Below, one piece after another: positions 1 through 64,000 of a stretch of DNA of 64,000 bases. Origin of the DNA: Arachis hypogaea (taxonomy: Eukaryota; Streptophyta; Magnoliopsida; Fabales; Fabaceae). Numbering within the stretch: position 1 is the first letter of the stretch; every line of letters begins with the position of its first letter. The notes beneath the pieces are model-generated. The model was not told the DNA's origin, ran no database searches, and saw nothing but the letters and a program-made list of their open reading frames with translations. Where the stretch lies: positions 82,282,445-82,346,444 of the forward strand of contig NC_092051.1 of assembly GCF_003086295.3 (NCBI RefSeq). Direction: 5' to 3'. The position numbers and the translations under genes are program-made.

Positions 1-712
1 CACTAACGTTGCCCCTTGGTCCTTCGCAAACGTTATTGGCATTCACCTTTTCCAATAACGTTGCTTATAGCCCCTTTTCCCCACGTTAGAGTTCACGTTA
101 GTGTAACTAACGTGACCATTAACGTGGGCTTGCCTTTCTTCGAGAGCGTTAGTGACACTTACCTTTGTCACTAACGCTCCAAACGCCCCTTCTCACGTTA
201 GTGCCTCACGTTAATTGTGTTAACGTGGCCACTAACGTGGTGGTGGTTGCCATCTCCAACGTTAGTGACAAAGGTGAGTGTCACTAACGTTGGCTCATCA
301 TTTCTTTCCTCCACGTTAGCTTCCACGTTAATGTAATTAACGTGGCAACTAACATGGCTAATAGTGGCTTGGTCCAACGTTAGTGACAAAGGTGAGTGTC
401 ACTAACGTTGGCACTTCTTTGTTCCTTCCACGTTAGAGTTCACGTTAATGTAATTAACGTGACTCTTAACGTGGCTAATTGTGCCCCTTTTTCTAACGTT
501 AGTGGTATTCACTTTTACCACTAACGTTGGAGCTTTACTTTCACGTTAGCTTCCACGTTAATGTAGTTAACGTGGCAACTAACGTGGGCTATGATGGCTC
601 ACGAAGGCGTTATTCGCGATCACTTTTCTCATTAACGTTGCAAGCTAGCTCCCATTCCATGTTAATGGTCACGTTAGTTAGACTAACGTGGCTATTAACG
701 TGGCATCTTCCT
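1..712. repeat. Array of AACGTTAGTG / CACGTTA palindromes in U3 of A (partial copy)
   Basis: The array is built from two alternating dyad units. One is AACGTTAGTG with a spacer and then CACTAACGTT. The other is of the form CACGTTAATGTAATTAACGTG with small changes. Units repeat about every 60-120 bases. The same array is in the other A LTR at 23268-24128. ACGT is the core bound by plant bZIP factors; any such role here is inference. Short ORFs across it only translate the repeats. Confidence 0.88.
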
Positions 713-969
713 TGCTTCCTTTGTCCTGAAATCAAGCAAGTAAAGTGCATCAAAGCTAGGTTCTAACTCATGAGATCATGCATCATCCATTTTATCATTC
801 AATTCATGTATAATTCTCATAAAATCATATAAAAGTCACAATGTTTGCTTGAATCAAGATGTAAGTGATTATCTACCCAAAACTTGCTTATTAACTAAGA
901 AAATGCATGAAACTACCCTAAAACAATTAAAAAAAGGTCAGTGAAACTGGCCAAAATGCCCTGGCATCA
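1..969 (-). repeat. 3' LTR of element A, partial (window edge)
   Basis: This stretch aligns nearly base for base with the 3' part of the other A LTR (about 23414-24387). The right boundary, at ...ggcatca, is followed directly by the polypurine tract on the minus strand. Only the first part of U3 (about 970 nt) is in the window; TATA box, R and U5 lie outside. Confidence 0.92.
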
Positions 970-1006
970 CAACACCAAACTTAAAGCTTGCTTGTCCCTA
1001 AGCAAG
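970..1006 (-). promoter_or_regulatory. Polypurine tract and preceding AGGA-type hairpin, element A
   Basis: On the minus strand the tract AAGTTTGGTGTTG (970-982) abuts the 3' LTR. Four bases upstream is the inverted repeat CTTGCTT-AGGGAC-AAGCAAG (987-1006). In related elements the equivalent loop is AGGA or GGGA closed by G-C; here that pair is A/C. The tract would prime plus-strand DNA synthesis. The hairpin role is unknown. Confidence 0.8.
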
Positions 1007-2297
1007 TACTGAAACATGAGAATGATGAATGAAATGACAAGAGAAATGAGTCATTATTGTGGAAGTCATATCCTTGGTTTTATGGGGTTTCATGCATAGC
1101 AACTTAGGTTCATTCCTTTACTGGTTTTCAGACCTTTATCATGCCTTGAAATACTTACTTGATTGCACCCTATGAGACTTTTATTCATTGATTCCTTTGT
1201 CTTTTCAAGGTTTAATTGTGTTCTTAGACTAGGTGCTTTGTGAGAGGGCGACTCTTTAAGATAAGCTTTCAGCCAGCACTCTCGAACCAGTTGGTCCAAG
1301 GTGCTGGGTGTTAGGACACCCCTAAGGACTTACTCCCTCAAGTCTCTTTCCCCCATACATACACACCACAGGCACATGGTTTGTTATTTTCTTATTTGAG
1401 ACCTTGGTGTCCAGCACCTCTTTGGGTTATTAAGTGTTCTGTAGCAAAGGTTACTCTTGATAGTGGACTTTCAGCTGATAATTCTGGGTTAGTTAACCCA
1501 AGTTACCAAGTGATAAGGCACCCCTGAGAGCTTATTCATCCAAGCATATCCTTTACACAGGAGCACCACAAACACATGCCCCAAGATTCAACCCTTGGTG
1601 CTAGCCTTATTTCTTATTCTTTTTCTTTATTTCTCAACTTTCATTTTTCTTTCCCTTTTTTTTATTAGGATCTTCTTATTTAGCTAGTCTCATGGGGTGT
1701 GTTTCAAGCATATGATTTAGGACAGATAGTTGCCTTTCTACCTTGTTGGTGAACCAACTTAGCTAAATAATTACTACACCACAAGCTTAAGAACTTACTC
1801 CACAAATTGAACATCACTCTTGTCTTTCATAACATCTCTTTTTATTTGACTTAAAGGACAAGCATACAAGTAAGCAAGGTGAAAATGCAGCAGGTAACTT
1901 GAAACAGCACACATATGACAAAGGCGGGGAAAAACGAACATTAAATCTGAGTGATGTAAACTAAAGAGTAACTAATAATCAGGGATACATTCAAACTTCC
2001 AATTTGAGCATTTCCAAGCATATGGAATCAAATAACAATACAACCTTTTGGTGGTGACTTCTAGCCATCCCTTTGTTGTCATCGTCCATAGCTTTTGCAT
2101 CCTTCTTCGCCTCCTTGGATGATGGTGCACCGTTTTTCCTGAAGATTTGATTGAATTCCTGCAAAGTTATTGGAAGTTGCTTGTTCCCAAAGCACTTGAG
2201 AAATAGTTAGCATGCATGTATGCTTGTGAATTTTTGAACCTGATTTGGTGTGTGAACACCAAACTTAGTTCCTTGCATAATGCAATAGATTGAATAC
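1007..2297 (-). other. Long 3' non-coding region of A, with paired CATGTG modules
   Basis: No convincing ORF is present. On the minus strand two related modules with core CATGTGYYTGTGG lie at 1563-1578 and 1364-1379. The same pair occurs at the equivalent place in B and C. A copy of the tract-like motif AAGTTTGGTGTT is at 2255-2266 (minus), about 30 bases from the N1 insertion point. The last five bases, aatac (2293-2297), are the N1 target duplication. Confidence 0.7.
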
Positions 2298-3730
2298 TGA
2301 TAAACCACTATTTTATGGTTTATCTTGTGCTCAATTGAGTGGATTTTATCAACTCTTTACCCACTTATTCATACTATTTGCATGGTTTTACATTTGCCTT
2401 CCTAATTATGTGCTTTGATTGAAAACATGCTTCTTTGACCTTAAGATCCCTATATTAATCCTCTCTTATTACCATTAGATGCCTTGATATGTGTGTTAAG
2501 TGATTTCAGAGATTACAGGGCAGGAATGGCTCAGAGGATGGAAAGGAAGCATGCAAAAGTGGAAGGAATACAAGAAGTTGGAGAAATTGCTAAGCTGTCC
2601 AGCCTAACCTTTTCGCACTCAAACGGCTATAACTTTAGCTACAGAGGTCCAAATGATGCGGTTCTAGTTGCGTTGGAAAGCTAACGTCCGGGGCTTCGAT
2701 TTGATATATAATACGCCATAGTTGCTCTGATGCTAGACGACGCGATCGCGTGACTCATGCGGCCGCGTCGCAGTGACGGAAATCAGCGTGTTTGAATTCT
2801 TCTCCAACGAATTCTGGGCTGTTTCTGACCCAGTTTGCGGTCCAGAAAACACATATTAGAGGCTATAAAGTGGGGGAATGCATCCATACATGGGAGAGCT
2901 CTCACATTTACAATTTTAGGAGTAGATGTAGTTTTTAGAGAGAGAGGTTCTCTCCTCTCTCTTAGGATTAGGATTTAGGACTTCTCTTAGTTTTAGGAGT
3001 AACTCTCAATCCCAGGTTCTTTATTTTTATTTATTTTCTCAATTTAGTTTATGAACTGTTCCAGATTACTTGAATTAATGTTATTTGAGGTATTTCAGTT
3101 ATTACTGCTTTCTTTTATTTACATGATTATTGCTTCCCATCTGAAGGCATTCTTATTCCAGTAGATTTACTTTTCCCCTTTTGGGTTTGGTTAAGAAATT
3201 AGTAACTCTGGAGTTATCCAACTCAACAGCATAATTGATAACTGTTATCTTTGCTAATTGAATTGAGCTTCAATAATCCCAACCTTTTCTTAGGAAATAA
3301 ATAGGATTCGAAGATCAAACTAATTAGTCCCTTGACTTTCCTTTATTTTAGTAAAGGTTGACCAAGTGGAATTAAGATTCGACTTTCATTGTTATTGATA
3401 AGGATAACTAAGTCTGGATTTCCAATTTCTCATACCTTGCCAAGAGATTTTATTATTATTATTTTATTTTACTTGTCATATAACATATTCCCTCCTTACT
3501 TCCAAAACCCCCAATTTACAATATTCATAACCAATAATAAGAACATACTTCCCTGCAATTCCTTGAGAAGACGACCTGATGTTTGAATACTCGGTTATCA
3601 ATTTCAAAAGGGGTTTGTTACTTGTGACAACCAAAACGATTGTATGAAAGGACTTTTGAAGGTTTAGAAACTATACTTGCAACGAGGATTTATCCGCAAA
3701 TTTCTAGACCACGCAAAAGTTCTCTCATCA
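2298..3730 (+). repeat. 5' LTR of N1
   Basis: It begins TGATAAACCA and ends TCTCTCATCA. U3 contains an ORF (2484-2684, 66 codons) that is also open in the other LTR copies of this family. A short ACGCG-palindrome group lies at about 2737-2790 and a TATA box at 2874-2880. A GA/CT inverted repeat at 2938-2966 lies in probable R. Confidence 0.95.
2874..2880 (+). promoter_or_regulatory. TATA box of N1 5' LTR
   Basis: TATAAAG is embedded in a block conserved in all six N-family LTRs. Equivalents are at 9186-9192 (plus), and at 12796-12802, 17531-17537, 49916-49922 and 56128-56134 (minus). It sits about 100 bases downstream of the ACGCG palindromes, as expected for a core promoter. Confidence 0.65.
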
Positions 3731-3733
3731 AAA

Positions 3734-3751
3734 TGGCGCCGTTGCCGGGGA
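3734..3751 (+). other. Primer binding site (tRNA-Asp type), N1
   Basis: TGGCGCCGTTGCCGGGGA starts three bases after the 5' LTR and is complementary to the 3' end of plant tRNA-Asp, including the CCA tail. Confidence 0.93.
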
Positions 3752-3959
3752 ATTGCAAACGTGTGCCTTATTATTGGTTATTGTAAATATTAAAAAAAAA
3801 ATCAATTTTCAATTTTCAATTTTAAAAAATTCAATTTTCAAATTTTAATCTTTAAATTTCAATTTAAAAAATTCAAAATTCAAATTTTAATTTTCAAATT
3901 CAAAAATTTGAATTTCAAATTTGCTTTTATTTTTGTTTTTAAATTTTTATTAACTAACT
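3752..3959 (+). other. Short AT-rich leader of N1
   Basis: About 200 bases of repeated TTCAATTTT / AATTTTAAA motifs between primer site and first ATG. No ORF and no clear structure beyond the AT repeats. Confidence 0.6.
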
Positions 3960-5511
3960 ATGAGTTCTCACCCCTCTCGCTTCAAGTTTGATTCCAATGT
4001 TGTTGTTAGGAATGGAAACTATAATGAGAACAGGCATCAAGGTTGGAAGAATAAAAGATGGGAGGAGCCACAAGGATTTGATCAACCCTCATGTCAACAA
4101 CCATCTCCAATGGACTATCAACAACTATTCTGTGATGCATATCAAGGCAATGGCTATGGTGAGCAATATTTTGATTATCAACAACCACCACCATATGCCT
4201 ATGAACCCTCTCCTCAACTTGACTTTGGACCACCAAACTCACAAGCCCCTTTTGGCCCATTCACCTCCATATGACCCTAACCCTCAACCACCATACCAAC
4301 TACCTTATGAACCATATGAACCATATATAGAATCACCCCAATTCCAATCCAATTACTCACAAGAACCACCACTTCAATATTCACCATCTCCATATCCCTC
4401 AATCCAAGAGCACTATGATCCTATTTATGAAAGTCGAGTGCATCAAGAGACAAAGGATCGTTTCAAGGAAACAGTGGATCGATTTCAGGCGACCATTTGT
4501 CAATTGGAACAAGTGATAAATCAATTAGCTTCCCGACGTTCGAACACTCAAGGAACCCTCATGGCATCATGTGGGCAATCTAATGAAGAACGTAGCATGA
4601 AAGAGATACTAGAAGCTCCAATGAACAGTACGGAGCATAACTTTGCACTGGAACAAGTGGAGGAAGCCGAAATTATTGAAGAAGAAGAAGTGGTTGAAGA
4701 CTTAGGAGATGCAGAACCTCCATGGGAAAGTCCAGTCATAGAACCCCCTTCCAAGACATTTGAAATTGATGCTGAGGAGGGTGTACAACCTCCAAGGCAT
4801 ATCACAGTTGAAGACTTGGAAGAGGTTGATCAAGAGATGGAGATTCAAGAAGAAGAAGCACAACATCCCATGCCCTTGGAAAGCAATGAAGAGAAGATTG
4901 AATTGGAAGAAAGCTACCAAGAGGAAGAGGTTGAAATTGAAGAAGCTTGCAAAGAGGTGGTAATTATCAGAGAAGAGCACAAGGGAGTGGAGCTTGCAAT
5001 TTTATTAAAAATACCTCCCCCTAAGTTGCCATCATCCTTCACAACATTCAAGTGGGTAAAATTCATATCCCTTAGCTTTCTAATTTCACTTGAATATAGG
5101 CTACTGGAGACGGATGGTCAACTTATAGCTCTTTGTAACATTAAGAGTAAGAGGAAGATGGCCAGTGGTAAGAATTGTCCTGCAAGGTTCATCATGGTTG
5201 GAAGCTTTAAGTTTAAACGCAAAGGTTGGTGTAAAGCTCAACTGAATGGGTCTAGGAAGCTGTTTGGTAGCTGCAGTAAGAATTCAAATTACTTATCACC
5301 CAGTTGGAAAAATACAGATCCCAACAGAGATGGGTGTAAAAACAAGATTTGGGATCCTGGAATCTGCTCTGACACTTGCTACCCAGGGAACCTAAGAATA
5401 TGTTTGAAGCTTCTTAAGAGCTTTACCTGCTTAGTTTGGGACCCCGGAGGCTACTGGAGATGCAAACATTGGTGGAGATTTCTGGATGAGTTCAAGCACA
5501 AGCCACCATAA
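3960..5511 (+). pseudogene. N-family ORF: unrecognised Q/P/Y-rich, acidic, Cys/Trp-rich protein (one frameshift)
   Basis: I do not recognise this protein. It starts at ATG 3960 and, after a frame change near 4240-4275, runs to the stop at 5511, about 515 residues in total. The N-terminal third is rich in Gln, Pro and Tyr. A heptad-like segment follows (around 4440-4530), then a long acidic Glu-rich region. The C-terminal 130 residues or so are basic with many Cys and Trp, including NCPARFIMVGSFKF, a WDPG motif repeated twice, and KHWWRFL near the end. The same C-terminus is present in N2 and N3 with most Cys and Trp kept. No gag CCHC knuckle, protease, RT or integrase motif is visible. A structural or nucleic-acid-binding role would be a guess. 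Confidence 0.75.
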
Positions 5512-5559
5512 CAGGGAGCTCACCAAAGTCCAACTTAAGGACTTTAAATAAAAGTGGTA

Positions 5560-5577
5560 GGTGGGAGACAACCCACC
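5560..5577 (+). promoter_or_regulatory. Post-stop hairpin H1, N1
   Basis: GGTGGG-AGACAA-CCCACC is a perfect 6-bp stem with 6-nt loop, starting 49 nt after the ORF stop. Equivalents with compensatory stem changes follow the last upstream ORF in A, B, C, N2 and N3. Function unknown. Confidence 0.75.
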
Positions 5578-5723
5578 ATGGTATGATCGTTCTTTTTTCA
5601 TTTTTATTTAGTTTTATTTGTTTTTGAGTTTCATTTTATATTGAACCTGGAGTTTTGCATCATATTCATATTAACATTGCATTCAGCATTTTTTTTAGAT
5701 TATCTAAAAAAAAAAAGGGATTT

Positions 5724-6270
5724 TCGCACGTGACGCGACAGCGTCGCCGACGCGTCCGCGTCGTATGTGCGTTGTGAAGAAAAGAAAGTAAACAGAAAGT
5801 CACGCGAAAGCGTGGCTGGAGGCACGCTAATGGCACAAACTGATCTACGCGACCGCGTCGCTGATGCGGCCGCGTCATTTGAAAAATAGCTTCCCCACGT
5901 GTCCGCGTCACACACGCGAACGCGTAGCTCTGTGGAATCGACGTAAATGGGTGTATGGCTGAAAGTTGAGCTAGAGTTGGGCTGGACTCGTGCTGGAAGC
6001 CTAAGCCTCACCACGCGAACGCGTGCCCCACGCATCCGCGTCGTTTTTAAAAGATAGCCATTCACGCGATCGCACGCCTCACGCGATCGCGTCACCCTGG
6101 ATTTTGGCAATACTGAGCTTTGAACAGAGAGTTGTGCGACCGCGAGGTTGCACTCGCGCCATTAGCACAAATCAAGTCACGCGATCGCGTGCCCCACGCG
6201 TCCGCGTCACCCAACCTTATCACGCACCACGTGACTGCGTCACCCACGAGACCGCGTCGCCAGCGTCACA
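5724..6270. repeat. GC-rich array of ACGCG..CGCGT palindromes, N1
   Basis: Dozens of half or full copies of CACGCGATCGCGTG-like dyads (ACGCGnnCGCGT and variants) alternate with short AT-rich linkers, in otherwise AT-rich DNA. The equivalent region is at 15520-16075 in N2 and 52725-53270 in N3. Open frames crossing it are accidental. Confidence 0.85.
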
Positions 6271-6972
6271 CAACCTATCCAGATTAGTGCCAATTGTCTT
6301 ATCTTTTCTTTTCTAATCCTAATTTCTTTCTTCTCTCTCCTTTCTCACTTTCTTTTTCTTCTTCTCATCCTTTTTCCCTCTCATTCTATTTTATTTAATT
6401 TATTTGCATACTTTCATTCATTGCATTATTTACATTGGTGTTAAAAATTTATTTGGGTCATTATTTTTATATATTTTTTTGGATTATTAAAATGGTTTGA
6501 CAATTATATATTACTTTTTAAAGGGTTGCTTGCATGTTTAATTTAATACATTCAATAACTTATTTACCATGCATGCTATGTATTTGTGAAAAAGTCCATA
6601 TGGCATTGAACACTATTTTAAATTATTCTACTATTAATGCCTGTTGTTTTTCACAAAACTCCTTTCATGTTTTATTGATTAAATATAATTGTTATTACAA
6701 ACATGTTGATAGTTTGAAAGACTTGGTAATCTAATTTGGACATTGAATGCTTGATCTATGCTACTCATGCCTTTGCCAGCATGCCAATAAACACCTTGCA
6801 TTCACATGGCATCATATGCACTAGCTATTTTCCATTGATGACTTTTCACATGTACTCATGAGCGTGTGTTAATGTCATTCTTCTTTATTGTGCATTGATT
6901 ACCACCTTTCCCGCTCTCTTCCTTGCTCTAACCCTTGATTTTAAAGGTTACTTTCCTTTTTTCTTTTTCAGG
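6271..6972 (+). other. N1 non-coding segment ending in a splice-acceptor-like tract
   Basis: AT-rich sequence without a convincing ORF. It ends with a pyrimidine tract and CAG directly before GATGG (about 6950-6972). The same layout occurs in N2 and N3, which suggests a conserved 3' splice site. That is inference. Confidence 0.45.
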
Positions 6973-7050
6973 ATGGCCACCAAGAAGGGTAAAGAGAAAG
7001 CTACTCCCAAACCACCGGCAAGAAAAGGAACAAAAAAAAGCCCCAGGTAA
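6973..7050 (+). CDS. Small basic ORF, N1 (25 residues), doubtful
   Basis: ATG at 6973 directly follows the splice-acceptor-like CAG and gives a Lys/Pro-rich 25-residue peptide starting MATKKGK. N2 has a 23-residue counterpart starting MATRKRTG at 14992. In N3 the ATG is ATA. Length and sequence are not well kept, so it may be the 3' exon of a longer spliced product or not coding at all. Confidence 0.3.
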   Translation: MATKKGKEKATPKPPARKGTKKSPR

Positions 7051-7086
7051 GGAACCACAACCCCCGTCCACTTGCACATCTTAGGA

Positions 7087-7124
7087 TGCACCAAGGACGG
7101 TGCAATCTTTAAGTGTGGGGAGGT
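7087..7124 (+). promoter_or_regulatory. Internal hairpin plus polypurine-tract copy, N1
   Basis: The inverted repeat TGCACCA-AGGA-CGGTGCA (7087-7104; last pair A/C) is followed after 6 nt by AAGTGTGGGGAGGT (7111-7124). That tract is identical to the true tract at 8606-8619. The stem differs completely from the terminal one while the AGGA loop is the same. A second plus-strand priming site is possible. Confidence 0.7.
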
Positions 7125-8580
7125 CAATACCGACTTCCAGGGGTTAGTTACCTTCTTTTCAACACCAATACTCTATTTTCTTTGTTTGTTCATTGTTGCA
7201 TTTGCATATTTAATTGCATGTTTGTTTGATTTTATGCATTTAGTTACTACTTGGTTGAAGTAATATTTTCTTTTTCAAGAAATTTTATAGCATTTCACTA
7301 ATTTAAAAAAAAAATTGTGTTAAATTTGTTTGTAGTTGTAATTGGAACACAGTTTTTGAGCCAAAGAATACACAACCTATGAGATTTTGAGCTTATTTAT
7401 ATGGTTACATTATTTAACCATAAATATTTTATTCCTGTGTGTTTCCTTCTCTATGATTGTAATCTATATTTTGTTCTAATCTATATGTCCATTATTTAGT
7501 GTATTTATATGCTTGCATATGATTGAGGCCATTATTTGATTTTAGCTCACTTATCCCAAATAAGCCTACCCTTTAAATCACCCTTGTCAGCCACTTTGAG
7601 CCTTTTTAATCCCCATTTGTTCTATATTTTACCACATCACTAGCCTTAAAGCAGAAAAACAATTAAATATCCCAATTGAATCTTTGGTTAGCTTAAGATA
7701 GGGATTGTGTAACAATTAAGTGTGGGAAAACTGTGGGAAAATGGGTTAATAAGGGAATGTATCATGTTTCTAATTTATTTAAATATTGGGAATTTGGGAA
7801 CCTACTCATGAAAAACCAAAATAGAAAAATAATGAACCCATGTGCATTGATAAGTTATGTTTGCTTTTATGATTCAAAAAAAAAGAGAGAGAAAAAAAAA
7901 AGAGAAAAAGAGAAAAAAGAAAAAAAAAATATATATAATATAAATAAATAAGGGGACAAAATTATCCCAATATTAAGTTTAATAAAAGATCAATGCATAT
8001 GTGATAAAAATTAAAGAAAATTTAGTACATGAGTATGGGAATTATACAAAAGTAGAAATTATGGGTAGCTAGGCATGAATTTAAAAGTATATAGAGTATA
8101 TGTATATTAGGTGAGAGCTTAGGCTAATTAAAGATTCATATTATAGCTCACTTGGCCATACATATATCTTTACCTTTACCTCAGCCCCATTACAACCTTG
8201 AAAAGACCTCATGATGTTTGTATTGGTACATTAACTATTTGTTGATAGGTTAGATGAAGAACAAAGTTTAGAAAGCATGATCAGAGAAGAGTAGAGTGAT
8301 TAACCCTAAACACTTGAGAGTTAGAGTGATATACACTACTAGTGAGGGTTCAGTGCTTGATTCTATGTTCCCTGCTTTCATAAGCTATCTTCTTACAAGT
8401 TTACTTGCTTTTTATTGTATGATTTGAATTAGTGAAATCTGATTCATGTTTGTCTTGGAGAACTTATTTATTTTTAACCAAGTAGGTAGAATCATTTTGC
8501 ATGTAGTTGCATTCATATAGATAGGTTGCATTTCATACATTCTTACTTTCCTCTTCATTCCTTTATAGCTTCTCTTGAGC
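7125..8580 (+). other. N1 3' non-coding region
   Basis: AT-rich and without a supported gene. It includes an A/G-rich simple-sequence stretch (about 7878-7945). The counterparts in N2 (13410-14834) and N3 (50579-52025) are clearly homologous. I see no further motif I can name. Confidence 0.6.
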
Positions 8581-8619
8581 TTAGCATGAGGACATGCTAA
8601 TGTTTAAGTGTGGGGAGGT
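8581..8619 (+). promoter_or_regulatory. Terminal AGGA hairpin and polypurine tract, N1
   Basis: TTAGCATG-AGGA-CATGCTAA (8581-8600) is a perfect 8-bp stem. Five bases later the tract AAGTGTGGGGAGGT (8606-8619) abuts the 3' LTR. The tract primes plus-strand synthesis in LTR elements generally; the hairpin is unexplained. Confidence 0.85.
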
Positions 8620-10052
8620 TGATAAACTACTATTTTATGGTTTATCTTGTGCTCAATTGAGTGGATTTTATCAACTCTTTACCCACTTATTCATACTATT
8701 TGCATGGTTTTATATTTACCTTCCTAATTATGTGCTTTGATTGAAAACATGCTTCTTTGACCTTAAGATCCCTATATTAATCCTCTCTTATTACCATTAG
8801 ATGCCTTGATATGTGTGTTAAGTGATTTCAGAGATTACAGGGCAGGAATGGCTCAGAGGATGGAAAGGAAGCATGCAAAAGTGGAAGGAATACAAGAAGT
8901 TGGAGAAATTGCTAAGCTGTCCAGCCTGACCTTTTCGCACTCAAACGGCTATAACTTTAGCTACAGAGGTCCAAACGACGCAGTTTCAGTTGCATTGGAA
9001 AGCTAACGTCCGGGGCTTGGATTTGATATATAATATGCCATAGTTGTTCTGACGCTAGATGACGCGACCGCGTAATTCATGCGGCCGCCTCGCAGTGACG
9101 GAAATCAGCGTGTTTGAATTCTTCTCCAGTGAATTCTGGGCTGTTTCTGACCCAGTTTGCGGTCCAGAAAACACAGATTAGAGGCTATAAAGTGGGAGAA
9201 TGCATCCATATATGGGGGAGCTCTCACATTCACAATTTTAGGAGTAGATGTAGTTTTTAGAGAGAGAGGTTCTCTCCTCTCTCTTAGGATCAGGATTTAG
9301 GACTTCTCTTAATTTTAGGAGTAACTCTCAATCCCAGGTTCTTTATTTTTATTTATTTTTCCAATTTAGTTTATGAACTGTTCCAGATTACTTGAATTAA
9401 TGTTATTTGAGGTATTTCAGTTATTATTGCTTTCTTTTATTTACATGATTATTGCTTCCCATCTGAAGGCTTTCTTATTCCAGTAGATTTACTTTTTTCC
9501 TTTTGGTTTTGGTTAAGAAATCAGTAACTCAGGAGTTATCCAACTCAACAGCATAATTGATAACTGTTATCTTTGCTAATTGAATTGAGCTTCAATAATC
9601 CCAACCTTTTCTTAGGAAATAAATAGGATTCGAAGATCAAACTAATTAGTCCCTTGACTTTCCTTTATTTTAGTAAAGGTTGACCAAGTGGAATTAAGAT
9701 TCGACTTTCATTGTTATTGATAAGGATAACTAAGTCTGGACTTCCAATTTCTCATACCTTGCCAAGAGATTTTATTATTATTATTTTATTTTACTTGTCA
9801 TATAACATATTCCCTCCTTACTTCCAAAACCCCCAATTTACAATCTTCATAACCAATAATAAGAACATACTTCCCTGCAATTCCTTGAGAAGACGACCCG
9901 AGGTTTGAATACTCGGTTATCAATTTCAAAAGGGGTTTGTTACTTGTGACAACCAAAACGTTTGTATGAAAGGACTTTTGAAGGTTTAGAAACTATACTT
10001 GCAACGAGGATTTATCCGCAAATTTCTAGACCACGCAAAAGTTCTCTCATCA
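8620..10052 (+). repeat. 3' LTR of N1
   Basis: Same length (1433 bp) as the 5' LTR with scattered substitutions. It is followed by the duplication aatac at 10053-10057. The U3 ORF (8806-9006) is open here too. Confidence 0.95.
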
Positions 10053-10391
10053 AATACATGCAGAGAACCTTATGTGCTTTTATTACTAAAACGACTATGA
10101 ACTAGAAACTAAACTCTTGTCAAGTGGTTTTCCTGATTGGCTGGGGCTAGCAATCTGCTCTTGAAGAGGTGTAGTGTGATTCTAACTGAAATCTTTGGTG
10201 GAACACCAAACTTAGAATTACACATTCACTCTTGGATTGTTATGGTGTGCAACACCAAACTTAGCTCCTCGCAATACAGGGCAAACTACTTGTAACTTTT
10301 ATTGAAATGATCATGAAAAGGAAACTACCTTAGGTTGGGTTGCCTCCCAACGAAGCGCTCTTTTAGCGTCGCTAGATCGATGATTTCTCCA
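10053..10391 (-). other. Start of A 3' non-coding region
   Basis: Non-coding. Two copies of the tract-like motif AAGTTTGGTGTT (minus strand) lie at 10202-10213 and 10251-10262. It joins 970-2297 when N1 is skipped. Confidence 0.65.
10334..10351 (-). promoter_or_regulatory. Post-stop hairpin H1, element A
   Basis: On the minus strand GTTGGG-AGGCAA-CCCAAC forms a 6-bp stem, about 40 nt after the integrase stop at 10392-10394. Compared with N1, stem position 2 changed from G-C to T-A on both sides. Confidence 0.75.
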
Positions 10392-11661
10392 TCAGTTGAG
10401 ATGATATTTCACTTTGGGGCTTTCCCCCATGTTGCCCATGTAATGCTTGAGCCTTTGTCTGTTCACAATGAAAGTCCTCCTGAGCTTTCCTCCATGATTT
10501 CTATGTGTCCATACGGCGAGACCTTTGTGACAAGAAAGGGTCCAGACCACCTTGATTTGAGTTTCCCAGGGAAGAGTCTCAATTTGGAGTTGTAGAGGAG
10601 CACTTGCTGTCCTTTTTCGAAGCTCCTGGGTGTCAGATTGAGGTCATGTCTTCTCTTTCCCTTTTCTTTATAGATCTTGGCATTTTCATAGGCTTGAAAT
10701 CTAAACTCCTCCATTTCCTGCAGCTGCAAGACTCTTTTTTCACCAGTGGCAAGGCTATCAAAATTTAGTAGCTTGAGAGCCCAGAGGGCTTTGTGTTCAA
10801 GCTCCAATGGTAAATGACAGGCCTTTCCATATACCAGTTGATATGGGGACATCCCGATTGGTGTTTTGAATGCCGTTCTGTATGCCCAAAGAGCATCATC
10901 TAGCTTCTTCGACCAGTCTTTTCTTGATGCTCCTACAGTCTTTTCCAGAATCCTTTTTAACTCTCTGTTAGATATCTCGGTTTGCCCACTTGTTTGGGGG
11001 TGGTAAGGTGTGGTAACCTTGTGCTTTACCCCGTATCGTAGGAGAAAAGCTTCTAGTGGTCTGTTACAAAAATGGCTCCCTCCATCATTGATGAGTGCTC
11101 GTGGGACTCCGAACCGGCTAAAGATATTCTTTCTGAGGAAGTTCATGACCACCTTTTATCATTTGTTGGGGTTGCAATGGCCTCTACCCACTTGGAAACG
11201 TAATCCACTGCTACTAGGATATACTTTTTTGAATATGAGGTTGAAAATGGTCCCATGAAATCGATTCCCTATACATCAAACAGTTCCAGCTCTAAGATGA
11301 AATTCTGTGGCATCTCATTTCTTTTGGGTAGGTTTCCAGCTCTTTGGCATTCATTGCAGTTCTTTGCTACTTCCTTGGCATCCTTAAAAAGGGTGGGCCA
11401 AAAGAATTTGCTTTGTAACACCTTGGCTGCAGTTCTTTCCCCTCCAAAGTTGCCTCCATAGCACGAGCCATGGCAGTTCCATAAGACCTCTCTTCCCTCT
11501 TCTTCTGAAACACATCTTCTAAGGATTCCATCTGAACACTTCTTGAATAGGTATGGTTCATCCCAAACAAAATACTTTGCATCATTGATGAGCTTTTTTT
11601 TTATGTTTGTTGATTTCTGGAGGTAAAGCCCCAGTTGCCTTGAAATTGGCAATATCTGCAA
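10392..11661 (-). pseudogene. Integrase of element A (broken)
   Basis: The zinc-binding segment around 11420-11530 is degraded: the second His of the HHCC pattern is Asn (CHGSCYGGNF), while CNECQ is kept. Core residues are recognisable: AVDYVSKW would carry the first Asp, INDGGSHF the second, and [10 protein letters not shown] the Glu. A GPF module (RWSGPFLV) follows, and the reading resumed after a late frame change ends at 10392. Breaks include an in-frame TAG replacing Trp in FDV-GIDF (about 11270), a frameshift near 11155, one near 11590-11660 in a T run, and one near 10465. The TAG is at exactly the same codon as in element B. Confidence 0.88.
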
Positions 11662-12032
11662 ACCAGGGTGCTCTGTGAACCGTCATCAACTGCTCATCTG
11701 GGAAGAAATCATTTACACTTGTATCATGTGTTCCTTCTTTATCATGAGGGATTCTGGATAGGTGATCTGCTACTTTGTTATCCACTCCTTTCTTGTCTCT
11801 AATTTCAATATTGAATTCCTGCAACAACAAGATCCATCTTATTAGTCTTGGTTTTGATTCTTGCTTGGCAAACAAATATTTAAGTGCTGTGTGATCTGTG
11901 AAAATGATCACTTTGGCACCAATGAGGTATGATCTAAACTTGTCAAATGCAAAAACTATTGCCAGCAACTCCTTTTTAGTAGTGGTATAATTTCTTTGAG
12001 TGTTATTGAGGACTTTGCTGGCATAGTATATC
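11582..12032 (-). pseudogene. RNase H and connection region of A, downstream of the N2 insertion
   Basis: The minus-strand reading contains [17 protein letters not shown], then [10 protein letters not shown], then [14 protein letters not shown] and VADHLSRIP. These are hallmark segments of Ty3/gypsy RNase H with its Glu and Asp catalytic residues. The 5' part of the domain, including MCDASDFAVGGVLGQR with the first Asp, is at 18111-18260, on the other side of N2. N2 entered in the codons for HVIYYAS. Confidence 0.88.
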
Positions 12033-13370
12033 TGACGTTAGGATTTTTGCCAGTAAAGAATGTCATAAAAACAGTCGCGTTGTAGATATAGTCTCTAAAC
12101 CGACAAAAATCCCTTCGTACAAACGTTTGGTTGTCACAAGTAACAAACCCCTTTAAAATTGATAACTGAGTATTCAAACCTCGGGTCGTCTTCTCAAGGA
12201 ATTACAGGGAAGTATGTTCTTATTATTGGTTATGAAGATTGTGAATTGGGGTTTTTGGAAGTAAGGAAGCAATATGTTGCACAAAAAGAATAAAATAAAA
12301 TAGTAATAATAAAATAAACTCTTGGCAAGGTATGAAGAACTGGAGGTCCTATCCTAGTTATCCTTATCAATTGTGATGAGAATTGGATTCTTCCCCCACC
12401 TTATTAACCTCTAGCTATGAAGGTAAGTTAAGTAGACAAATTAATTCCAATTTTCAATCAACAATGAGTTTGATAACTCAAGAGTTACCAATGTCTCAAC
12501 CAAAGCCAAAAGAGAAAAATCCAAATTATTTATATAATAAAAAGGAGCAATCATAAGTCTGAAATACCTCAAGAATTATATTAAATAGAAAATCAATCTA
12601 AACATAGAGAGTCATAAACAAAATTGAGAAAAGCAATAAAAGAACATTGAACCTGGGATTGAGAGTCACTCTAAAACTAAGAGAAATCCTAAATCCTAAT
12701 CCTAAGAGAGAGGAGAGAGCCTCTCTCTCTAAAAACTACATCTACTCCTAAAATTGTGAATGTGAGAGCCTCTTATGAATGGATGCATTCCTCCACTTTA
12801 TAGCCTCTAATCTGTGTTTTCTGGGCCGCAAACTGGGTCAGAAACAGCCCAGAATTCGCTGGTTGCGAATTCAGATTTGCTGATTTTCGTCATTTGCGAC
12901 GCGGCCGCATGGAGCACGCGGTCGCGTCGCCTAGCGTCAGAGCAACCATTGCATATTATATATCAAATCGAAGCCCCGGACGTTAGCTTTCCAACGCAAC
13001 TAGAACCGCATCGTTTAGACCTCTGTAGCTCAAGTTATAGTCGTTTGAGTGCAGAGAGGTCAGGCTGGACAGCTTAGCAACTTCTTCAACTTCTTGTATT
13101 CCTTCCACTTTTGCATGCTTCCTTTCTATCCTTTGAGTCATTCCTGCCTTATAATATCTGAAATCACTCAACACACATATCAAGGTATCTAATGGTAATA
13201 AGAGAGGATTAATATTAGCAATTATAAGTCCAAAAAAGCATGTTTTCAATCAAAGCACATAATTTGGAAGGCAAATATAAAACCATGCAAATAGTATGAA
13301 TAATTGGGTAAAGAGTTAATAAAAACCACTCAATTGAGCACAAGATAAACCATAAAATAGTGATTTATCA
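12033..13370 (-). repeat. 3' LTR of N2
   Basis: In minus orientation it starts TGATAAATCA and ends CCTAACGTCA. It contains the family U3 ORF (12983-13249, 88 codons), the ACGCG palindromes (about 12897-12935) and a TATA box at 12796-12802. By eye it differs from the other N2 LTR at about 30-35 sites. Confidence 0.95.
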
Positions 13371-13409
13371 ACCTCCCCACACTTAAACATTAGCATGTCC
13401 TCATGCTAA
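13371..13409 (-). promoter_or_regulatory. Terminal AGGA hairpin and polypurine tract, N2
   Basis: The tract AAGTGTGGGGAGGT (13371-13384, minus) abuts the 3' LTR. Five bases away is TTAGCATG-AGGA-CATGCTAA (13390-13409), identical to N1. Confidence 0.85.
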
Positions 13410-14834
13410 GCTCAAGAGAAGCTATAAAGAAATGAAGAGGAATGGTAGAATGTATGAAATGCAACCTATGAATGCAACTACATGCAAAATGTTTCTACCT
13501 ACTTAGTTAAAAGTAAACAAATCCTTCAAGAAGAAATATAAACTGGATTTCACTAATTTAAATTATGAAAATGAAGTACAAATAGACTTGCAAGAAGAAA
13601 ATAGCTCATGAAAGCAGGGAACAAGGAATTGAGCATCGAACCCTCACTGGTAGTGTATACACTCTAATCACTCAAGTGTTTAAGGTTCGATTCTCTCAAT
13701 TCTCTACTAACCTTGCTTTCTAAGGCTTGCTCTTCATCTAACAATCAACAAAAATTTAATGCACAGATACACATATCAAGAGGTCTTTTAAGGGTTGTAA
13801 TGGGGTTAGGGTCAAGGTAGGATTGTATTTGGCCAAGTGGACTAAAATCTGAATCCTTAATTAACTTAAACTTTCCACCTAACTTTAGACAATTTATGTA
13901 ATCACAATACAAAATCTAACTACCCATCAACCATGTTTTCCACATTATTCATGCATTCTAATTCTAAGTATCGTACATATGCATTGCTTTCACCACTTAC
14001 TTTGGGACATTTTGTTCCCTTTCTCTTATTTGCACTTTTTCTTTTCTTTTTCTCTCTTTTTTTCTTTTTTTTCTTTTTTTTTCTTTTTTTTTGTATATGT
14101 ATATATTTTTTCTTTTTCTTTTGTTTTTCTCAATGCATATGATTAATTTATTGAATGTATGAACATGTCCTAAACATTTCTTTCACATTTTTAGAAAATT
14201 TTAACATACTCAATTCTCAAACCAAATATTTCCAAACCCAATTTCCCGCACTTAAATCATAAGCACTCTCATTAGTCTAAGCTAACTAAGGATTCAAATT
14301 AAGGACATTATTGTTTTCCGCTTAGAGTTAATGATGTGCTAAAGTAAAGAACAAAGGGGTAAAATACGCTCAAAATTGGTTTGAATGGATAATGAAAAAG
14401 TTAAGGCCATATGGGTATGTAAGCTAAGTGAAACAAATGCCTCAATCATATAAGTGCATGTATACATCAAACAATGGAAATACAGAATTAAGCAAGACAA
14501 AGATCACAATTTTAGAGAGAAAAACACACACCAAAAATAAAATATTGGTTGATAAAATGCAACCAATTAAATAGGCTCAAAAATCTCACAGATTTTGTGT
14601 GTTCGAGCTCTAAACCATGTTCCAGTATAATATCTCTTCAAACAAGTGTAACATTAAATTTTATTCAAATTAGTGAAATGCTCTAAAAGGTTTCTTGAAA
14701 AAGAAAATATTACTTTAACCAAGTGGTAAAATATGCAAAAAAAATCAAACAAATATGCAAATGCAACAACTAATAAGGAAAATAAATCATTAGTGTTGAG
14801 ATAGGAAGGTACTAACCCACGGAGATCGGTATCG
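13410..14834 (-). other. N2 3' non-coding region
   Basis: AT-rich, homologous to N1 7125-8580. It contains a long T-rich stretch (14030-14130) whose Phe/Leu-rich translation is not a gene. No other feature seen. Confidence 0.6.
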
Positions 14835-14872
14835 ACCTCCCCACACTTAAAGATTGCACCGTCCTCGGTGCA
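14835..14872 (-). promoter_or_regulatory. Internal hairpin plus polypurine-tract copy, N2
   Basis: TGCACCG-AGGA-CGGTGCA (14855-14872) is a perfect 7-bp stem. It is followed after 6 nt by AAGTGTGGGGAGGT (14835-14848). This is the intact form of the N1 copy at 7087. Confidence 0.75.
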
Positions 14873-14920
14873 TGCTGAGATGTGCTGGTGGACGGGTTAT
14901 TTCAACTGACGCTTTTCTCA

Positions 14921-14992
14921 TCAAGGAATATGCGTAGGAACTTGTTTGTCTCTCCCATGTAAATGTCTTCCGGTTCTCTTCCTGGTGGCCAT
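14921..14992 (-). CDS. Small basic ORF, N2 (23 residues), doubtful
   Basis: It starts MATRKRTG directly after a pyrimidine tract and CAG, as in N1, but only the first few residues resemble the N1 peptide. Weak evidence for coding. Confidence 0.25.
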   Translation of the reverse strand: MATRKRTGRHLHGRDKQVPTHIP

Positions 14993-15519
14993 CCTGAAAT
15001 AAAAAAGGGAAGGAAAGTAACCCAAAGCAAAGATAGAAAACAAATAAAACATGGGTTGGTTAATGCCAAAAGTGAGGGTCTCAATTACATGGTAGCTACA
15101 ACATGCAAGTGAGAAAACAATAGAAGCACATGGCATACTAGTGGTGCAAAATATTGCAACAATGAGGGAGAGAGTGTGGGTAAGGAGAGATAATATAAAT
15201 TCATGTCAATGTAAAAGTAATACAGGTATAAAAGATTGGCATTGATATAAATAATATTACCTATTCAAAATAAAACAAGTCACTAAGCAAAAATACCAGA
15301 AAAGATGTAACAGTTGAATAAGAATATTTGAACACCAATAATAATTTTAGAAAAATAAACATATGCAATGAATGAGAGTATGCAAATAAATTAAATAAAC
15401 TAGAATGGGAGTGAGAGAAAATAAGAAAGGAAGAAGAAAGAAATAAGAAAAGATAAGAGAATAAGGATTCAGAGAAGAAAAGATAAGAAAATTGGCACTA
15501 ATCTGGATAGGTTGTGCGA

Positions 15520-16075
15520 CGCTGGCGACGCGGTCGCATGGTTGACGCGGTCGCGTGGTGCGCAATAAGGTTAGGCGATGCGGACGCGTGGGGCACGCGA
15601 TCGCGTGACTCGATTTGTGCTAGTGGTGCGAGTGCAGCCTCGCGGTCACACAACTCTCTGTTCAAAACTCTTTTGCCAAAAATCTGGGTGACGCGATCGC
15701 GTGGGTGACGCGATCGCGTGGGTGACGCGACCGCATGAGTGGCCATCATGGGGATATGACGCGGACGCGTGGGGCACGCGTTCATGTGGTGAGGCTTGGG
15801 CTTCCAGCACGAGTCCAGCCCAACTCCAGCTCAACTTTCGGCCATGCATCCGGTTGACGTCGATTTTCAGGTCACGCGGCCACGTGGGTGACGCGGTCGC
15901 GTGGGAGGCCATTATTCCCAGGTGACGCGGATGCGTGGGGCATGCGTCCGCGTGGGTAAAATTGTGCCATTGGCACGCCTCCAGCCATGCTCCAGCGTGA
16001 CTCTCTGTTCGTTTTTATTTTTCTCCCCTCTCCTTGCGACGCGGACGCATCGCTGATGCGGTCGCGTCGCGTGCT
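15520..16075. repeat. GC-rich ACGCG palindrome array, N2
   Basis: Counterpart of the N1 array at 5724-6270, with many ACGCGATCGCGTG-like dyads in an AT-rich background. Several overlapping open frames on both strands are artefacts of this composition. Confidence 0.85.
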
Positions 16076-16214
16076 CGCTTTTTTTTTTTATCTGAAAGGA
16101 TGCAGAATGCAGTGTTAATATGAATGTGATGCAAAACTCCAGGTTCAATAAAATAAAATAAAACTCAAAAACAAATAAAACTAAATAAAAATAAAAAAGG
16201 AACAATCATACCAT

Positions 16215-16232
16215 GGTGGGTTGTCTCCCACC
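16215..16232 (-). promoter_or_regulatory. Post-stop hairpin H1, N2
   Basis: GGTGGG-AGACAA-CCCACC on the minus strand, 50 nt after the ORF stop at 16282-16284. Same stem as N1. Confidence 0.75.
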
Positions 16233-16281
16233 TAGCACTTTTAGTTAAAGTCCTTAAGTTGGACATTTGGGGAGTCCTTTG

Positions 16282-16767
16282 TTATGGAGGCTTGTGCTTG
16301 AACTCATGCAGGAATCTCCACCAATGTTTGTGATTCCAATGGCCTCCGGGATCCCAAACTAGGCGCAGAAAGCCTTCAAGCAAGTTAAAGCAAGTGACAA
16401 GGCCCCAAGAGTGTTGATTTCTGGGATGAATTCCGGGGTCCCAGACCTTACCTTTGCACCCATCTTCTTGTTGATCATCATTTTTCCACTTGGGTGGTGA
16501 ACAGTCAGAATTCTCACTGAGACATCCAAACAGCTTCCTAGACCCATTCAGTTGAGTTTTATACCAACCTTTGCATTTAAACTTAAAGCTTCCAACCATA
16601 ATGAACCTTGCTCGACAATTCTTATCATTAGCCATCTTCCTCTTACTCTTAATGCCACAAAGAGCTCTAAGTTGACCATCCGTCTCCAGTAGCCCATATT
16701 CAAGTGGGATTAGAAAGCTATGGGATATGAATTTTACCCACTTGAATGTTATGAATTTTACCCATTT
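16282..16767 (-). pseudogene. N-family ORF remnant, N2 (C-terminal part only)
   Basis: This is the Cys/Trp-rich C-terminal domain of the N-family ORF. NCRARFIMVGSFKF, GSRKLFG, two WDPG segments and KHWWRFL are recognisable. The N-terminal Q/P/Y-rich, coiled and acidic parts are deleted, and the reading begins almost at the LTR boundary. A 24-base unit containing ATGAATTTTACCCA is partly duplicated at 16727-16764, beside the deletion junction. No start codon in a suitable place remains, so the remnant is probably not translated. Confidence 0.8.
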
Positions 16768-18105
16768 TGACGTTAGGATTTTTGCCAGTAAAGAATGTCA
16801 TAAAAACAGTCGCGTTGTAGATATAGTCTCTAAACCGACAAAAATCCCTTCGTACAAATGTTTGGTTGTCACAAGTAACAAACCCCTTTAAAATTGATAA
16901 CCGAGTATTCAAACCTCGGGTCGTCTTCTCAAGGAATTGCAGGGAAGTATGTTCTTATTATTGGTTATGAAGATTGTAAATTGGGGGTTTTGGAAGTAAG
17001 GAAGCAATATGTTGCACAAAAAGAATAAAATAAAATAGTAATAATAAAATAAACTCTTGGCAAGGTATGAAGAACTGGAGGTCCTATCCTAGTTATCCTT
17101 ATCAATTGTGATGAGAATTTGATTCTTCCCCCACCTTATTAACCTCTAACTATGAAGGTAAGTTAAGTAGACAAATTAATTCCAATTTTCAATCAACAAT
17201 GAGTTTGATAACTCAAGAGTTACCAATGTCTCAACCAAAGCCAAAAGAGAAAAATCCAAATTATTTATATAATAAAAAGGAGCAATCATAAGTCTGAAAT
17301 ACCTCAAGAATTATATTAAATAGAAAATCAATCTAAACATAGAGAGTCATAAATAAAATTGAGAAAAGCAATAAAAGAACATTGAACCTGGGATTGAGAG
17401 TCACTCTAAAACTAAGAGAAATCCTAAATCCTAATCCTAAGAGAGAGGAGAGAGCCTTTCTCTCTAAAAACTACATCTACTCCTAAAATTGTGAATGTGA
17501 GAGCCTCTTTTGAATGGATGTATTTCTCCACTTTATAGCCTCTAATCTGTGTTTTCTTGGCCGCAAACTGGGTCAGAAACAGCCCAGAATTCGCTGGTTG
17601 CGAATTCAGATTCGCTGATTTTCGTCACTTGCGACGCGGCCGCATGGAGCACGCGGTCGCGTCACCTAGCGTCAGAGAAACTATGGCATATTATATATCA
17701 AATCAAAGCCCCGGACGTTAGCTTTCCAACGCAACTAGAACCGCGTCGTTTGGACTTCTGTAGCTCAAGTTATAGCCGTTTGAGTGCAGAGAGGTCAGGC
17801 TGGATAGCTTAGCAACTTCTTCAACTTCTTGTATTCCTTCCACTTTTGCATGCTTCCTTTCTATCCTCTGAGTTATTCCTGCCCTATAATATCTGAAATC
17901 ACTCAACACACATATTAAGGCATCTAATGGTAATAAGAGAGGATTAATATTAGCAATTATAAGTCCAAAAAAGCATGTTTTCAATCAAAGCACATAATTA
18001 GGAAGGCAAATGTAAAACCATGCAAATAGTATGAATAAGTGGGTAAAGAGTTACTAAAAACCACTCAATTGAGCACAAGATAAACCATAAAATAGTGGTT
18101 TATCA
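16768..18105 (-). repeat. 5' LTR of N2
   Basis: Same length and same termini as the other N2 LTR. The U3 ORF (17718-17984, 88 codons) is open. The TATA box is at 17531-17537. Confidence 0.95.
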
Positions 18106-18110
18106 ATATC

Positions 18111-19523
18111 ACATGGACCAAGTTATCTATCCTCTGTCCTAACACTCCCCCAACTGCAAAATCAGATGCATCACACATCAGTTCAAATGGTAAGTTCCAA
18201 TCAAGTGGGGAAATGATAGGGGCAGAGGACAGCCTCTTTTTCAAGTTTTCGAATGCTAGCATGCATTTTTCATCAAAGACAAATGGTGTATCAGATACAA
18301 GGAGATTGCTTAAGGGCTTGGCTATCTTTGAAAAATCTTTAATAAACCTTCTGTAAAAGCCAGCATGCCCTAAAAAGCTCCTAATTGCCTTGACATCACT
18401 TGGTTGGGGGTAATTTTTCAATGAGTTCCACCTTAACTCTGTCTACCTCAATGCCTTGGTTAGAAACCTTATGGCCAAGAACTATTCTTCCTGTCACCAT
18501 AAAGTGACATTTCTCCCAGTTCAAGACCAAGTTGGTCTCTTGACATCTTTTTAATACCAGGGCCAGGTGATTTAGGCAATTAGGAAAGGAATCTCCGAAT
18601 ACTGAAAAGTCGTCCATAAAGACTTCAATGAGTTTCTCTATCATGTCTGAGAAAATGGAGAGCATGCAGCGTTGGAAAGTTGCAGGTGCATTACATAGCC
18701 CAAATGGCATGCGCCTGTAGGCAAACACTCCATATGTGCAAGTGAATGAGGTTTTCTCTTGGTCTCTCGGATCAACCACTATTTGGTTATATCCTGAATA
18801 ACCATCAAGAAAATAGTAATATGCATGTCCTGCAAGTCTTTCCAGCATCTGATCCATGAAAGGGAGAGGGAAATGATCTTTTCATGTAGCTTCATTGAGT
18901 TTTCTGTAGTCTATGCACATCCGCCATCCTGTGACGGTCCTTGTAGGAATGAGTTCGTTCCTCTCATTGGGTACTACAGTGATTCCTCATTTCTTGGGGA
19001 CCACTTGGACGGGGCTGACCCATGGGCTATACGAAATTGGGTAGATCACCCTTCCTTACCAAAGCTTCATGACTTTCTTCTGTACCACTTCTTTCATGAC
19101 TGGATTTAACCTCTTTTGGGGCTGGATGGATGGTTTGGCATCATCTTCCAGCACTATCTTATGCATGCATATGGCCGAACTGATTCCCTTCAAGTCAGCG
19201 AGGGTCCATCCAATAGCATCCTTATACTTTTGCAATACTTGGAGTAATTCATCCTCTTGATCTTGGCTGAGGGCTGAGTTTATGATCACTGGGTAACTTT
19301 TATTCTCTCCTAAATATGCATACTTGAGAGTGGGTGGCAGTGCTTTGAGTTCGAGTTTGGGTGCTTCTTTTCTTTCATTTTCCTCCTCTGGTGCACCCTG
19401 AACATGAATCTCCGCTGTTGCAGCCTCTTTGCTAGATGCTGATTCCTCTTTTGTTAACCCTTCAAGTTCTTCTTCTTCAAAAATCTCTTGTACTGCATCT
19501 TCCAGTGAATCTAACTCATACAT
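18111..19523 (-). pseudogene. Reverse transcriptase of element A (broken), with start of RNase H
   Basis: It begins with the acidic pre-RT linker and the conserved LPPTLKYAYLG / AIGWTLADLKGISS block. Next come the RMCIDYRKLN, DGYSGYNQI and MPFGLCNAPATFQRCM motifs, the catalytic FMDDFSVFG box (about 18600-18625), and NWEKCHFMV. The thumb/connection region has RSFLGHAGFYRRFIKDFSK. The first RNase H Asp is in MCDASDFAVGGVLGQR. Nonsense codons lie between about 18880 and 19055 (TAA after KLW, TGA after VVPKK, TGA near KDHFPLPF). Frameshifts lie near 18400 and 19520. N2 interrupts the RNase H part at 18110. Confidence 0.9.
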
Positions 19524-20254
19524 TCTCCCAATGGTTCTTGTGGGTAGCTCATGGCCTTGAACACATTGAATGTCATCTTGTCATTGTGTAATCTCAGGGT
19601 AAGTTCACCTTTTTGGACATCAATGATAGCTCCAGCAGTGGCCAAGAATGGTCTTCCCAGGATGATGGAGGCCTTGGCTTCCTCCTTCATGTCCAACACT
19701 ACAAAGTCTGCTGGGAAGATAAAATCTCCTACCTTCACCAGCAAGTCTTCTACTATGCCGTGAGAAAACTTGAATGATCGGTCTGCCAGTTGTAGGGCCA
19801 TTTTTGTTGGCTTGGCCTCCTCAATCCTCATTTTTCTCATCATAACTACGGAGATCAGATTTATGCTGGCTCCTAAGTCACATAGAGCCTTCTCCACTGT
19901 AATTTCCCCTATAATACAAGGAATCTGGAAGCTTCCAGGATACTTCAATTTCTGGGGTAGTTTGTGCTGAATGATGGCACTACATTCTTCGGTTAGTATC
20001 ACAGTTTCGTTGCTCTTCCAGCTTTTCTTCTTGGTCATTAATTCCTTCAAGAACTTGGCATAGAGTGGCATTTTCTCTATTGCTTCAGCAAAGGGTATGT
20101 TAATCTGTAGTTTCTTGAAGATTTCCAAAAATCTTGAGAATTGGTTGTCATCCCCCTTCTTTTTCAATTGCTGAGGGTATGGAGCTTTTGGAACGTCTTC
20201 CTTCACCATTTCTCCTTTTTGCTGTGAATTGGGAGTGGAAATTTGGACTTCATC
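19511..20254 (-). pseudogene. Protease region of element A
   Basis: The retropepsin-like core ALCDLGASINL (Asp in DLGA, the usual variant in this clade) is followed by LADRSFKFSHGIVED and ILGRPFLATAGAIIDV. The upstream KFLKELMTKKKSW segment is the conserved spacer seen before protease in B and E. It is in frame with the gag C-terminal part at 20255-20971 apart from a stop at about 20255. It ends by a frame change into the RT reading near 19520. Confidence 0.85.
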
Positions 20255-21867
20255 TCATTCCTCTTCCCCTTCATTTGAGTTCTTCTGTTGTGGTTTCTTG
20301 GGAGTTTCCTTCAATTCCTTCCCACTTTTGAGGGTGATGGCCTGGCATTCCTCCCTTAGGTTTGAATCAGTGTTGCTGCACAAGTTATGGCTGGGAACTT
20401 GCTGGAATAAGTAGCCAATTTGTGTCTCAAATTTCTTGATGGCAGCATTTTGATTCTGCATATTGGACCGCACTTCCTCTAGGAACATTTTACTGTCTTG
20501 AACTTCTTTGCATATACGTTCAAGTAGAGTTTCGATCCTTGAGAGTCTATCTTCAGATGATGGTGAGTCGAGATTGGAGGGATGAGAGGGGCCATTTTGG
20601 TTTTGATATGGATGTTGAGAGGTGTTGTTAGGTGGGTGCTGATATGATCTCTGTGTGGAATGTTGGTGAACTGCATTGTTGTTGGGGTTGTGACGTCTCT
20701 GATCTTGGCCTTGATCTTGTTGATTTCCCCACCCAAAGATTGGGTGGTTCCTCCAACCAGGATTATAAGTTTTGGAGTACGGATCATGGTTTTGCCTAGG
20801 TGAGTTTCCAATGTAGTTGGCTTGTTCCTGATCACCCTCTGCCTCTGCATTCACTCCTTCTTGAGCTGCTGATGAGGTGGTGATTGCTGCTACTTGGTTC
20901 CTCTCCATCTTCTTGGTAAGGTCAGCCAACTGCTTGGTAATCATCTTGTTCTGGGCCAGCAATGCATCCACGTTGTTTAGCTCTATTACTCCTCTAGTGT
21001 TGCCTCTTTCAGAGGCATAGAAGTAGTCATTCTCTGCTACAGTCTCAATGACATCTATGGCTTCTTCAATGGTCTTCTTCTTGTTCAGAGATCCCCAGAT
21101 GAGTGGTCTACTGCCTTCTTTGATTCGTAAGAAAGACTTTCATAGAAAATGTGTAACTGCACCCATTCATTGAACATATATGGCGCGCACCTTCTTGTCA
21201 AGTCCTTAAACCTCTCCCATGCTTCATATAGAGTCTCACCATCTTGTTGCCTGAAGGTTTGTACCTCAACTCTTAACCTGTTGATTCTTTGAGGAGGATA
21301 GAATCTCGCCAAGAATTTGTTCACCACATCTTCCCAGGTTGTTAAACTCTCCTTCGGGAAGGATTCCAGCCATTTAGATGCTTTGTCCTTGAGTGAGAAG
21401 GGAAACAGAAGCAGTCTATAGGTGTCAGGATGAACACCATTAGACTTCACAGTATCACATATCCTCAGGAAGGTGGTTAGATATTGATTGGGGTCTTCTT
21501 GGACACTCCCTCCGAATGAACAGTTGTTCTGAACAAGGGTGATGAGCTGTGGCTTAAATTCAAAGTTATTGGCATGTATGGTTGGCTTTTGGATGCTACT
21601 TCCACAGTTTCCTGGGTTTGGATTTATGTAAGATCCCAGAACTCTTTTCTCTTGCTCAGCATGATGCACTGGACCTTCTCTGCCATGATTGTGAGCTTCT
21701 TCTTCATGATGATTCTCCATATTCTCATCCATGTCTGGTTCAAAATACTTCTCTTCTTCCTCAGCACCAACAACTCTCTTTCCTCTTGCTTCCCTCCTTA
21801 ATCTAAGGAAGGTCCTCTCAGGTTCAGAATCAAAAGAAGTTGAAGCCCCACTTCTTCTACTTGTCAT
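20255..21867 (-). pseudogene. Gag of element A (frameshifted)
   Basis: ATG at 21867 leads to a Ty3/gypsy gag capsid: PQLITLVQNNCSFGG, LLLFPFSLKDKASKWL, FLARFYPPQRINRLR and LYEAWERFKDLTRRC are typical of the retrotrans_gag family. A one-base deletion near 21100, after VDHSSG, shifts the frame. The reading continues at 20971 with a Gln/Asn-rich C-terminal part and the LKSGKELKETPKK segment before protease. I see no CCHC zinc knuckle. Confidence 0.87.
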
Positions 21868-22132
21868 ACAACAAACATGGCCAAAGCAAAAGGGAGATAG
21901 AGAGTATTCTTGTTAAAAATGCTATTAGTGTGAGTGATGCAATATATCAAACAGTTAGTGGGTTAGTGAACTGAATTGTAACAAATAAGAGAACACCACA
22001 AATGGGTAGGGGTTAAGGGAAAAAAAATAACTGAAACTGAAAGTAAATCAATCAAACAGAAATTAAATCAAACAAAAGAAAAATGTTCAATCTAGTTATC
22101 CACCAATTTAATCACTGTTGATACAAAATCAA
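21868..22132 (-). other. Leader of element A
   Basis: Short AT-rich leader between primer site and gag ATG. No ORF or clear structure. Confidence 0.6.
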
Positions 22133-22150
22133 TCCCTGGAAATGACGCCA
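22133..22150 (-). other. Degenerate tRNA-Asp primer binding site, element A
   Basis: On the minus strand TGGCGTCATTTCCAGGGA, six bases after the LTR end. It differs from TGGCGCCGTTGCCGGGGA at four places, three of them transitions. Confidence 0.8.
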
Positions 22151-23138
22151 TAAACTTGATGCACGGAAATTTGTCTCTCAATAATTTTCCCTCGGCAAGT
22201 ATACCGAATTGTCGTCAAGTAAAAACTCACAATAGAGTGAGGTCGAATCCCACAGAGATTGATTGGTCAAGCAACTTTAATTAGAGGAATGTTCTAGTTG
22301 AGCTAAGCAGAATTTGATTTGAGAATTTTAGGAAATTAAATGGCAGAATAGTAAATGGCAGAAAATGTAATTGCTGCAAATAAAGAACTGAATGTAAATG
22401 ACAGAAAGTAAATTGCAGAATCTTAAATGGGAAATGGGGAAGATGAACATAAAAGTAAATGGCAAAAAGTAAAGAGAATGGGTAAGATTAGAAATGGGGA
22501 GTTCATTGGGCTCAGGAGATGCTGTATTCTCCGGATCAAGTTCATTTTCATCTCTTCCTTAATCAATGCATTCATTGATCTCCTTGGCAATCTTAAGTGA
22601 TTGAATTCCAATTCCTTGGTAATTCAATCTCTCAAATCTTGATCAATAGCCAATTCCTTGGTCTAATTACTCATGAGAAGAGATGAAGTATGGTCACTGA
22701 TTATACCACATGTATTTCCAAATCAAAGTATTGCGAGAATATGTCACTATATCCGTCCAAACCCCAATTTGGTCCAACACGAGAAAGCATTTCTAGCATG
22801 ATCTCTTCATTCCTCTTCCAAGGTTCCGAAGAGATCCAAGTATGAATAGCTTCTTTTCTAAGACAACTACCCAATTGGATGAAGATTGAAAGCTTTCTAA
22901 TAATATCAAGAGAAAAGAAAGAAGAAGAATAATGAAAACTATTATTGATCCATCAAATTACAACAAAGCTCCCTAACCCAATGAAAGGGGTTTAGTTGTT
23001 CATAGCTCTGGGAATGGAAAGCAAAGATGGAAAATACATTCTAAAAGTAAAACTAGAAGTTGCATAGAAAGTAAAATTATACAAAGAATAGTTCTCTCAA
23101 TGCCGCCCTAAAGCCCCTATACTAGTTCAAAACTACTC

Positions 23139-23148
23139 CTATATATAC
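23139..23148 (-). promoter_or_regulatory. TATA box of element A
   Basis: GTATATATAG on the minus strand, about 120 bases downstream of the palindrome array. No competing TATA is seen nearby. Confidence 0.6.
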
Positions 23149-23267
23149 TACTCTTCTCATCTTCTAGTTGGCTTCTTCAAGTCTTGGATATGGGCCTTTG
23201 GATCTTTAGTTGAAGCAGTTACAATCTTCAGTGGGCTCAGCTTTTCTTGCAAAGAAAGTGTGAGTTA

Positions 23268-24128
23268 GGCATGGACGTTAGTTAGGACATTAGTGGTGTT
23301 AACGTTAAGTGAAAGTGTGGGTTCGAGAACGTTAGTGACGATCACCTTTTTCACTAACGTTCCAAGCCAAAAATGGTCCACGTTAACTTCAACGTTAGTG
23401 GCACTAATGTGACCACTAACGTTGCCCCTTGGTCCTTCGCAAATGTTATTGGCATTCACCTTTTCCAATAACGTTGCTTATTGCCCTTTTTCCCCATGTT
23501 AGAGTTCACGTTAGTGTAACTAACGTGACTATTAACGTGGGCTTGCCTTTCTTCGAGAGCGTTAGTGACACTTACCTTTGTCACTAACGCTCCAAACGCC
23601 CCTTCTCACGTTAGTGCCTCAAGTTAATTGTGTTAACGTGGCCACTAACGTGGTGGTGATTGCCATCTCCAACGTTAGTGACAAAGGTGAGTGTCACTAA
23701 CGTTGGCTCATCATTTCTTTCTTCCACGTTAGCTTCCACGTTAATATAATTAACGTGACAACTAACGTGGCTAATAGTGGCTTGGTCCAACGTTAGTGAC
23801 AAAGGTGAGTGTCACTAACGTTGGCACTTCTTTGTTCCTTCCACGTTAGAGTTCACGTTAATGTAATTAACGTGACTCTTAACGTGGCTAAGTGTGCCCC
23901 TTTTTCCAACGTTAGTGGTATTCACTTTTACCACTAACGTTGGAGCTTTACTTTTTCTCCACGTTAGCTTCCACGTTAATGTAGTTAACGTGGCAACTAA
24001 CGTGGGCTATGATGGCTCACGAAGGCGTTATTGGCAATCACTTTTCTCATTAACGTTGCAAGCTAGCTCCCATTCCACGTTAATGGTCACGTTAGTTAGA
24101 CTAATGTGGCTATTAACGTGGCATCTTC
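23268..24128. repeat. AACGTTAGTG / CACGTTA palindrome array in U3 of A (full copy)
   Basis: About 860 bases of alternating dyads: AACGTTAGTG..CACTAACGTT pairs with 10-15 nt spacers, and CACGTTA..TAACGTG pairs. Substitutions between units often keep the symmetry. It lies directly upstream of the TATA box. Confidence 0.88.
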
Positions 24129-24387
24129 CTTGCTTCCTTTGCCCTGAAATCAAGCAAGTAAAGTGCATCAAAGCTAGTTTCTAACTCATGAGATCATGCA
24201 TCATCTATTTTATCATTCAATTCATGCATAATTCTCATAAAATCATATAAAAGTCACAATGTTTGCTTGAATCAAGATGTAAGTGATTATCTACCCAAAA
24301 CTTTCTTATTAACTAAGAAAATGCATGAAACTACCCTAAAACAGTAAAGAAAAGGTCAGTAAAACTGACCAAAATACCCTGGCGTCA

Positions 24388-24736
24388 GACAGACAATAGA
24401 AACTCAAAGCAAGGCATGATCCAAAAGGCAAGGATAAGAACTCACACTACAAAGAGGTCGGACAAGAAAGTACCGAACCTCTATAAAACCTCAAGAAGTT
24501 GCAAAGGTAAACTTACAAGTATCAAAGGTTTAACTAGCATATCGGCAAAATGCATCCTTCAAAGCATTAAAGACTCAAAGGCTGCCTAAAAGGCAGCCCA
24601 GGAGTTTAAATGTTTGTTTTTCAAATTAAAGGTTGTAAAATAAGCAACCAAATGTCAGAAAAAATCAAATATAAACAGGACTGGCAAAAACATAAACAAA
24701 AGTCCACAAGTCGGACTATAATACAAACATAGAAAG
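24388..24736. other. Flank between element A and gene X remnant
   Basis: The first five bases (gacag) are the probable A target duplication. The rest is AT-rich with no ORF. It may be the 3' untranslated part of X. Confidence 0.4.
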
Positions 24737-26600
24737 TCATAAAGGATCCAAATTCTCCCCAATAGTAGCATCCTTGGCTGGAGGAGGAGGAATGGTCGAG
24801 ATTGGGATAGCATCAACAGTTCCATCCGGTCGGTTCAGGATCTGCACATCGGGCTCGGACTCTGGATGGTCGACCTTTGAAGTTACGGAAGAAACTGAAG
24901 CTGCTGAGGCTTTCCCTAGTGGCACAAGAGGAGGACCCTCATCTTCATCATCTGGGGCAGGCACAATCTTGTCGTCCTCCACTATATTATCCAGACTGAG
25001 TAAGGTGAGGTCGAGCTTAGGGGCAAGAACTTAGACCTGGGCCTTCAAATTTTCATATGCATCCGTCACACTATCCACCATATGACCCTGGAGCTCGGCG
25101 TAATCAGCCTGGGTAGACTGAAGCCTCTCCTTAATTTTCAATAGCTCACCATATGTACAGGTGTAGCTCTCCTTGTATTTTTTCGCCGTTTCTTCAGCTA
25201 GGTTCGCAGTTGTCTCAGCAGCAGTAGCTCGGGATTTCTCCTTCTCCAATTTAGCCACCCTAGCATCCAGCTCATCCTTTAAACCCTTAATTCTATCAAA
25301 CTCCGACTTGGCATCTTCCATAAAGGCCTTAGTCGCATGAACTGGAGAATCCCGGACAACATGAAATAAGGCCGCATCCAGGTTGGCCATTCAAATACTA
25401 TTGCTAGTAATAAAATCCAGATGATGAAGGATGGACACATCATTCAACAGAACTTTACCATGAGGAGATATCACCTCGGTGGCAAAACCCACGCCGTCAA
25501 AATCCTTGCTATTCAGATCATAAGTACCAATAGTTTTTGCCGCTTTGGAGGAGGACCAGCAGCAGTAGGAGAGGAGGAAGCACCAGGGGTCGGTTGAACA
25601 GGGTCAGGTCGTCCAAACTTGTGGTGTTAGAATGATCTTCCTCGAGCCTGAAGTGTCAGAAGTCAGCTTCTTCGGGGGCACCTGAGAGGACCCTTCTCCC
25701 AAGGTCTTCGTCGTCATGTTTTGTGCAGCCATCGCCTTCTTAGCCCTACGGAAGGCCTTCATTGAGTCTGAAGACTTTACCATTTCTGAAAAGGAAGTCA
25801 AGAAAACAGTTACAATCACAGATAAAGGCAGAATCCCAAACCAATACAACAACACACTTTACACAAAAGAAGAGCTCGGGCACTACCTAGCTCGACACTA
25901 AGGAGGGAAGGATCTCTTAGAAATCTCTTTGTGTCCAGATGAGGAAGCTCCCCCTAGTGCTCCTCTAAAACATTCACAAAAGCTTATTCCACCTCATCTA
26001 AACTCTCCCAAGGATATTTGAGAACTACAGGATCTCTTTGCCACCATAAAGGAAAGGTTGGCTCATTATTTTCATCTAAAAAGAAAGGTCGAGCATCCTG
26101 AACAGCTCAGACCTTAAAGTAGTAGTTCTTAAAATTTCGGAAAGACTCATCAAACATCGAAAACACTTTCTTCCCCTGGGTAGCCCGGAAAGAAATCCAA
26201 GAAGCTTTCTTCTTGGCCACCCTGGGTTTTGTCAGAACAAAGAGATAAAGAAAAAGTTGAATGGTAGGACAGACACCCAATTCTTGGCACAGTAACTGAA
26301 AGAACTTTATAAAGGCCCAGGAGTTGGGATGAAGCTAAGAAGGGGCCACATTACAGTTCCACAATAGTTCGGTCTCAAAAGCAGCAAAAAGAATGGTAAT
26401 ATTCAACAAGGAAAAGAAGTAATCACATGCATAGAAAAAGGGACGCTCTTCCCGACCTAAGGGAGGGAAGCTAACCATCTCCTCAAGGTCATGCGACACC
26501 AGTTCATAGTTCTTCTCATACTCCTTATTTCTACAAATCCTATGGAACCTCCTAAGCCTCTCATAGTATTCGGGATCGGCCACGGTAACACACATCAGGA
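24737..26600 (-). pseudogene. X: decayed plant 'putative gypsy type transposon' protein gene with a probable intron
   Basis: The reading starts near 26595 (MCVTVADPEYYERLRRF). Through several stops it gives segments such as FIKFFQLLCQELG, FLYLFVLTKPRVAKKK and WWQRDPVVLKYPWE. These resemble the plant proteins grouped as putative gypsy-type transposon (Transposase_28-like) by my recollection. A GT..AG interval of about 100 bases (about 25786-25886), with a pyrimidine tract before AG, joins two in-phase pieces. The C-terminal part (25031-25390) is a long coiled coil (RIKGLKDELDARVAKLEKEK), followed after one TAA by an acidic tail (24737-24982). At least four other nonsense codons and one frameshift near 25560-25610 are present. 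It may be ORF1 of a Tat/Ogre-like element. Confidence 0.6.
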
Positions 26601-27887
26601 CTATGTGTTAAGTGTTTCAGGCTTTATAGGGCATGAATGACTTGGAGATTGGAAAGAGGGCTTGCAAAAATGGAAGGAACACAAAAAATTGAGAAGATGA
26701 CCAGCGAGAAGCGACGCAGACGCATGGCTCATGCGACCGCGCGAATTAGAGGAAATTGCAGTGACGCGCTCACGTGCCTGACGCAAACGCATGGATTGGA
26801 AATTGCACAAGTGACGTGAATGCGTGGACGACGCGCACGCGTGGCAAGGCAAAACGCTGGATGACGCGAACGCGTGGATGACGCAATCGCGTGACGTGCG
26901 CGATCTGCAGAATCTGCAGAATTCGCTGGGGACGATTTTGGGCCCTGTTTTGACCCAGTTTTTGGCTCAGAAAACCAGATTAGAGCCAGGGAATATGCAG
27001 AGACCAACAACAACATTCATTCCACAATAATTTTTAGTTTTAGATCTGAATTTACTCCTCCTCTAGGTTTTCTCTCTACACATTCATAGTTCTTAGGATT
27101 TTGTTTTTATTGCTTTTTGGATTGGGCTATTGAGAAGAGTTATTACCTCCGTCAAGACTTCATCATTCTTGTTTGTTTCCTTACTTGTTACTTACTCTTT
27201 CATATCCTTAATTTATTCAGAGTTACTATTGGATTATTTTTAGAATTTATTAATACAAGAACTATTTTTATTTTTTTATCGATCCTTTTGATTATTATTT
27301 ATCATGTCTTTCTTTATTTCCCTTTCTTATTCTGTGAATTTTACATTCATAATGAGCGAGTAGTTCCATAACTTGATTGGGAGTTGGTTGAAAGGAGAAC
27401 CTTGAGTTGGAATGCTCAAGAGTAAAATTATAAATTGGGTTTAGCATTGGGTCGCCCTCTAATCACTGACACTAGTCCTTCCCAAGGGAAAGGATTAGAA
27501 CTTGTGAATAGAAACTGACTTCCAACTTGCTTGACTTTCCTTTATCTGGTAAAGGATAACTGAGCAGACAACCTTCAATTATCAATTGATCTTGGGAGAA
27601 CTCCAACAAGGATAGGATTTTCGACTAATCTACTCCCGGTCAAGGTTTTTATTTAAATCACATAAATTCTCTGATTTAATTTCCTGTCTATCAACCCCTT
27701 TTGGAAAACATCTGATTAATAAAATAGCACATCTTTCTGCAACTCGTTGGGAGACGACCTGGGATTCATACTCCCAGTATTTTAATTCTAATTTTGTGAC
27801 AACCCTTCTAAATTGTGTTGGTTAAGAACTGTACTTGCAACGCATCTCTTATAATAATTTCTTAACTCGCCAATTTCCGCCGCGTCA
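26600..27887 (+). repeat. 5' LTR of E, 5'-truncated
   Basis: The LTR ends CGCCGCGTCA directly before the primer site. Its start is missing: similarity to N-family LTRs begins at the equivalent of about 180 bases into an N LTR, and the sequence to the left is gene X. It shares several blocks with N LTRs (GCAAAARTGGAAGGAAYACA, the GACCCAGTTT segment, CTTGCAACG near the end), so E and N are related. Confidence 0.75.
26713..26905. repeat. ACGCG palindrome group in U3 of E
   Basis: A series of GACGCNNACGCGTGG-like half and full dyads, like those in N-family U3, upstream of the probable promoter. Confidence 0.7.
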
Positions 27888-27892
27888 ATTTT

Positions 27893-27910
27893 TGGTGCCA
27901 TTGCCGGGGA
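27893..27910 (+). other. Primer binding site of E
   Basis: TGGTGCCATTGCCGGGGA, two transitions away from the tRNA-Asp complement, starting six bases after the LTR end. Confidence 0.85.
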
Positions 27911-28002
27911 GTTGCAATAGAGTGCTAAGTTATTGATTGGAATTTATTTATTTGCATTTTATATTATTTTTGCTACTATGAGCTGCATGTTTCTTTCGTT
28001 AA

Positions 28003-29272
28003 ATGACGCATTCACTTCCTGATCCAAGCTTGCCAGTATTTGATCCTGAGATTGAAAGAACTATTTCACGTATAAGGCAAGCTCGGCGTCGGCTAGTCCT
28101 CCCCGAGGTCGAATCTGAAACGTCACGTAAGGAAGAAACAAGCCCCCTTTCTACTGATTCAGTTAATTTACGTGCAGGTGACATGGCAGCACCTAGGAGA
28201 GTTACGATCTAGGAGGCTGGAGCCCCTGATTTTACAATGCAACCGTTTCAAGCGCATCACCCAACAGTGGCTACAGATTTTGAAATAAAGACTGCACTAC
28301 TCAACTTGATGCCTAAGTTTCATGGCTTACCTGCTCAAGAGCCTATCAAGCACCTTAGGGATTTCCAAGCAACCTGTTCTACTGTCAGGCGTGATGGTGC
28401 AGATGAAACTTCTATTCTGTTAAAAGCCTTCCCGTTCTCTCTTGAGGGAAAGGCGAGAGAGTGGTACTACACTCAACCCGTAGCAACTGTTTCTGACTGG
28501 GATATGCTTAGAAGAGAATTTTTGGAAAAATTCTTTCCAGCTGAAGTTACTGATAAACTGAGGAAAGACATTTCCATGATTGTTCAGGACGAGTCCGAGA
28601 CTCTCTACGAATACTAGGAGCGCTTCAACAATCTTCTGGAAGCATGCCCCCACCATATGATTGACAAGATAGTGTTGCTCGGCTACGTCACACAGGGCAT
28701 GAGGCCTCAAGATAAGACCACATTGGAAAGTGCTAGCAATGGGTCTATGAAAAAGTACAAGACCACTGATGAGGCATGGCAATTGATCAGCGACTTAGCT
28801 GAATCTACTCGGAATCACAGGCAGAAATAAATCCGGTCAAAAGCTGTTGCAGAGGTATCTTCTAGCAAGGAGACTACTGCTCTGACTCAGAGTATATGTG
28901 AAATGACCAACTTACTGAAGCAGATGCAGTTGAATCAACAACAAGCGCAGCAAAGCCAACAGTTAGTCCCACAGAGAGTGTGCAGGATCTGTGCTGATTA
29001 TAGCCACTATACTGATGAATGTTCGCATCTCCAGCAAGAAGACAACACTGTGGCAGCCACTCATAACTTCTATAACCGCCCCAACCAACGATACAATCAA
29101 GGTGGCAGCTACAACCATGGATGGCAGGACAATTCCAACCAAGCATGGAGAGATAATTCTAACCAGAGTTGGAGGGACAATAATAACAGAGGAGGCCGAG
29201 ACAATCAAGGAAATCAGAGGTGGAATAATAACAACAACAGGTAGCAGAACCAAAACCAGCCTTACAGAGCAC
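28003..29272 (+). pseudogene. Gag of E, part upstream of the C insertion
   Basis: Starts MTHSLPDPSLPVF at 28003. The capsid core has LPAQEPIKHLRDF, LKAFPFSLEGKAREWYY and FLEKFFPAEVTDKLRK, typical of plant Ty3/gypsy gag. A CCHC knuckle is visible as CRICADYSHYTDEC (about 28981-29022), followed by an Asn/Gln/Arg-rich tail with repeated NSNQ-W-RDN units. Nonsense codons: TAG at 28210-28212, TAG in place of Trp after ESETLYEY (28615-28617), TAA near 28828 and TAG near 29243. The reading is cut by element C at 29272 and resumes at 59870. Confidence 0.87.
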
Positions 29273-29649
29273 TAATGAGCAGATAATTTATACGCTTTTT
29301 GGCATTGTTTTTACATAGTTTTCAGTATGATTTGATTAGTTTTTAGTATATTTTTAGTAGTTTTTAAATAAAAATCACATTTCTGGACTTTACTATGAGT
29401 TTGTGTGTTTTTCTGTGATTTCAGGTAATTTCTGGCTAAAATTGATGGACTTGAGCAAAAACCAGATTCAGAGGTTGAAGAAGGACAGCAGATGCTATTG
29501 GATTTTGACCTCCCTGCACTTAAAGTGGCTTTTCTGGAGATACAGGAGTCGAAATGGCACGCTCTGAATTAAGTTGGAAAGTAGACATCCAGGACTTTCC
29601 AGCAATATATAATAGTTCATACTTTGCCCGAGTTTAGAGGACGCAAACT

Positions 29650-29758
29650 AGCGTTCAACGCCAGATCTCTGCCCTATTCTGGAGTTAAACGCCAGAAACA
29701 GGTTGCAAAGCAGAGTTAAACGCCAGAAACAGGTTACAAACTGGCGTTTAACTCCAAG
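29650..29758. repeat. GGCGTTNAACGCC palindromes in U3 of C
   Basis: Four to five copies or half copies of GGCGTT(T/C)AACGCC or GAGTTAAACGCCAG, ending about 115 bases before the TATA box. The 3' LTR equivalent is 58578-58690. Confidence 0.85.
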
Positions 29759-29871
29759 GAAGACCTCTACACGTGAAAGCTTCAATGCTCAGCCCAAGAA
29801 CACACCAAGTGGGCTCGGAAGTGAATTTTTGCATCATTTACTGATTTCTGTAACCCTAGTAACTATTTTAG

Positions 29872-29880
29872 TATAAATAG
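29872..29880 (+). promoter_or_regulatory. TATA box of C
   Basis: TATAAATAG, conserved in the 3' LTR at 58805-58813. Confidence 0.7.
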
Positions 29881-30936
29881 AACTTTTAACTATCATGTTA
29901 AGGGAGTTCTTTTGATTAGTTTTATGCTATCTTAGACCTTTATGGGGGCTGGCCATTCGGCCATGCCTGGACCTTGTTCTTATGTATTTTCAACGGTAGA
30001 GTTTCTACACACCGTAGATTAAGGTGTGGAGCTCTGCTGTTCCTCATGAATTAATGCAAAGTACTACTGTTTTTCTATTCAATTCAAGCCTATTTCTTCC
30101 CTAAGATATTCATTCGCACACAAGAACATGATGAATGTGATGATTATGTGACGCTCATCATCATTCTCACTTATGAACACGTGCCTGACAAACACTTCCG
30201 TTCTACATGCAAACAAGCTTGAATGTGTATCTCTTAGCCTTCTGATCATGAGATCAGAGTCTTCGTGGTATAGGCTAGAATTATTGGTGGCCATTCTTGA
30301 GGTCCGAAAAGTCTAAACCTTGTCTGTGGTATTCCGAGTAGGATCCGGGAAGGGATGGCCGTGACGAGCTTCAAACTCGCGAGTGCTGGGCGTAGTGACA
30401 GACGCAAAAAGATTATTGAATCCTATTCCAGTATGATCGAGAACCGACAGATGAATAGCCGTGCGGTGACAGCGCATCTTGGACCATTTTCACTGAGAGG
30501 ATGGGAAGTAGCCATTGACAACGGTGATGCCCTACACAAAGCTTGCCATAGAAAGGAGTATGAAGGATTGGATGAAAGCAATAGGAAAGCAGAGGTTCAG
30601 AAGGAACGAAAGCATCTCTATACGCTTATCTGAAATTCTCACCAATGAATTACATAAGTATCTCTATCTTTTTTTTATGTTTTTTTTATCTTTTAATTAT
30701 TAAAACTCTATAACCATTTGAATCCGCCTGACTGAGATTTACAAGGTGACCATAGCTTGCTTCAAGCCGACAATCTTCGTGGGATCGACCCTTACTCACG
30801 TAAGGTTTATTACTTGGACGACCCAGTGCACTTGTTGGTTAGTTGTGCGAAGTTGTGACAAAGTGTGTGAATTACGTTCCGAGCACCAAGTTTTTGGCGC
30901 CGTTGTTAAGGATCACAATTTCGTGCACCAAGTTTT

Positions 30937-30954
30937 TGGCGCCGTTGCCGGGGA
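30937..30954 (+). other. Primer binding site of C
   Basis: TGGCGCCGTTGCCGGGGA, exact tRNA-Asp complement, six bases after the LTR end. A second truncated copy lies inside the LTR at about 30895-30907. Confidence 0.93.
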
Positions 30955-32902
30955 TTGTTCGAGTTTGGACAACTGACGGTTCATCTTGTTGCTCAGATTA
31001 GGTAATTTTATTTTAATTTTAAGTTTTTGTTTTTATTCTTTTTATTTTTGAAAAATCAAAAAAAAAGTTTTAAAAAAATATATATATATATTTTTCAAAA
31101 AAATTTAATTTATGTTCTTCAGAATTTTTAAGAAGGAATTCTAGAGTTTCATGAAACATGTTGAAGCCTGGCTGGCTGTAAAGCCATGTCTAATTCTTTT
31201 GGACCGAGGCTTCCACTCATCAGCACAGAAGCAAGTTGAATGAAGTATCAGGTGTTGTATGTCTGATTTGTATCTGCTAAAGCTTGGCTGGCCATTGGGC
31301 ATGTCTAGTGTTTTGGACCGGAGCTTTCACTGAAAGCTTGGCTGGCTAGTAAGCCATGTCTAATTCCTGGACCGGAGTTTTAGACTAACATTGCAAGATT
31401 CCTGAAATTCCTATTAAAAATTTTGAAATCCTTATTTTCTTTTTTTTCAAAATAATTTTCGAAAATTCAAAAAAAAATTAATAAAATCATAAAAAATCAA
31501 AAATAATTTGATGTTTCTTGTTTAAGTCTTGTGTCAGTTTTTAAGTTTGGTGTCAATTGCATGTTTATCTCTTTCTTGCATTTTTTGAAAATCCATGCAT
31601 TGCATTCTTCATGATCTTCAAGTTTTTCTTGGTAAATCTTCTTGTTTGATCTTTAAAATTTCTTGTTTTGTGTCTTTTCTTGTTTCTCATATGCATTTTT
31701 GAATTATTAATGTCTCAACCATGAAAATTTCTAAGTTTGGTGTCTTGCATGTTTTTTTTCTTTTCTTAAAATTTTTCAAAAATAAGTATTGATGTTCATC
31801 TTGATCTTCAAAGTGTTCTTGGTGTTCATCTTGACATTCATAGTGTTCTTGCATGCATCATTTGTTTTGATCCAAAATTTTTATGCATTGAGTCTTTTTT
31901 ATGTTTTTCTCTTTCTTCATTAAAAATTCAAAAATCAAAAAAATATATTTCCCTTATTTTCTCATAAATTTTCGAAAATTGGTTTGATTTAGTCAAAAAG
32001 TTTTTAAATCTAGTTGTTTCTTACGAGTCAAATCAAATTTTCATTTTAAAAAAAAATTCTATCTTTTTCAAATCTTTCTCAAAAATCAAATCTTTTTCAT
32101 TTTTCTTTTATGATTTTTGAAAATTTCAAATTGATTTTCAAAAATATTTTTCTTATTTCCATTTCATAATTTCAAAATCTTTACTAACAATTAATGTGAT
32201 TGATTCAAAAATTTTTCAAGTTGTTACTTTCCTATTAAGAAAGGTTCAATCTTTAAAGTTTAAATCATATCTTTTTGTTTCTTGTTAGTCAAGTAATCAA
32301 CTTTAATTTTCATAATCAAATCTTTTTAAATTTCTTTTTCAAAATAAGTTTCAATCACATCTTTTTCAAAATCAATTTCAAAATCTTTTCTAACTTCTTT
32401 TCTAACTTCCTATCTTTTCAAAATTTGATTTTCAAATATTTTTCAATTAATCACTTAACTTTTTGTTTGATTTTAAAAAGTTTACTATTTCAATCATATC
32501 TTTTCAAAACTACCTAACTAATTCTCTCTCTAATTTTCGAAAATCACCTTCCTCTTTTTCAAAATTCCTTTTTAATTAACTATTTGTTTTAAATTTTAAA
32601 TTGATTTAATTTTATTTTTCTTTCTTAATTCTCGAATTTTAACTTTTAATTTTAAAAACAAAAATATTTTTCTTTTCTTTTCAATTATTTTTGAAAATTC
32701 TCTCCACCTCATCTCTTTCTAAGTATTTTATTTATCTACTAACACTTCTCTTCCATCCAAGAATTCAAACCCACTCTTCACCTCTGTGTTTGGATTCTTC
32801 TCTTTTCCTTCCTTTATTCTTCTCTTCTTATACTTACATAAAGAATCTCTATACTGTGACATAGAGGATTCCATATTTTCTTTTCAGTTTTCTTTTTTTC
32901 AT
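30955..32902 (+). other. Long AT-rich leader of C
   Basis: About 1.9 kb before gag, with no supported gene. It holds a three-copy structured repeat (31161-31386) and tract-like motifs AAGTTTGGTGTC at 31543-31554 and 31733-31744. The rest is A/T-rich with TTTTTCAAAAAT-like strings. Confidence 0.7.
31161..31386 (+). repeat. Three-copy hairpin repeat in C leader
   Basis: Units at 31161-31217, 31277-31333 and 31332-31386 share GCTTGGCTGGC..GCCATGTCTA..TTGGACCGGAGC. The outer arms pair in each copy (GAAGCC/GGCTTC, AAAGCT/AGCTTT, AAAGCT/AGTTTT with a G-U pair). An inner TGGCT/AGCCA stem is clear in copies 1 and 3. A related unit is in the LTR at 29947-29973. Leader position suggests packaging or dimerisation, as inference. 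Confidence 0.65.
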
Positions 32903-34279
32903 ATGAGCAGGAACAAGGATAAGAACATTCTTGTTGAGGCTGATCCTGAACCTGAAAGGACTCTGAAGAGGAAGCTAAGGGAAGCTAAAGCACAACTCTC
33001 TGGAGAAAATCTGACAGAAATTTTTGAAAAAGAAGGAGATATGGCCGAAAATAATAACAATGCAAGGAAGATGCTTAGTGACTTTACTGCATCAAATTCC
33101 AATTTACATGGAAGAAGCATCTCAATCCCTGCCATTAGAGCAAACAATTTTGAGCTAAAGCCTCAATTAGTTTCTCGGATGCAACAGAACTGCAAGTTTC
33201 ATGGACTTCCATCAGAAGATCCTTTTCAATTCTTAATTGAGTTCTTGCAGATCTGTGATACTATTAAGACCAATGGGGTTGACTCCGAGGTCTACAGGCT
33301 TATGCTTTTCCCGTTTGCTGTAAGAGACAGAGCTAGGATATGGTTAGACTCTCAACCTAAGGATAGCCTGAACTCTTGGGATAAGCTGGTCACGGCTTTC
33401 TTAGCCAAGTTCTTTCCTCCTCAAAAGCTTAGCAAGCTTAGAGTGGATGTTCAAACCTTCAAACAGAAAGAAGGTGAATCCCTCTATGAAGCTTGGGAGA
33501 GATATAAGCAACTAACCAAAAAGTGTCCTTCTGACATGCTTTCAGAATGGACCATCCTGCATATATTCTATGATGGTCTGTCTGAATTATCAAAGATGTC
33601 ATTGGACCATTCTGCAGGTGGATCCATTCACCTAAAGAAAATGCCTGCAGAAGCTCAAGAACTCATTGACATGGTTGCAAATAACCAGTTCATGTACACT
33701 TCTGAAAGGAATCCTGTGAGTAATGGGACGCCTCAGAGGAAGGGAGTTCTTGAAATTGATACTCTGAATGCCATATTGGCTCAGAATAAAATATTGACTC
33801 AGCAAGTCAATATGATTTCTCAGAGTCTGAATGGATTGCAAGCTGCATCCAACAGTACTCAAGAGGCATCTTTTGAAGAAGAAGCTTATGATCCTGAGAA
33901 CCCTGCAATAGTAGAGGTGAATTACATGGGGGAACCCCATGGAAATACATATAATCCCTCATGAAGAAATCATCCAAATTTCTCATGGAAGGATCAACAA
34001 AAGCCTCAACAAGGCTTTAATAATGGTGGAAGAAACAGGTTTAACAATAGCAATCCTTTCCCATCATCCACTCAGCAATAGACAGAGAATTCTGAGCAGA
34101 ATCCATCTAGCTTAGCAAATTAGTCTCTGATCTATCTAAGGCCACTTTAAGTTTCATGAATGAAACAAGGTCCTCCATTAGAAATTTGGAGGCACAAGTG
34201 GGCCAGCTGACTAAAAGAGTCATTGAAACCCCTCCTATTACTCTCTCAAGCAATACATAAGAGAATCCAAAAAGAGAGT
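32903..34279 (+). pseudogene. Gag of element C, upstream of the B insertion
   Basis: ATG at 32903 (MSRNKDKN) or 33041 (MAENNNN); the open frame upstream of 32903 looks like leader sequence. Capsid motifs: RANNFELKPQLVSRMQQNC, LMLFPFAVRDRARIWL, FLAKFFPPQKLSKLR, LYEAWERYKQLTKKC and the post-capsid EAQELIDMVANNQF. The frame is open to 33964, where TGA replaces Trp in NPS-RNHPNF. The Asn/Gln-rich tail continues with further TAG codons until B cuts it at 34279. No zinc knuckle was found in the visible part. Confidence 0.88.
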
Positions 34280-35815
34280 TGATGAGCGGATATTTTATAT
34301 GCTTTTTGGGGTTAATTTCATATAGTTTTTAGTGTGTTTTAGTTAGTCTTTAGTTTATTTTTAGTAGTTTCTAGGCAAAATTCATATTTCTAGACTTTAC
34401 TATGAGTTTGTGTATTTTTCTGTGATTTCAGGTATTTTCTGGCTGAAATTGAAGGAGCTGAGCAAAAATCTTATTCAGGCTAAAAAAGGACTGCTGATGC
34501 TGTTGGATTTTGACCTCCCTGCACTCAAAATGGATTTTTTGGAGCTACAGAACTCCAAATGGCACGCTTCAAATTGCTTTGGAAAGTAGACATCCAGGGA
34601 TTTCCATCAATATATAATAGTCCATACTTTGCTCAAGGATAGATGATGTAAACTGGCGTTCAACACCAGTTCCATGCTGCTGTCTGGCGTCCAGCGCCAG
34701 AAACAAGTTACAGAGTGGAGTTCAACGCCAGAAACAGGTTACAACCTGGCGTTGAATGCCTAAAACAGCCCAGGCACGTGAGAAGCTTTAGTCTCAGCCC
34801 CAGCACATACCAAGTGGGCCCCAAAAGTGGATTTCTGCACAATCTATCATAGTCTACTCATTTTCTGTAAACCTAGGTTATTAGTTTAGTATTTAAACAA
34901 CTTTTAGAGACTTGTTTTGTATCTCATGACATTTTAGATCTAAACTTTGTACCTTTTGATGGCATGAGTCTCTAAACTCCATTGTTGGGGGTGAGGAGCT
35001 CTGCTGTGCCTCAATGAGTTAATGCCAGTATTTCTGTTTTCTATTCAATCACGTTTGTTCCTATCTAAGATATTCATTTGCGCCTTATTATGATGAATGT
35101 GATGATCCGTGACACTCATCACCATTCTCAACCTATGAACGTGTGCCTGACAACCACCTCTGTTCTACATTAGATTGAATGAGTATCTCTTAGATTCCTT
35201 AATCGGAATCTCCGTGGTATAAGCTAGAATCCATTGGCAGCATCCTTGAGAATCCGGAAAGTCTAAACCTTGTCTGTGGTATTCCTAGTAGGATTCTGGG
35301 ATTGGATGACTGTGACGAGCTTCAAACTCGTGAGTGCTGGGCGTAGTGACAGACGCAAAAGGATAGCGAATCCTATTCCGGTATGATCGAGAACCTACAG
35401 ATGATGAGCCGTGCGGTGACAGCGCACCTGGACCATTTTCACTGAAAGGAAGGATGGTAGCCATTAACAACGGTGATCCTCCAACACACAGCTTGCCATA
35501 GGAGGGATGTGCGTGCGTGAAGAAGAAGATAGAGAGAAAGCAGAAATTCAAAAGGCAGAGCATCTCCAAAACTCATATTCTCATTTACTGCATAACAAGT
35601 AACCTTTAATTCATGCTCTCTTGTTCATTTGCAAGTCAATTGATAACCACTAATTAATATCCTGACTAAGAGTTGCAAGATAACCATAGCTTGCTTCAAG
35701 CCAACAATCTCCGTGGGATCGACCCTTACTCACGTAAGGTATTACTTGGACGACCCAGTGCACTTGCTGGTTAGTTATGCGGAATTACATAGTGTGAAGT
35801 AATTTTCGTGCACTA
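34280..35815 (+). repeat. 5' LTR of B
   Basis: It starts TGATGAGCGG and ends GTGCACTA (the other LTR ends GTGCACCA). GGCGTT palindromes lie at 34652-34760, and a weak TATA-like TATTTAAAC at 34890-34898. R-U5 contains a block also found in C LTRs, from GACGAGCTTCAAACTCG to the GGACGACCCAGTGCACTT stretch. Confidence 0.94.
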
Positions 35816-35821
35816 AGTTTT

Positions 35822-35839
35822 TGGCGCCGTTGCCGGGGA
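35822..35839 (+). other. Primer binding site of B
   Basis: TGGCGCCGTTGCCGGGGA, exact tRNA-Asp complement, six bases after the LTR. Confidence 0.94.
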
Positions 35840-36706
35840 TTGTTCGTGTTTGGACAACTGACGCTTTATTTTGTTGCTTAGATTAGGAAAAACTTTTCTT
35901 TTTGGTTTAGAGTCTCTTATTATTGTTTCTGGTTAAAGTTTTAGAATCCTTATTTTCTGTTTCAAAAAAAAATTTTTCGAAAATTATTTTTTTTATTCTT
36001 AGTTATTTAAAAATACTTCTTCAAAACAAGTGTTATATTTATTGCCAAATTGGCTAGAGCGTTGGTCTAAGTTCGTGGCAATTTGGTATACTCTTTTCAA
36101 AATCTTCTTTTTCAAAAATAATAATTTCTCTATTAAATTTTGTGCCAAACTTTAAGTTTGGTGTTTTCTTGTTGATTTCCCTTTGGATTTCGAAAATTTT
36201 AGTTTGGTTTTCTAAAAATTTTAAGTATGGTGTTCTTTCTTCATGTTCTTGTGTTCTTGTGAGTCTTCAAAGTGTTCTTGAGTTTTCCTTGTGTCTTGAT
36301 CTTAAAATTTTTAAGTTTGGTGTTCCTTGGTGTTTTCCCTCCAAAATTTTCAAAAACAAGGAGCATTAAATCTAAAAATTTTAAATCTTGTGCTATCTTA
36401 TTGTTTTTTCTCTCTCCTCTTTAAATTCAAAAATATCTTTTCTCTCTATTTTAAAGTAAATTTTCGAAATTTACCTTTAAAATTCAGATTTTTATTTCAA
36501 AATTTAAAACCTTTTTCAAAAATCATCATATCCTTTTCAAAACTTCCTAACCACTTTCTCTCTCCTCATTTTTTTCGAAAATTTTCAACCATTTTTATTT
36601 ATTTTATTTTATTTTAATTTATTTCATTTTCAAAATAAATAAATAAATAAATAAATAAATAAAAATAATTTTTTATATTTTTTTATATCATCTCCCTTTC
36701 TCCATC
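35840..36706 (+). other. Leader of B
   Basis: AT-rich and without a gene. Three AAGTTTGGTGTT-like motifs are present (36154-36165, 36223-36234 with one change, 36313-36324). An inverted repeat CCAAATTG..CAATTTGG lies around 36044-36087. An AAAT simple repeat is at about 36635-36662. Confidence 0.65.
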
Positions 36707-37070
36707 ATGGATCTAAGTGGAAATGAACAGTCCAGGAGGACTCTGGGGTCATATGCTAACCCCTCTACTGCTTCATATGGGAGTAGTATCTGCATACCTT
36801 CCATTGGATTCAGTAGCTTTGAGTTGAATCCTCAGCTCATTATCATGGTGCAGCAAAGCTGCCAGTATTCTGGTCTTCCACAAGAAGAACCTACAGAGTT
36901 TCTGGCACAGTTTTTACAAATTGTTGACACAGTATATGATAAGGAAGTAGATCAGGATGTCTACAGATTATTACTGTTTCTATTTACTGTAAAAGACAAT
37001 TGAAGAAGCTCAAGAGCTCATTGATACAGTTGCCAGAAATCAGCATCTGTACATAAGCAGTGGCTCTTCC
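36707..37070 (+). pseudogene. Gag of B, N-terminal part with internal deletion
   Basis: Starts MDLSGNEQSRRTL at 36707 with the capsid N-terminal motifs FELNPQLIIMVQQSCQ and YRLLLFLFTVKDN, then a stop at 37001-37003. The next bases encode EEAQELIDTVARNQ, which in C follows the capsid. About 130 residues of capsid, including the equivalents of AKFFPPQKLSKLR and LYEAWERYKQL, are therefore deleted and the frame is shifted. Such a gag could not form a normal capsid. Confidence 0.87.
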
Positions 37071-39443
37071 ATGAAAGAAGAGGCTAAAACAGTAACTGCT
37101 GAACTCAGTCCTGCAGAGCAAGCTGCTGAATTCAATCAGCAATTGGATTTTCTAACAAAGCAGTTAGCTGAATTCAAGGATAAACTACAAGAAACAAGGA
37201 TGGCTAATATAAACCTGGAAGTGCAATTAAAGCAAACAAAGCAGCAGCTGTCAAGACAAATAATAGAAGAATGCCAAACAGTTCAATTAAGAAGTGGGAA
37301 AGCACTAAATGCCCCATTTCAAGGCAGCAGAAAACTAAGAAATGAGCAAACCACCCAAAATCCATCTGAGGACAGTAAGAGCCCAGGAAAAAATAATTCT
37401 GGCGCTAAAACGCCAGAAATTAGGTGGAAGGCTGGCGTTGAACGCCCAGATCATGCTCAGAACTGGCGTTCAATGCCAGAAACAAGCAAGGATCTGGCGT
37501 TGAACGCCCAAAAGGGGCACAGTTCTGGCGTTCAGACGCCAGGAACAGATGAGGAGCTGGCATCTAACGCCACTCTAGCTTCTAACTCTGGCACTCAATT
37601 GCCAGTGAGGGATCAGACACACACAAGTGCTGATGATAACCCATCTAAAAAGGCTTCTTCAACCACTTCTGTAGGAAATAAACTTACAGCAACTAAGGTT
37701 GAGGAATATAAAGCCAAGATACTTTATCCTCAAAAACTCCGCCAAGAGGAGCAGGATAGGCAATTTGCTCGCTTTGCAGATTATCTTAGGACTCTTGAAA
37801 TAAAGATTCCATTTGCAAAGGCACTTGAGCAAATACCTTCTTATGCCAAGTTCATGAAAGAGATCTTGAGTCATAAGAAGGATTGGAGAGAAACTGAAAG
37901 AGTTCTCCTCACTGAAGAATACAGTGCAGTCATTTTGAAAAGCTTTCCTAAAAAGCTTAAAGACCCTGGGAGTTTTCTGATACCATGCACATTAGAAGGG
38001 AATTGCACTAAAACAGCTTTATGCGATCTTGGGGCAAGCATCAATTTAATACCTGCTTCCACCATCAGAAAGCTTGGGTTAACTGAAGAAGTTAAACCAA
38101 CCCGGATATGTCTCCAACTTGCTGATGGCTCCATTAAATACCCATCAGGGGTGATTGAAGACATGATTGTCAGAGTTGGGCCATTCACCTTTCCCACTGA
38201 CTTTGTAGTGCTGGAAATGGAGGAGCACAAGAGTGCTACTCTCATTCTAGGAAGACCCTTCCTAGCAACTGGACGAACTCTCATTGATGTCCAACAGGGG
38301 GAAATAACCCTGAGAGTCAATGATGATGAGTTTAAATTGAATGCTGTCAAAGCCTTGCAGCATCCAGACACATCAAAAGACTGCATGAAAGTTGATCTTA
38401 TTGACTCCTTGGTAGAAGAGATCAACATGGCTGCGAGTCTCGAATCAGAGTTGGAAGACATCTTTAAAGATGTTCAGCCTGATTTGGAGGATTCAGAGGA
38501 AATGAAAAAGCCTCTGAAATTTCCTCTGGAAGAGGAAAAATCTCCTATACCCGAGCTCAAACCATTACCACCATCCCTGAAATATGCATTTCTGGGAGAA
38601 GGTGACACTTTTCCATTGATCATAAGCTCTGCCTTAAATCCACAGGAAGAGGAAGCACTTATTCAAGTGCTAAGGACACACAAGACAGCTCTTGGGTGGT
38701 CCATAGGTGACCTTAAGGGCATAAGCCCAGCTAGATGCATGCACAAAATCTTATTGGAGGATAATGCTAAACCAGTGGTTCAACCACAGAGGCGGCTAAA
38801 TCCTGCCATGAAGGAAGTGGTGCAGAAAGAGGTCACCAAATTACTGGAGGCTGGGATTATTTATCCTATTTCTGACAGCCCCTGGGTGAGACCTATCCAA
38901 GTTGTCCCCAAAAAGGGAGGCATGACAGTGGTTCATAATGAAAAGAATGAACTGGTTCCTACAAGAATAGTTACAGGGTGGCGCATGTGTATTGACTACA
39001 GAAGGCTCAATACAGCCACCAGAAAGGATCATTTTCCTTTACCATTCATAGACCAGATGCTAGAAAGACTGGCAGGTCATGATTATTACTGCTTTTTGGA
39101 TGGCTACTCAGGCTATAACCAGATTGCAGTAGATCCCCAAGATCAAGAGAAAACAGCATTCACATGTCCATCTGGAGTGTTTGCTTACAGAAGGATGCCA
39201 TTTGGGCTGTGTAATGCGCCTGCAACCTTCCAGAGATGCATGCTCTCTATTTTCTCTGATATGGTGGAACAATTTCTGGAAGTCTTCATGGATGACTTCT
39301 CAGTATATGGAGACTCATTCAGCTCCTGTCTTGATCACTTGAAACTAGTTCTAAAAAGATGCCAAGAGACCAACCTAGTTTTAAACTGGGAAAAATGTCA
39401 CTTTATGGTGACTGAAGGGATTGTCCTTGGGCATAAAATTTAA
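37071..39443 (+). pseudogene. B gag C-terminus, protease and reverse transcriptase (long open frame)
   Basis: A 790-codon frame. Residues 1-70 are coiled coil, followed by ECQTVQLRSGKAL. A linker (37398-37605) is made of the GGCGTT palindrome array read in frame. The protease core is ALCDLGASINLIPAS and ILGRPFLATGRTLIDV (about 38010-38300). RT begins with LPPSLKYAFLGEG and has RMCIDYRRLN, DGYSGYNQIAVDP, MPFGLCNAPATFQRCM, the catalytic FMDDFSVYG (about 39286-39312) and NWEKCHFMV. It ends at TAA 39441-39443 after GHKI, where relatives continue in the same frame. Confidence 0.9.
37398..37605. repeat. GGCGTT palindrome array inside the B gag-protease linker
   Basis: Several copies of CTGGCGTTNAACGCC-type dyads (for example around 37429-37447 and 37495-37513) stay open in frame, giving variable Ala/Asn/Glu/Pro-rich peptide. 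The same motif fills B U3 and the B 3' non-coding region. Confidence 0.85.
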
Positions 39444-40421
39444 AACAAGGGAATAGAAGTGGATCAAGCAAAAATAGAGGTAATTGAAAAATTACCACCA
39501 CCTGCCAATGTTAAGGCAATTAGAAGCTTTCTGGGGCATGCAGGATTCTATAGGAGGTTTATAAAGGATTTTTCAAAAATCGCAAAACCTCTGAGCAATC
39601 TGCTAGCTGCTGACACGCCATTTGTGTTTGACACAGAGTGTCTGTAGGCGTTTGAAACACTGAAAGCCAAGCTGGTCACAGCACCAGTCATTTCTGCACC
39701 AGATTGGACATTACCATTTGAGCTAATGTGTTATGCCAGTGATCACGCCATTGATGCAGTATTGGGGCAGAGGCATAACAAGCTTCTGCATGTCATTTAT
39801 TATGCTAGCCGTGTTTTGAATGATGCCCAGAAAAATTACACAACCACAGAGAAAGAATTACTTGCAGTGGTTTATGCCATTGACAAGTTTAGATCCTACC
39901 TAGTGGGATCAAAAGTGATTGTGTACACTAACCATGCTGCTCTTAAATATCTACTCACAAAACAGGATTCAAAACCCAGGCTCATAAGATGGGTGTTGCT
40001 TCTGCAAGAGTTTGATATAGAAATAAGAGACAAAAAAGGGACAGAGAACCAAGTGGCTGATCATCTGTCCTGGATAGAGCCAATAGAAGGGGCGTCATTC
40101 CCCTCTCTTGAAATCTCTGAGACCTTTCCGGATGAGCATTTGTTTGCCATTCAGGAAACACCATGGTTTACAGACATTGCAAACTACAAAGCTGCAAGGT
40201 TCATTCCCAAGGAGTACAGTAGGCAACGAAAGAAAAAATTAATTACTGATGCAAAGTACTACTTGTGGGATGAACCCTATCTCTTTAAGAGATGTGCAGA
40301 CGGAATAATCCGGAGATGTATGCCTAGAGAAGAATCACAGAGAATCCTATGGCATTGCCATGGATCACAATATGGAGGCCATTTCGGAGGTGAGCGAACA
40401 GCCACCAGGTCCTCCAATGTG
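39444..40421 (+). pseudogene. B RT thumb, RNase H and integrase zinc domain
   Basis: Continues the frame with KAIRSFLGHAGFYRRFIKDF. A TAG follows at 39645-39647, then the RNase H core. The first catalytic Asp is replaced by Tyr ([19 protein letters not shown]). [15 protein letters not shown] and [10 protein letters not shown] follow, the latter with Asn where relatives have Asp. The integrase N-terminus is recognisable as [11 protein letters not shown] and [17 protein letters not shown]. The frame is lost near 40405-40420 before the CxxC half of the zinc domain. Confidence 0.87.
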
Positions 40422-41438
40422 GCTTCTATTGGCCCACACTCTATAAAGATTCCCGAGAGTTTGTACGTAACTGTGACAGTTGCCAAAGAGCTGGTAATCT
40501 GCCTCATGGTTACGCCATGCCTCAACAAGGAATCTTGGAGATTGAGTTGTTTGATGTATAGGGAATTGACTTCATGGGACCTTTTCCACCATCATACTCA
40601 AACACTTATATTCTGGTGGCTGTTGACTACGTATCAAAATGGGTAGAGGCCATTGCCACACCCACCAATGATACTAAAACAGTGCTGAAGTTCCTTCAAA
40701 AATATATCTTCAGTAGGTTTGAGGTCCCTAGAGTACTAATCAGTGATGGGGGCACTCACTTCTGCAACAAACAGCTTTACTCTGCCATGGTTCGATATGG
40801 GATTCGCCACAAGGTGGCAACTCCATATCATCCGCAAACTAATGGGCAAGCTGAAGTCTTTAACATAGAGCTAAAAAGAATCCTAGAACGGACTGTAAAC
40901 ACCCGTAGAAAGGATTGGGAGGAGCTTGGATGATGCTCTGTGGGCATACAGAACAGCATTCAAGACTCCTATAGGGACCTCTCCATACCAACTTATGTAT
41001 GGTAAGGCATGTAACCTTCCCGTGGAACTGGAACATAAAGCCTACTGGGCAACCAGATTCCTAAAGTTTGATGCCAAATTAGCTGGAGAAAAAAGATTGC
41101 TCCAGCTAAATGAACTAGAGAAATTCAGATGCACTGCTTTCAAAAATGCCAAGCTTTATAAAGAAAAATAAAAAAAATGGCATGACAGGAAGCTGTCATC
41201 TAGAAGCTTTGAACCAGGACAAAAAGTTCTGTTGTTTAACTCTAGGCTCAGGCGATTCCCTGGGAAACTGAAGTCCCGATGGAGGGGACCATATGTGATT
41301 ACAAGTGTATCACCATATGGTTATGTGGAGCTTCAAGATATTGATTCTGATAAGAAGTTCATTGTTAATGGACAGAGAATCAAGCACTATCTTGAAGGCA
41401 ATGTTGAGCAAGAGTGCTCAAGGCTGAAGCTAGATTAA
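40422..41438 (+). pseudogene. B integrase core and C-terminal domain
   Basis: After the frameshift the CxxC region is still readable at about 40465-40500. TAG at 40558-40560 replaces Trp in [11 protein letters not shown]. The DDE core has [21 protein letters not shown] and [12 protein letters not shown], with all three acidic residues kept. A frameshift near 40918 separates the rest ([16 protein letters not shown]). A TAA lies at 41169-41171, and the GPY module RWRGPYVI precedes the stop at 41436-41438. Confidence 0.88.
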
Positions 41439-41479
41439 AAGCTCAGCAAGGTCCAGCTAAAGACAATAAAGAAGCGCTT

Positions 41480-41497
41480 GCTGGGAGGCAACCCAGC
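41480..41497 (+). promoter_or_regulatory. Post-stop hairpin H1, B
   Basis: GCTGGG-AGGCAA-CCCAGC is a perfect 6-bp stem beginning 42 nt after the integrase stop. Stem position 2 is C-G here, G-C in N, T-A in A and C. Confidence 0.78.
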
Positions 41498-41664
41498 CAT
41501 GGGGCATCACTTCCTCTAAGCATTTTGCCCTATTCTTGATTATATTTGTTTATATAAAGTTCATTGATCCTAAGGTAAAGAGTCAATTGTATAAGTTCAC
41601 AGGGTTACAGAAGGATTCTGCACGCAAAACAGAAAAAAAGAGCTCACTGGCAAGAAAACGCCAA

Positions 41665-41950
41665 TAAAAGTCTGTTTTGGGCGTTCAATGCCCAACAGAA
41701 GCATCCACTGGGCGTTGAACGCCAGTAAGGATAGCCATCTGGGCGTTGAACGCCAGAAAGAAGCTCTTTCTGGGCGTTTAACGCCAGGTTTACAGCGTTC
41801 TGGGCGTCCAGAAAAATGCCCAGTAACAAAGGACTTCCTGGCGTTCAACGCCAGAAATAAGCAGCAGCTGGGCGTTGAACGCCCAGGAGAAGCAGCATTT
41901 GGGCGTTGAACGCCCAAAACATGCAGCGTTTGGGCGTTCAAATGCCAGGA
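41665..41950. repeat. GGCGTT palindrome array downstream of B pol
   Basis: Eight or nine units of TGGGCGTTGAACGCCAG or CCC variants with spacing of 30-40 bases. Open frames on both strands here are artefacts of the repeat. Confidence 0.87.
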
Positions 41951-42466
41951 TGGTGGGGAGGAGGTAAATTCATTTTTTCTTCATATTTTTCATTTTAATC
42001 CTAATTTTCATGTTCCAATTCATGATTTCTTGCATAAACATGTTAAGAACCCTGATTTCTAAAATCCCTAATTTCTAAAAACCCTTCTTTAAAAATATTA
42101 AATGTATCTTAATCCATAAGTACAAATCCTTTTTTTCAATCCAACTCAACTCTTTTTCAAAATGTTCAAAACAAATCTCTCTCTTTTCATTCAAAAATCT
42201 TTTCAACTAAGCAATATCTTTTTCAAATCTCCATACTATCTTTTTCAAAATTTCAAATTTATCTTTTTCAAATATCTTTCATATCTTTCCAATTTTAAAT
42301 CATATCTTTTCTTATCATATTTTTTCTAAAAATCATATCTTCTATCTTATCTTTCTCCCTATTTTTCGAAAACCCACCCCCCTCCCTTTAAATATGGGTT
42401 CGGCCTCCCTCCCCTCCCATCCATCATTACACCTAGCTCTCCTTCTCTCCCTCTCCTTTCTTTTCT
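41951..42466 (+). other. AT- and pyrimidine-rich segment before internal hairpin, B
   Basis: Repeated CTTTTTCAAA-like strings, then a C/T-rich run (about 42355-42465). No gene. Its translation joins ORF3 in frame with a hydrophobic stretch, but ATG 42526 is the better start. Confidence 0.6.
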
Positions 42467-42503
42467 TTTGCTTGAGGACAAGCAAACCTCTAAGTTTGGT
42501 GTG
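42467..42503 (+). promoter_or_regulatory. Internal hairpin plus tract copy upstream of ORF3, B
   Basis: TTTGCTTG-AGGA-CAAGCAAA (42467-42486), then after 5 nt AAGTTTGGTGTG (42492-42503). The terminal module of B has stem GTTGCTTG/CAAGCAAC, so the outer pair changed on both sides. Confidence 0.75.
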
Positions 42504-42525
42504 CTTATCCGTGATCACTAAGATC

Positions 42526-43659
42526 ATGGCTCCTAAAGGAAAACAACCCACTCCAAGAGGCAAGAAAGAGAGTGTTCCAAAACCACTTTGGAATCAAGGG
42601 AAGTTCTTAACTAAAGAACATTCAGACCATTATTACAAAATAATGGGTCTAAGATCAGTGATCCCGGAAGCCAAATTTGATCTGAAAGAAGACGAATATC
42701 CGGAGATCCAGGAGCAAATTCGAATCAGGAACTGGGAGATCCTAGCCAATCCTGAAACGAAAGTGGAAAGGAATATGGTCCAGGAGTTCTATGCTAATAT
42801 ATGGCATACAGACAGGCAAAGACTATCTAGATCTGATATCTATGACTATCGGACCGTGGTCAGAGGAAAGATTATTCATACCCACCCTGACAAGATCAGA
42901 GAGATCTTAAAGCTACCTCAGCTGAAAGATGATCCAGACTCCTTCAATAGGAGAATGATGAGAACAGACAAGGGCCTGGATAAGATTCTAGAGGATATAT
43001 GTATCCCTGGAGCCAGGTGGACCACCAGCACGAAGGGTGTTCCAAATCAACTCAAAAGAGAAGATCTCAAACTAGTCGCCAGAGGATGGCTGGATTTCAT
43101 TGGGCATTCTCTGCTGCCCACCAGCAACTGTTCTGAAGTCACTATTAGAAGAGCAGTGATGATCCATTGCATCATGATGGGAAAAGAAGTGGAAGTTCAT
43201 CAACTGATTTCAACTGAATTTTACAAAATTGCAAACAAAAATTCCAAAGATGCTAGGTTGGCTTATCCAAGCTTGATTTCTATGCTCTGTAAGGACGCTG
43301 GAGTAAGGATGGGAATAACTGAGTATATCTAAATTGAGCGACCAATCACCAAAGCATCAATAGAAAAACAACAAGCACAGGATGACCCCATCAAGAAGAA
43401 AACACAGGAATTTCTCCCAGAAATCCCTCAATCTAAATACTAGGAGTACCTTGAAACATCAGTTACCAAGATGCAAGAAGCTATGGAACAAATAATGAAA
43501 GAACAAAAGGAACAAAGTAGCATTCTCTGCTATATGATTAAAGAACAGGAGGAGCAAGGGCGCGACTTAAGGGAATTGAAGCGCCAGAAATTATCTCTTG
43601 AAGGACCAAGCACCCCGCAGATTAGAGGAACATCCACTCCCCAGAACAAAGGTTGTTAA
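42526..43659 (+). pseudogene. B ORF3: 'putative plant transposon protein' type, in the position after pol
   Basis: ATG 42526 gives MAPKGKQPTPRGKKE, a basic start, then a conserved domain: KEDEYPEIQEQI, NMVQEFYANIW, VRGKIIHTHPDKIREIL, LARGW-like VARGWLDFIGHSLLPTSN and RRAVMIHCIMMGKEV. By memory this matches the plant family called putative plant transposon protein (Transposase_32-like), often found after pol in Athila-type elements. A TAA at 43330-43332 and a TAG at 43441-43443 interrupt it. The C-terminal end (43471-43659) is coiled coil rich in Lys/Glu/Gln. C has a diverged homologue in the same place. No membrane segment is visible in the domain, so an envelope role is not supported. Confidence 0.75.
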
Positions 43660-44709
43660 ATTCCAATCTTAGCCATAACTCTGTGATAACTGTTCTTATT
43701 CTAGTTTTACCTTAGGAGTCATATAATAGTAATTAGTATCTATATTTTTTATTTTATCTCCAATTAAGCTATAATTTAATTTTCTCATCATTATCAAACA
43801 TGAATAAAATAGAAGAATTTCTTTAGAATAAGAGGCAATAATTTTCGAGTTTTTAATAAGAACATTCTAATTATTTACATGTGGTGGCAATGCTCTCTGT
43901 CTTCTGAATGAATGCTTGAACAGTGCATATGTCTTTTGAATTTGATGTTTAAGACTGTTAAATATGTTGGCTCTTGAAAGAATGATGAACATGAGACATG
44001 TTATTGATAATTTAAAAAATCATAAGAATGATTCTTGAAGCAAGAAAAAGCAGCAAAGAACAAAGCTTGCAGAAAAAAAAATAGAAAGAAAAAGAAAAAG
44101 CAAGCAGAAAAAGCCAATAACCCTTAAAACCAAAAGGCAAGGGTAAATAAAAAGGATCCCAAGGCTTTGAGCATCAGTAGATAGGAGGGCCTAAAGGAAT
44201 AAAATCCCGGCCTAAGCGGCTAAACTAAGCTGTCACTAACCATGTGCTTGTGGCGTGAAGGTGTCAAGTGAAAACTTGAGACTGAGCGGTTAAAGTCAAG
44301 GTCTAAAGCAAAAAGAAGAGTGTGCTTAAGAACCCTGGACACCTCTAATTGGGGACTTTAGCAAAGCTGAGTCATAATCTGAAAAGGTTCACCCACTTAT
44401 GTGTCTGTGGCATTTATGTATCCGGTGGTAATACTGGAAAACAAAGTGCTTAGGGCCACGGCCAAGACTCATAAAGTAGCTGTGTTCAAGAATCAACATA
44501 CTAAACTAGGAGAGTCAATATCACTATCTGAATTCTGAGTTCCTATAGATGCCAATCACTCTGAGCTTCAATGGATAAAGTGAGATGCCAAAACTGTTCA
44601 GAAACAAAAAGCTACTAGCCCCGCTCATCTAATTAGAATCTGAGCTTCACTCAAAAACTCTGAGATATTATTGCTTCTTAAATTATTTGTATTCTATTTT
44701 ACTTATCTA
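43660..44709 (+). other. B 3' non-coding region with highly conserved block
   Basis: No gene. A block at about 44150-44590 is about 95 percent identical by eye to C 57617-58050. It includes the paired CATGTG modules (44241-44257 and 44398-44414) and a hairpin TCAAGT-GAAA-ACTTGA (44264-44279). Confidence 0.75.
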
Positions 44710-44747
44710 GTTGCTTGAGGACAAGCAACAGTTTAAGTTTGGTGTTG
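44710..44747 (+). promoter_or_regulatory. Terminal AGGA hairpin and polypurine tract, B
   Basis: GTTGCTTG-AGGA-CAAGCAAC (44710-44729), perfect 8-bp stem, 5 nt spacer, then AAGTTTGGTGTTG (44735-44747) abutting the 3' LTR. Confidence 0.85.
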
Positions 44748-46287
44748 TGATGAGCGGATATTTTATACGCCTTTTGGGGTTAATTTCATATAGTTTTTAG
44801 TGTGTTTTAGTTAGTCTTTAGTTTATTTTTAGTAGTTTCTAGGCAAAATTCATATTTCTGGACTTTACTATGAGTTTGTGTGTTTTTCTGTGATTTCAGG
44901 TATTTTCTGGCTGAAATTGAGTGAGCTGAGCAAAAATCTGATTCAGGCTGAAAAAGGACTGCTGATGCTGTTGGATTCTGACCTCCCTGCACTCAAAATG
45001 GATTTCCTGGAGCTACAGAACTCTAAATGGAGCGTTTCCAATTGCGTTGGAAAGTAGATATCCAGGGCTTTCCAGCAATATATAATAGTTCATACTTTGC
45101 TCAAGGATAGACGACGTAAACTGGCGTTCAACGCCAGTTCCATGCTGCTGTCTGGCGTCCAGCGCCAGAAACAAGTTACAGAGTGGAGTTCAACGCCAGA
45201 AACAGGTTACAACCTGGCGTTGAACGCCCAAAACAGCTCAGGCACGTCAGAAGCTTTAGTCTCAGCCCTAGCACACACCAAGTGGGCCCCAAAAGTGGAT
45301 TTCTGCACTATCTATCATAGTCTACTCATTTTCTGTAAACCTAGGTTACTAGTTTAGTATTTAAACAACTTTTAGAAACTTGTTTTGTATCTCATGACAT
45401 TTTAGATCTAAACTTTGTACCTTTTGACGGCATGAGTCTCTAAACTCCATTGTTGGGGGTGAGGAGCTCTGCTGTGCCTCAATGAGTTAATGCCAGTATT
45501 TCTGTTTTCTATTCAATCATGTTTGTTCCTATCTAAGATATTCATTTGCGCCTTATTATGATGAATGTGATGATCCATGACACTCATCACCATTCTCAAC
45601 CTATGAACGTGTGCCTGACAACCACCTCCGTTCTACATTAGATTGAATGAGTATCTCTTAGATTCCTTAATCGGAATCTCCGTGGTATAAGCTAGAATCC
45701 ATTGGCAGCATCCTTGAGAATCCGGAAAGTCTAAACCTTGTCTGTGGTATTCCTAGTAAGATTCTGGGAATGGATGACTGTGACGAGCTTTAAACTCGTG
45801 AGTGCTGGGGATAGTGACAGATGCAAAAGGATAGTGAATCCTATTCCGGTATGATCAAGAACCTACAGATGATTAGCCGTGCGATGACAGCGCACCTGGA
45901 CCATTTTCACTGAAAGGAAGGATGGTAGCCATTGACAACGGTGATCCTCCAACACACAGCTTGCCATAGGAGGGACGTGCGTACGTGAAGAAGAAGATAG
46001 AGAGAAAGCAGAAATTCAAAAGGCAAAGCATCTCCAAAACTCCAACATATTCTCATTTACTGCATAACAAGTAACCTTTAATTCATGCTCTCTTGTTCTT
46101 TTGCAAGTCAATTGATAACCACTAATTAATATCCTGACTAAGAGTTGCAAGATAACCATAGCTTGCTTCAAGCCAACAATCTCCGTGGGATCGACCCTTA
46201 CTCACGTAAGGTATTACTTGGACGACCCAGTGCACTTGCTGGTTAGTTGTGCGGAATTACATAGTGTGAAGTAATTTTCGTGCACCA
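44748..46287 (+). repeat. 3' LTR of B
   Basis: 1540 bp with the same ends as the 5' LTR; differs at a few tens of sites by eye. GGCGTT palindromes at 45118-45235. Followed by agagt. Confidence 0.95.
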
Positions 46288-47245
46288 AGAGTGCAAGGCC
46301 ATTACCTTGCTTGGGGTGGCCAAACCCAAAGAGGAAGAGGAGGACGTGAATCCTAGTGAGGAAGACCTCCTGGGACGTTCACTGACCAATAAGGAGTTTC
46401 CCTTTGAGGAACCAGAGGAATCTGAGGCTCATCTAGAGACCATAGAGATTCCATTGAACCTCTTTTTACCATTCATGGGCTCTGATGACTATTCATCTTC
46501 TGAAGAAGATAAAGACATTGCTGAAGAGCAAGTTGCTCAATATTTATGAGCAATCATGAAGCTGAATGCCAAATTATTTGGTAATGAGAATTGGGAGGAT
46601 GAACCTCCATTACTCATCAAGGAACTAAATGCCTTGGTTCAGCAAGCTCTACCTCAAAAGAAATAGGATCCTGGTAAATTCCTAATTCCCTGTAACATAG
46701 GAACTATGACCTTTGAGAAGGCTCTGTGTGACTTGGGGTCAGGAATAAACTTAATGCCACTCTCTGTAATGGAGAAACTTGGGATCTTTGAGGTACACGT
46801 TGCCATAATCTCATTAGAGATGGCAAAAAACTCAAGAAAATAGGCTTATGGACTAGTAGAGGACGTGCTAGTAAAGGTTGAAGGCCTTTACATCCCTGCT
46901 GATTTCAAAATCATAGACACTGGGAAGGAAGAGGATGAATCTATCATCCTTGGAAGACCCTTCCTAGCCACAGCAAGAGCTGTGATTGATGTGGACAGAG
47001 GAGAGTTGGTCCTCCAACTGAATGAGGATAACCGTGTGTTTAAAACTCAAGGATCTCCTTCTGTAACCATGGAGAGGAAGCATGAAAAGCTTCTCTCACT
47101 GCAGAGTCAACCAAAGCCCCCACAGTCAAACTCTAAGTTTGGTGTTGGGAGGCCACAACCAAACTCTATGTTTGGTGTTGAACCCCCATATTCAAACTCT
47201 AAGTTTGGTGTTGGGAGGTTCCAACAATGCTCTGAATATCTGTGA
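46288..47245 (+). pseudogene. Protease region of element C
   Basis: Resumes after B with the pre-protease segment ECKAITL and an acidic stretch. The protease core is ALCDLGSGINLMPLSV and, from 46862, VEDVLVKVEGLYIPADF and ILGRPFLATARAVIDV. Nonsense codons lie at 46547-46549, about 46663 and about 46841. The tail contains three copies of a repeat NSKFGVG, which is the translation of the tract-like motif AAGTTTGGTGTTG. It ends at TGA 47243-47245. RT does not follow; the H1 hairpin is 49 nt downstream. Confidence 0.85.
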
Positions 47246-47293
47246 GGCTCTATGAGAGCTCACTGTCAAGCTATTGACATTAAAGAAGCGCTT

Positions 47294-47311
47294 GTTGGGA
47301 GGCAACCCAAT
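47294..47311 (+). promoter_or_regulatory. Post-stop hairpin H1, C
   Basis: GTTGGG-AGGCAA-CCCAAT, a 6-bp stem with a closing G-U pair, 49 nt after the protease-frame stop. Confidence 0.75.
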
Positions 47312-47457
47312 GTTATTTAATTATATCTATTTATTTTCTATTGTTATTTTATGTTTTCTTTAGGTTGATGATCATGTGGAGTCACAAAAACTACTGAAAA
47401 ATCAAAAATATAATGAAAAACAGCTTTAAAAACAGCTCACCCTGGAAGAGGAACTTA

Positions 47458-47660
47458 CTGGTGTTTAAACGCCAGTAAGAAGCATCAAACTGGCATTTAA
47501 TGCCAGAAAGAAGCATCAAGCTGGAGTTAAACGCCAGAAACAAGCACCAGACTGGCGTTTAACGCCAGAACAGAGCATGAAATTGGCGTTAAAAGCCAGA
47601 AACAAGCAACAAGCTGGCGTTTAACGCCAGACATGCATGCTAAGGGCGTTTTACACGCCT
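47458..47660. repeat. GGCGTT palindrome array downstream of C protease
   Basis: Six units of CTGGCGTTTAACGCCAG or degenerate forms spaced about 30 bases apart, in the same relative place as in B. Confidence 0.85.
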
Positions 47661-48082
47661 AATTTGAGCAGGGATGTTAAGTTCTTGACCCCATTGGATC
47701 TGTAGATCCCACAGGATCCCCTTAGGATCTATGGACCCCACAGGATCCCCACATTTTCTTCTCTCCTCTTCACACCTTTTCATAACTCTCTTCCACAAAT
47801 GCCCCTCACCAATCACCTCAATCACTCTTCCCCATCACCTCTTCACCACTCACATCTATCCTCTCTTCCCCAAAAACCCCACCTACCTCCAAAATTCAAA
47901 CTCTTTTCCCTTCCAAACCCAACCCTAATGGCCGAACCCTAAACCTCCCCCCACTCCTATATAAACCCTTCATTCCTTCATCATTTTCACACAACATAAC
48001 CCTCTCTTCTTCCCCTTGGCCGAATACACACCTCTTTCCCTCTCCTCCATTTTTCTTCTTCTTCTCCTTCTTTCTTTCTTCT
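47661..48082 (+). other. C non-coding segment before internal hairpin
   Basis: C/T-rich, no gene. Contains two tandem copies of a GGATCTNTGGATCCCACAGGATCCCC-like unit near 47693-47750. Confidence 0.55.
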
Positions 48083-48120
48083 TTTGCTCGGGAACGAGCA
48101 AACATTTTATGTTTGGTGTG
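48083..48120 (+). promoter_or_regulatory. Internal hairpin plus tract copy upstream of ORF3, C
   Basis: TTTGCTCG-GGAA-CGAGCAAA (48083-48102), then 6 nt, then ATGTTTGGTGTG (48109-48120). One stem pair is C-G here, T-A in B: a compensatory change. Confidence 0.75.
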
Positions 48121-49009
48121 GTAAAAGCATAGCTTTTTGTTTTTTCATAACCATTAATGGCACCTAAGGCCAGAGAAACCTCAAGAAAGAGGAAAGGGAA
48201 GGCAATTTCTTCCACCTCTGAGTCATGGGAGATGGAGAGATTCATCTCAAAGGTCCATCAAGACCACATCTATGAAGTTGTGGCCAAGAAAAAGGTGATC
48301 CTAGAGGTCCCTTTTAAGCTCAAAAAGAGAGAATATCCGGAGATCCGACAAGAGATTAGAAGTTCTCTCTAATCCTATTCAACAAGTCGGGATCTTAATG
48401 GTTCAAGAGTTCTATGCAAACGCATGGATCACTAAGAACCATGATCAAAGTGTGAACCCGAATCCAAAGCATGGGCTTACTATGGTTCGGGGGAAATACT
48501 TAGATTTCAGTCCAGAAAATGTAAAGCTGGCGTTCAACTTGCCAATGATGGAAGAAAACGCACGCCCCTCCACTAGAAGGGTCAACTTTGATCAAAGGTT
48601 GGACCAAGTCCTCATGGACATATGTGTGGAAGGAGCTCAATGGAAAGTTAAATCAAGAGGCAAGCCGGTTCAATTGAGAAGATTGGACCTTAAGCCTGTA
48701 GCTAGAGGATGGCTGGAGTTTATTCAATGCTCAATTATTCCTACTAGCAACCGGTCTGAAGTTACTATAGACCGGGCCATCATGATCCATAGTATCATGA
48801 TTGGGGAGGAAGTGGAAGTTCATGAGATTATACCTCAAGAACTCTACAAGGTGGCTAACAAGTCCTCCACTTTGGCAAGGTTAGCCTTTCCTCACCTCAT
48901 TTGTCACCTCTACAATTCGGCTAGAATTGACATAGAAGGAGACATCCTCATTGAAGAGGACAAGCCCATCACTAAGAAAAGGATAGAGCAAACAAGAGAT
49001 CATGGACCT

Positions 49010-50540
49010 TGACGTTAGGATTTTTGCCAGTAAAAAATTTTATAAAAATAGTCACGTTGTAGGTATAGTTTCTAAACCAACAGAAATCCCTTCGTACAAA
49101 CGTTTTGGTTGTCACAAGTAACAAACCCCTAAATAAATTGATAAGCGAAGTATTTAAACCTCGGGTCATCTTCTCAAGGAACTGCAGGGAAGTATGTTCT
49201 TATTATCGGTTATGGAGATTGTAAATCGGGGTTTTGAAGATGAGGAGCAATTAATTTAAATTGCAATTGAAATAAGTAAAAGACTGTAAAGTAAATAAAT
49301 AACTGTAAAATAAACTTTTGGCAAGGTATGAGAAATTAGAAGTCATATACTAGTTATCCTTATCAATAATGATGAAGATTGAATCTTAATTCCACTCAGT
49401 TAGTCTTTACTTAAAGTAAAGAAAAGTCAAATGACTAATTAGTTAGATCCTCAAATCCTAGTTAATCCCTGAGGAAATATTAGGATTATTGAAGTTCAAT
49501 TCAATTAGCAAAGATAATAATTATCAATCATGTTTGAGTTTGATACTCCTGAGTTACTGATTTCTTAACCAAGACCAAAAAGGAAAAAGTAAATCTACTG
49601 GAATAAAAATGCCTTCAAATTGGAAGCAACAGTAACATGAACAAAAGAAAGCAATAATAAACTGAAATACCTCAAATAACATTAATTCAAAGAATAATCT
49701 GTAACATAGAAGAATTCATAAATTAAATTGAGAAGATAAATAAAAAGAATATTGAACCTGTGATTGAAGTTGTAAGTTGAAATAATAAAGTTGAAATCCT
49801 AATTCTAATCCTAATCCTAAGAGAGAGGAGAAAATCTCTCTCTCTCTCTAAAAACTACATCTAATTCTAAAATTGTGAATATGAAAGCATGATTAGGAAT
49901 GGATGCATTCCCCCACTTTATAGCCTCTAATCTGTGTGTTCTGGGCTGAAAACTGGGTCAAAAGCAGCCCAGAAATTGCTCCCTGCAATTTCTGTTACGT
50001 TCAGGTCGCGAGCAAGTGACGCGGAAGCGTCGTCCACGCGTCCGCGCGGATTGAAGTTCGCAGATGCGACGCGGGCGCGTCATTCACGCGTTTGCGTCCT
50101 CTAACTTTGGGGCCGCGATGCCAAATTATATATCAAATCGAAGCCCCGGACGTTAGCTTTCTAACGCAACTATGACCACGTCGTTTGGACCTCTGTAGCT
50201 AAAGTTATAGCCATTTGAGTGCGAAGAGGTCAGGCTGGACAGCTTAGCAGTTTCTCCAACTTCTTGTATTCCTTCATCTTTTGCATGCTTCCTTTCCATC
50301 CTCTGAGCCATTTCTGCCCTGTAATTTCTGAAATCACTTAACACACATATCAAGGCATCTAATGATAATAAGAGAGGATTAAACATAGGGAACTTAAGGC
50401 CAAAGAAGCATGTTTTCAATCAAAGCACATAATTAGGAAGGCAAATGTAAAACCATGCAAATAGTATGAATAAGTGGGTAAAGAGTTGATAAAAACCACT
50501 CAATTGAGCACAAGATAAACCATAAAATAGTGGTTTATCA
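49010..50540 (-). repeat. 3' LTR of N3
   Basis: Ends CCTAACGTCA in minus orientation, as in N2. U3 ORF 50153-50419 (88 codons) is open. ACGCG palindromes at about 50018-50100 and TATA box 49916-49922. Confidence 0.94.
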
Positions 50541-50578
50541 ACCTCCCCACACTTAAACAATAGCATGTCCTCATGCTA
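50541..50578 (-). promoter_or_regulatory. Terminal AGGA hairpin and polypurine tract, N3
   Basis: Tract AAGTGTGGGGAGGT (50541-50554) at the LTR edge; hairpin TAGCATG-AGGA-CATGCTA (50561-50578), one pair shorter than in N1. Confidence 0.83.
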
Positions 50579-52025
50579 AGATCAAGAGAAGCTATAAAGA
50601 TGAAGAGGAATGGTAGATTAATATGAAATGCAACCTATCTATACGAATGCAACTACATGCAAAATGTTTCTACCTACTTAGTTAAAAGTAAATAAGTTCT
50701 CCAAGACAAAAATAATTCAGATTTCACTAATTCAAATTATACAATAAAAGACAAGTAAACTTGTAAGAAGATAGCTCATGAAAGCAAGGAACATAGAATC
50801 AAGCATTGAACCCTTACTGGTAATGTATATCACTCTAATCTCTCAAGTGTCTAGGGTTAATCACTCTATTCTTCTCTAATCATGCCTTCTAAACCTTGTT
50901 CTTCATCTAACCAATCCACAAATATTTAGCATAATAATGCAAACATCATGAGGTCTTTTCAAGATTGTAATGGGGCTAAAGTAAGGGTGAGGATATATGT
51001 ATGGCCAAGTGAGCTATAATATGAATCTTTAATTAGCCTAAGCTCTCACCTAATATACATATACTCTATATACTTTTAAATTCATGCCTAGCTACCCATA
51101 ATTCCCACTTTTATATGGTTCTCATACTCATGTACCAAAATTTTGATATTTCTTTACTTTTATCACATGTGCATTGATCTTTTTATTAACTTAGCATTGG
51201 GTTAATTTTGTCCCCTTATTTATTTACTTATTTATTGAATATTTTTGGATTTTTCTCTCTTTTTTTTGTAGAGAAATAAACATAACTTATCAATGCACAT
51301 GGATTTTCCATTATTTTTCTATTTTGGTTTTTTTTTCATGAGTAGGTTCCCAAATTCCCAATATTCAAATAAATTAGAAACATGATACATTCCCTTATTA
51401 ACCCATGTTCCCACAATTTCCCCACACTTAGTTGATGCACAATCTCTATCTTAAGCTAACCAAAGATTCAATTGGGGTATTTACTTTGTTTTTCTGCTTA
51501 AGGCTAGTGATGTGGTAAAATATAGAATAAATGGGATTAAAAAGGCTCAAGGTGGCAAACAAAGGTGATTGAAAGGGTAGGCTTATTTGGGATAAGTGAG
51601 TAAAAATTCAAATAATGGCCTCAATCATATGCAAGCATGTAAATATACTAAATAATGGACATACAGACTAGAACAAAATATAGATTACAATCATAGAGAA
51701 GGAAACACACAAGAATAAAATATTGTGGTTAAATAATGTAACCATATAAATAAGCTCAAAGTCTCACAGGTTGTGTGTTCTTAGCTTTTTAAACTATGTT
51801 CCAAATACAACTTCAAATAAGTTTTAATAGAAAAGTTTTTTTTTAATTTAAATTAGTGAAATACTATAAAAATTTCTTGAAAAAGAAAATATTACTTCAA
51901 CCAAGTGGTAGTTAAATGCATAAAATCAAACAAACATGCAATTAAATATGCAAATGTAGCAATTAGCAAAGAAAATAAAATATTGGTGTTGAGAAGAAAA
52001 TACTAACCCATGGAGATCAGTATCG
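50579..52025 (-). other. N3 3' non-coding region
   Basis: AT-rich counterpart of N1 7125-8580. No gene seen. Confidence 0.6.
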
Positions 52026-52063
52026 ACCTCCCCACACTTAAAGATTGCACCGTCCTCGGTGCA
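52026..52063 (-). promoter_or_regulatory. Internal hairpin plus polypurine-tract copy, N3
   Basis: TGCACCG-AGGA-CGGTGCA (52046-52063), 6 nt spacer, AAGTGTGGGGAGGT (52026-52039). Same as N2. Confidence 0.75.
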
Positions 52064-52724
52064 TGCTAAGATGTGCAGGTGGACGGGTTGTTCCAACTAA
52101 TGCTTTTCTTCAAGGATTGTGCAGATGGACTTGTTTGTCTCACCATGTAACGTCTTCCGCTTCCCTTCCGGGTGGCTATCCTGAAAGAAAAAGGGAAGAA
52201 AGGTAGCCCAGTAATAAAGATGAGAAAATGAAGTATGGTTGGGTTAATGCCAAATGATAAGGGTCTCATTTACATGGAAGCTTCAACATGTACGTGAGAA
52301 AATAATAGAAGCACATGGCATACCAGTGGTACAAAATTTGTAACAATGGGGAAGAGAGTGCAAGACAATATAAATTAATGTTAATGCAAAATTAATACAA
52401 ATATCATAAAAGATTAGCATTGACTTAAATAATATTACCCAACAATGTAAAACAAGTCACTGAGCACCAAAATAAATTCAAGAAAAGATGCAACAGTTGA
52501 ATAAGAAAATTGTAACACCAATGGAAAAAAAATAATAAATTTAGAAAACAAAAGAAAAATATGCACAAAATTAAAATGCAATGAATGAAAGTATGCAATT
52601 AAGTAAAAGAGAATGAAAGTAAATAAGGAAGAAGAAAAGAAGAAAGAAATAAGAATGGAAAAGAAAAATTAGGATTTGAGGGAAGAAAAGATAAGATATT
52701 TGGCGCTGATCTGGATAAGTTGTG

Positions 52725-53270
52725 CGGCGCAGGCGACACGGATGCGTGGTTGACGCGGTCGCGTGGTGCGCGATAAGGTCAGGTGACGCAGACGCGTGGG
52801 TCACGCGATCGCGTGGCCTGATTTGTGTGATTGGCACAAGTGCAGCCTCGCGTTCGCACAACTCTCTGTTCGAAACTGCATATTGCCAAAAATCTGGGTG
52901 ATGCAATCGCGTGGTCGATGCGATCGCGTGAGTGGTCATGACAGGGATGTGACGCGGATGCTTGAGCCATGCGTCCGCGTGGTAAGGCTGGGCGTTCAGC
53001 ACTAGTCTAGCATCACTCCAGCATAACTTTCGGCTATGCACCCTTTTTCACGTCGATTTTCATGTCACGTGGCGGCGTGGGTGACACGGTCGCGTGGGAG
53101 CCCAAAGTTCCCACATGACACGGACGCGTCAGCGACGCGGTTGCGTGGATCAATTTGTGCCAAAGGCACGCCTCCAGCCACGCTATCGCGTGACTCTCTG
53201 TTCGATTTTTTTCTTCCTAATGCACTGGCGACGCGGGCGCGTCAGTGACGCTGCCGCGTCGCGTGCGTGC
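52725..53270. repeat. GC-rich ACGCG palindrome array, N3
   Basis: Counterpart of N1 5724-6270. Between this and 52063 lies the splice-acceptor-like tract (near 52180-52195) and the small-ORF site, whose ATG is ATA here. Confidence 0.83.
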
Positions 53271-53417
53271 TTCTTTTTTTTTTTATAATAATGCAGTATG
53301 CAAAATGCAATGCTAATATGAATGTTATGCATGATTCCAGATCCAATGAAATAAAATAAACTTAAAAACAAACAAAACAGACTAGAATTAAAACTGAAAA
53401 AGGAACGATCATACCAT

Positions 53418-53435
53418 GGTGGGTTGTCTCCCACC
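53418..53435 (-). promoter_or_regulatory. Post-stop hairpin H1, N3
   Basis: GGTGGG-AGACAA-CCCACC on the minus strand, about 50 nt after the ORF stop at 53485-53487. Confidence 0.75.
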
Positions 53436-53484
53436 TAGCACTTTTAGTTAAAGTCCTTAAATTTGACATTTGGTGAGCTCTCTG

Positions 53485-55111
53485 TTATGGTGGCTTGTGC
53501 TTGAACTCATCTAGGAATCTTCACCAATGTTTGTATCTCTAGTAACCTTTGGGGTCCCAAACTAGGCATGTAAAGCCCTTAAGAAGCTTCAAACAGATTC
53601 CTAGGCTCCCGGGGTGACAAATGGCAGAGCAGATTCCAGGATCCCAAATCTTGCTTTTACACCCATTTTTGTCGGGATCTGTATTTTTCCAGCCGGAGGA
53701 TAAGTAATTTGAATTCTCACTGCAGCTACCAAACAGCTTCCTAGACCCCTTCAATTGAGCTTTACACCAACCTTTGCGTTTAAACTTAAAGCTTCCAACC
53801 ATAATGAACCTTGCAGGACAATTCTTACCACTGAACATTTTCCTCTTACTCTTAATGCCACAAAGAGCTCTAAGTTGACCATCTGTCTCGAGTAGCCCAT
53901 ATTCAAGTGGAATTAGAAAGCTAAGGGATATGAATTTTACCCACTTGAATGTTGTGAAGGATGATGGCAACTTAGGGGGAGGGGTCTCCAATAACTTTGT
54001 CAAAGTGATTTCAAGCTCCACTCCCTTGTGCTCTTTGACAACTTCCACCTCTTTGCAAACTTCTTCAATATCAACCTCTTCCTCTTGGTAGCTTTCTTCC
54101 AATTCAATCTCTTCTATCATTGTTTACCAAGGGTATGGGAGGTTGTGCTTCTTCTTCTTTAATCTCCATGTCTAGTCCAACGGGAGAGGATTCAAATGTA
54201 GATAAGACTTCATCAATGATTGAATCCATCTCTTGATCATCTCCTTCAAAGTTTTCAACCATGATATGCCTTGGAGGTTGTACACCCTCCTCAACATCAA
54301 TTTCAAACGTCTTTCAAGAAGGCTCTATAACTTGAGTTTCCCATGGAGGTTCCGCATCTCCTAAGTCTTCAACCACTTCTTCCTCCTCAATGGCAGGCGT
54401 AACTTCTTCCAATTGTTTCAATATAAAATCGTGCTGCTCATTGTCCACCGGAGTTTCTAATATCTCCTTCATGCTACGTTCTTCATTAGATTGCCCACAT
54501 GAGGCCATGGGGGTTCCTTGAGTGTCCGAACGTTGGGAAGGTAATCGATTTATCGCTTGATCCAGTTGGCGAAGGGTTGCTTGAAGTTTTGCACATGTTT
54601 CTATGAGACGATCCCTTGATTCTTGTTGCGCTCGGCTATCATAAGTAGGATCATAGTGCTCTTGGATTGATGGATATGGAGATGAAAAATATTGAGGTGG
54701 TGGTTCTTGGGAGTAATTGGGTTGGAATTGGTGTGGTTCTATATGTGGTTCATATGGCTCATAAGGTGGTTGGTGTGGTAGATATGGGTTAGAATCATGT
54801 GATGATGTCTGGTAGTAGGGGGCTTGTGAGTATGGTGGTCCAAAGCTGTGTTAAGGAGCCAGTTCATAATCATATGGTGGGCCTTGTTGGTAACTACAAG
54901 GGGGTCCACTATAGTCATCATTTTGGTATGCATCACAGAATGGTTGTTGGTTATAGTGCATTGGAGGGGGTTATTGCCAAGAGGGTTGATTAAATCCGTG
55001 TGGCTCCTCCCATCTTTGATTCTTCCAACCTTGATGCATGTTCCTGTTATAACTTTCACTCCTTTCAACAATATTAGAACCAAACTCAAAGCGAGAGGGG
55101 TGAGGATTCAT
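53485..55111 (-). pseudogene. N-family ORF in N3 (several breaks)
   Basis: ATG at 55111 (MNPHPSRF) opens the same protein as N1. It has a Gln/Pro/Tyr/Asn-rich N-terminus, an acidic middle (EEEVVEDLGDAEPPWE), and a Cys/Trp-rich C-terminus with NCPARFIMVGSFKF, GSRKLFGSCSENSN, KIWDPGICS and LVWDP. The C-terminal frame is open over 53539-54120. Stops and frame changes lie upstream, and Trp codons near the end are TAG. Comparison with N1 and N2 shows the Cys/Trp positions as the best-kept part. Confidence 0.75.
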
Positions 55112-55206
55112 AGTAGCTAATGGAAATAAAAAGAGAAAAATAAAGACAAATAAACAAGTTAAAAAAAATATTTACAATAACCAATAATAAGGCACACGAT
55201 TGCAGT

Positions 55207-55224
55207 TCCCCGGCAACGGCGCCA
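55207..55224 (-). other. Primer binding site of N3
   Basis: TGGCGCCGTTGCCGGGGA on the minus strand, three bases from the LTR. Confidence 0.93.
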
Positions 55225-55227
55225 TTT

Positions 55228-56752
55228 TGAAGAACTGAAGATTGATGGTTTAGAAGTTATAGTAAACTCTCGTTGCAAGTATAGTTACTAAACCAAGCAA
55301 TCAACCTTTCTTACAAACGTTTGGTTGTCACAAGTAACAAACCCCTAAATAAATTGATAACCGAAGTATTTAAACCTCGGGTCGTCTTCTCAAGGAACTG
55401 CAGGGAAGTATGTTCTTATTATCGGTTATGGAGATTGTAAATCGGGGTTTTGAAGATGAGGAGCAATTAATTTAAATTGCAATTGAAATAAGTAAAAGAC
55501 TGTAAAGTAAATAAATAACTGTAAAATAAACTTTTGGCAAGGTATGAGAAATTAGAAGTCCTATCCTAGTTATCCTTATCAATGATGATGAAGATTGAAT
55601 CTTAATTCCACTCAGTTAGTCTTTACTTAAAGTAAAGAAAATTCAAGTGACTAATTAGTTAGATCCTCAAATCCTAGTTAATCCCTGAGGAAAGATTGGG
55701 ATTATTGAAGTTCAATTCAATTAGCAAAGATAACAATTATCAATCATGTTTGAGTTTGATACTCCTGAGTTACTAATTTCTTAACCAAGACCAAAAAGGA
55801 AAAAGTAAATCTACTGGAATAAAAATGCCTTCAGATTGGAAGCAACAGTAACATGAACAAAAGAAAGCAATAATAAACTAAAATACCTCAAATAACATTA
55901 ATTCAAAGAATAATCTGTAACATAGAAGAATTCATAAATTAAATTGAGAAGATAAATAAAAGGAATATTGAACTTGTGATTGAAGTTGTAAGTTGAAATA
56001 ATAAAGTTAAAATCCTAATTCTAATCCTAATCCTAAGAGAGAGGAGAGAACCTCTCTCTCTAAAAACTACATCTAATCCTAAAATTGTGAATATGAAAGC
56101 ATGATTATGAATGGATGCATTCCCCCACTTTATAGCCTCTAATCTGTGAGTTCTGGGCTGAAAACTGGGTTAAAAACAGCCCAGAAATCGCTCCCTGCGA
56201 TTTCTGTTACGTTCAGGTCGCGGGCAAGTGACGTGGAAGCGTCGTCCACGCGTCCGCGCGGATTGAAGTTCGCAGATGCGATGCGGGCGCGTCATTCACG
56301 CGTTCGTGTCATCTAACTTCGAGGAAGCTATAACAAATTATATCTCAAATTGAAGCCTCGGACGTTAGCTTTCCAACGCAACTGGAACCGCGTCGTTTGG
56401 ACCTTTGTAGCTAAAGTTATAGCCATTTGAGTGGGAAGAGGTTAGGCAGGACTGCTTAGCAGTTTCTCCAACTTCTTGTATTCCTTCCACTTTTGCATGG
56501 TTCCTTTCCATCCTCTGAGCCATTCCTGCCCTGTAATTTCTAAAATCACTTAACACACATATCAAGGCATCTAATGGTAATAAGAGAGGATTAAACATAG
56601 GGAACTTAAGGCCAAAGAAGCATGTTTTCAATCAAAGCACATAATTAGGAAGGCAAATGTAAAACCATACAAATAGTATGAATAAGTGGGTAAAGAGTTG
56701 ATAAAAACCACTCAATTGAACACAAGATAAACCATGAAATAGTGGTTTATCA
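55228..56752 (-). repeat. 5' LTR of N3
   Basis: Ends CAGTTCTTCA, unlike the 3' LTR of the same element. U3 ORF 56365-56631 (88 codons) is open; TATA box 56128-56134. Confidence 0.94.
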
Positions 56753-57042
56753 GACCTCAACAAGAGCATGAGGAAATTCCTCACCATGAAATCCTTGAGA
56801 TGACTCAAGGGATGCACTTCCTTCCACAAAACTATTGGGAGCAAATCAACACTTCCCTAGGAAAATTAAGTTCCAACATAGGACAACTAAGGATGGAGCA
56901 CCAAGAGCACTCCATCATCCTCTATGAGATTAGAGAAGATCAAAGAGCTATGAGGGAGGAGCAACAAAGACAAGGAAGAGACATAGAGGAGCTCAAGGGC
57001 ACCATTGGTTCTTCAAGAAGAGGAAGACGTCACCCTCACTAA

Positions 57043-58167
57043 GGTGGACCCATTCCTTAATCTCATTGTTCTTATTTTCCTGTTTTTCGTTTACTATGCT
57101 TTATTTTTATGTTTGTGTCTTATTACAGGATCATTAATATTTAAGTGTCTATGCCTTAAAGTTATGAAATATGAATGTCCTATGAATCCATCACCTCTCT
57201 TAAATGAAAAATGTTTTAATTACAAAAGAACAAGAAGTACATGATTTCGAATTCATCCTTGAAACTAGTATAATTATTTTGATGTGGTTACAATACTTTT
57301 TGTTTTCTGAATGAATGCTTGAACAGTGCATATGTCTTTTGATATTGTGGTTTATGAATGTTAAATATGTTGGCTCTTGAAAGAATGATGAAAAGTAGAA
57401 ATGTTATTGATAATCTGAAAAATCAAAAAAATTGATTCTTGAAGCAAGAAAAAGCAGTGAAGAACAAAGCTTGCAAAAAAAAAAAAGAGAAAAGAAAAAA
57501 ATAGCGGAAAAAAAAAGAAAAAGAAAAAGCAAGCAGAAAAAGCCAAAAGCTCTTTAAACCAAAAGGCAAGAGCAAAAAGCCATTAGCCCTTAAAACCAAA
57601 AGGTAAGGGTAAAAAAAGGATCCAAGGCTTTGAGCATCAGTGGATAGGATGGCCTAAAGGAATAAAATCCTGGCCTAAGCGGCTAAACCAAGCTGTCCCT
57701 AACCATGTGCTTGTGGCGTGAAGGTGTCAAGTGAAAACTTGAGACTGAGCGGTTAAAGTCGAGGTCCAAAGCAAAAAGAAGAGTGTGCTTAAGAACCCTG
57801 GACACCTCTAATTGGGGACTTTAACAAAGCTGAGTCACAATCTAAAAAGGTTCACCCAGTTATGTGTCTGTGGCATTTATGTATCCGGTGGTAATACTGG
57901 AAAACAAAGTGCTTAGGGCCACGGCCAAGACTCATAAAGTAGCTATGTTAAAGAATCAACATACTGAACTAGGAGAATCAATAACACTATCTAAATTCTG
58001 AGTTCCTATAGATGCCAATCATTCTGAACTTCAATGGATAAAGTGAGATGCCAAAACTATTCAAGAGGCAAAAAGCTACTAGTCCCACTCATCTGATTGG
58101 AGCTAAGTTTCATTGATATTTTGGAATTTATAGTATATTCTCTTCTTTTTATCCTACTTGATTTTCA
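57043..58167 (+). other. C 3' non-coding region with highly conserved block
   Basis: No gene. The block at about 57617-58050 matches B 44150-44590 closely, including CATGTG modules at 57704-57720 and 57861-57877. An A-rich simple stretch is at 57475-57535. Confidence 0.75.
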
Positions 58168-58205
58168 GTTGCTTGGGGACAAGCAACAATTTAAGTTTGG
58201 TGTTG
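58168..58205 (+). promoter_or_regulatory. Terminal AGGA-type hairpin and polypurine tract, C
   Basis: GTTGCTTG-GGGA-CAAGCAAC (58168-58187), 5 nt spacer, AAGTTTGGTGTTG (58193-58205) abutting the LTR. Confidence 0.85.
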
Positions 58206-59864
58206 TGATGAGCGGATAATTTATATGCTTTTTGGCATTGTTTTTACATAGTTTTCAGTATGATTTGATTAGTTTTTAGTATATTTTTAGTAGTTTTTAA
58301 ATAAAAATCACATTTCTGGACTTTACTATGAGTTTGTATGTTTTTCTGTGATTTCAGGTAATCTCTGGCTGAAATTGAGGGACTTGAGCAAAAACCAGAT
58401 TCAGAGGTTGAAGAAGGACTGCAGATGCTGTTGGATTCTGACCTCCCTGCACTCAAAGTGGATTTTCTGGAGCTACAGGAGTCCAAATAGCACGCTCTCA
58501 ATTGCGTTGGAAAGCAGACATCCAGGGCTTTTCAACAATATATAATAGTTCATACTTTGCCCGAGTTTAGATGACGCAAACTGGCGTTCAACGCCAGCTC
58601 TCTGCCCTATTTTGGAGTTAAACGCCAGAAACAGGTTGCAAAGCAGAGTTAAACGCCAGAAACAGGTTACAAATTGGCGTTTAACTCCAAGAAAGACCTC
58701 TACACGTGAAAGCTTCAATGCTCAGCCCAAGCACACACCATGTGGGCCCGGAAGTGAATTTCTGCATCATTTACTGATTTCTGTAACCCTAGTAACTATT
58801 TTAGTATAAATAGAACTTTTTACTATCATGTTAAGGGAGTTCTTTTGATTAGTTTTATGCTATCTTAGACCTTTATGGGGGCTGGCCATTCGGCCATGCC
58901 TGGACCTTGTTCTTATGTATTTTCAACGGTAGAGTTTCTGCACACCGTAGATTAAGGTCTGGAGCTCTGCTGTTCCTCATGAATTAATGCAAAGTACTAC
59001 TGTTTTTGTATTCAATTCAAGCCTATTTCTTCTCTAAGATATTCATTCGCACACATGAATATGATGAATGTGATGATTATGTGACGCTCATCATCATTCT
59101 CACTTATGAACACGTGCCTGACAAACACTTCCGTTCTACATGCAAACAAGCTTGAATGTGTATCTCTTAGCCTTCTGATCGTGAGATCAGAGTCTTTGTG
59201 GTATAGGCTAGAACTATTGGCAGCCATTCTTGAGGTCCGAAAAGTCTAAACCTTGTCTGTGGTATTCCGAGTAGGATCCGGGAAGGGATGGCCGTGACGA
59301 GCTTCAAACTCGCGAGTGCTGGGCGCAGTGACAGATGCAAAAGGATTACTGAATCCTATTCCAGTATGATCGAGAACCGACAGATGAATAGCTGTGTGGT
59401 GACAGCGCATCTTGGACCATTTTCACTGAGAGGATGGGAAGTAGCCATTGACAATGGTGATGCCCCTAAACAAAGCTTGCCATAGAAAGGAGTATGAAGG
59501 ATTGGATGAAAGCAATAGGAAAGCAGAGGTTCAGAAGGAACGAAAGCATCTCTATACGCTTATCTGAAATTCTCACCAATGAATTACATAAGTATCTCTA
59601 TCTTTATTTTATGTTTTATTTATCTTTTAATTATTAAAACTATATAACCATTTGAATATGCCTGACTGAGATTTACAAGGTGACCATAGCTTGCTTCCAG
59701 CCGACAATCTCCGTGGGATCGACCCTTACTCACGTAAGGTTTATTACTTGGACGATCCAGTGCACTTGCTGGTTAGTTGTGCGAAGTTGTGACAAAGTGT
59801 GTGAATTACGTTCCGAGCACCAAGTTTTTGGCACCGTTGTTAAGGATCACAATTTCATGCACCA
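58206..59864 (+). repeat. 3' LTR of C
   Basis: Starts TGATGAGCGG, ends ATGCACCA, followed by agcac. Contains palindromes 58578-58690, TATA 58805-58813 and the internal primer-site-like copy near 59818-59840. Confidence 0.95.
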
Positions 59865-61140
59865 AGCACCTCACCTGAGGCAATCCCAAGGAGCACAGCA
59901 CAACCAACAACAAGTTCCGCAGATCACTCAATCTAATTCCTCTCCGAGTGACGAGGCGTTTCAATCCATTGCGCAAGGACAAAGGAACATGGAAAGTTCA
60001 CTTAATAGTCTAACATCCGCTATACAAGCTCTCATCTTTATGCTGGGATCATCCAATACCTCAAACACTCAACATGCAAGCTCCAGTGGAATTCCTTCTC
60101 AAGCCTTACCCAATCCAAAGGGTGGCATCAATGCCATCACCCTAAGGTCTAGAACCACACTGCAAGTTAGGAATCAAGAGGAGCCAATCCCATCAGAACA
60201 CACCTCAGCTGAAGAGGTGGTAGAAGTAGAGGATGCTGAAGAGGAAGAGGACATACAAGACATGGTTGAAGAGGAAGAAGCTCAACCACAGAAAGAAGCA
60301 CCAAAGGATGCAGATGCTGCAGTAAATGCCCTTCCTATTCCATTTCTACAAATTGCAAGGAAGGCCAGGAAGCAGATGGAACTTGATCCCAAAATGGTAG
60401 AAATATTCAAAAAGGTTGAGGTAACTGTTCCCCTTTTTTATGTTATTCAGAAGGTACCTAAATACGCAAAGTTTCTAAAAGATTTATGTATACATAAAGA
60501 CAAAATTAATGAATTAGAAACTATTCCTTTAGGTAGTTCTATATCTGCTTTAATGGGAGGAATACCTGGTCCATGTATGGTTAACTGTACTATTGGAGGT
60601 GTGATATTTTCTGACTGCATGTGTGATTTAGGAGCATGTGTTAGTATAATGCCTTTGTCTATATATGATACTTTGAGGCTTCCTCCCTTAAAAAGGTCGG
60701 CAACTCGTTTTATGTTAGCAGATAAAAGCATTATTACAGTGGTTGGAATTGCTAAAGATGTATTAGTGAGCATTAAGGGGCTCACATTTCCCATTGACTT
60801 CTATATCCTGGAAATGCCCCCTAATGACTCAGGAAGGCCATCATCAATCCTGCTTGGAAGACCATTCCTGAAGACTTCAAAGTTCAAGTTGGATGCATTT
60901 TCTAGAACTTATTCTTTTGAAATAGATGGCAGAATAGTGAAATTCAGTTTAAATGGAGCTTTAGAGCACCCTCCGGATGATCATTCTATCTCCCAGTGTG
61001 ACATCATAGATGAAACTGTGGCTGAAGTTCACCAAGAGGAATTAGAAGAGAAGTACACAGGACAAGGTCCAAGTGTGGGGACTCTTTCAGAGGACAATGA
61101 GGGCACTTTGCCATTATCACCAGCTCCGGATGATCCAGAG
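59865..61140 (+). pseudogene. E gag tail and protease, downstream of the C insertion
   Basis: The frame continues from 29272: PHLRQSQGAQHNQQQVP, a Ser/Gln-rich tail, INAITLRSRTTL, a Glu-rich acidic stretch, then the pre-protease FLQIARKARKQ and KYAKFLKDLC segments. The protease core is CDLGACVSIMPLSIYDTL with the usual DLGA, then FPIDFYILEM and ILLGRPFLKTSKFKLD. This stretch is open throughout. It is placed upstream of RT in one frame, as in other Athila-like elements. Confidence 0.88.
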
Positions 61141-62790
61141 CCTGGCCATGAGCATAAATTGGAATTAAAGCCCCTCCCTCCACACCTCAAGTATGCTTAC
61201 TTTGAGGACAAGCAGAGGTTTCCAGTTATCATTGCAAGGGAACTCACTTCTCAACAAGAAGAACAGCTACTCAGTGTGCTGAGAAAACACAAGAAAGCAA
61301 TTGGATGGAGCCCGGCGGATATAGTAGGCATCAGCCCTCAAGTTTGTGAGCAAAGAATATTCCTAGAAGAGGGAAAAAAGTCCGTCCATCAACCTCAGAG
61401 AAGACTGAATCCCACCATCTTAGAAGTCGTCAAGAAAGAAGTGACCAGGCTACTTGAAGCAGATATCATTTACCCCATCTCAGATAGCGAATGGGTCAGT
61501 CCAGTACAAGTGGTGTCTAAGAAGTCTGGAATCATAATAGTAAGAAATGAGCATGGAGAGCTTCTGACAACTAGAGTACAGAATTCATAGAGAATTTGCA
61601 TTGACTATAGGCGTCTCAACCAAGCCACTCGCAAGGATCATTACCCCTTGCCATTCATTGATCAGATGCTTCATCGCCTGTCAGGTAAATCCCATTATTG
61701 CTTTTTAGATGGTTATACAGGCTATTTTCAAATCCATATAGCTCCTGAAGATCAGGAAAAGACTACTTTTACGTGTCTTTTTGGCACTTATGCTTATAAG
61801 AGAATGCCCTTGGGCTTGTGCAATTCACCAGCTACTTTCCAAAGGTGCATGATGAGTCTTTTCTCTGACCTTATTGAGAACTGTATGGAGGTTTTTATGG
61901 ATGATTTTAGCGTTTATAGTGATTCATTTAGCCTTTGCTTGGATAGTTTATCTAGAGTATTAGATAGATGTGTCAGTACAAACCTTGTATTAAATTTTGA
62001 AAAATGTCACTTTATGGTAAAACAGGGGATTGTACTAGGACATGTTGTGTCTAATACTGACATTTCTGTAGATCCAGCAAAGGTGGATTTTATTTCTAGT
62101 TTACCTTACCCCTCCTCTGTGAGGAAAGTCCGTTCATTCCTTGGCCATGCAGGTTTTTATCGGAGATTCATTAAGGACTTTAGTAAGGTAGCACTACCCT
62201 TATCCAGACTACTGCAGAAAGATATTGAGTTCGAGTTCAGTGAGGATTACAAACAAGCGTTTGATAAGCTGAAGACCGCCCTGACTCAAGCTCCAATTGT
62301 GAGAGGACCAGACTGGAGCCAGCCATTTGAAATCATGTGCGATGCTTTCAACCATGCAGTAGGAGTAGCGCTGGCTCAGCGTGAAGGTAAGGATCCTTTT
62401 GTAATTGCTTATGCATCTAAGACTTTAAACACTGCTTAGTCTAATTACACTACTACCGAGAAAGAGCTTCTTGCTATTGTTTTTACTCTGGATAAATTCC
62501 GAGCCTATTTACTTGGTGCTAAAGTAGTAGTGTACTCAGACCACGCAGCTCTAAAGTATTTATTAGCTAAAAAGGAGTCCAAACCAAGGCTTATACGTTG
62601 GATACTACTACTACAAGAATTTGATTTAGAAATTAAGGACAGGAGTGGTAACCAGAATCTAGTGGTGGACCACTTGAGTCACCTTAAGCACATTAAGGAT
62701 ACCTCCACTCCTATAAATGATAATTTCCCATTCGACAACTTACAAGCAGTATCTGAAGTAGTCCCTTGGTATGCGCCTGTAGCTAATTAT
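61141..62790 (+). pseudogene. E reverse transcriptase and RNase H
   Basis: Pre-RT LPPHLKYAYFED and AIGWSPADIVGISP, then RICIDYRRLN, DGYTGYFQIHIAP, MPLGLCNSPATFQRCM, catalytic FMDDFSVYS (about 61891-61920) and NFEKCHFMV. RSFLGHAGFYRRFIKDFSK and the RNase H residues in [27 protein letters not shown] and [10 protein letters not shown] follow. Two nonsense codons: TAG for Trp before RICIDYRR (61588-61590) and TAG at 62437-62439 before SNYTTTEKE. Otherwise one continuous frame. Confidence 0.9.
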
Positions 62791-64000
62791 CTAGTTAGCC
62801 GCACTTTTCCTCCAAACTTTACTAAGCATCAACGAGACAAGCTGAAAAGCAAGTCCAAATATTATATATGGGATGACCCATATTTATGGAGATGTGGCGC
62901 TGACCAGGTAATTAGACGGTGTGTGCCTCAATCAGAATTCCAGTCCATTTTAGAGGCATGCCACTCATCTGAGAGTGGAGGACATTTTGGCCCTCAAAGA
63001 ACAGCTAGAAAAATTTTAGACTGTGGATTCTGGTGGCCTACTCTTTTTAAAGATGCTGCTGAATTTTGTAAATCTTGTTTCCCATGCCAAAGGTTTGGTA
63101 ATATATCCAAGAAGGATGAGATGCCTCAACAGACTATGCTTTTCTGTGAAATTTTTGATGTTTGGGGCATTGACTTCATGGGTCCATTTCCACATTCTAA
63201 TGGTTATTTTTATATATTGTTAGCTGTAGATTACGTTTCTAAATGGGTGGAAGCAATTTCTACCCGCATTGATGATGCTAACAATGTTGTTTCCTTTGTT
63301 AGAACCCATATTATTTGTCGCTTTGGATCACCACGAGCAATCGTGAGCGATCAAAGCACCCATTTCTGTAACAGGAGACTAACAGGATTATTGAAGAAGC
63401 ATGGGATAGTTCATAAAGTGGCAACAGCCTACCATCCCCAGACTAATGGGCAAGCTAAGGTGTCTAACAGAGAGATAAAGAGTATATTACAGAAGATAGT
63501 CAAACCTCATAGAAGAGACTGGAGCACCAGGCTACAAGATGCACTCTGGGCATACAGAACGGCATACAAGACACCCATTGGGATGAGTCCCTTCCGCTTA
63601 GTTTATGGAAAAGCCTGTCACCTCCCGGTTGAGGTAGAGCACAAAGCCTTTTGGGCAGTAAAGGAGTGCAATATGGTAGTTGCAACTGCAAGAATTAGAG
63701 AGCCTGCGCCTAGAAGCTTATGAGAACTCAAGGCTGTACAAGGAAAAGATGAAGGTTGTGCATGATAAGCACATCAAGAGGAGAGAGTTCCAACCTGGAG
63801 ACTTTGTCCTCCTTTACAACTCTAAACTGAGGCTCATGCCAGGCAAGTTGAGATCAAGATGGGAAAATCCATATAGAGAAGAGAAGGCCGAGCCATACGG
63901 AGTTTTGCACCTAAGTCATCCTTCGAGCTATGAATTCATCAAAGTTAATGGACATCGCTTAAAGCTATATCATAGTGAGAAGGCGACAAAAAACAAGGAG
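62791..64000 (+). pseudogene. E integrase, running off the window
   Basis: Zinc domain [11 protein letters not shown] with CKSCFPC is intact. The core has [11 protein letters not shown] and [12 protein letters not shown] for the two Asp. The expected catalytic Glu in the NGQAxVSNRE motif is Lys ([12 protein letters not shown]). A frameshift near 63680 puts the C-terminal part ([49 protein letters not shown], the GPY-like module) in another frame. The 3' end, H1, tract and LTR are beyond the window. Confidence 0.88.

Follow-up and report, generated by a model that had tools for sequence, protein, structure and literature searches.

A covarying hairpin within a two-hairpin module downstream of the terminal stop codon in plant Ty3-type LTR elements, probably a cis-acting RNA signal

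In a 64,000-nucleotide stretch of the peanut (Arachis hypogaea) genome (contig NC_092051.1; hereinafter, the window), a short hairpin recurs near the end of the last open reading frame (ORF) of six LTR elements, those encoding pol as well as others, raising the question whether this hairpin is an RNA signal required by the elements or a remnant of common ancestry or coding. A pattern search of the whole window with GNTGGGAGRCAACCCANY yielded six matches, all exact, with no seventh hairpin inside the window; when up to three mismatches were allowed, 100 dinucleotide shuffles averaged 1.0 matches and never exceeded 4. The hairpins are GCTGGG-AGGCAA-CCCAGC in element B (41480..41497, plus strand), GTTGGG-AGGCAA-CCCAAC in element A (10334..10351, minus strand), GTTGGG-AGGCAA-CCCAAT, with a G-U outer pair, in element C (47294..47311, plus strand), and GGTGGG-AGACAA-CCCACC in elements N1 (5560..5577, plus strand), N2 (16215..16232, minus strand) and N3 (53418..53435, minus strand). 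A preceding sequence-only reading had listed these six 18-mers, and its positions and strands were recovered with 0 mismatches each, as were the stems, the AGACAA or AGGCAA loops and the change of the second pair between G-C, T-A and C-G.

The host elements were delimited by self-comparison. Element A (1..24387, minus strand; terminal repeats 1-969 and 23414-24387, 96.5%) is interrupted by N1 (2298..10054, plus strand; LTRs 97.1% identical) and N2 (12033..18106, minus strand; LTRs 97.4% identical), and element C (29275..59866, plus strand; LTRs 29275-30932 and 58208-59866, 96.2%) is interrupted by B (34280..46289, plus strand; LTRs 34280-35817 and 44748-46289, 96.2% identical) and N3 (49052..56758, minus strand; LTRs 94.9% identical). 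The coding part of one more element, D (RT, RNase H and integrase; 59867..64000, plus strand), runs off the window end. In every element, the hairpin is on the strand of the host ORFs. N1, N2 and N3 belong to one lineage, so the six hairpins represent four lineages. The terminal repeats of element A contain internal repeats with a period of about 117 nt and weak self-complementarity.

The reported hairpin, denoted SL2, is the second half of a module of about 50 nt that consists of another hairpin, SL1 (GTCN...NGAC), a spacer, SL2 and a U-rich stretch; the sequence-only reading thus captured SL2 and overlooked the upstream SL1 and spacer. In B, SL1 is GTC-CAGCTAAA-GAC, with 3 pairs only (41451..41464, plus strand), and is followed by the spacer AATAAAGAAGCGCTT (41465..41479, plus strand); in C, it is TGTCAA-GCTA-TTGACA (47264..47279, plus strand), and in both N1 (5528..5542, plus strand) and N2 (16250..16264, minus strand), GTCC-AACTTAA-GGAC. 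The N3 equivalent, GTCAAATTTAAGGAC, has lost the inner pair (53453..53467, minus strand), and SL1 is missing from the lowest-energy folds of N2 and N3. The window copy of A has no SL1 in the stretch corresponding to the spacer and SL1 (10352..10381, minus strand); two copies from the same flank cluster (L059 and L129) have an SL1 with 7 pairs. The spacer is 15-18 nt long (ATTAAAGAAGCGCTT and relatives; TTTAACTAAAAGTGCTA in N). Among 14 hand-picked copies, 12 have 4-7 consecutive SL1 pairs, with B having 3 and the A copy none worth naming, and the pair changes are U-A/C-G in outer and A-U/C-G in inner positions. The GTC...GAC arrangement is correctly placed in 91 of 103 copies. T-richness over the 60 nt that follow SL2 is clear in C-type copies, in cluster 1 and in N, and mild in the B and A types. 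Overall, SL1 is less well supported than SL2. A pseudoknot between the SL1 loop and the spacer (H-type, or exoribonuclease-resistant RNA) was considered, given that the difference between A, B and C on the one hand and N on the other at first seemed compensatory, and was abandoned when, at one candidate pair, of 30 copies altered at the spacer base, 29 kept the old loop base and only 1 matched.

Genome-wide, in an assembly of 2,557,474,382 bases (2.56 Gb), GNTGGGAGRCAACCCANY has 58,750 matches (29,532 + 29,218 by strand), compared with 0 + 1 for the reversed-pattern control, and three non-overlapping patterns together give 67,766 matches in this one genome. Variants of individual stem pairs were then counted. 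Pair 3 variants (5' side not T) are found in 1,008 copies (control, 0), and among 100 listed, hand counting gave 85 C-G pairs and 15 mismatches; pair 1 variants (5' base not G, partner not C) number 8,008 (control, 0), with 92 of the 100 listed paired (A-T or C-G), 5 A.A and 3 T.T. Core pair 5, which served as an internal control, is other than G in 462 copies, and among 100 of these listed the partner C is kept in 97, compensated in 1 and replaced by A in 2. Thus, fixed differences between families are compensated, whereas single-copy mutations are not.

Pair composition was assessed in 151 copies (137 non-N, including one from a bacterial assembly discussed below, and 14 N), a non-random sample drawn in part with variant patterns, in which the three inner SL2 pairs are invariant through the search design. 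Across the 137 non-N copies, pair 1 is G-U in 84, G-C in 32, A-U in 11, C-G in 7 and mismatched in 3; pair 2 is U-A in 93, C-G in 32, A-U in 6, U-G in 4 and mismatched in 2, and the N families add G-C. The SL2 stem types accordingly comprise G-C, G-U, A-U and C-G at pair 1, all four Watson-Crick combinations at pair 2, and U-A and C-G at pair 3. Covariation statistics were computed for 24 chosen rows under the two-hairpin structure with 500 shuffles. Two-sided change cells number 25, against 8.0 +/- 2.5 in shuffled alignments, none of which (0/500) reached this value, and the covariation score is 0.280 versus 0.125 (0/500), with slid structures at or below 0.098. Two of the five measures are not clearly above the shuffles: 'pairs with a change on both sides' (4 versus 3.9; 332/500) show no excess in the 24 rows, and 'further pair types' are barely above shuffles there (59/500). 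In the same rows, the paired fraction is 96.5% for SL2 and 76.7% for SL1, and RNAalifold predicts SL2 only, with SL1 absent. The covariation proposed from the six window copies is real for SL2 in the enlarged copy set: SL2 is a covarying hairpin with the fixed core GGGAGRCAACCC.

Compensatory change would also maintain a palindrome in DNA, e.g. a binding site of a dimeric protein. However, the most frequent outer pair of the non-N copies, G-U, is asymmetric in DNA, as is the loop, which makes this explanation very improbable; the prevalence of G-U implies that the hairpin acts as sense RNA. The least probable explanation of all is that the module has no function and reflects ancestry and exchange between elements, or a coding remnant. 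It is true that all carriers with identified proteins are Ty3-type elements and that most non-N copies have two reading frames running uninterrupted through the module (frame 0 in 129, frame 1 in 135 and frame 2 in 3 of the 137). In the 14 N copies, however, frames 0 and 1 are open in 1 copy each and frame 2 in 12. With no frame open in both groups, and with the module located 3' of the stop codon, a shared coding origin, the alternative raised at the outset, fails to account for it; among the non-N copies taken by themselves, such an origin is unlikely though conceivable. Furthermore, the module persists while its flanks drift to background identity. Between representatives drawn from 11 flank clusters, of which some are related (e.g. 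two N-type and two B-type), ungapped identity is 0.23-0.28 from -200 to -41 relative to SL2, 0.37 from -40 to -21, 0.62 from -20 to -1 and 0.80 within SL2, falling to 0.41-0.42 in the first 40 nt downstream, 0.33 in the next 20 and 0.23-0.29 farther on. Hence the flanks of the families are unrelated, at about 0.25 compared with 0.62-0.80 in the module. The contrast between compensated differences among families and uncompensated mutations of the core pair likewise speaks against the absence of function.

According to the sequence-only reading, each hairpin starts some 40-50 nt after a stop codon. In the window, this is the case for N1 (-51), N2 (-52) and C (-51) but not for A and N3, where the nearest frame of at least 100 codons ends at -114 and -106, respectively, or for B, where the closest end of such a frame is no nearer than -549; the upstream frames of several window copies are broken. 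Among sampled genome copies in which an ORF of 80 or more codons ends within 150 nt of SL2, the modal stop of the four large clusters is at -51 (25/34), -43 (13/16), -44 (14/20) and -52 (5/11). The identity of the stop codon varies (TGA, TAA or TAG). We infer that the full-length RNA is translated up to that stop. The ORF upstream of the C-type module, previously taken for a protease, has a sub-threshold protease match in one copy (L041; E 0.0022) and none in another (L045).

A seventh hairpin was predicted 3' of the pol stop of element D and was found beyond the window end. There, an integrase-like end is followed by TGA, by SL1 AGCGTCC-AACTTAA-GGACGTT and by an N-type SL2, GGTGGA-AGACAA-CCTACC, that starts at the 89th base past the window, with the stop at -46. 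Compared with the N form, this SL2 has two changes, by which the innermost pair is lost and one G-U is left. By eye and unscored, the sequence downstream in D resembles that of the N elements; this likeness makes it probable that the N elements are non-autonomous and related to the D family. Their description as unrelated thus needs qualification: the module type and, by eye, the downstream sequence are common to N and the pol-encoding D, so that N is not wholly unrelated. The protein encoded in the N1 frame (3964-5508, with kin in N2 and N3) contains no Pfam domain and has 43 related proteins (34 from Arachis and 1 from Stylosanthes, the top two from A. hypogaea and A. duranensis).

Taken together, compensatory change, the G-U pairs of the sense strand, the unrelated flanks and the hairpin predicted in D lend good support to the original assignment of the hairpin to the class of cis-acting RNA signals kept by autonomous and non-autonomous elements. 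The interpretation that we favour is that, in one group of plant Ty3-type LTR elements, the module works in cis as sense-strand RNA; it is very likely functional, and its fold is probably important for the element. It is retained where no pol is recognised (in the C type and N), which indicates that it acts in cis, and the fixed core points to a protein reader. The protein would recognise the fixed core and the loop on the full-length RNA.

What the module does is a separate question, on which the surrounding ORFs bear. An ORF of the PF20167 family lies 3' of the hairpin in B (42211..43329, plus strand) and C (48305..49009, plus strand), as would be expected of an element that controls translation of a downstream ORF, and structures close to a stop codon can stimulate readthrough. 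N3 has in this region a 158-codon frame without a Pfam match; in A, N1 and N2, however, no sense frame of at least 150 codons is found between the hairpin and the 3' LTR, which disfavours the translation of a downstream ORF suggested by the sequence-only reading. Readthrough was dropped on account of the variable stop codons and the cluster-dependent in-frame extensions: among the listed values, the next stop in frame follows after 0-99 codons, namely 2 codons in cluster 1 (22/22) and either 61 or 29 for the majority of cluster 2, and one N copy has none within 100 codons. We consider either variant very unlikely. A role in RNA processing, i.e. an internal poly(A) site, a splice acceptor or export control that produces a second RNA species, is somewhat less improbable, though still unlikely. 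The spacer often includes ATTAAA, AATAAA, GATAAA or AGTAAA, followed by SL2 and the U-rich stretch, and splicing has been reported for barley Bagy2 in the available text of PMC7264820; conversely, a poly(A)-like signal is absent from most N spacers and from that of D, and the lack of a sizeable downstream sense frame in A, N1 and N2 weighs against a second RNA as well.

The near-constant spacing from the stop codon, the distance from the hairpin to the 3' LTR (about 1.6 kb in A to 3.3 kb in B, from the element coordinates) and the U-rich stretch make stop-proximal RNA protection our first choice of mechanism, held tentatively and with less than even confidence. Under this mechanism, the module 3' of the stop would shield the full-length RNA and thereby could increase its stability. 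One close parallel is the RSV stability element, which, in the available part of PMC4764554, is located directly 3' of the gag stop, depends on position and works via PTBP1. Both lie just after the stop of an unspliced retroelement RNA (the modal stop is 43-52 nt before SL2, and 46 nt in D), and a further likeness lies in the pyrimidine-rich binding sites of the RSV element as presented there (PMC4764554). By analogy of position, the module might protect RNA in the way the RSV element does, through PTBP1 and against UPF1-dependent decay. The RSV element, however, is about 400 nt long and has several pyrimidine sites, whereas the peanut module spans about 50 nt and has a structured core and a hairpin with a fixed hexaloop. 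Moreover, the constant spacing may be inherited rather than selected, and a structured core read by a protein is equally compatible with packaging.

Indeed, a packaging or dimerisation signal bound by Gag, kept by non-autonomous elements for encapsidation by autonomous partners, is a possibility that we rank just below stop-proximal protection and consider nearly as likely. Small cis-acting RNA structures that the element needs are known in retroviruses (psi), and the module resembles psi and the packaging-dimerisation hairpins of Ty1 in being such a structure. That the C type and N retain the module, the N elements having the module type of the pol-encoding D, fits this possibility; so do the fixed core and the apparently fixed loop, which, judging from the variants of the core pair, look like features recognised by a protein. 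Packaging, however, does not require a constant distance from the stop codon, and the module sits 3' of pol, not in the leader; the Ty1 packaging sequences are at the 5' end, as given in the available text of PMC5454406.

The module also co-occurs with apparent replication signals, in line with packaging: a primer-site sequence in 4 of the 6 elements and another hairpin before the 3' LTR in all 6. The sequence TGGCGCCGTTGCCGGGGA, a putative tRNA-Asp primer site, is present exactly at 35822 (B), 30937 (C), 3734 (N1) and 55207-55224 on the minus strand (N3), with no exact copy in A or N2, and is thus common to pol-encoding and other elements. Base pairing between the SL2 loop (GGCAAC) and the primer site (GTTGCC) fits B and C but is not supported overall, as the AGACAA loops of N1 and N3 break it while the primer site is unchanged. 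The other hairpin precedes the 3' LTR by 15-20 nt (upstream of 44748 in B and of 8620 in N1, for example) and is GTTGCTTG-AGGA-CAAGCAAC in B, with the loop GGGA in C, CTTGCTT-AGGGAC-AAGCAAG in A, and TTAGCATG-AGGA-CATGCTAA in N1 and N2, N3 having 7 pairs; the stems vary between elements while the loop is much alike. As for chance, 49 of 2000 shuffled 80-mers of B attain 7 pairs.

In the portion of PMC1142308 available, Diaspora and Calypso, of the Athila/Calypso/Diaspora lineage of plant Ty3 elements, are described as having a tRNA-Asp primer site a short distance internal to the LTR; the same portion describes no hairpin following pol, and the word 'stem' does not occur in the main text. B and C carry an additional ORF (PF20167) between pol and the 3' LTR, a candidate counterpart of the env-like ORF of Athila/Calypso-type elements. 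Conserved non-coding motifs of plant LTR elements, including a stem-loop near the PPT, are reported for Sireviruses; these, however, are Ty1/copia elements, and the sequence of the module is absent from their motifs in the available text (PMC2829016). The module offers a short RNA signal, backed by covariation and present in tens of thousands of copies, for which the variable and the fixed stem pairs have been mapped, so that reporter tests in which the stem is broken and restored are straightforward. Its sequence can also be used to search for elements of this group, whether coding or non-coding. To our knowledge, little is known of how the genomic RNA of plant LTR elements is chosen, protected and packaged, or of what their non-autonomous partners need.

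Outside peanut, a single scan across assemblies of bacterial and archaeal genomes yielded 6 loci, 5 of which, by eye, share nothing beyond the pattern. The sixth, L038, comes from the assembly of the symbiont Candidatus Burkholderia humilis, on a contig with further genes for a tnp2-type transposase and a Ty3 gag. Here, GTCA-GGCTGG-TGAC is followed by an 18-nt spacer and CTTGGGAGGCAACCCATG, with a stop at -50 that ends a 175-codon frame without a Pfam match; L038 is the sole locus of the 6 with a blastn match to the window, over the module of C (79.6%, E 4e-4). It is a single locus, and its SL2 pair 2 is U.U. We consider L038 to be probably plant DNA within a bacterial assembly, the host of this symbiont being a Psychotria; presumably, similar strings exist in other plant genomes. 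A bolder proposal, which we regard as less likely than not, is that the module represents an undescribed class of plant retroelement RNA: a two-hairpin module after the terminal stop that would predate the split between peanut and Psychotria-type plants, serve as a termination-linked shield or loading site and be mandatory for mobilisation of non-autonomous elements.

In IMG/VR, the 18-mer gave 31 loci, by eye without the preceding spacer, and 8 window ORFs had no tblastn match there; a longer pattern gave one locus, without a recognised module feature. A protein search with RNase H produced 2 stretches, 0 of them confirmed. Among open-licence PMC papers, the core strings retrieved 2, both of them smooth-muscle papers as judged from the listing, and a description of the hairpin was not found in the titles and abstract beginnings of the matches listed; the silence of these open-licence papers is weak evidence of novelty. 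A search of the B module with the Rfam covariance models gave no match at E values up to 5. Over the whole window, Rfam reported 2 matches at gathering scores, neither covering a hairpin. Both are matches to the plant snoRNA R71 (21173-21279, plus strand, and 33434-33541, minus strand; scores 41.4 and 44.1, with gathering at 40) and both are probably false. The stretches of A and C that contain the two sites resemble each other (66% identity), and the second site is antisense in the gag ORF of C.
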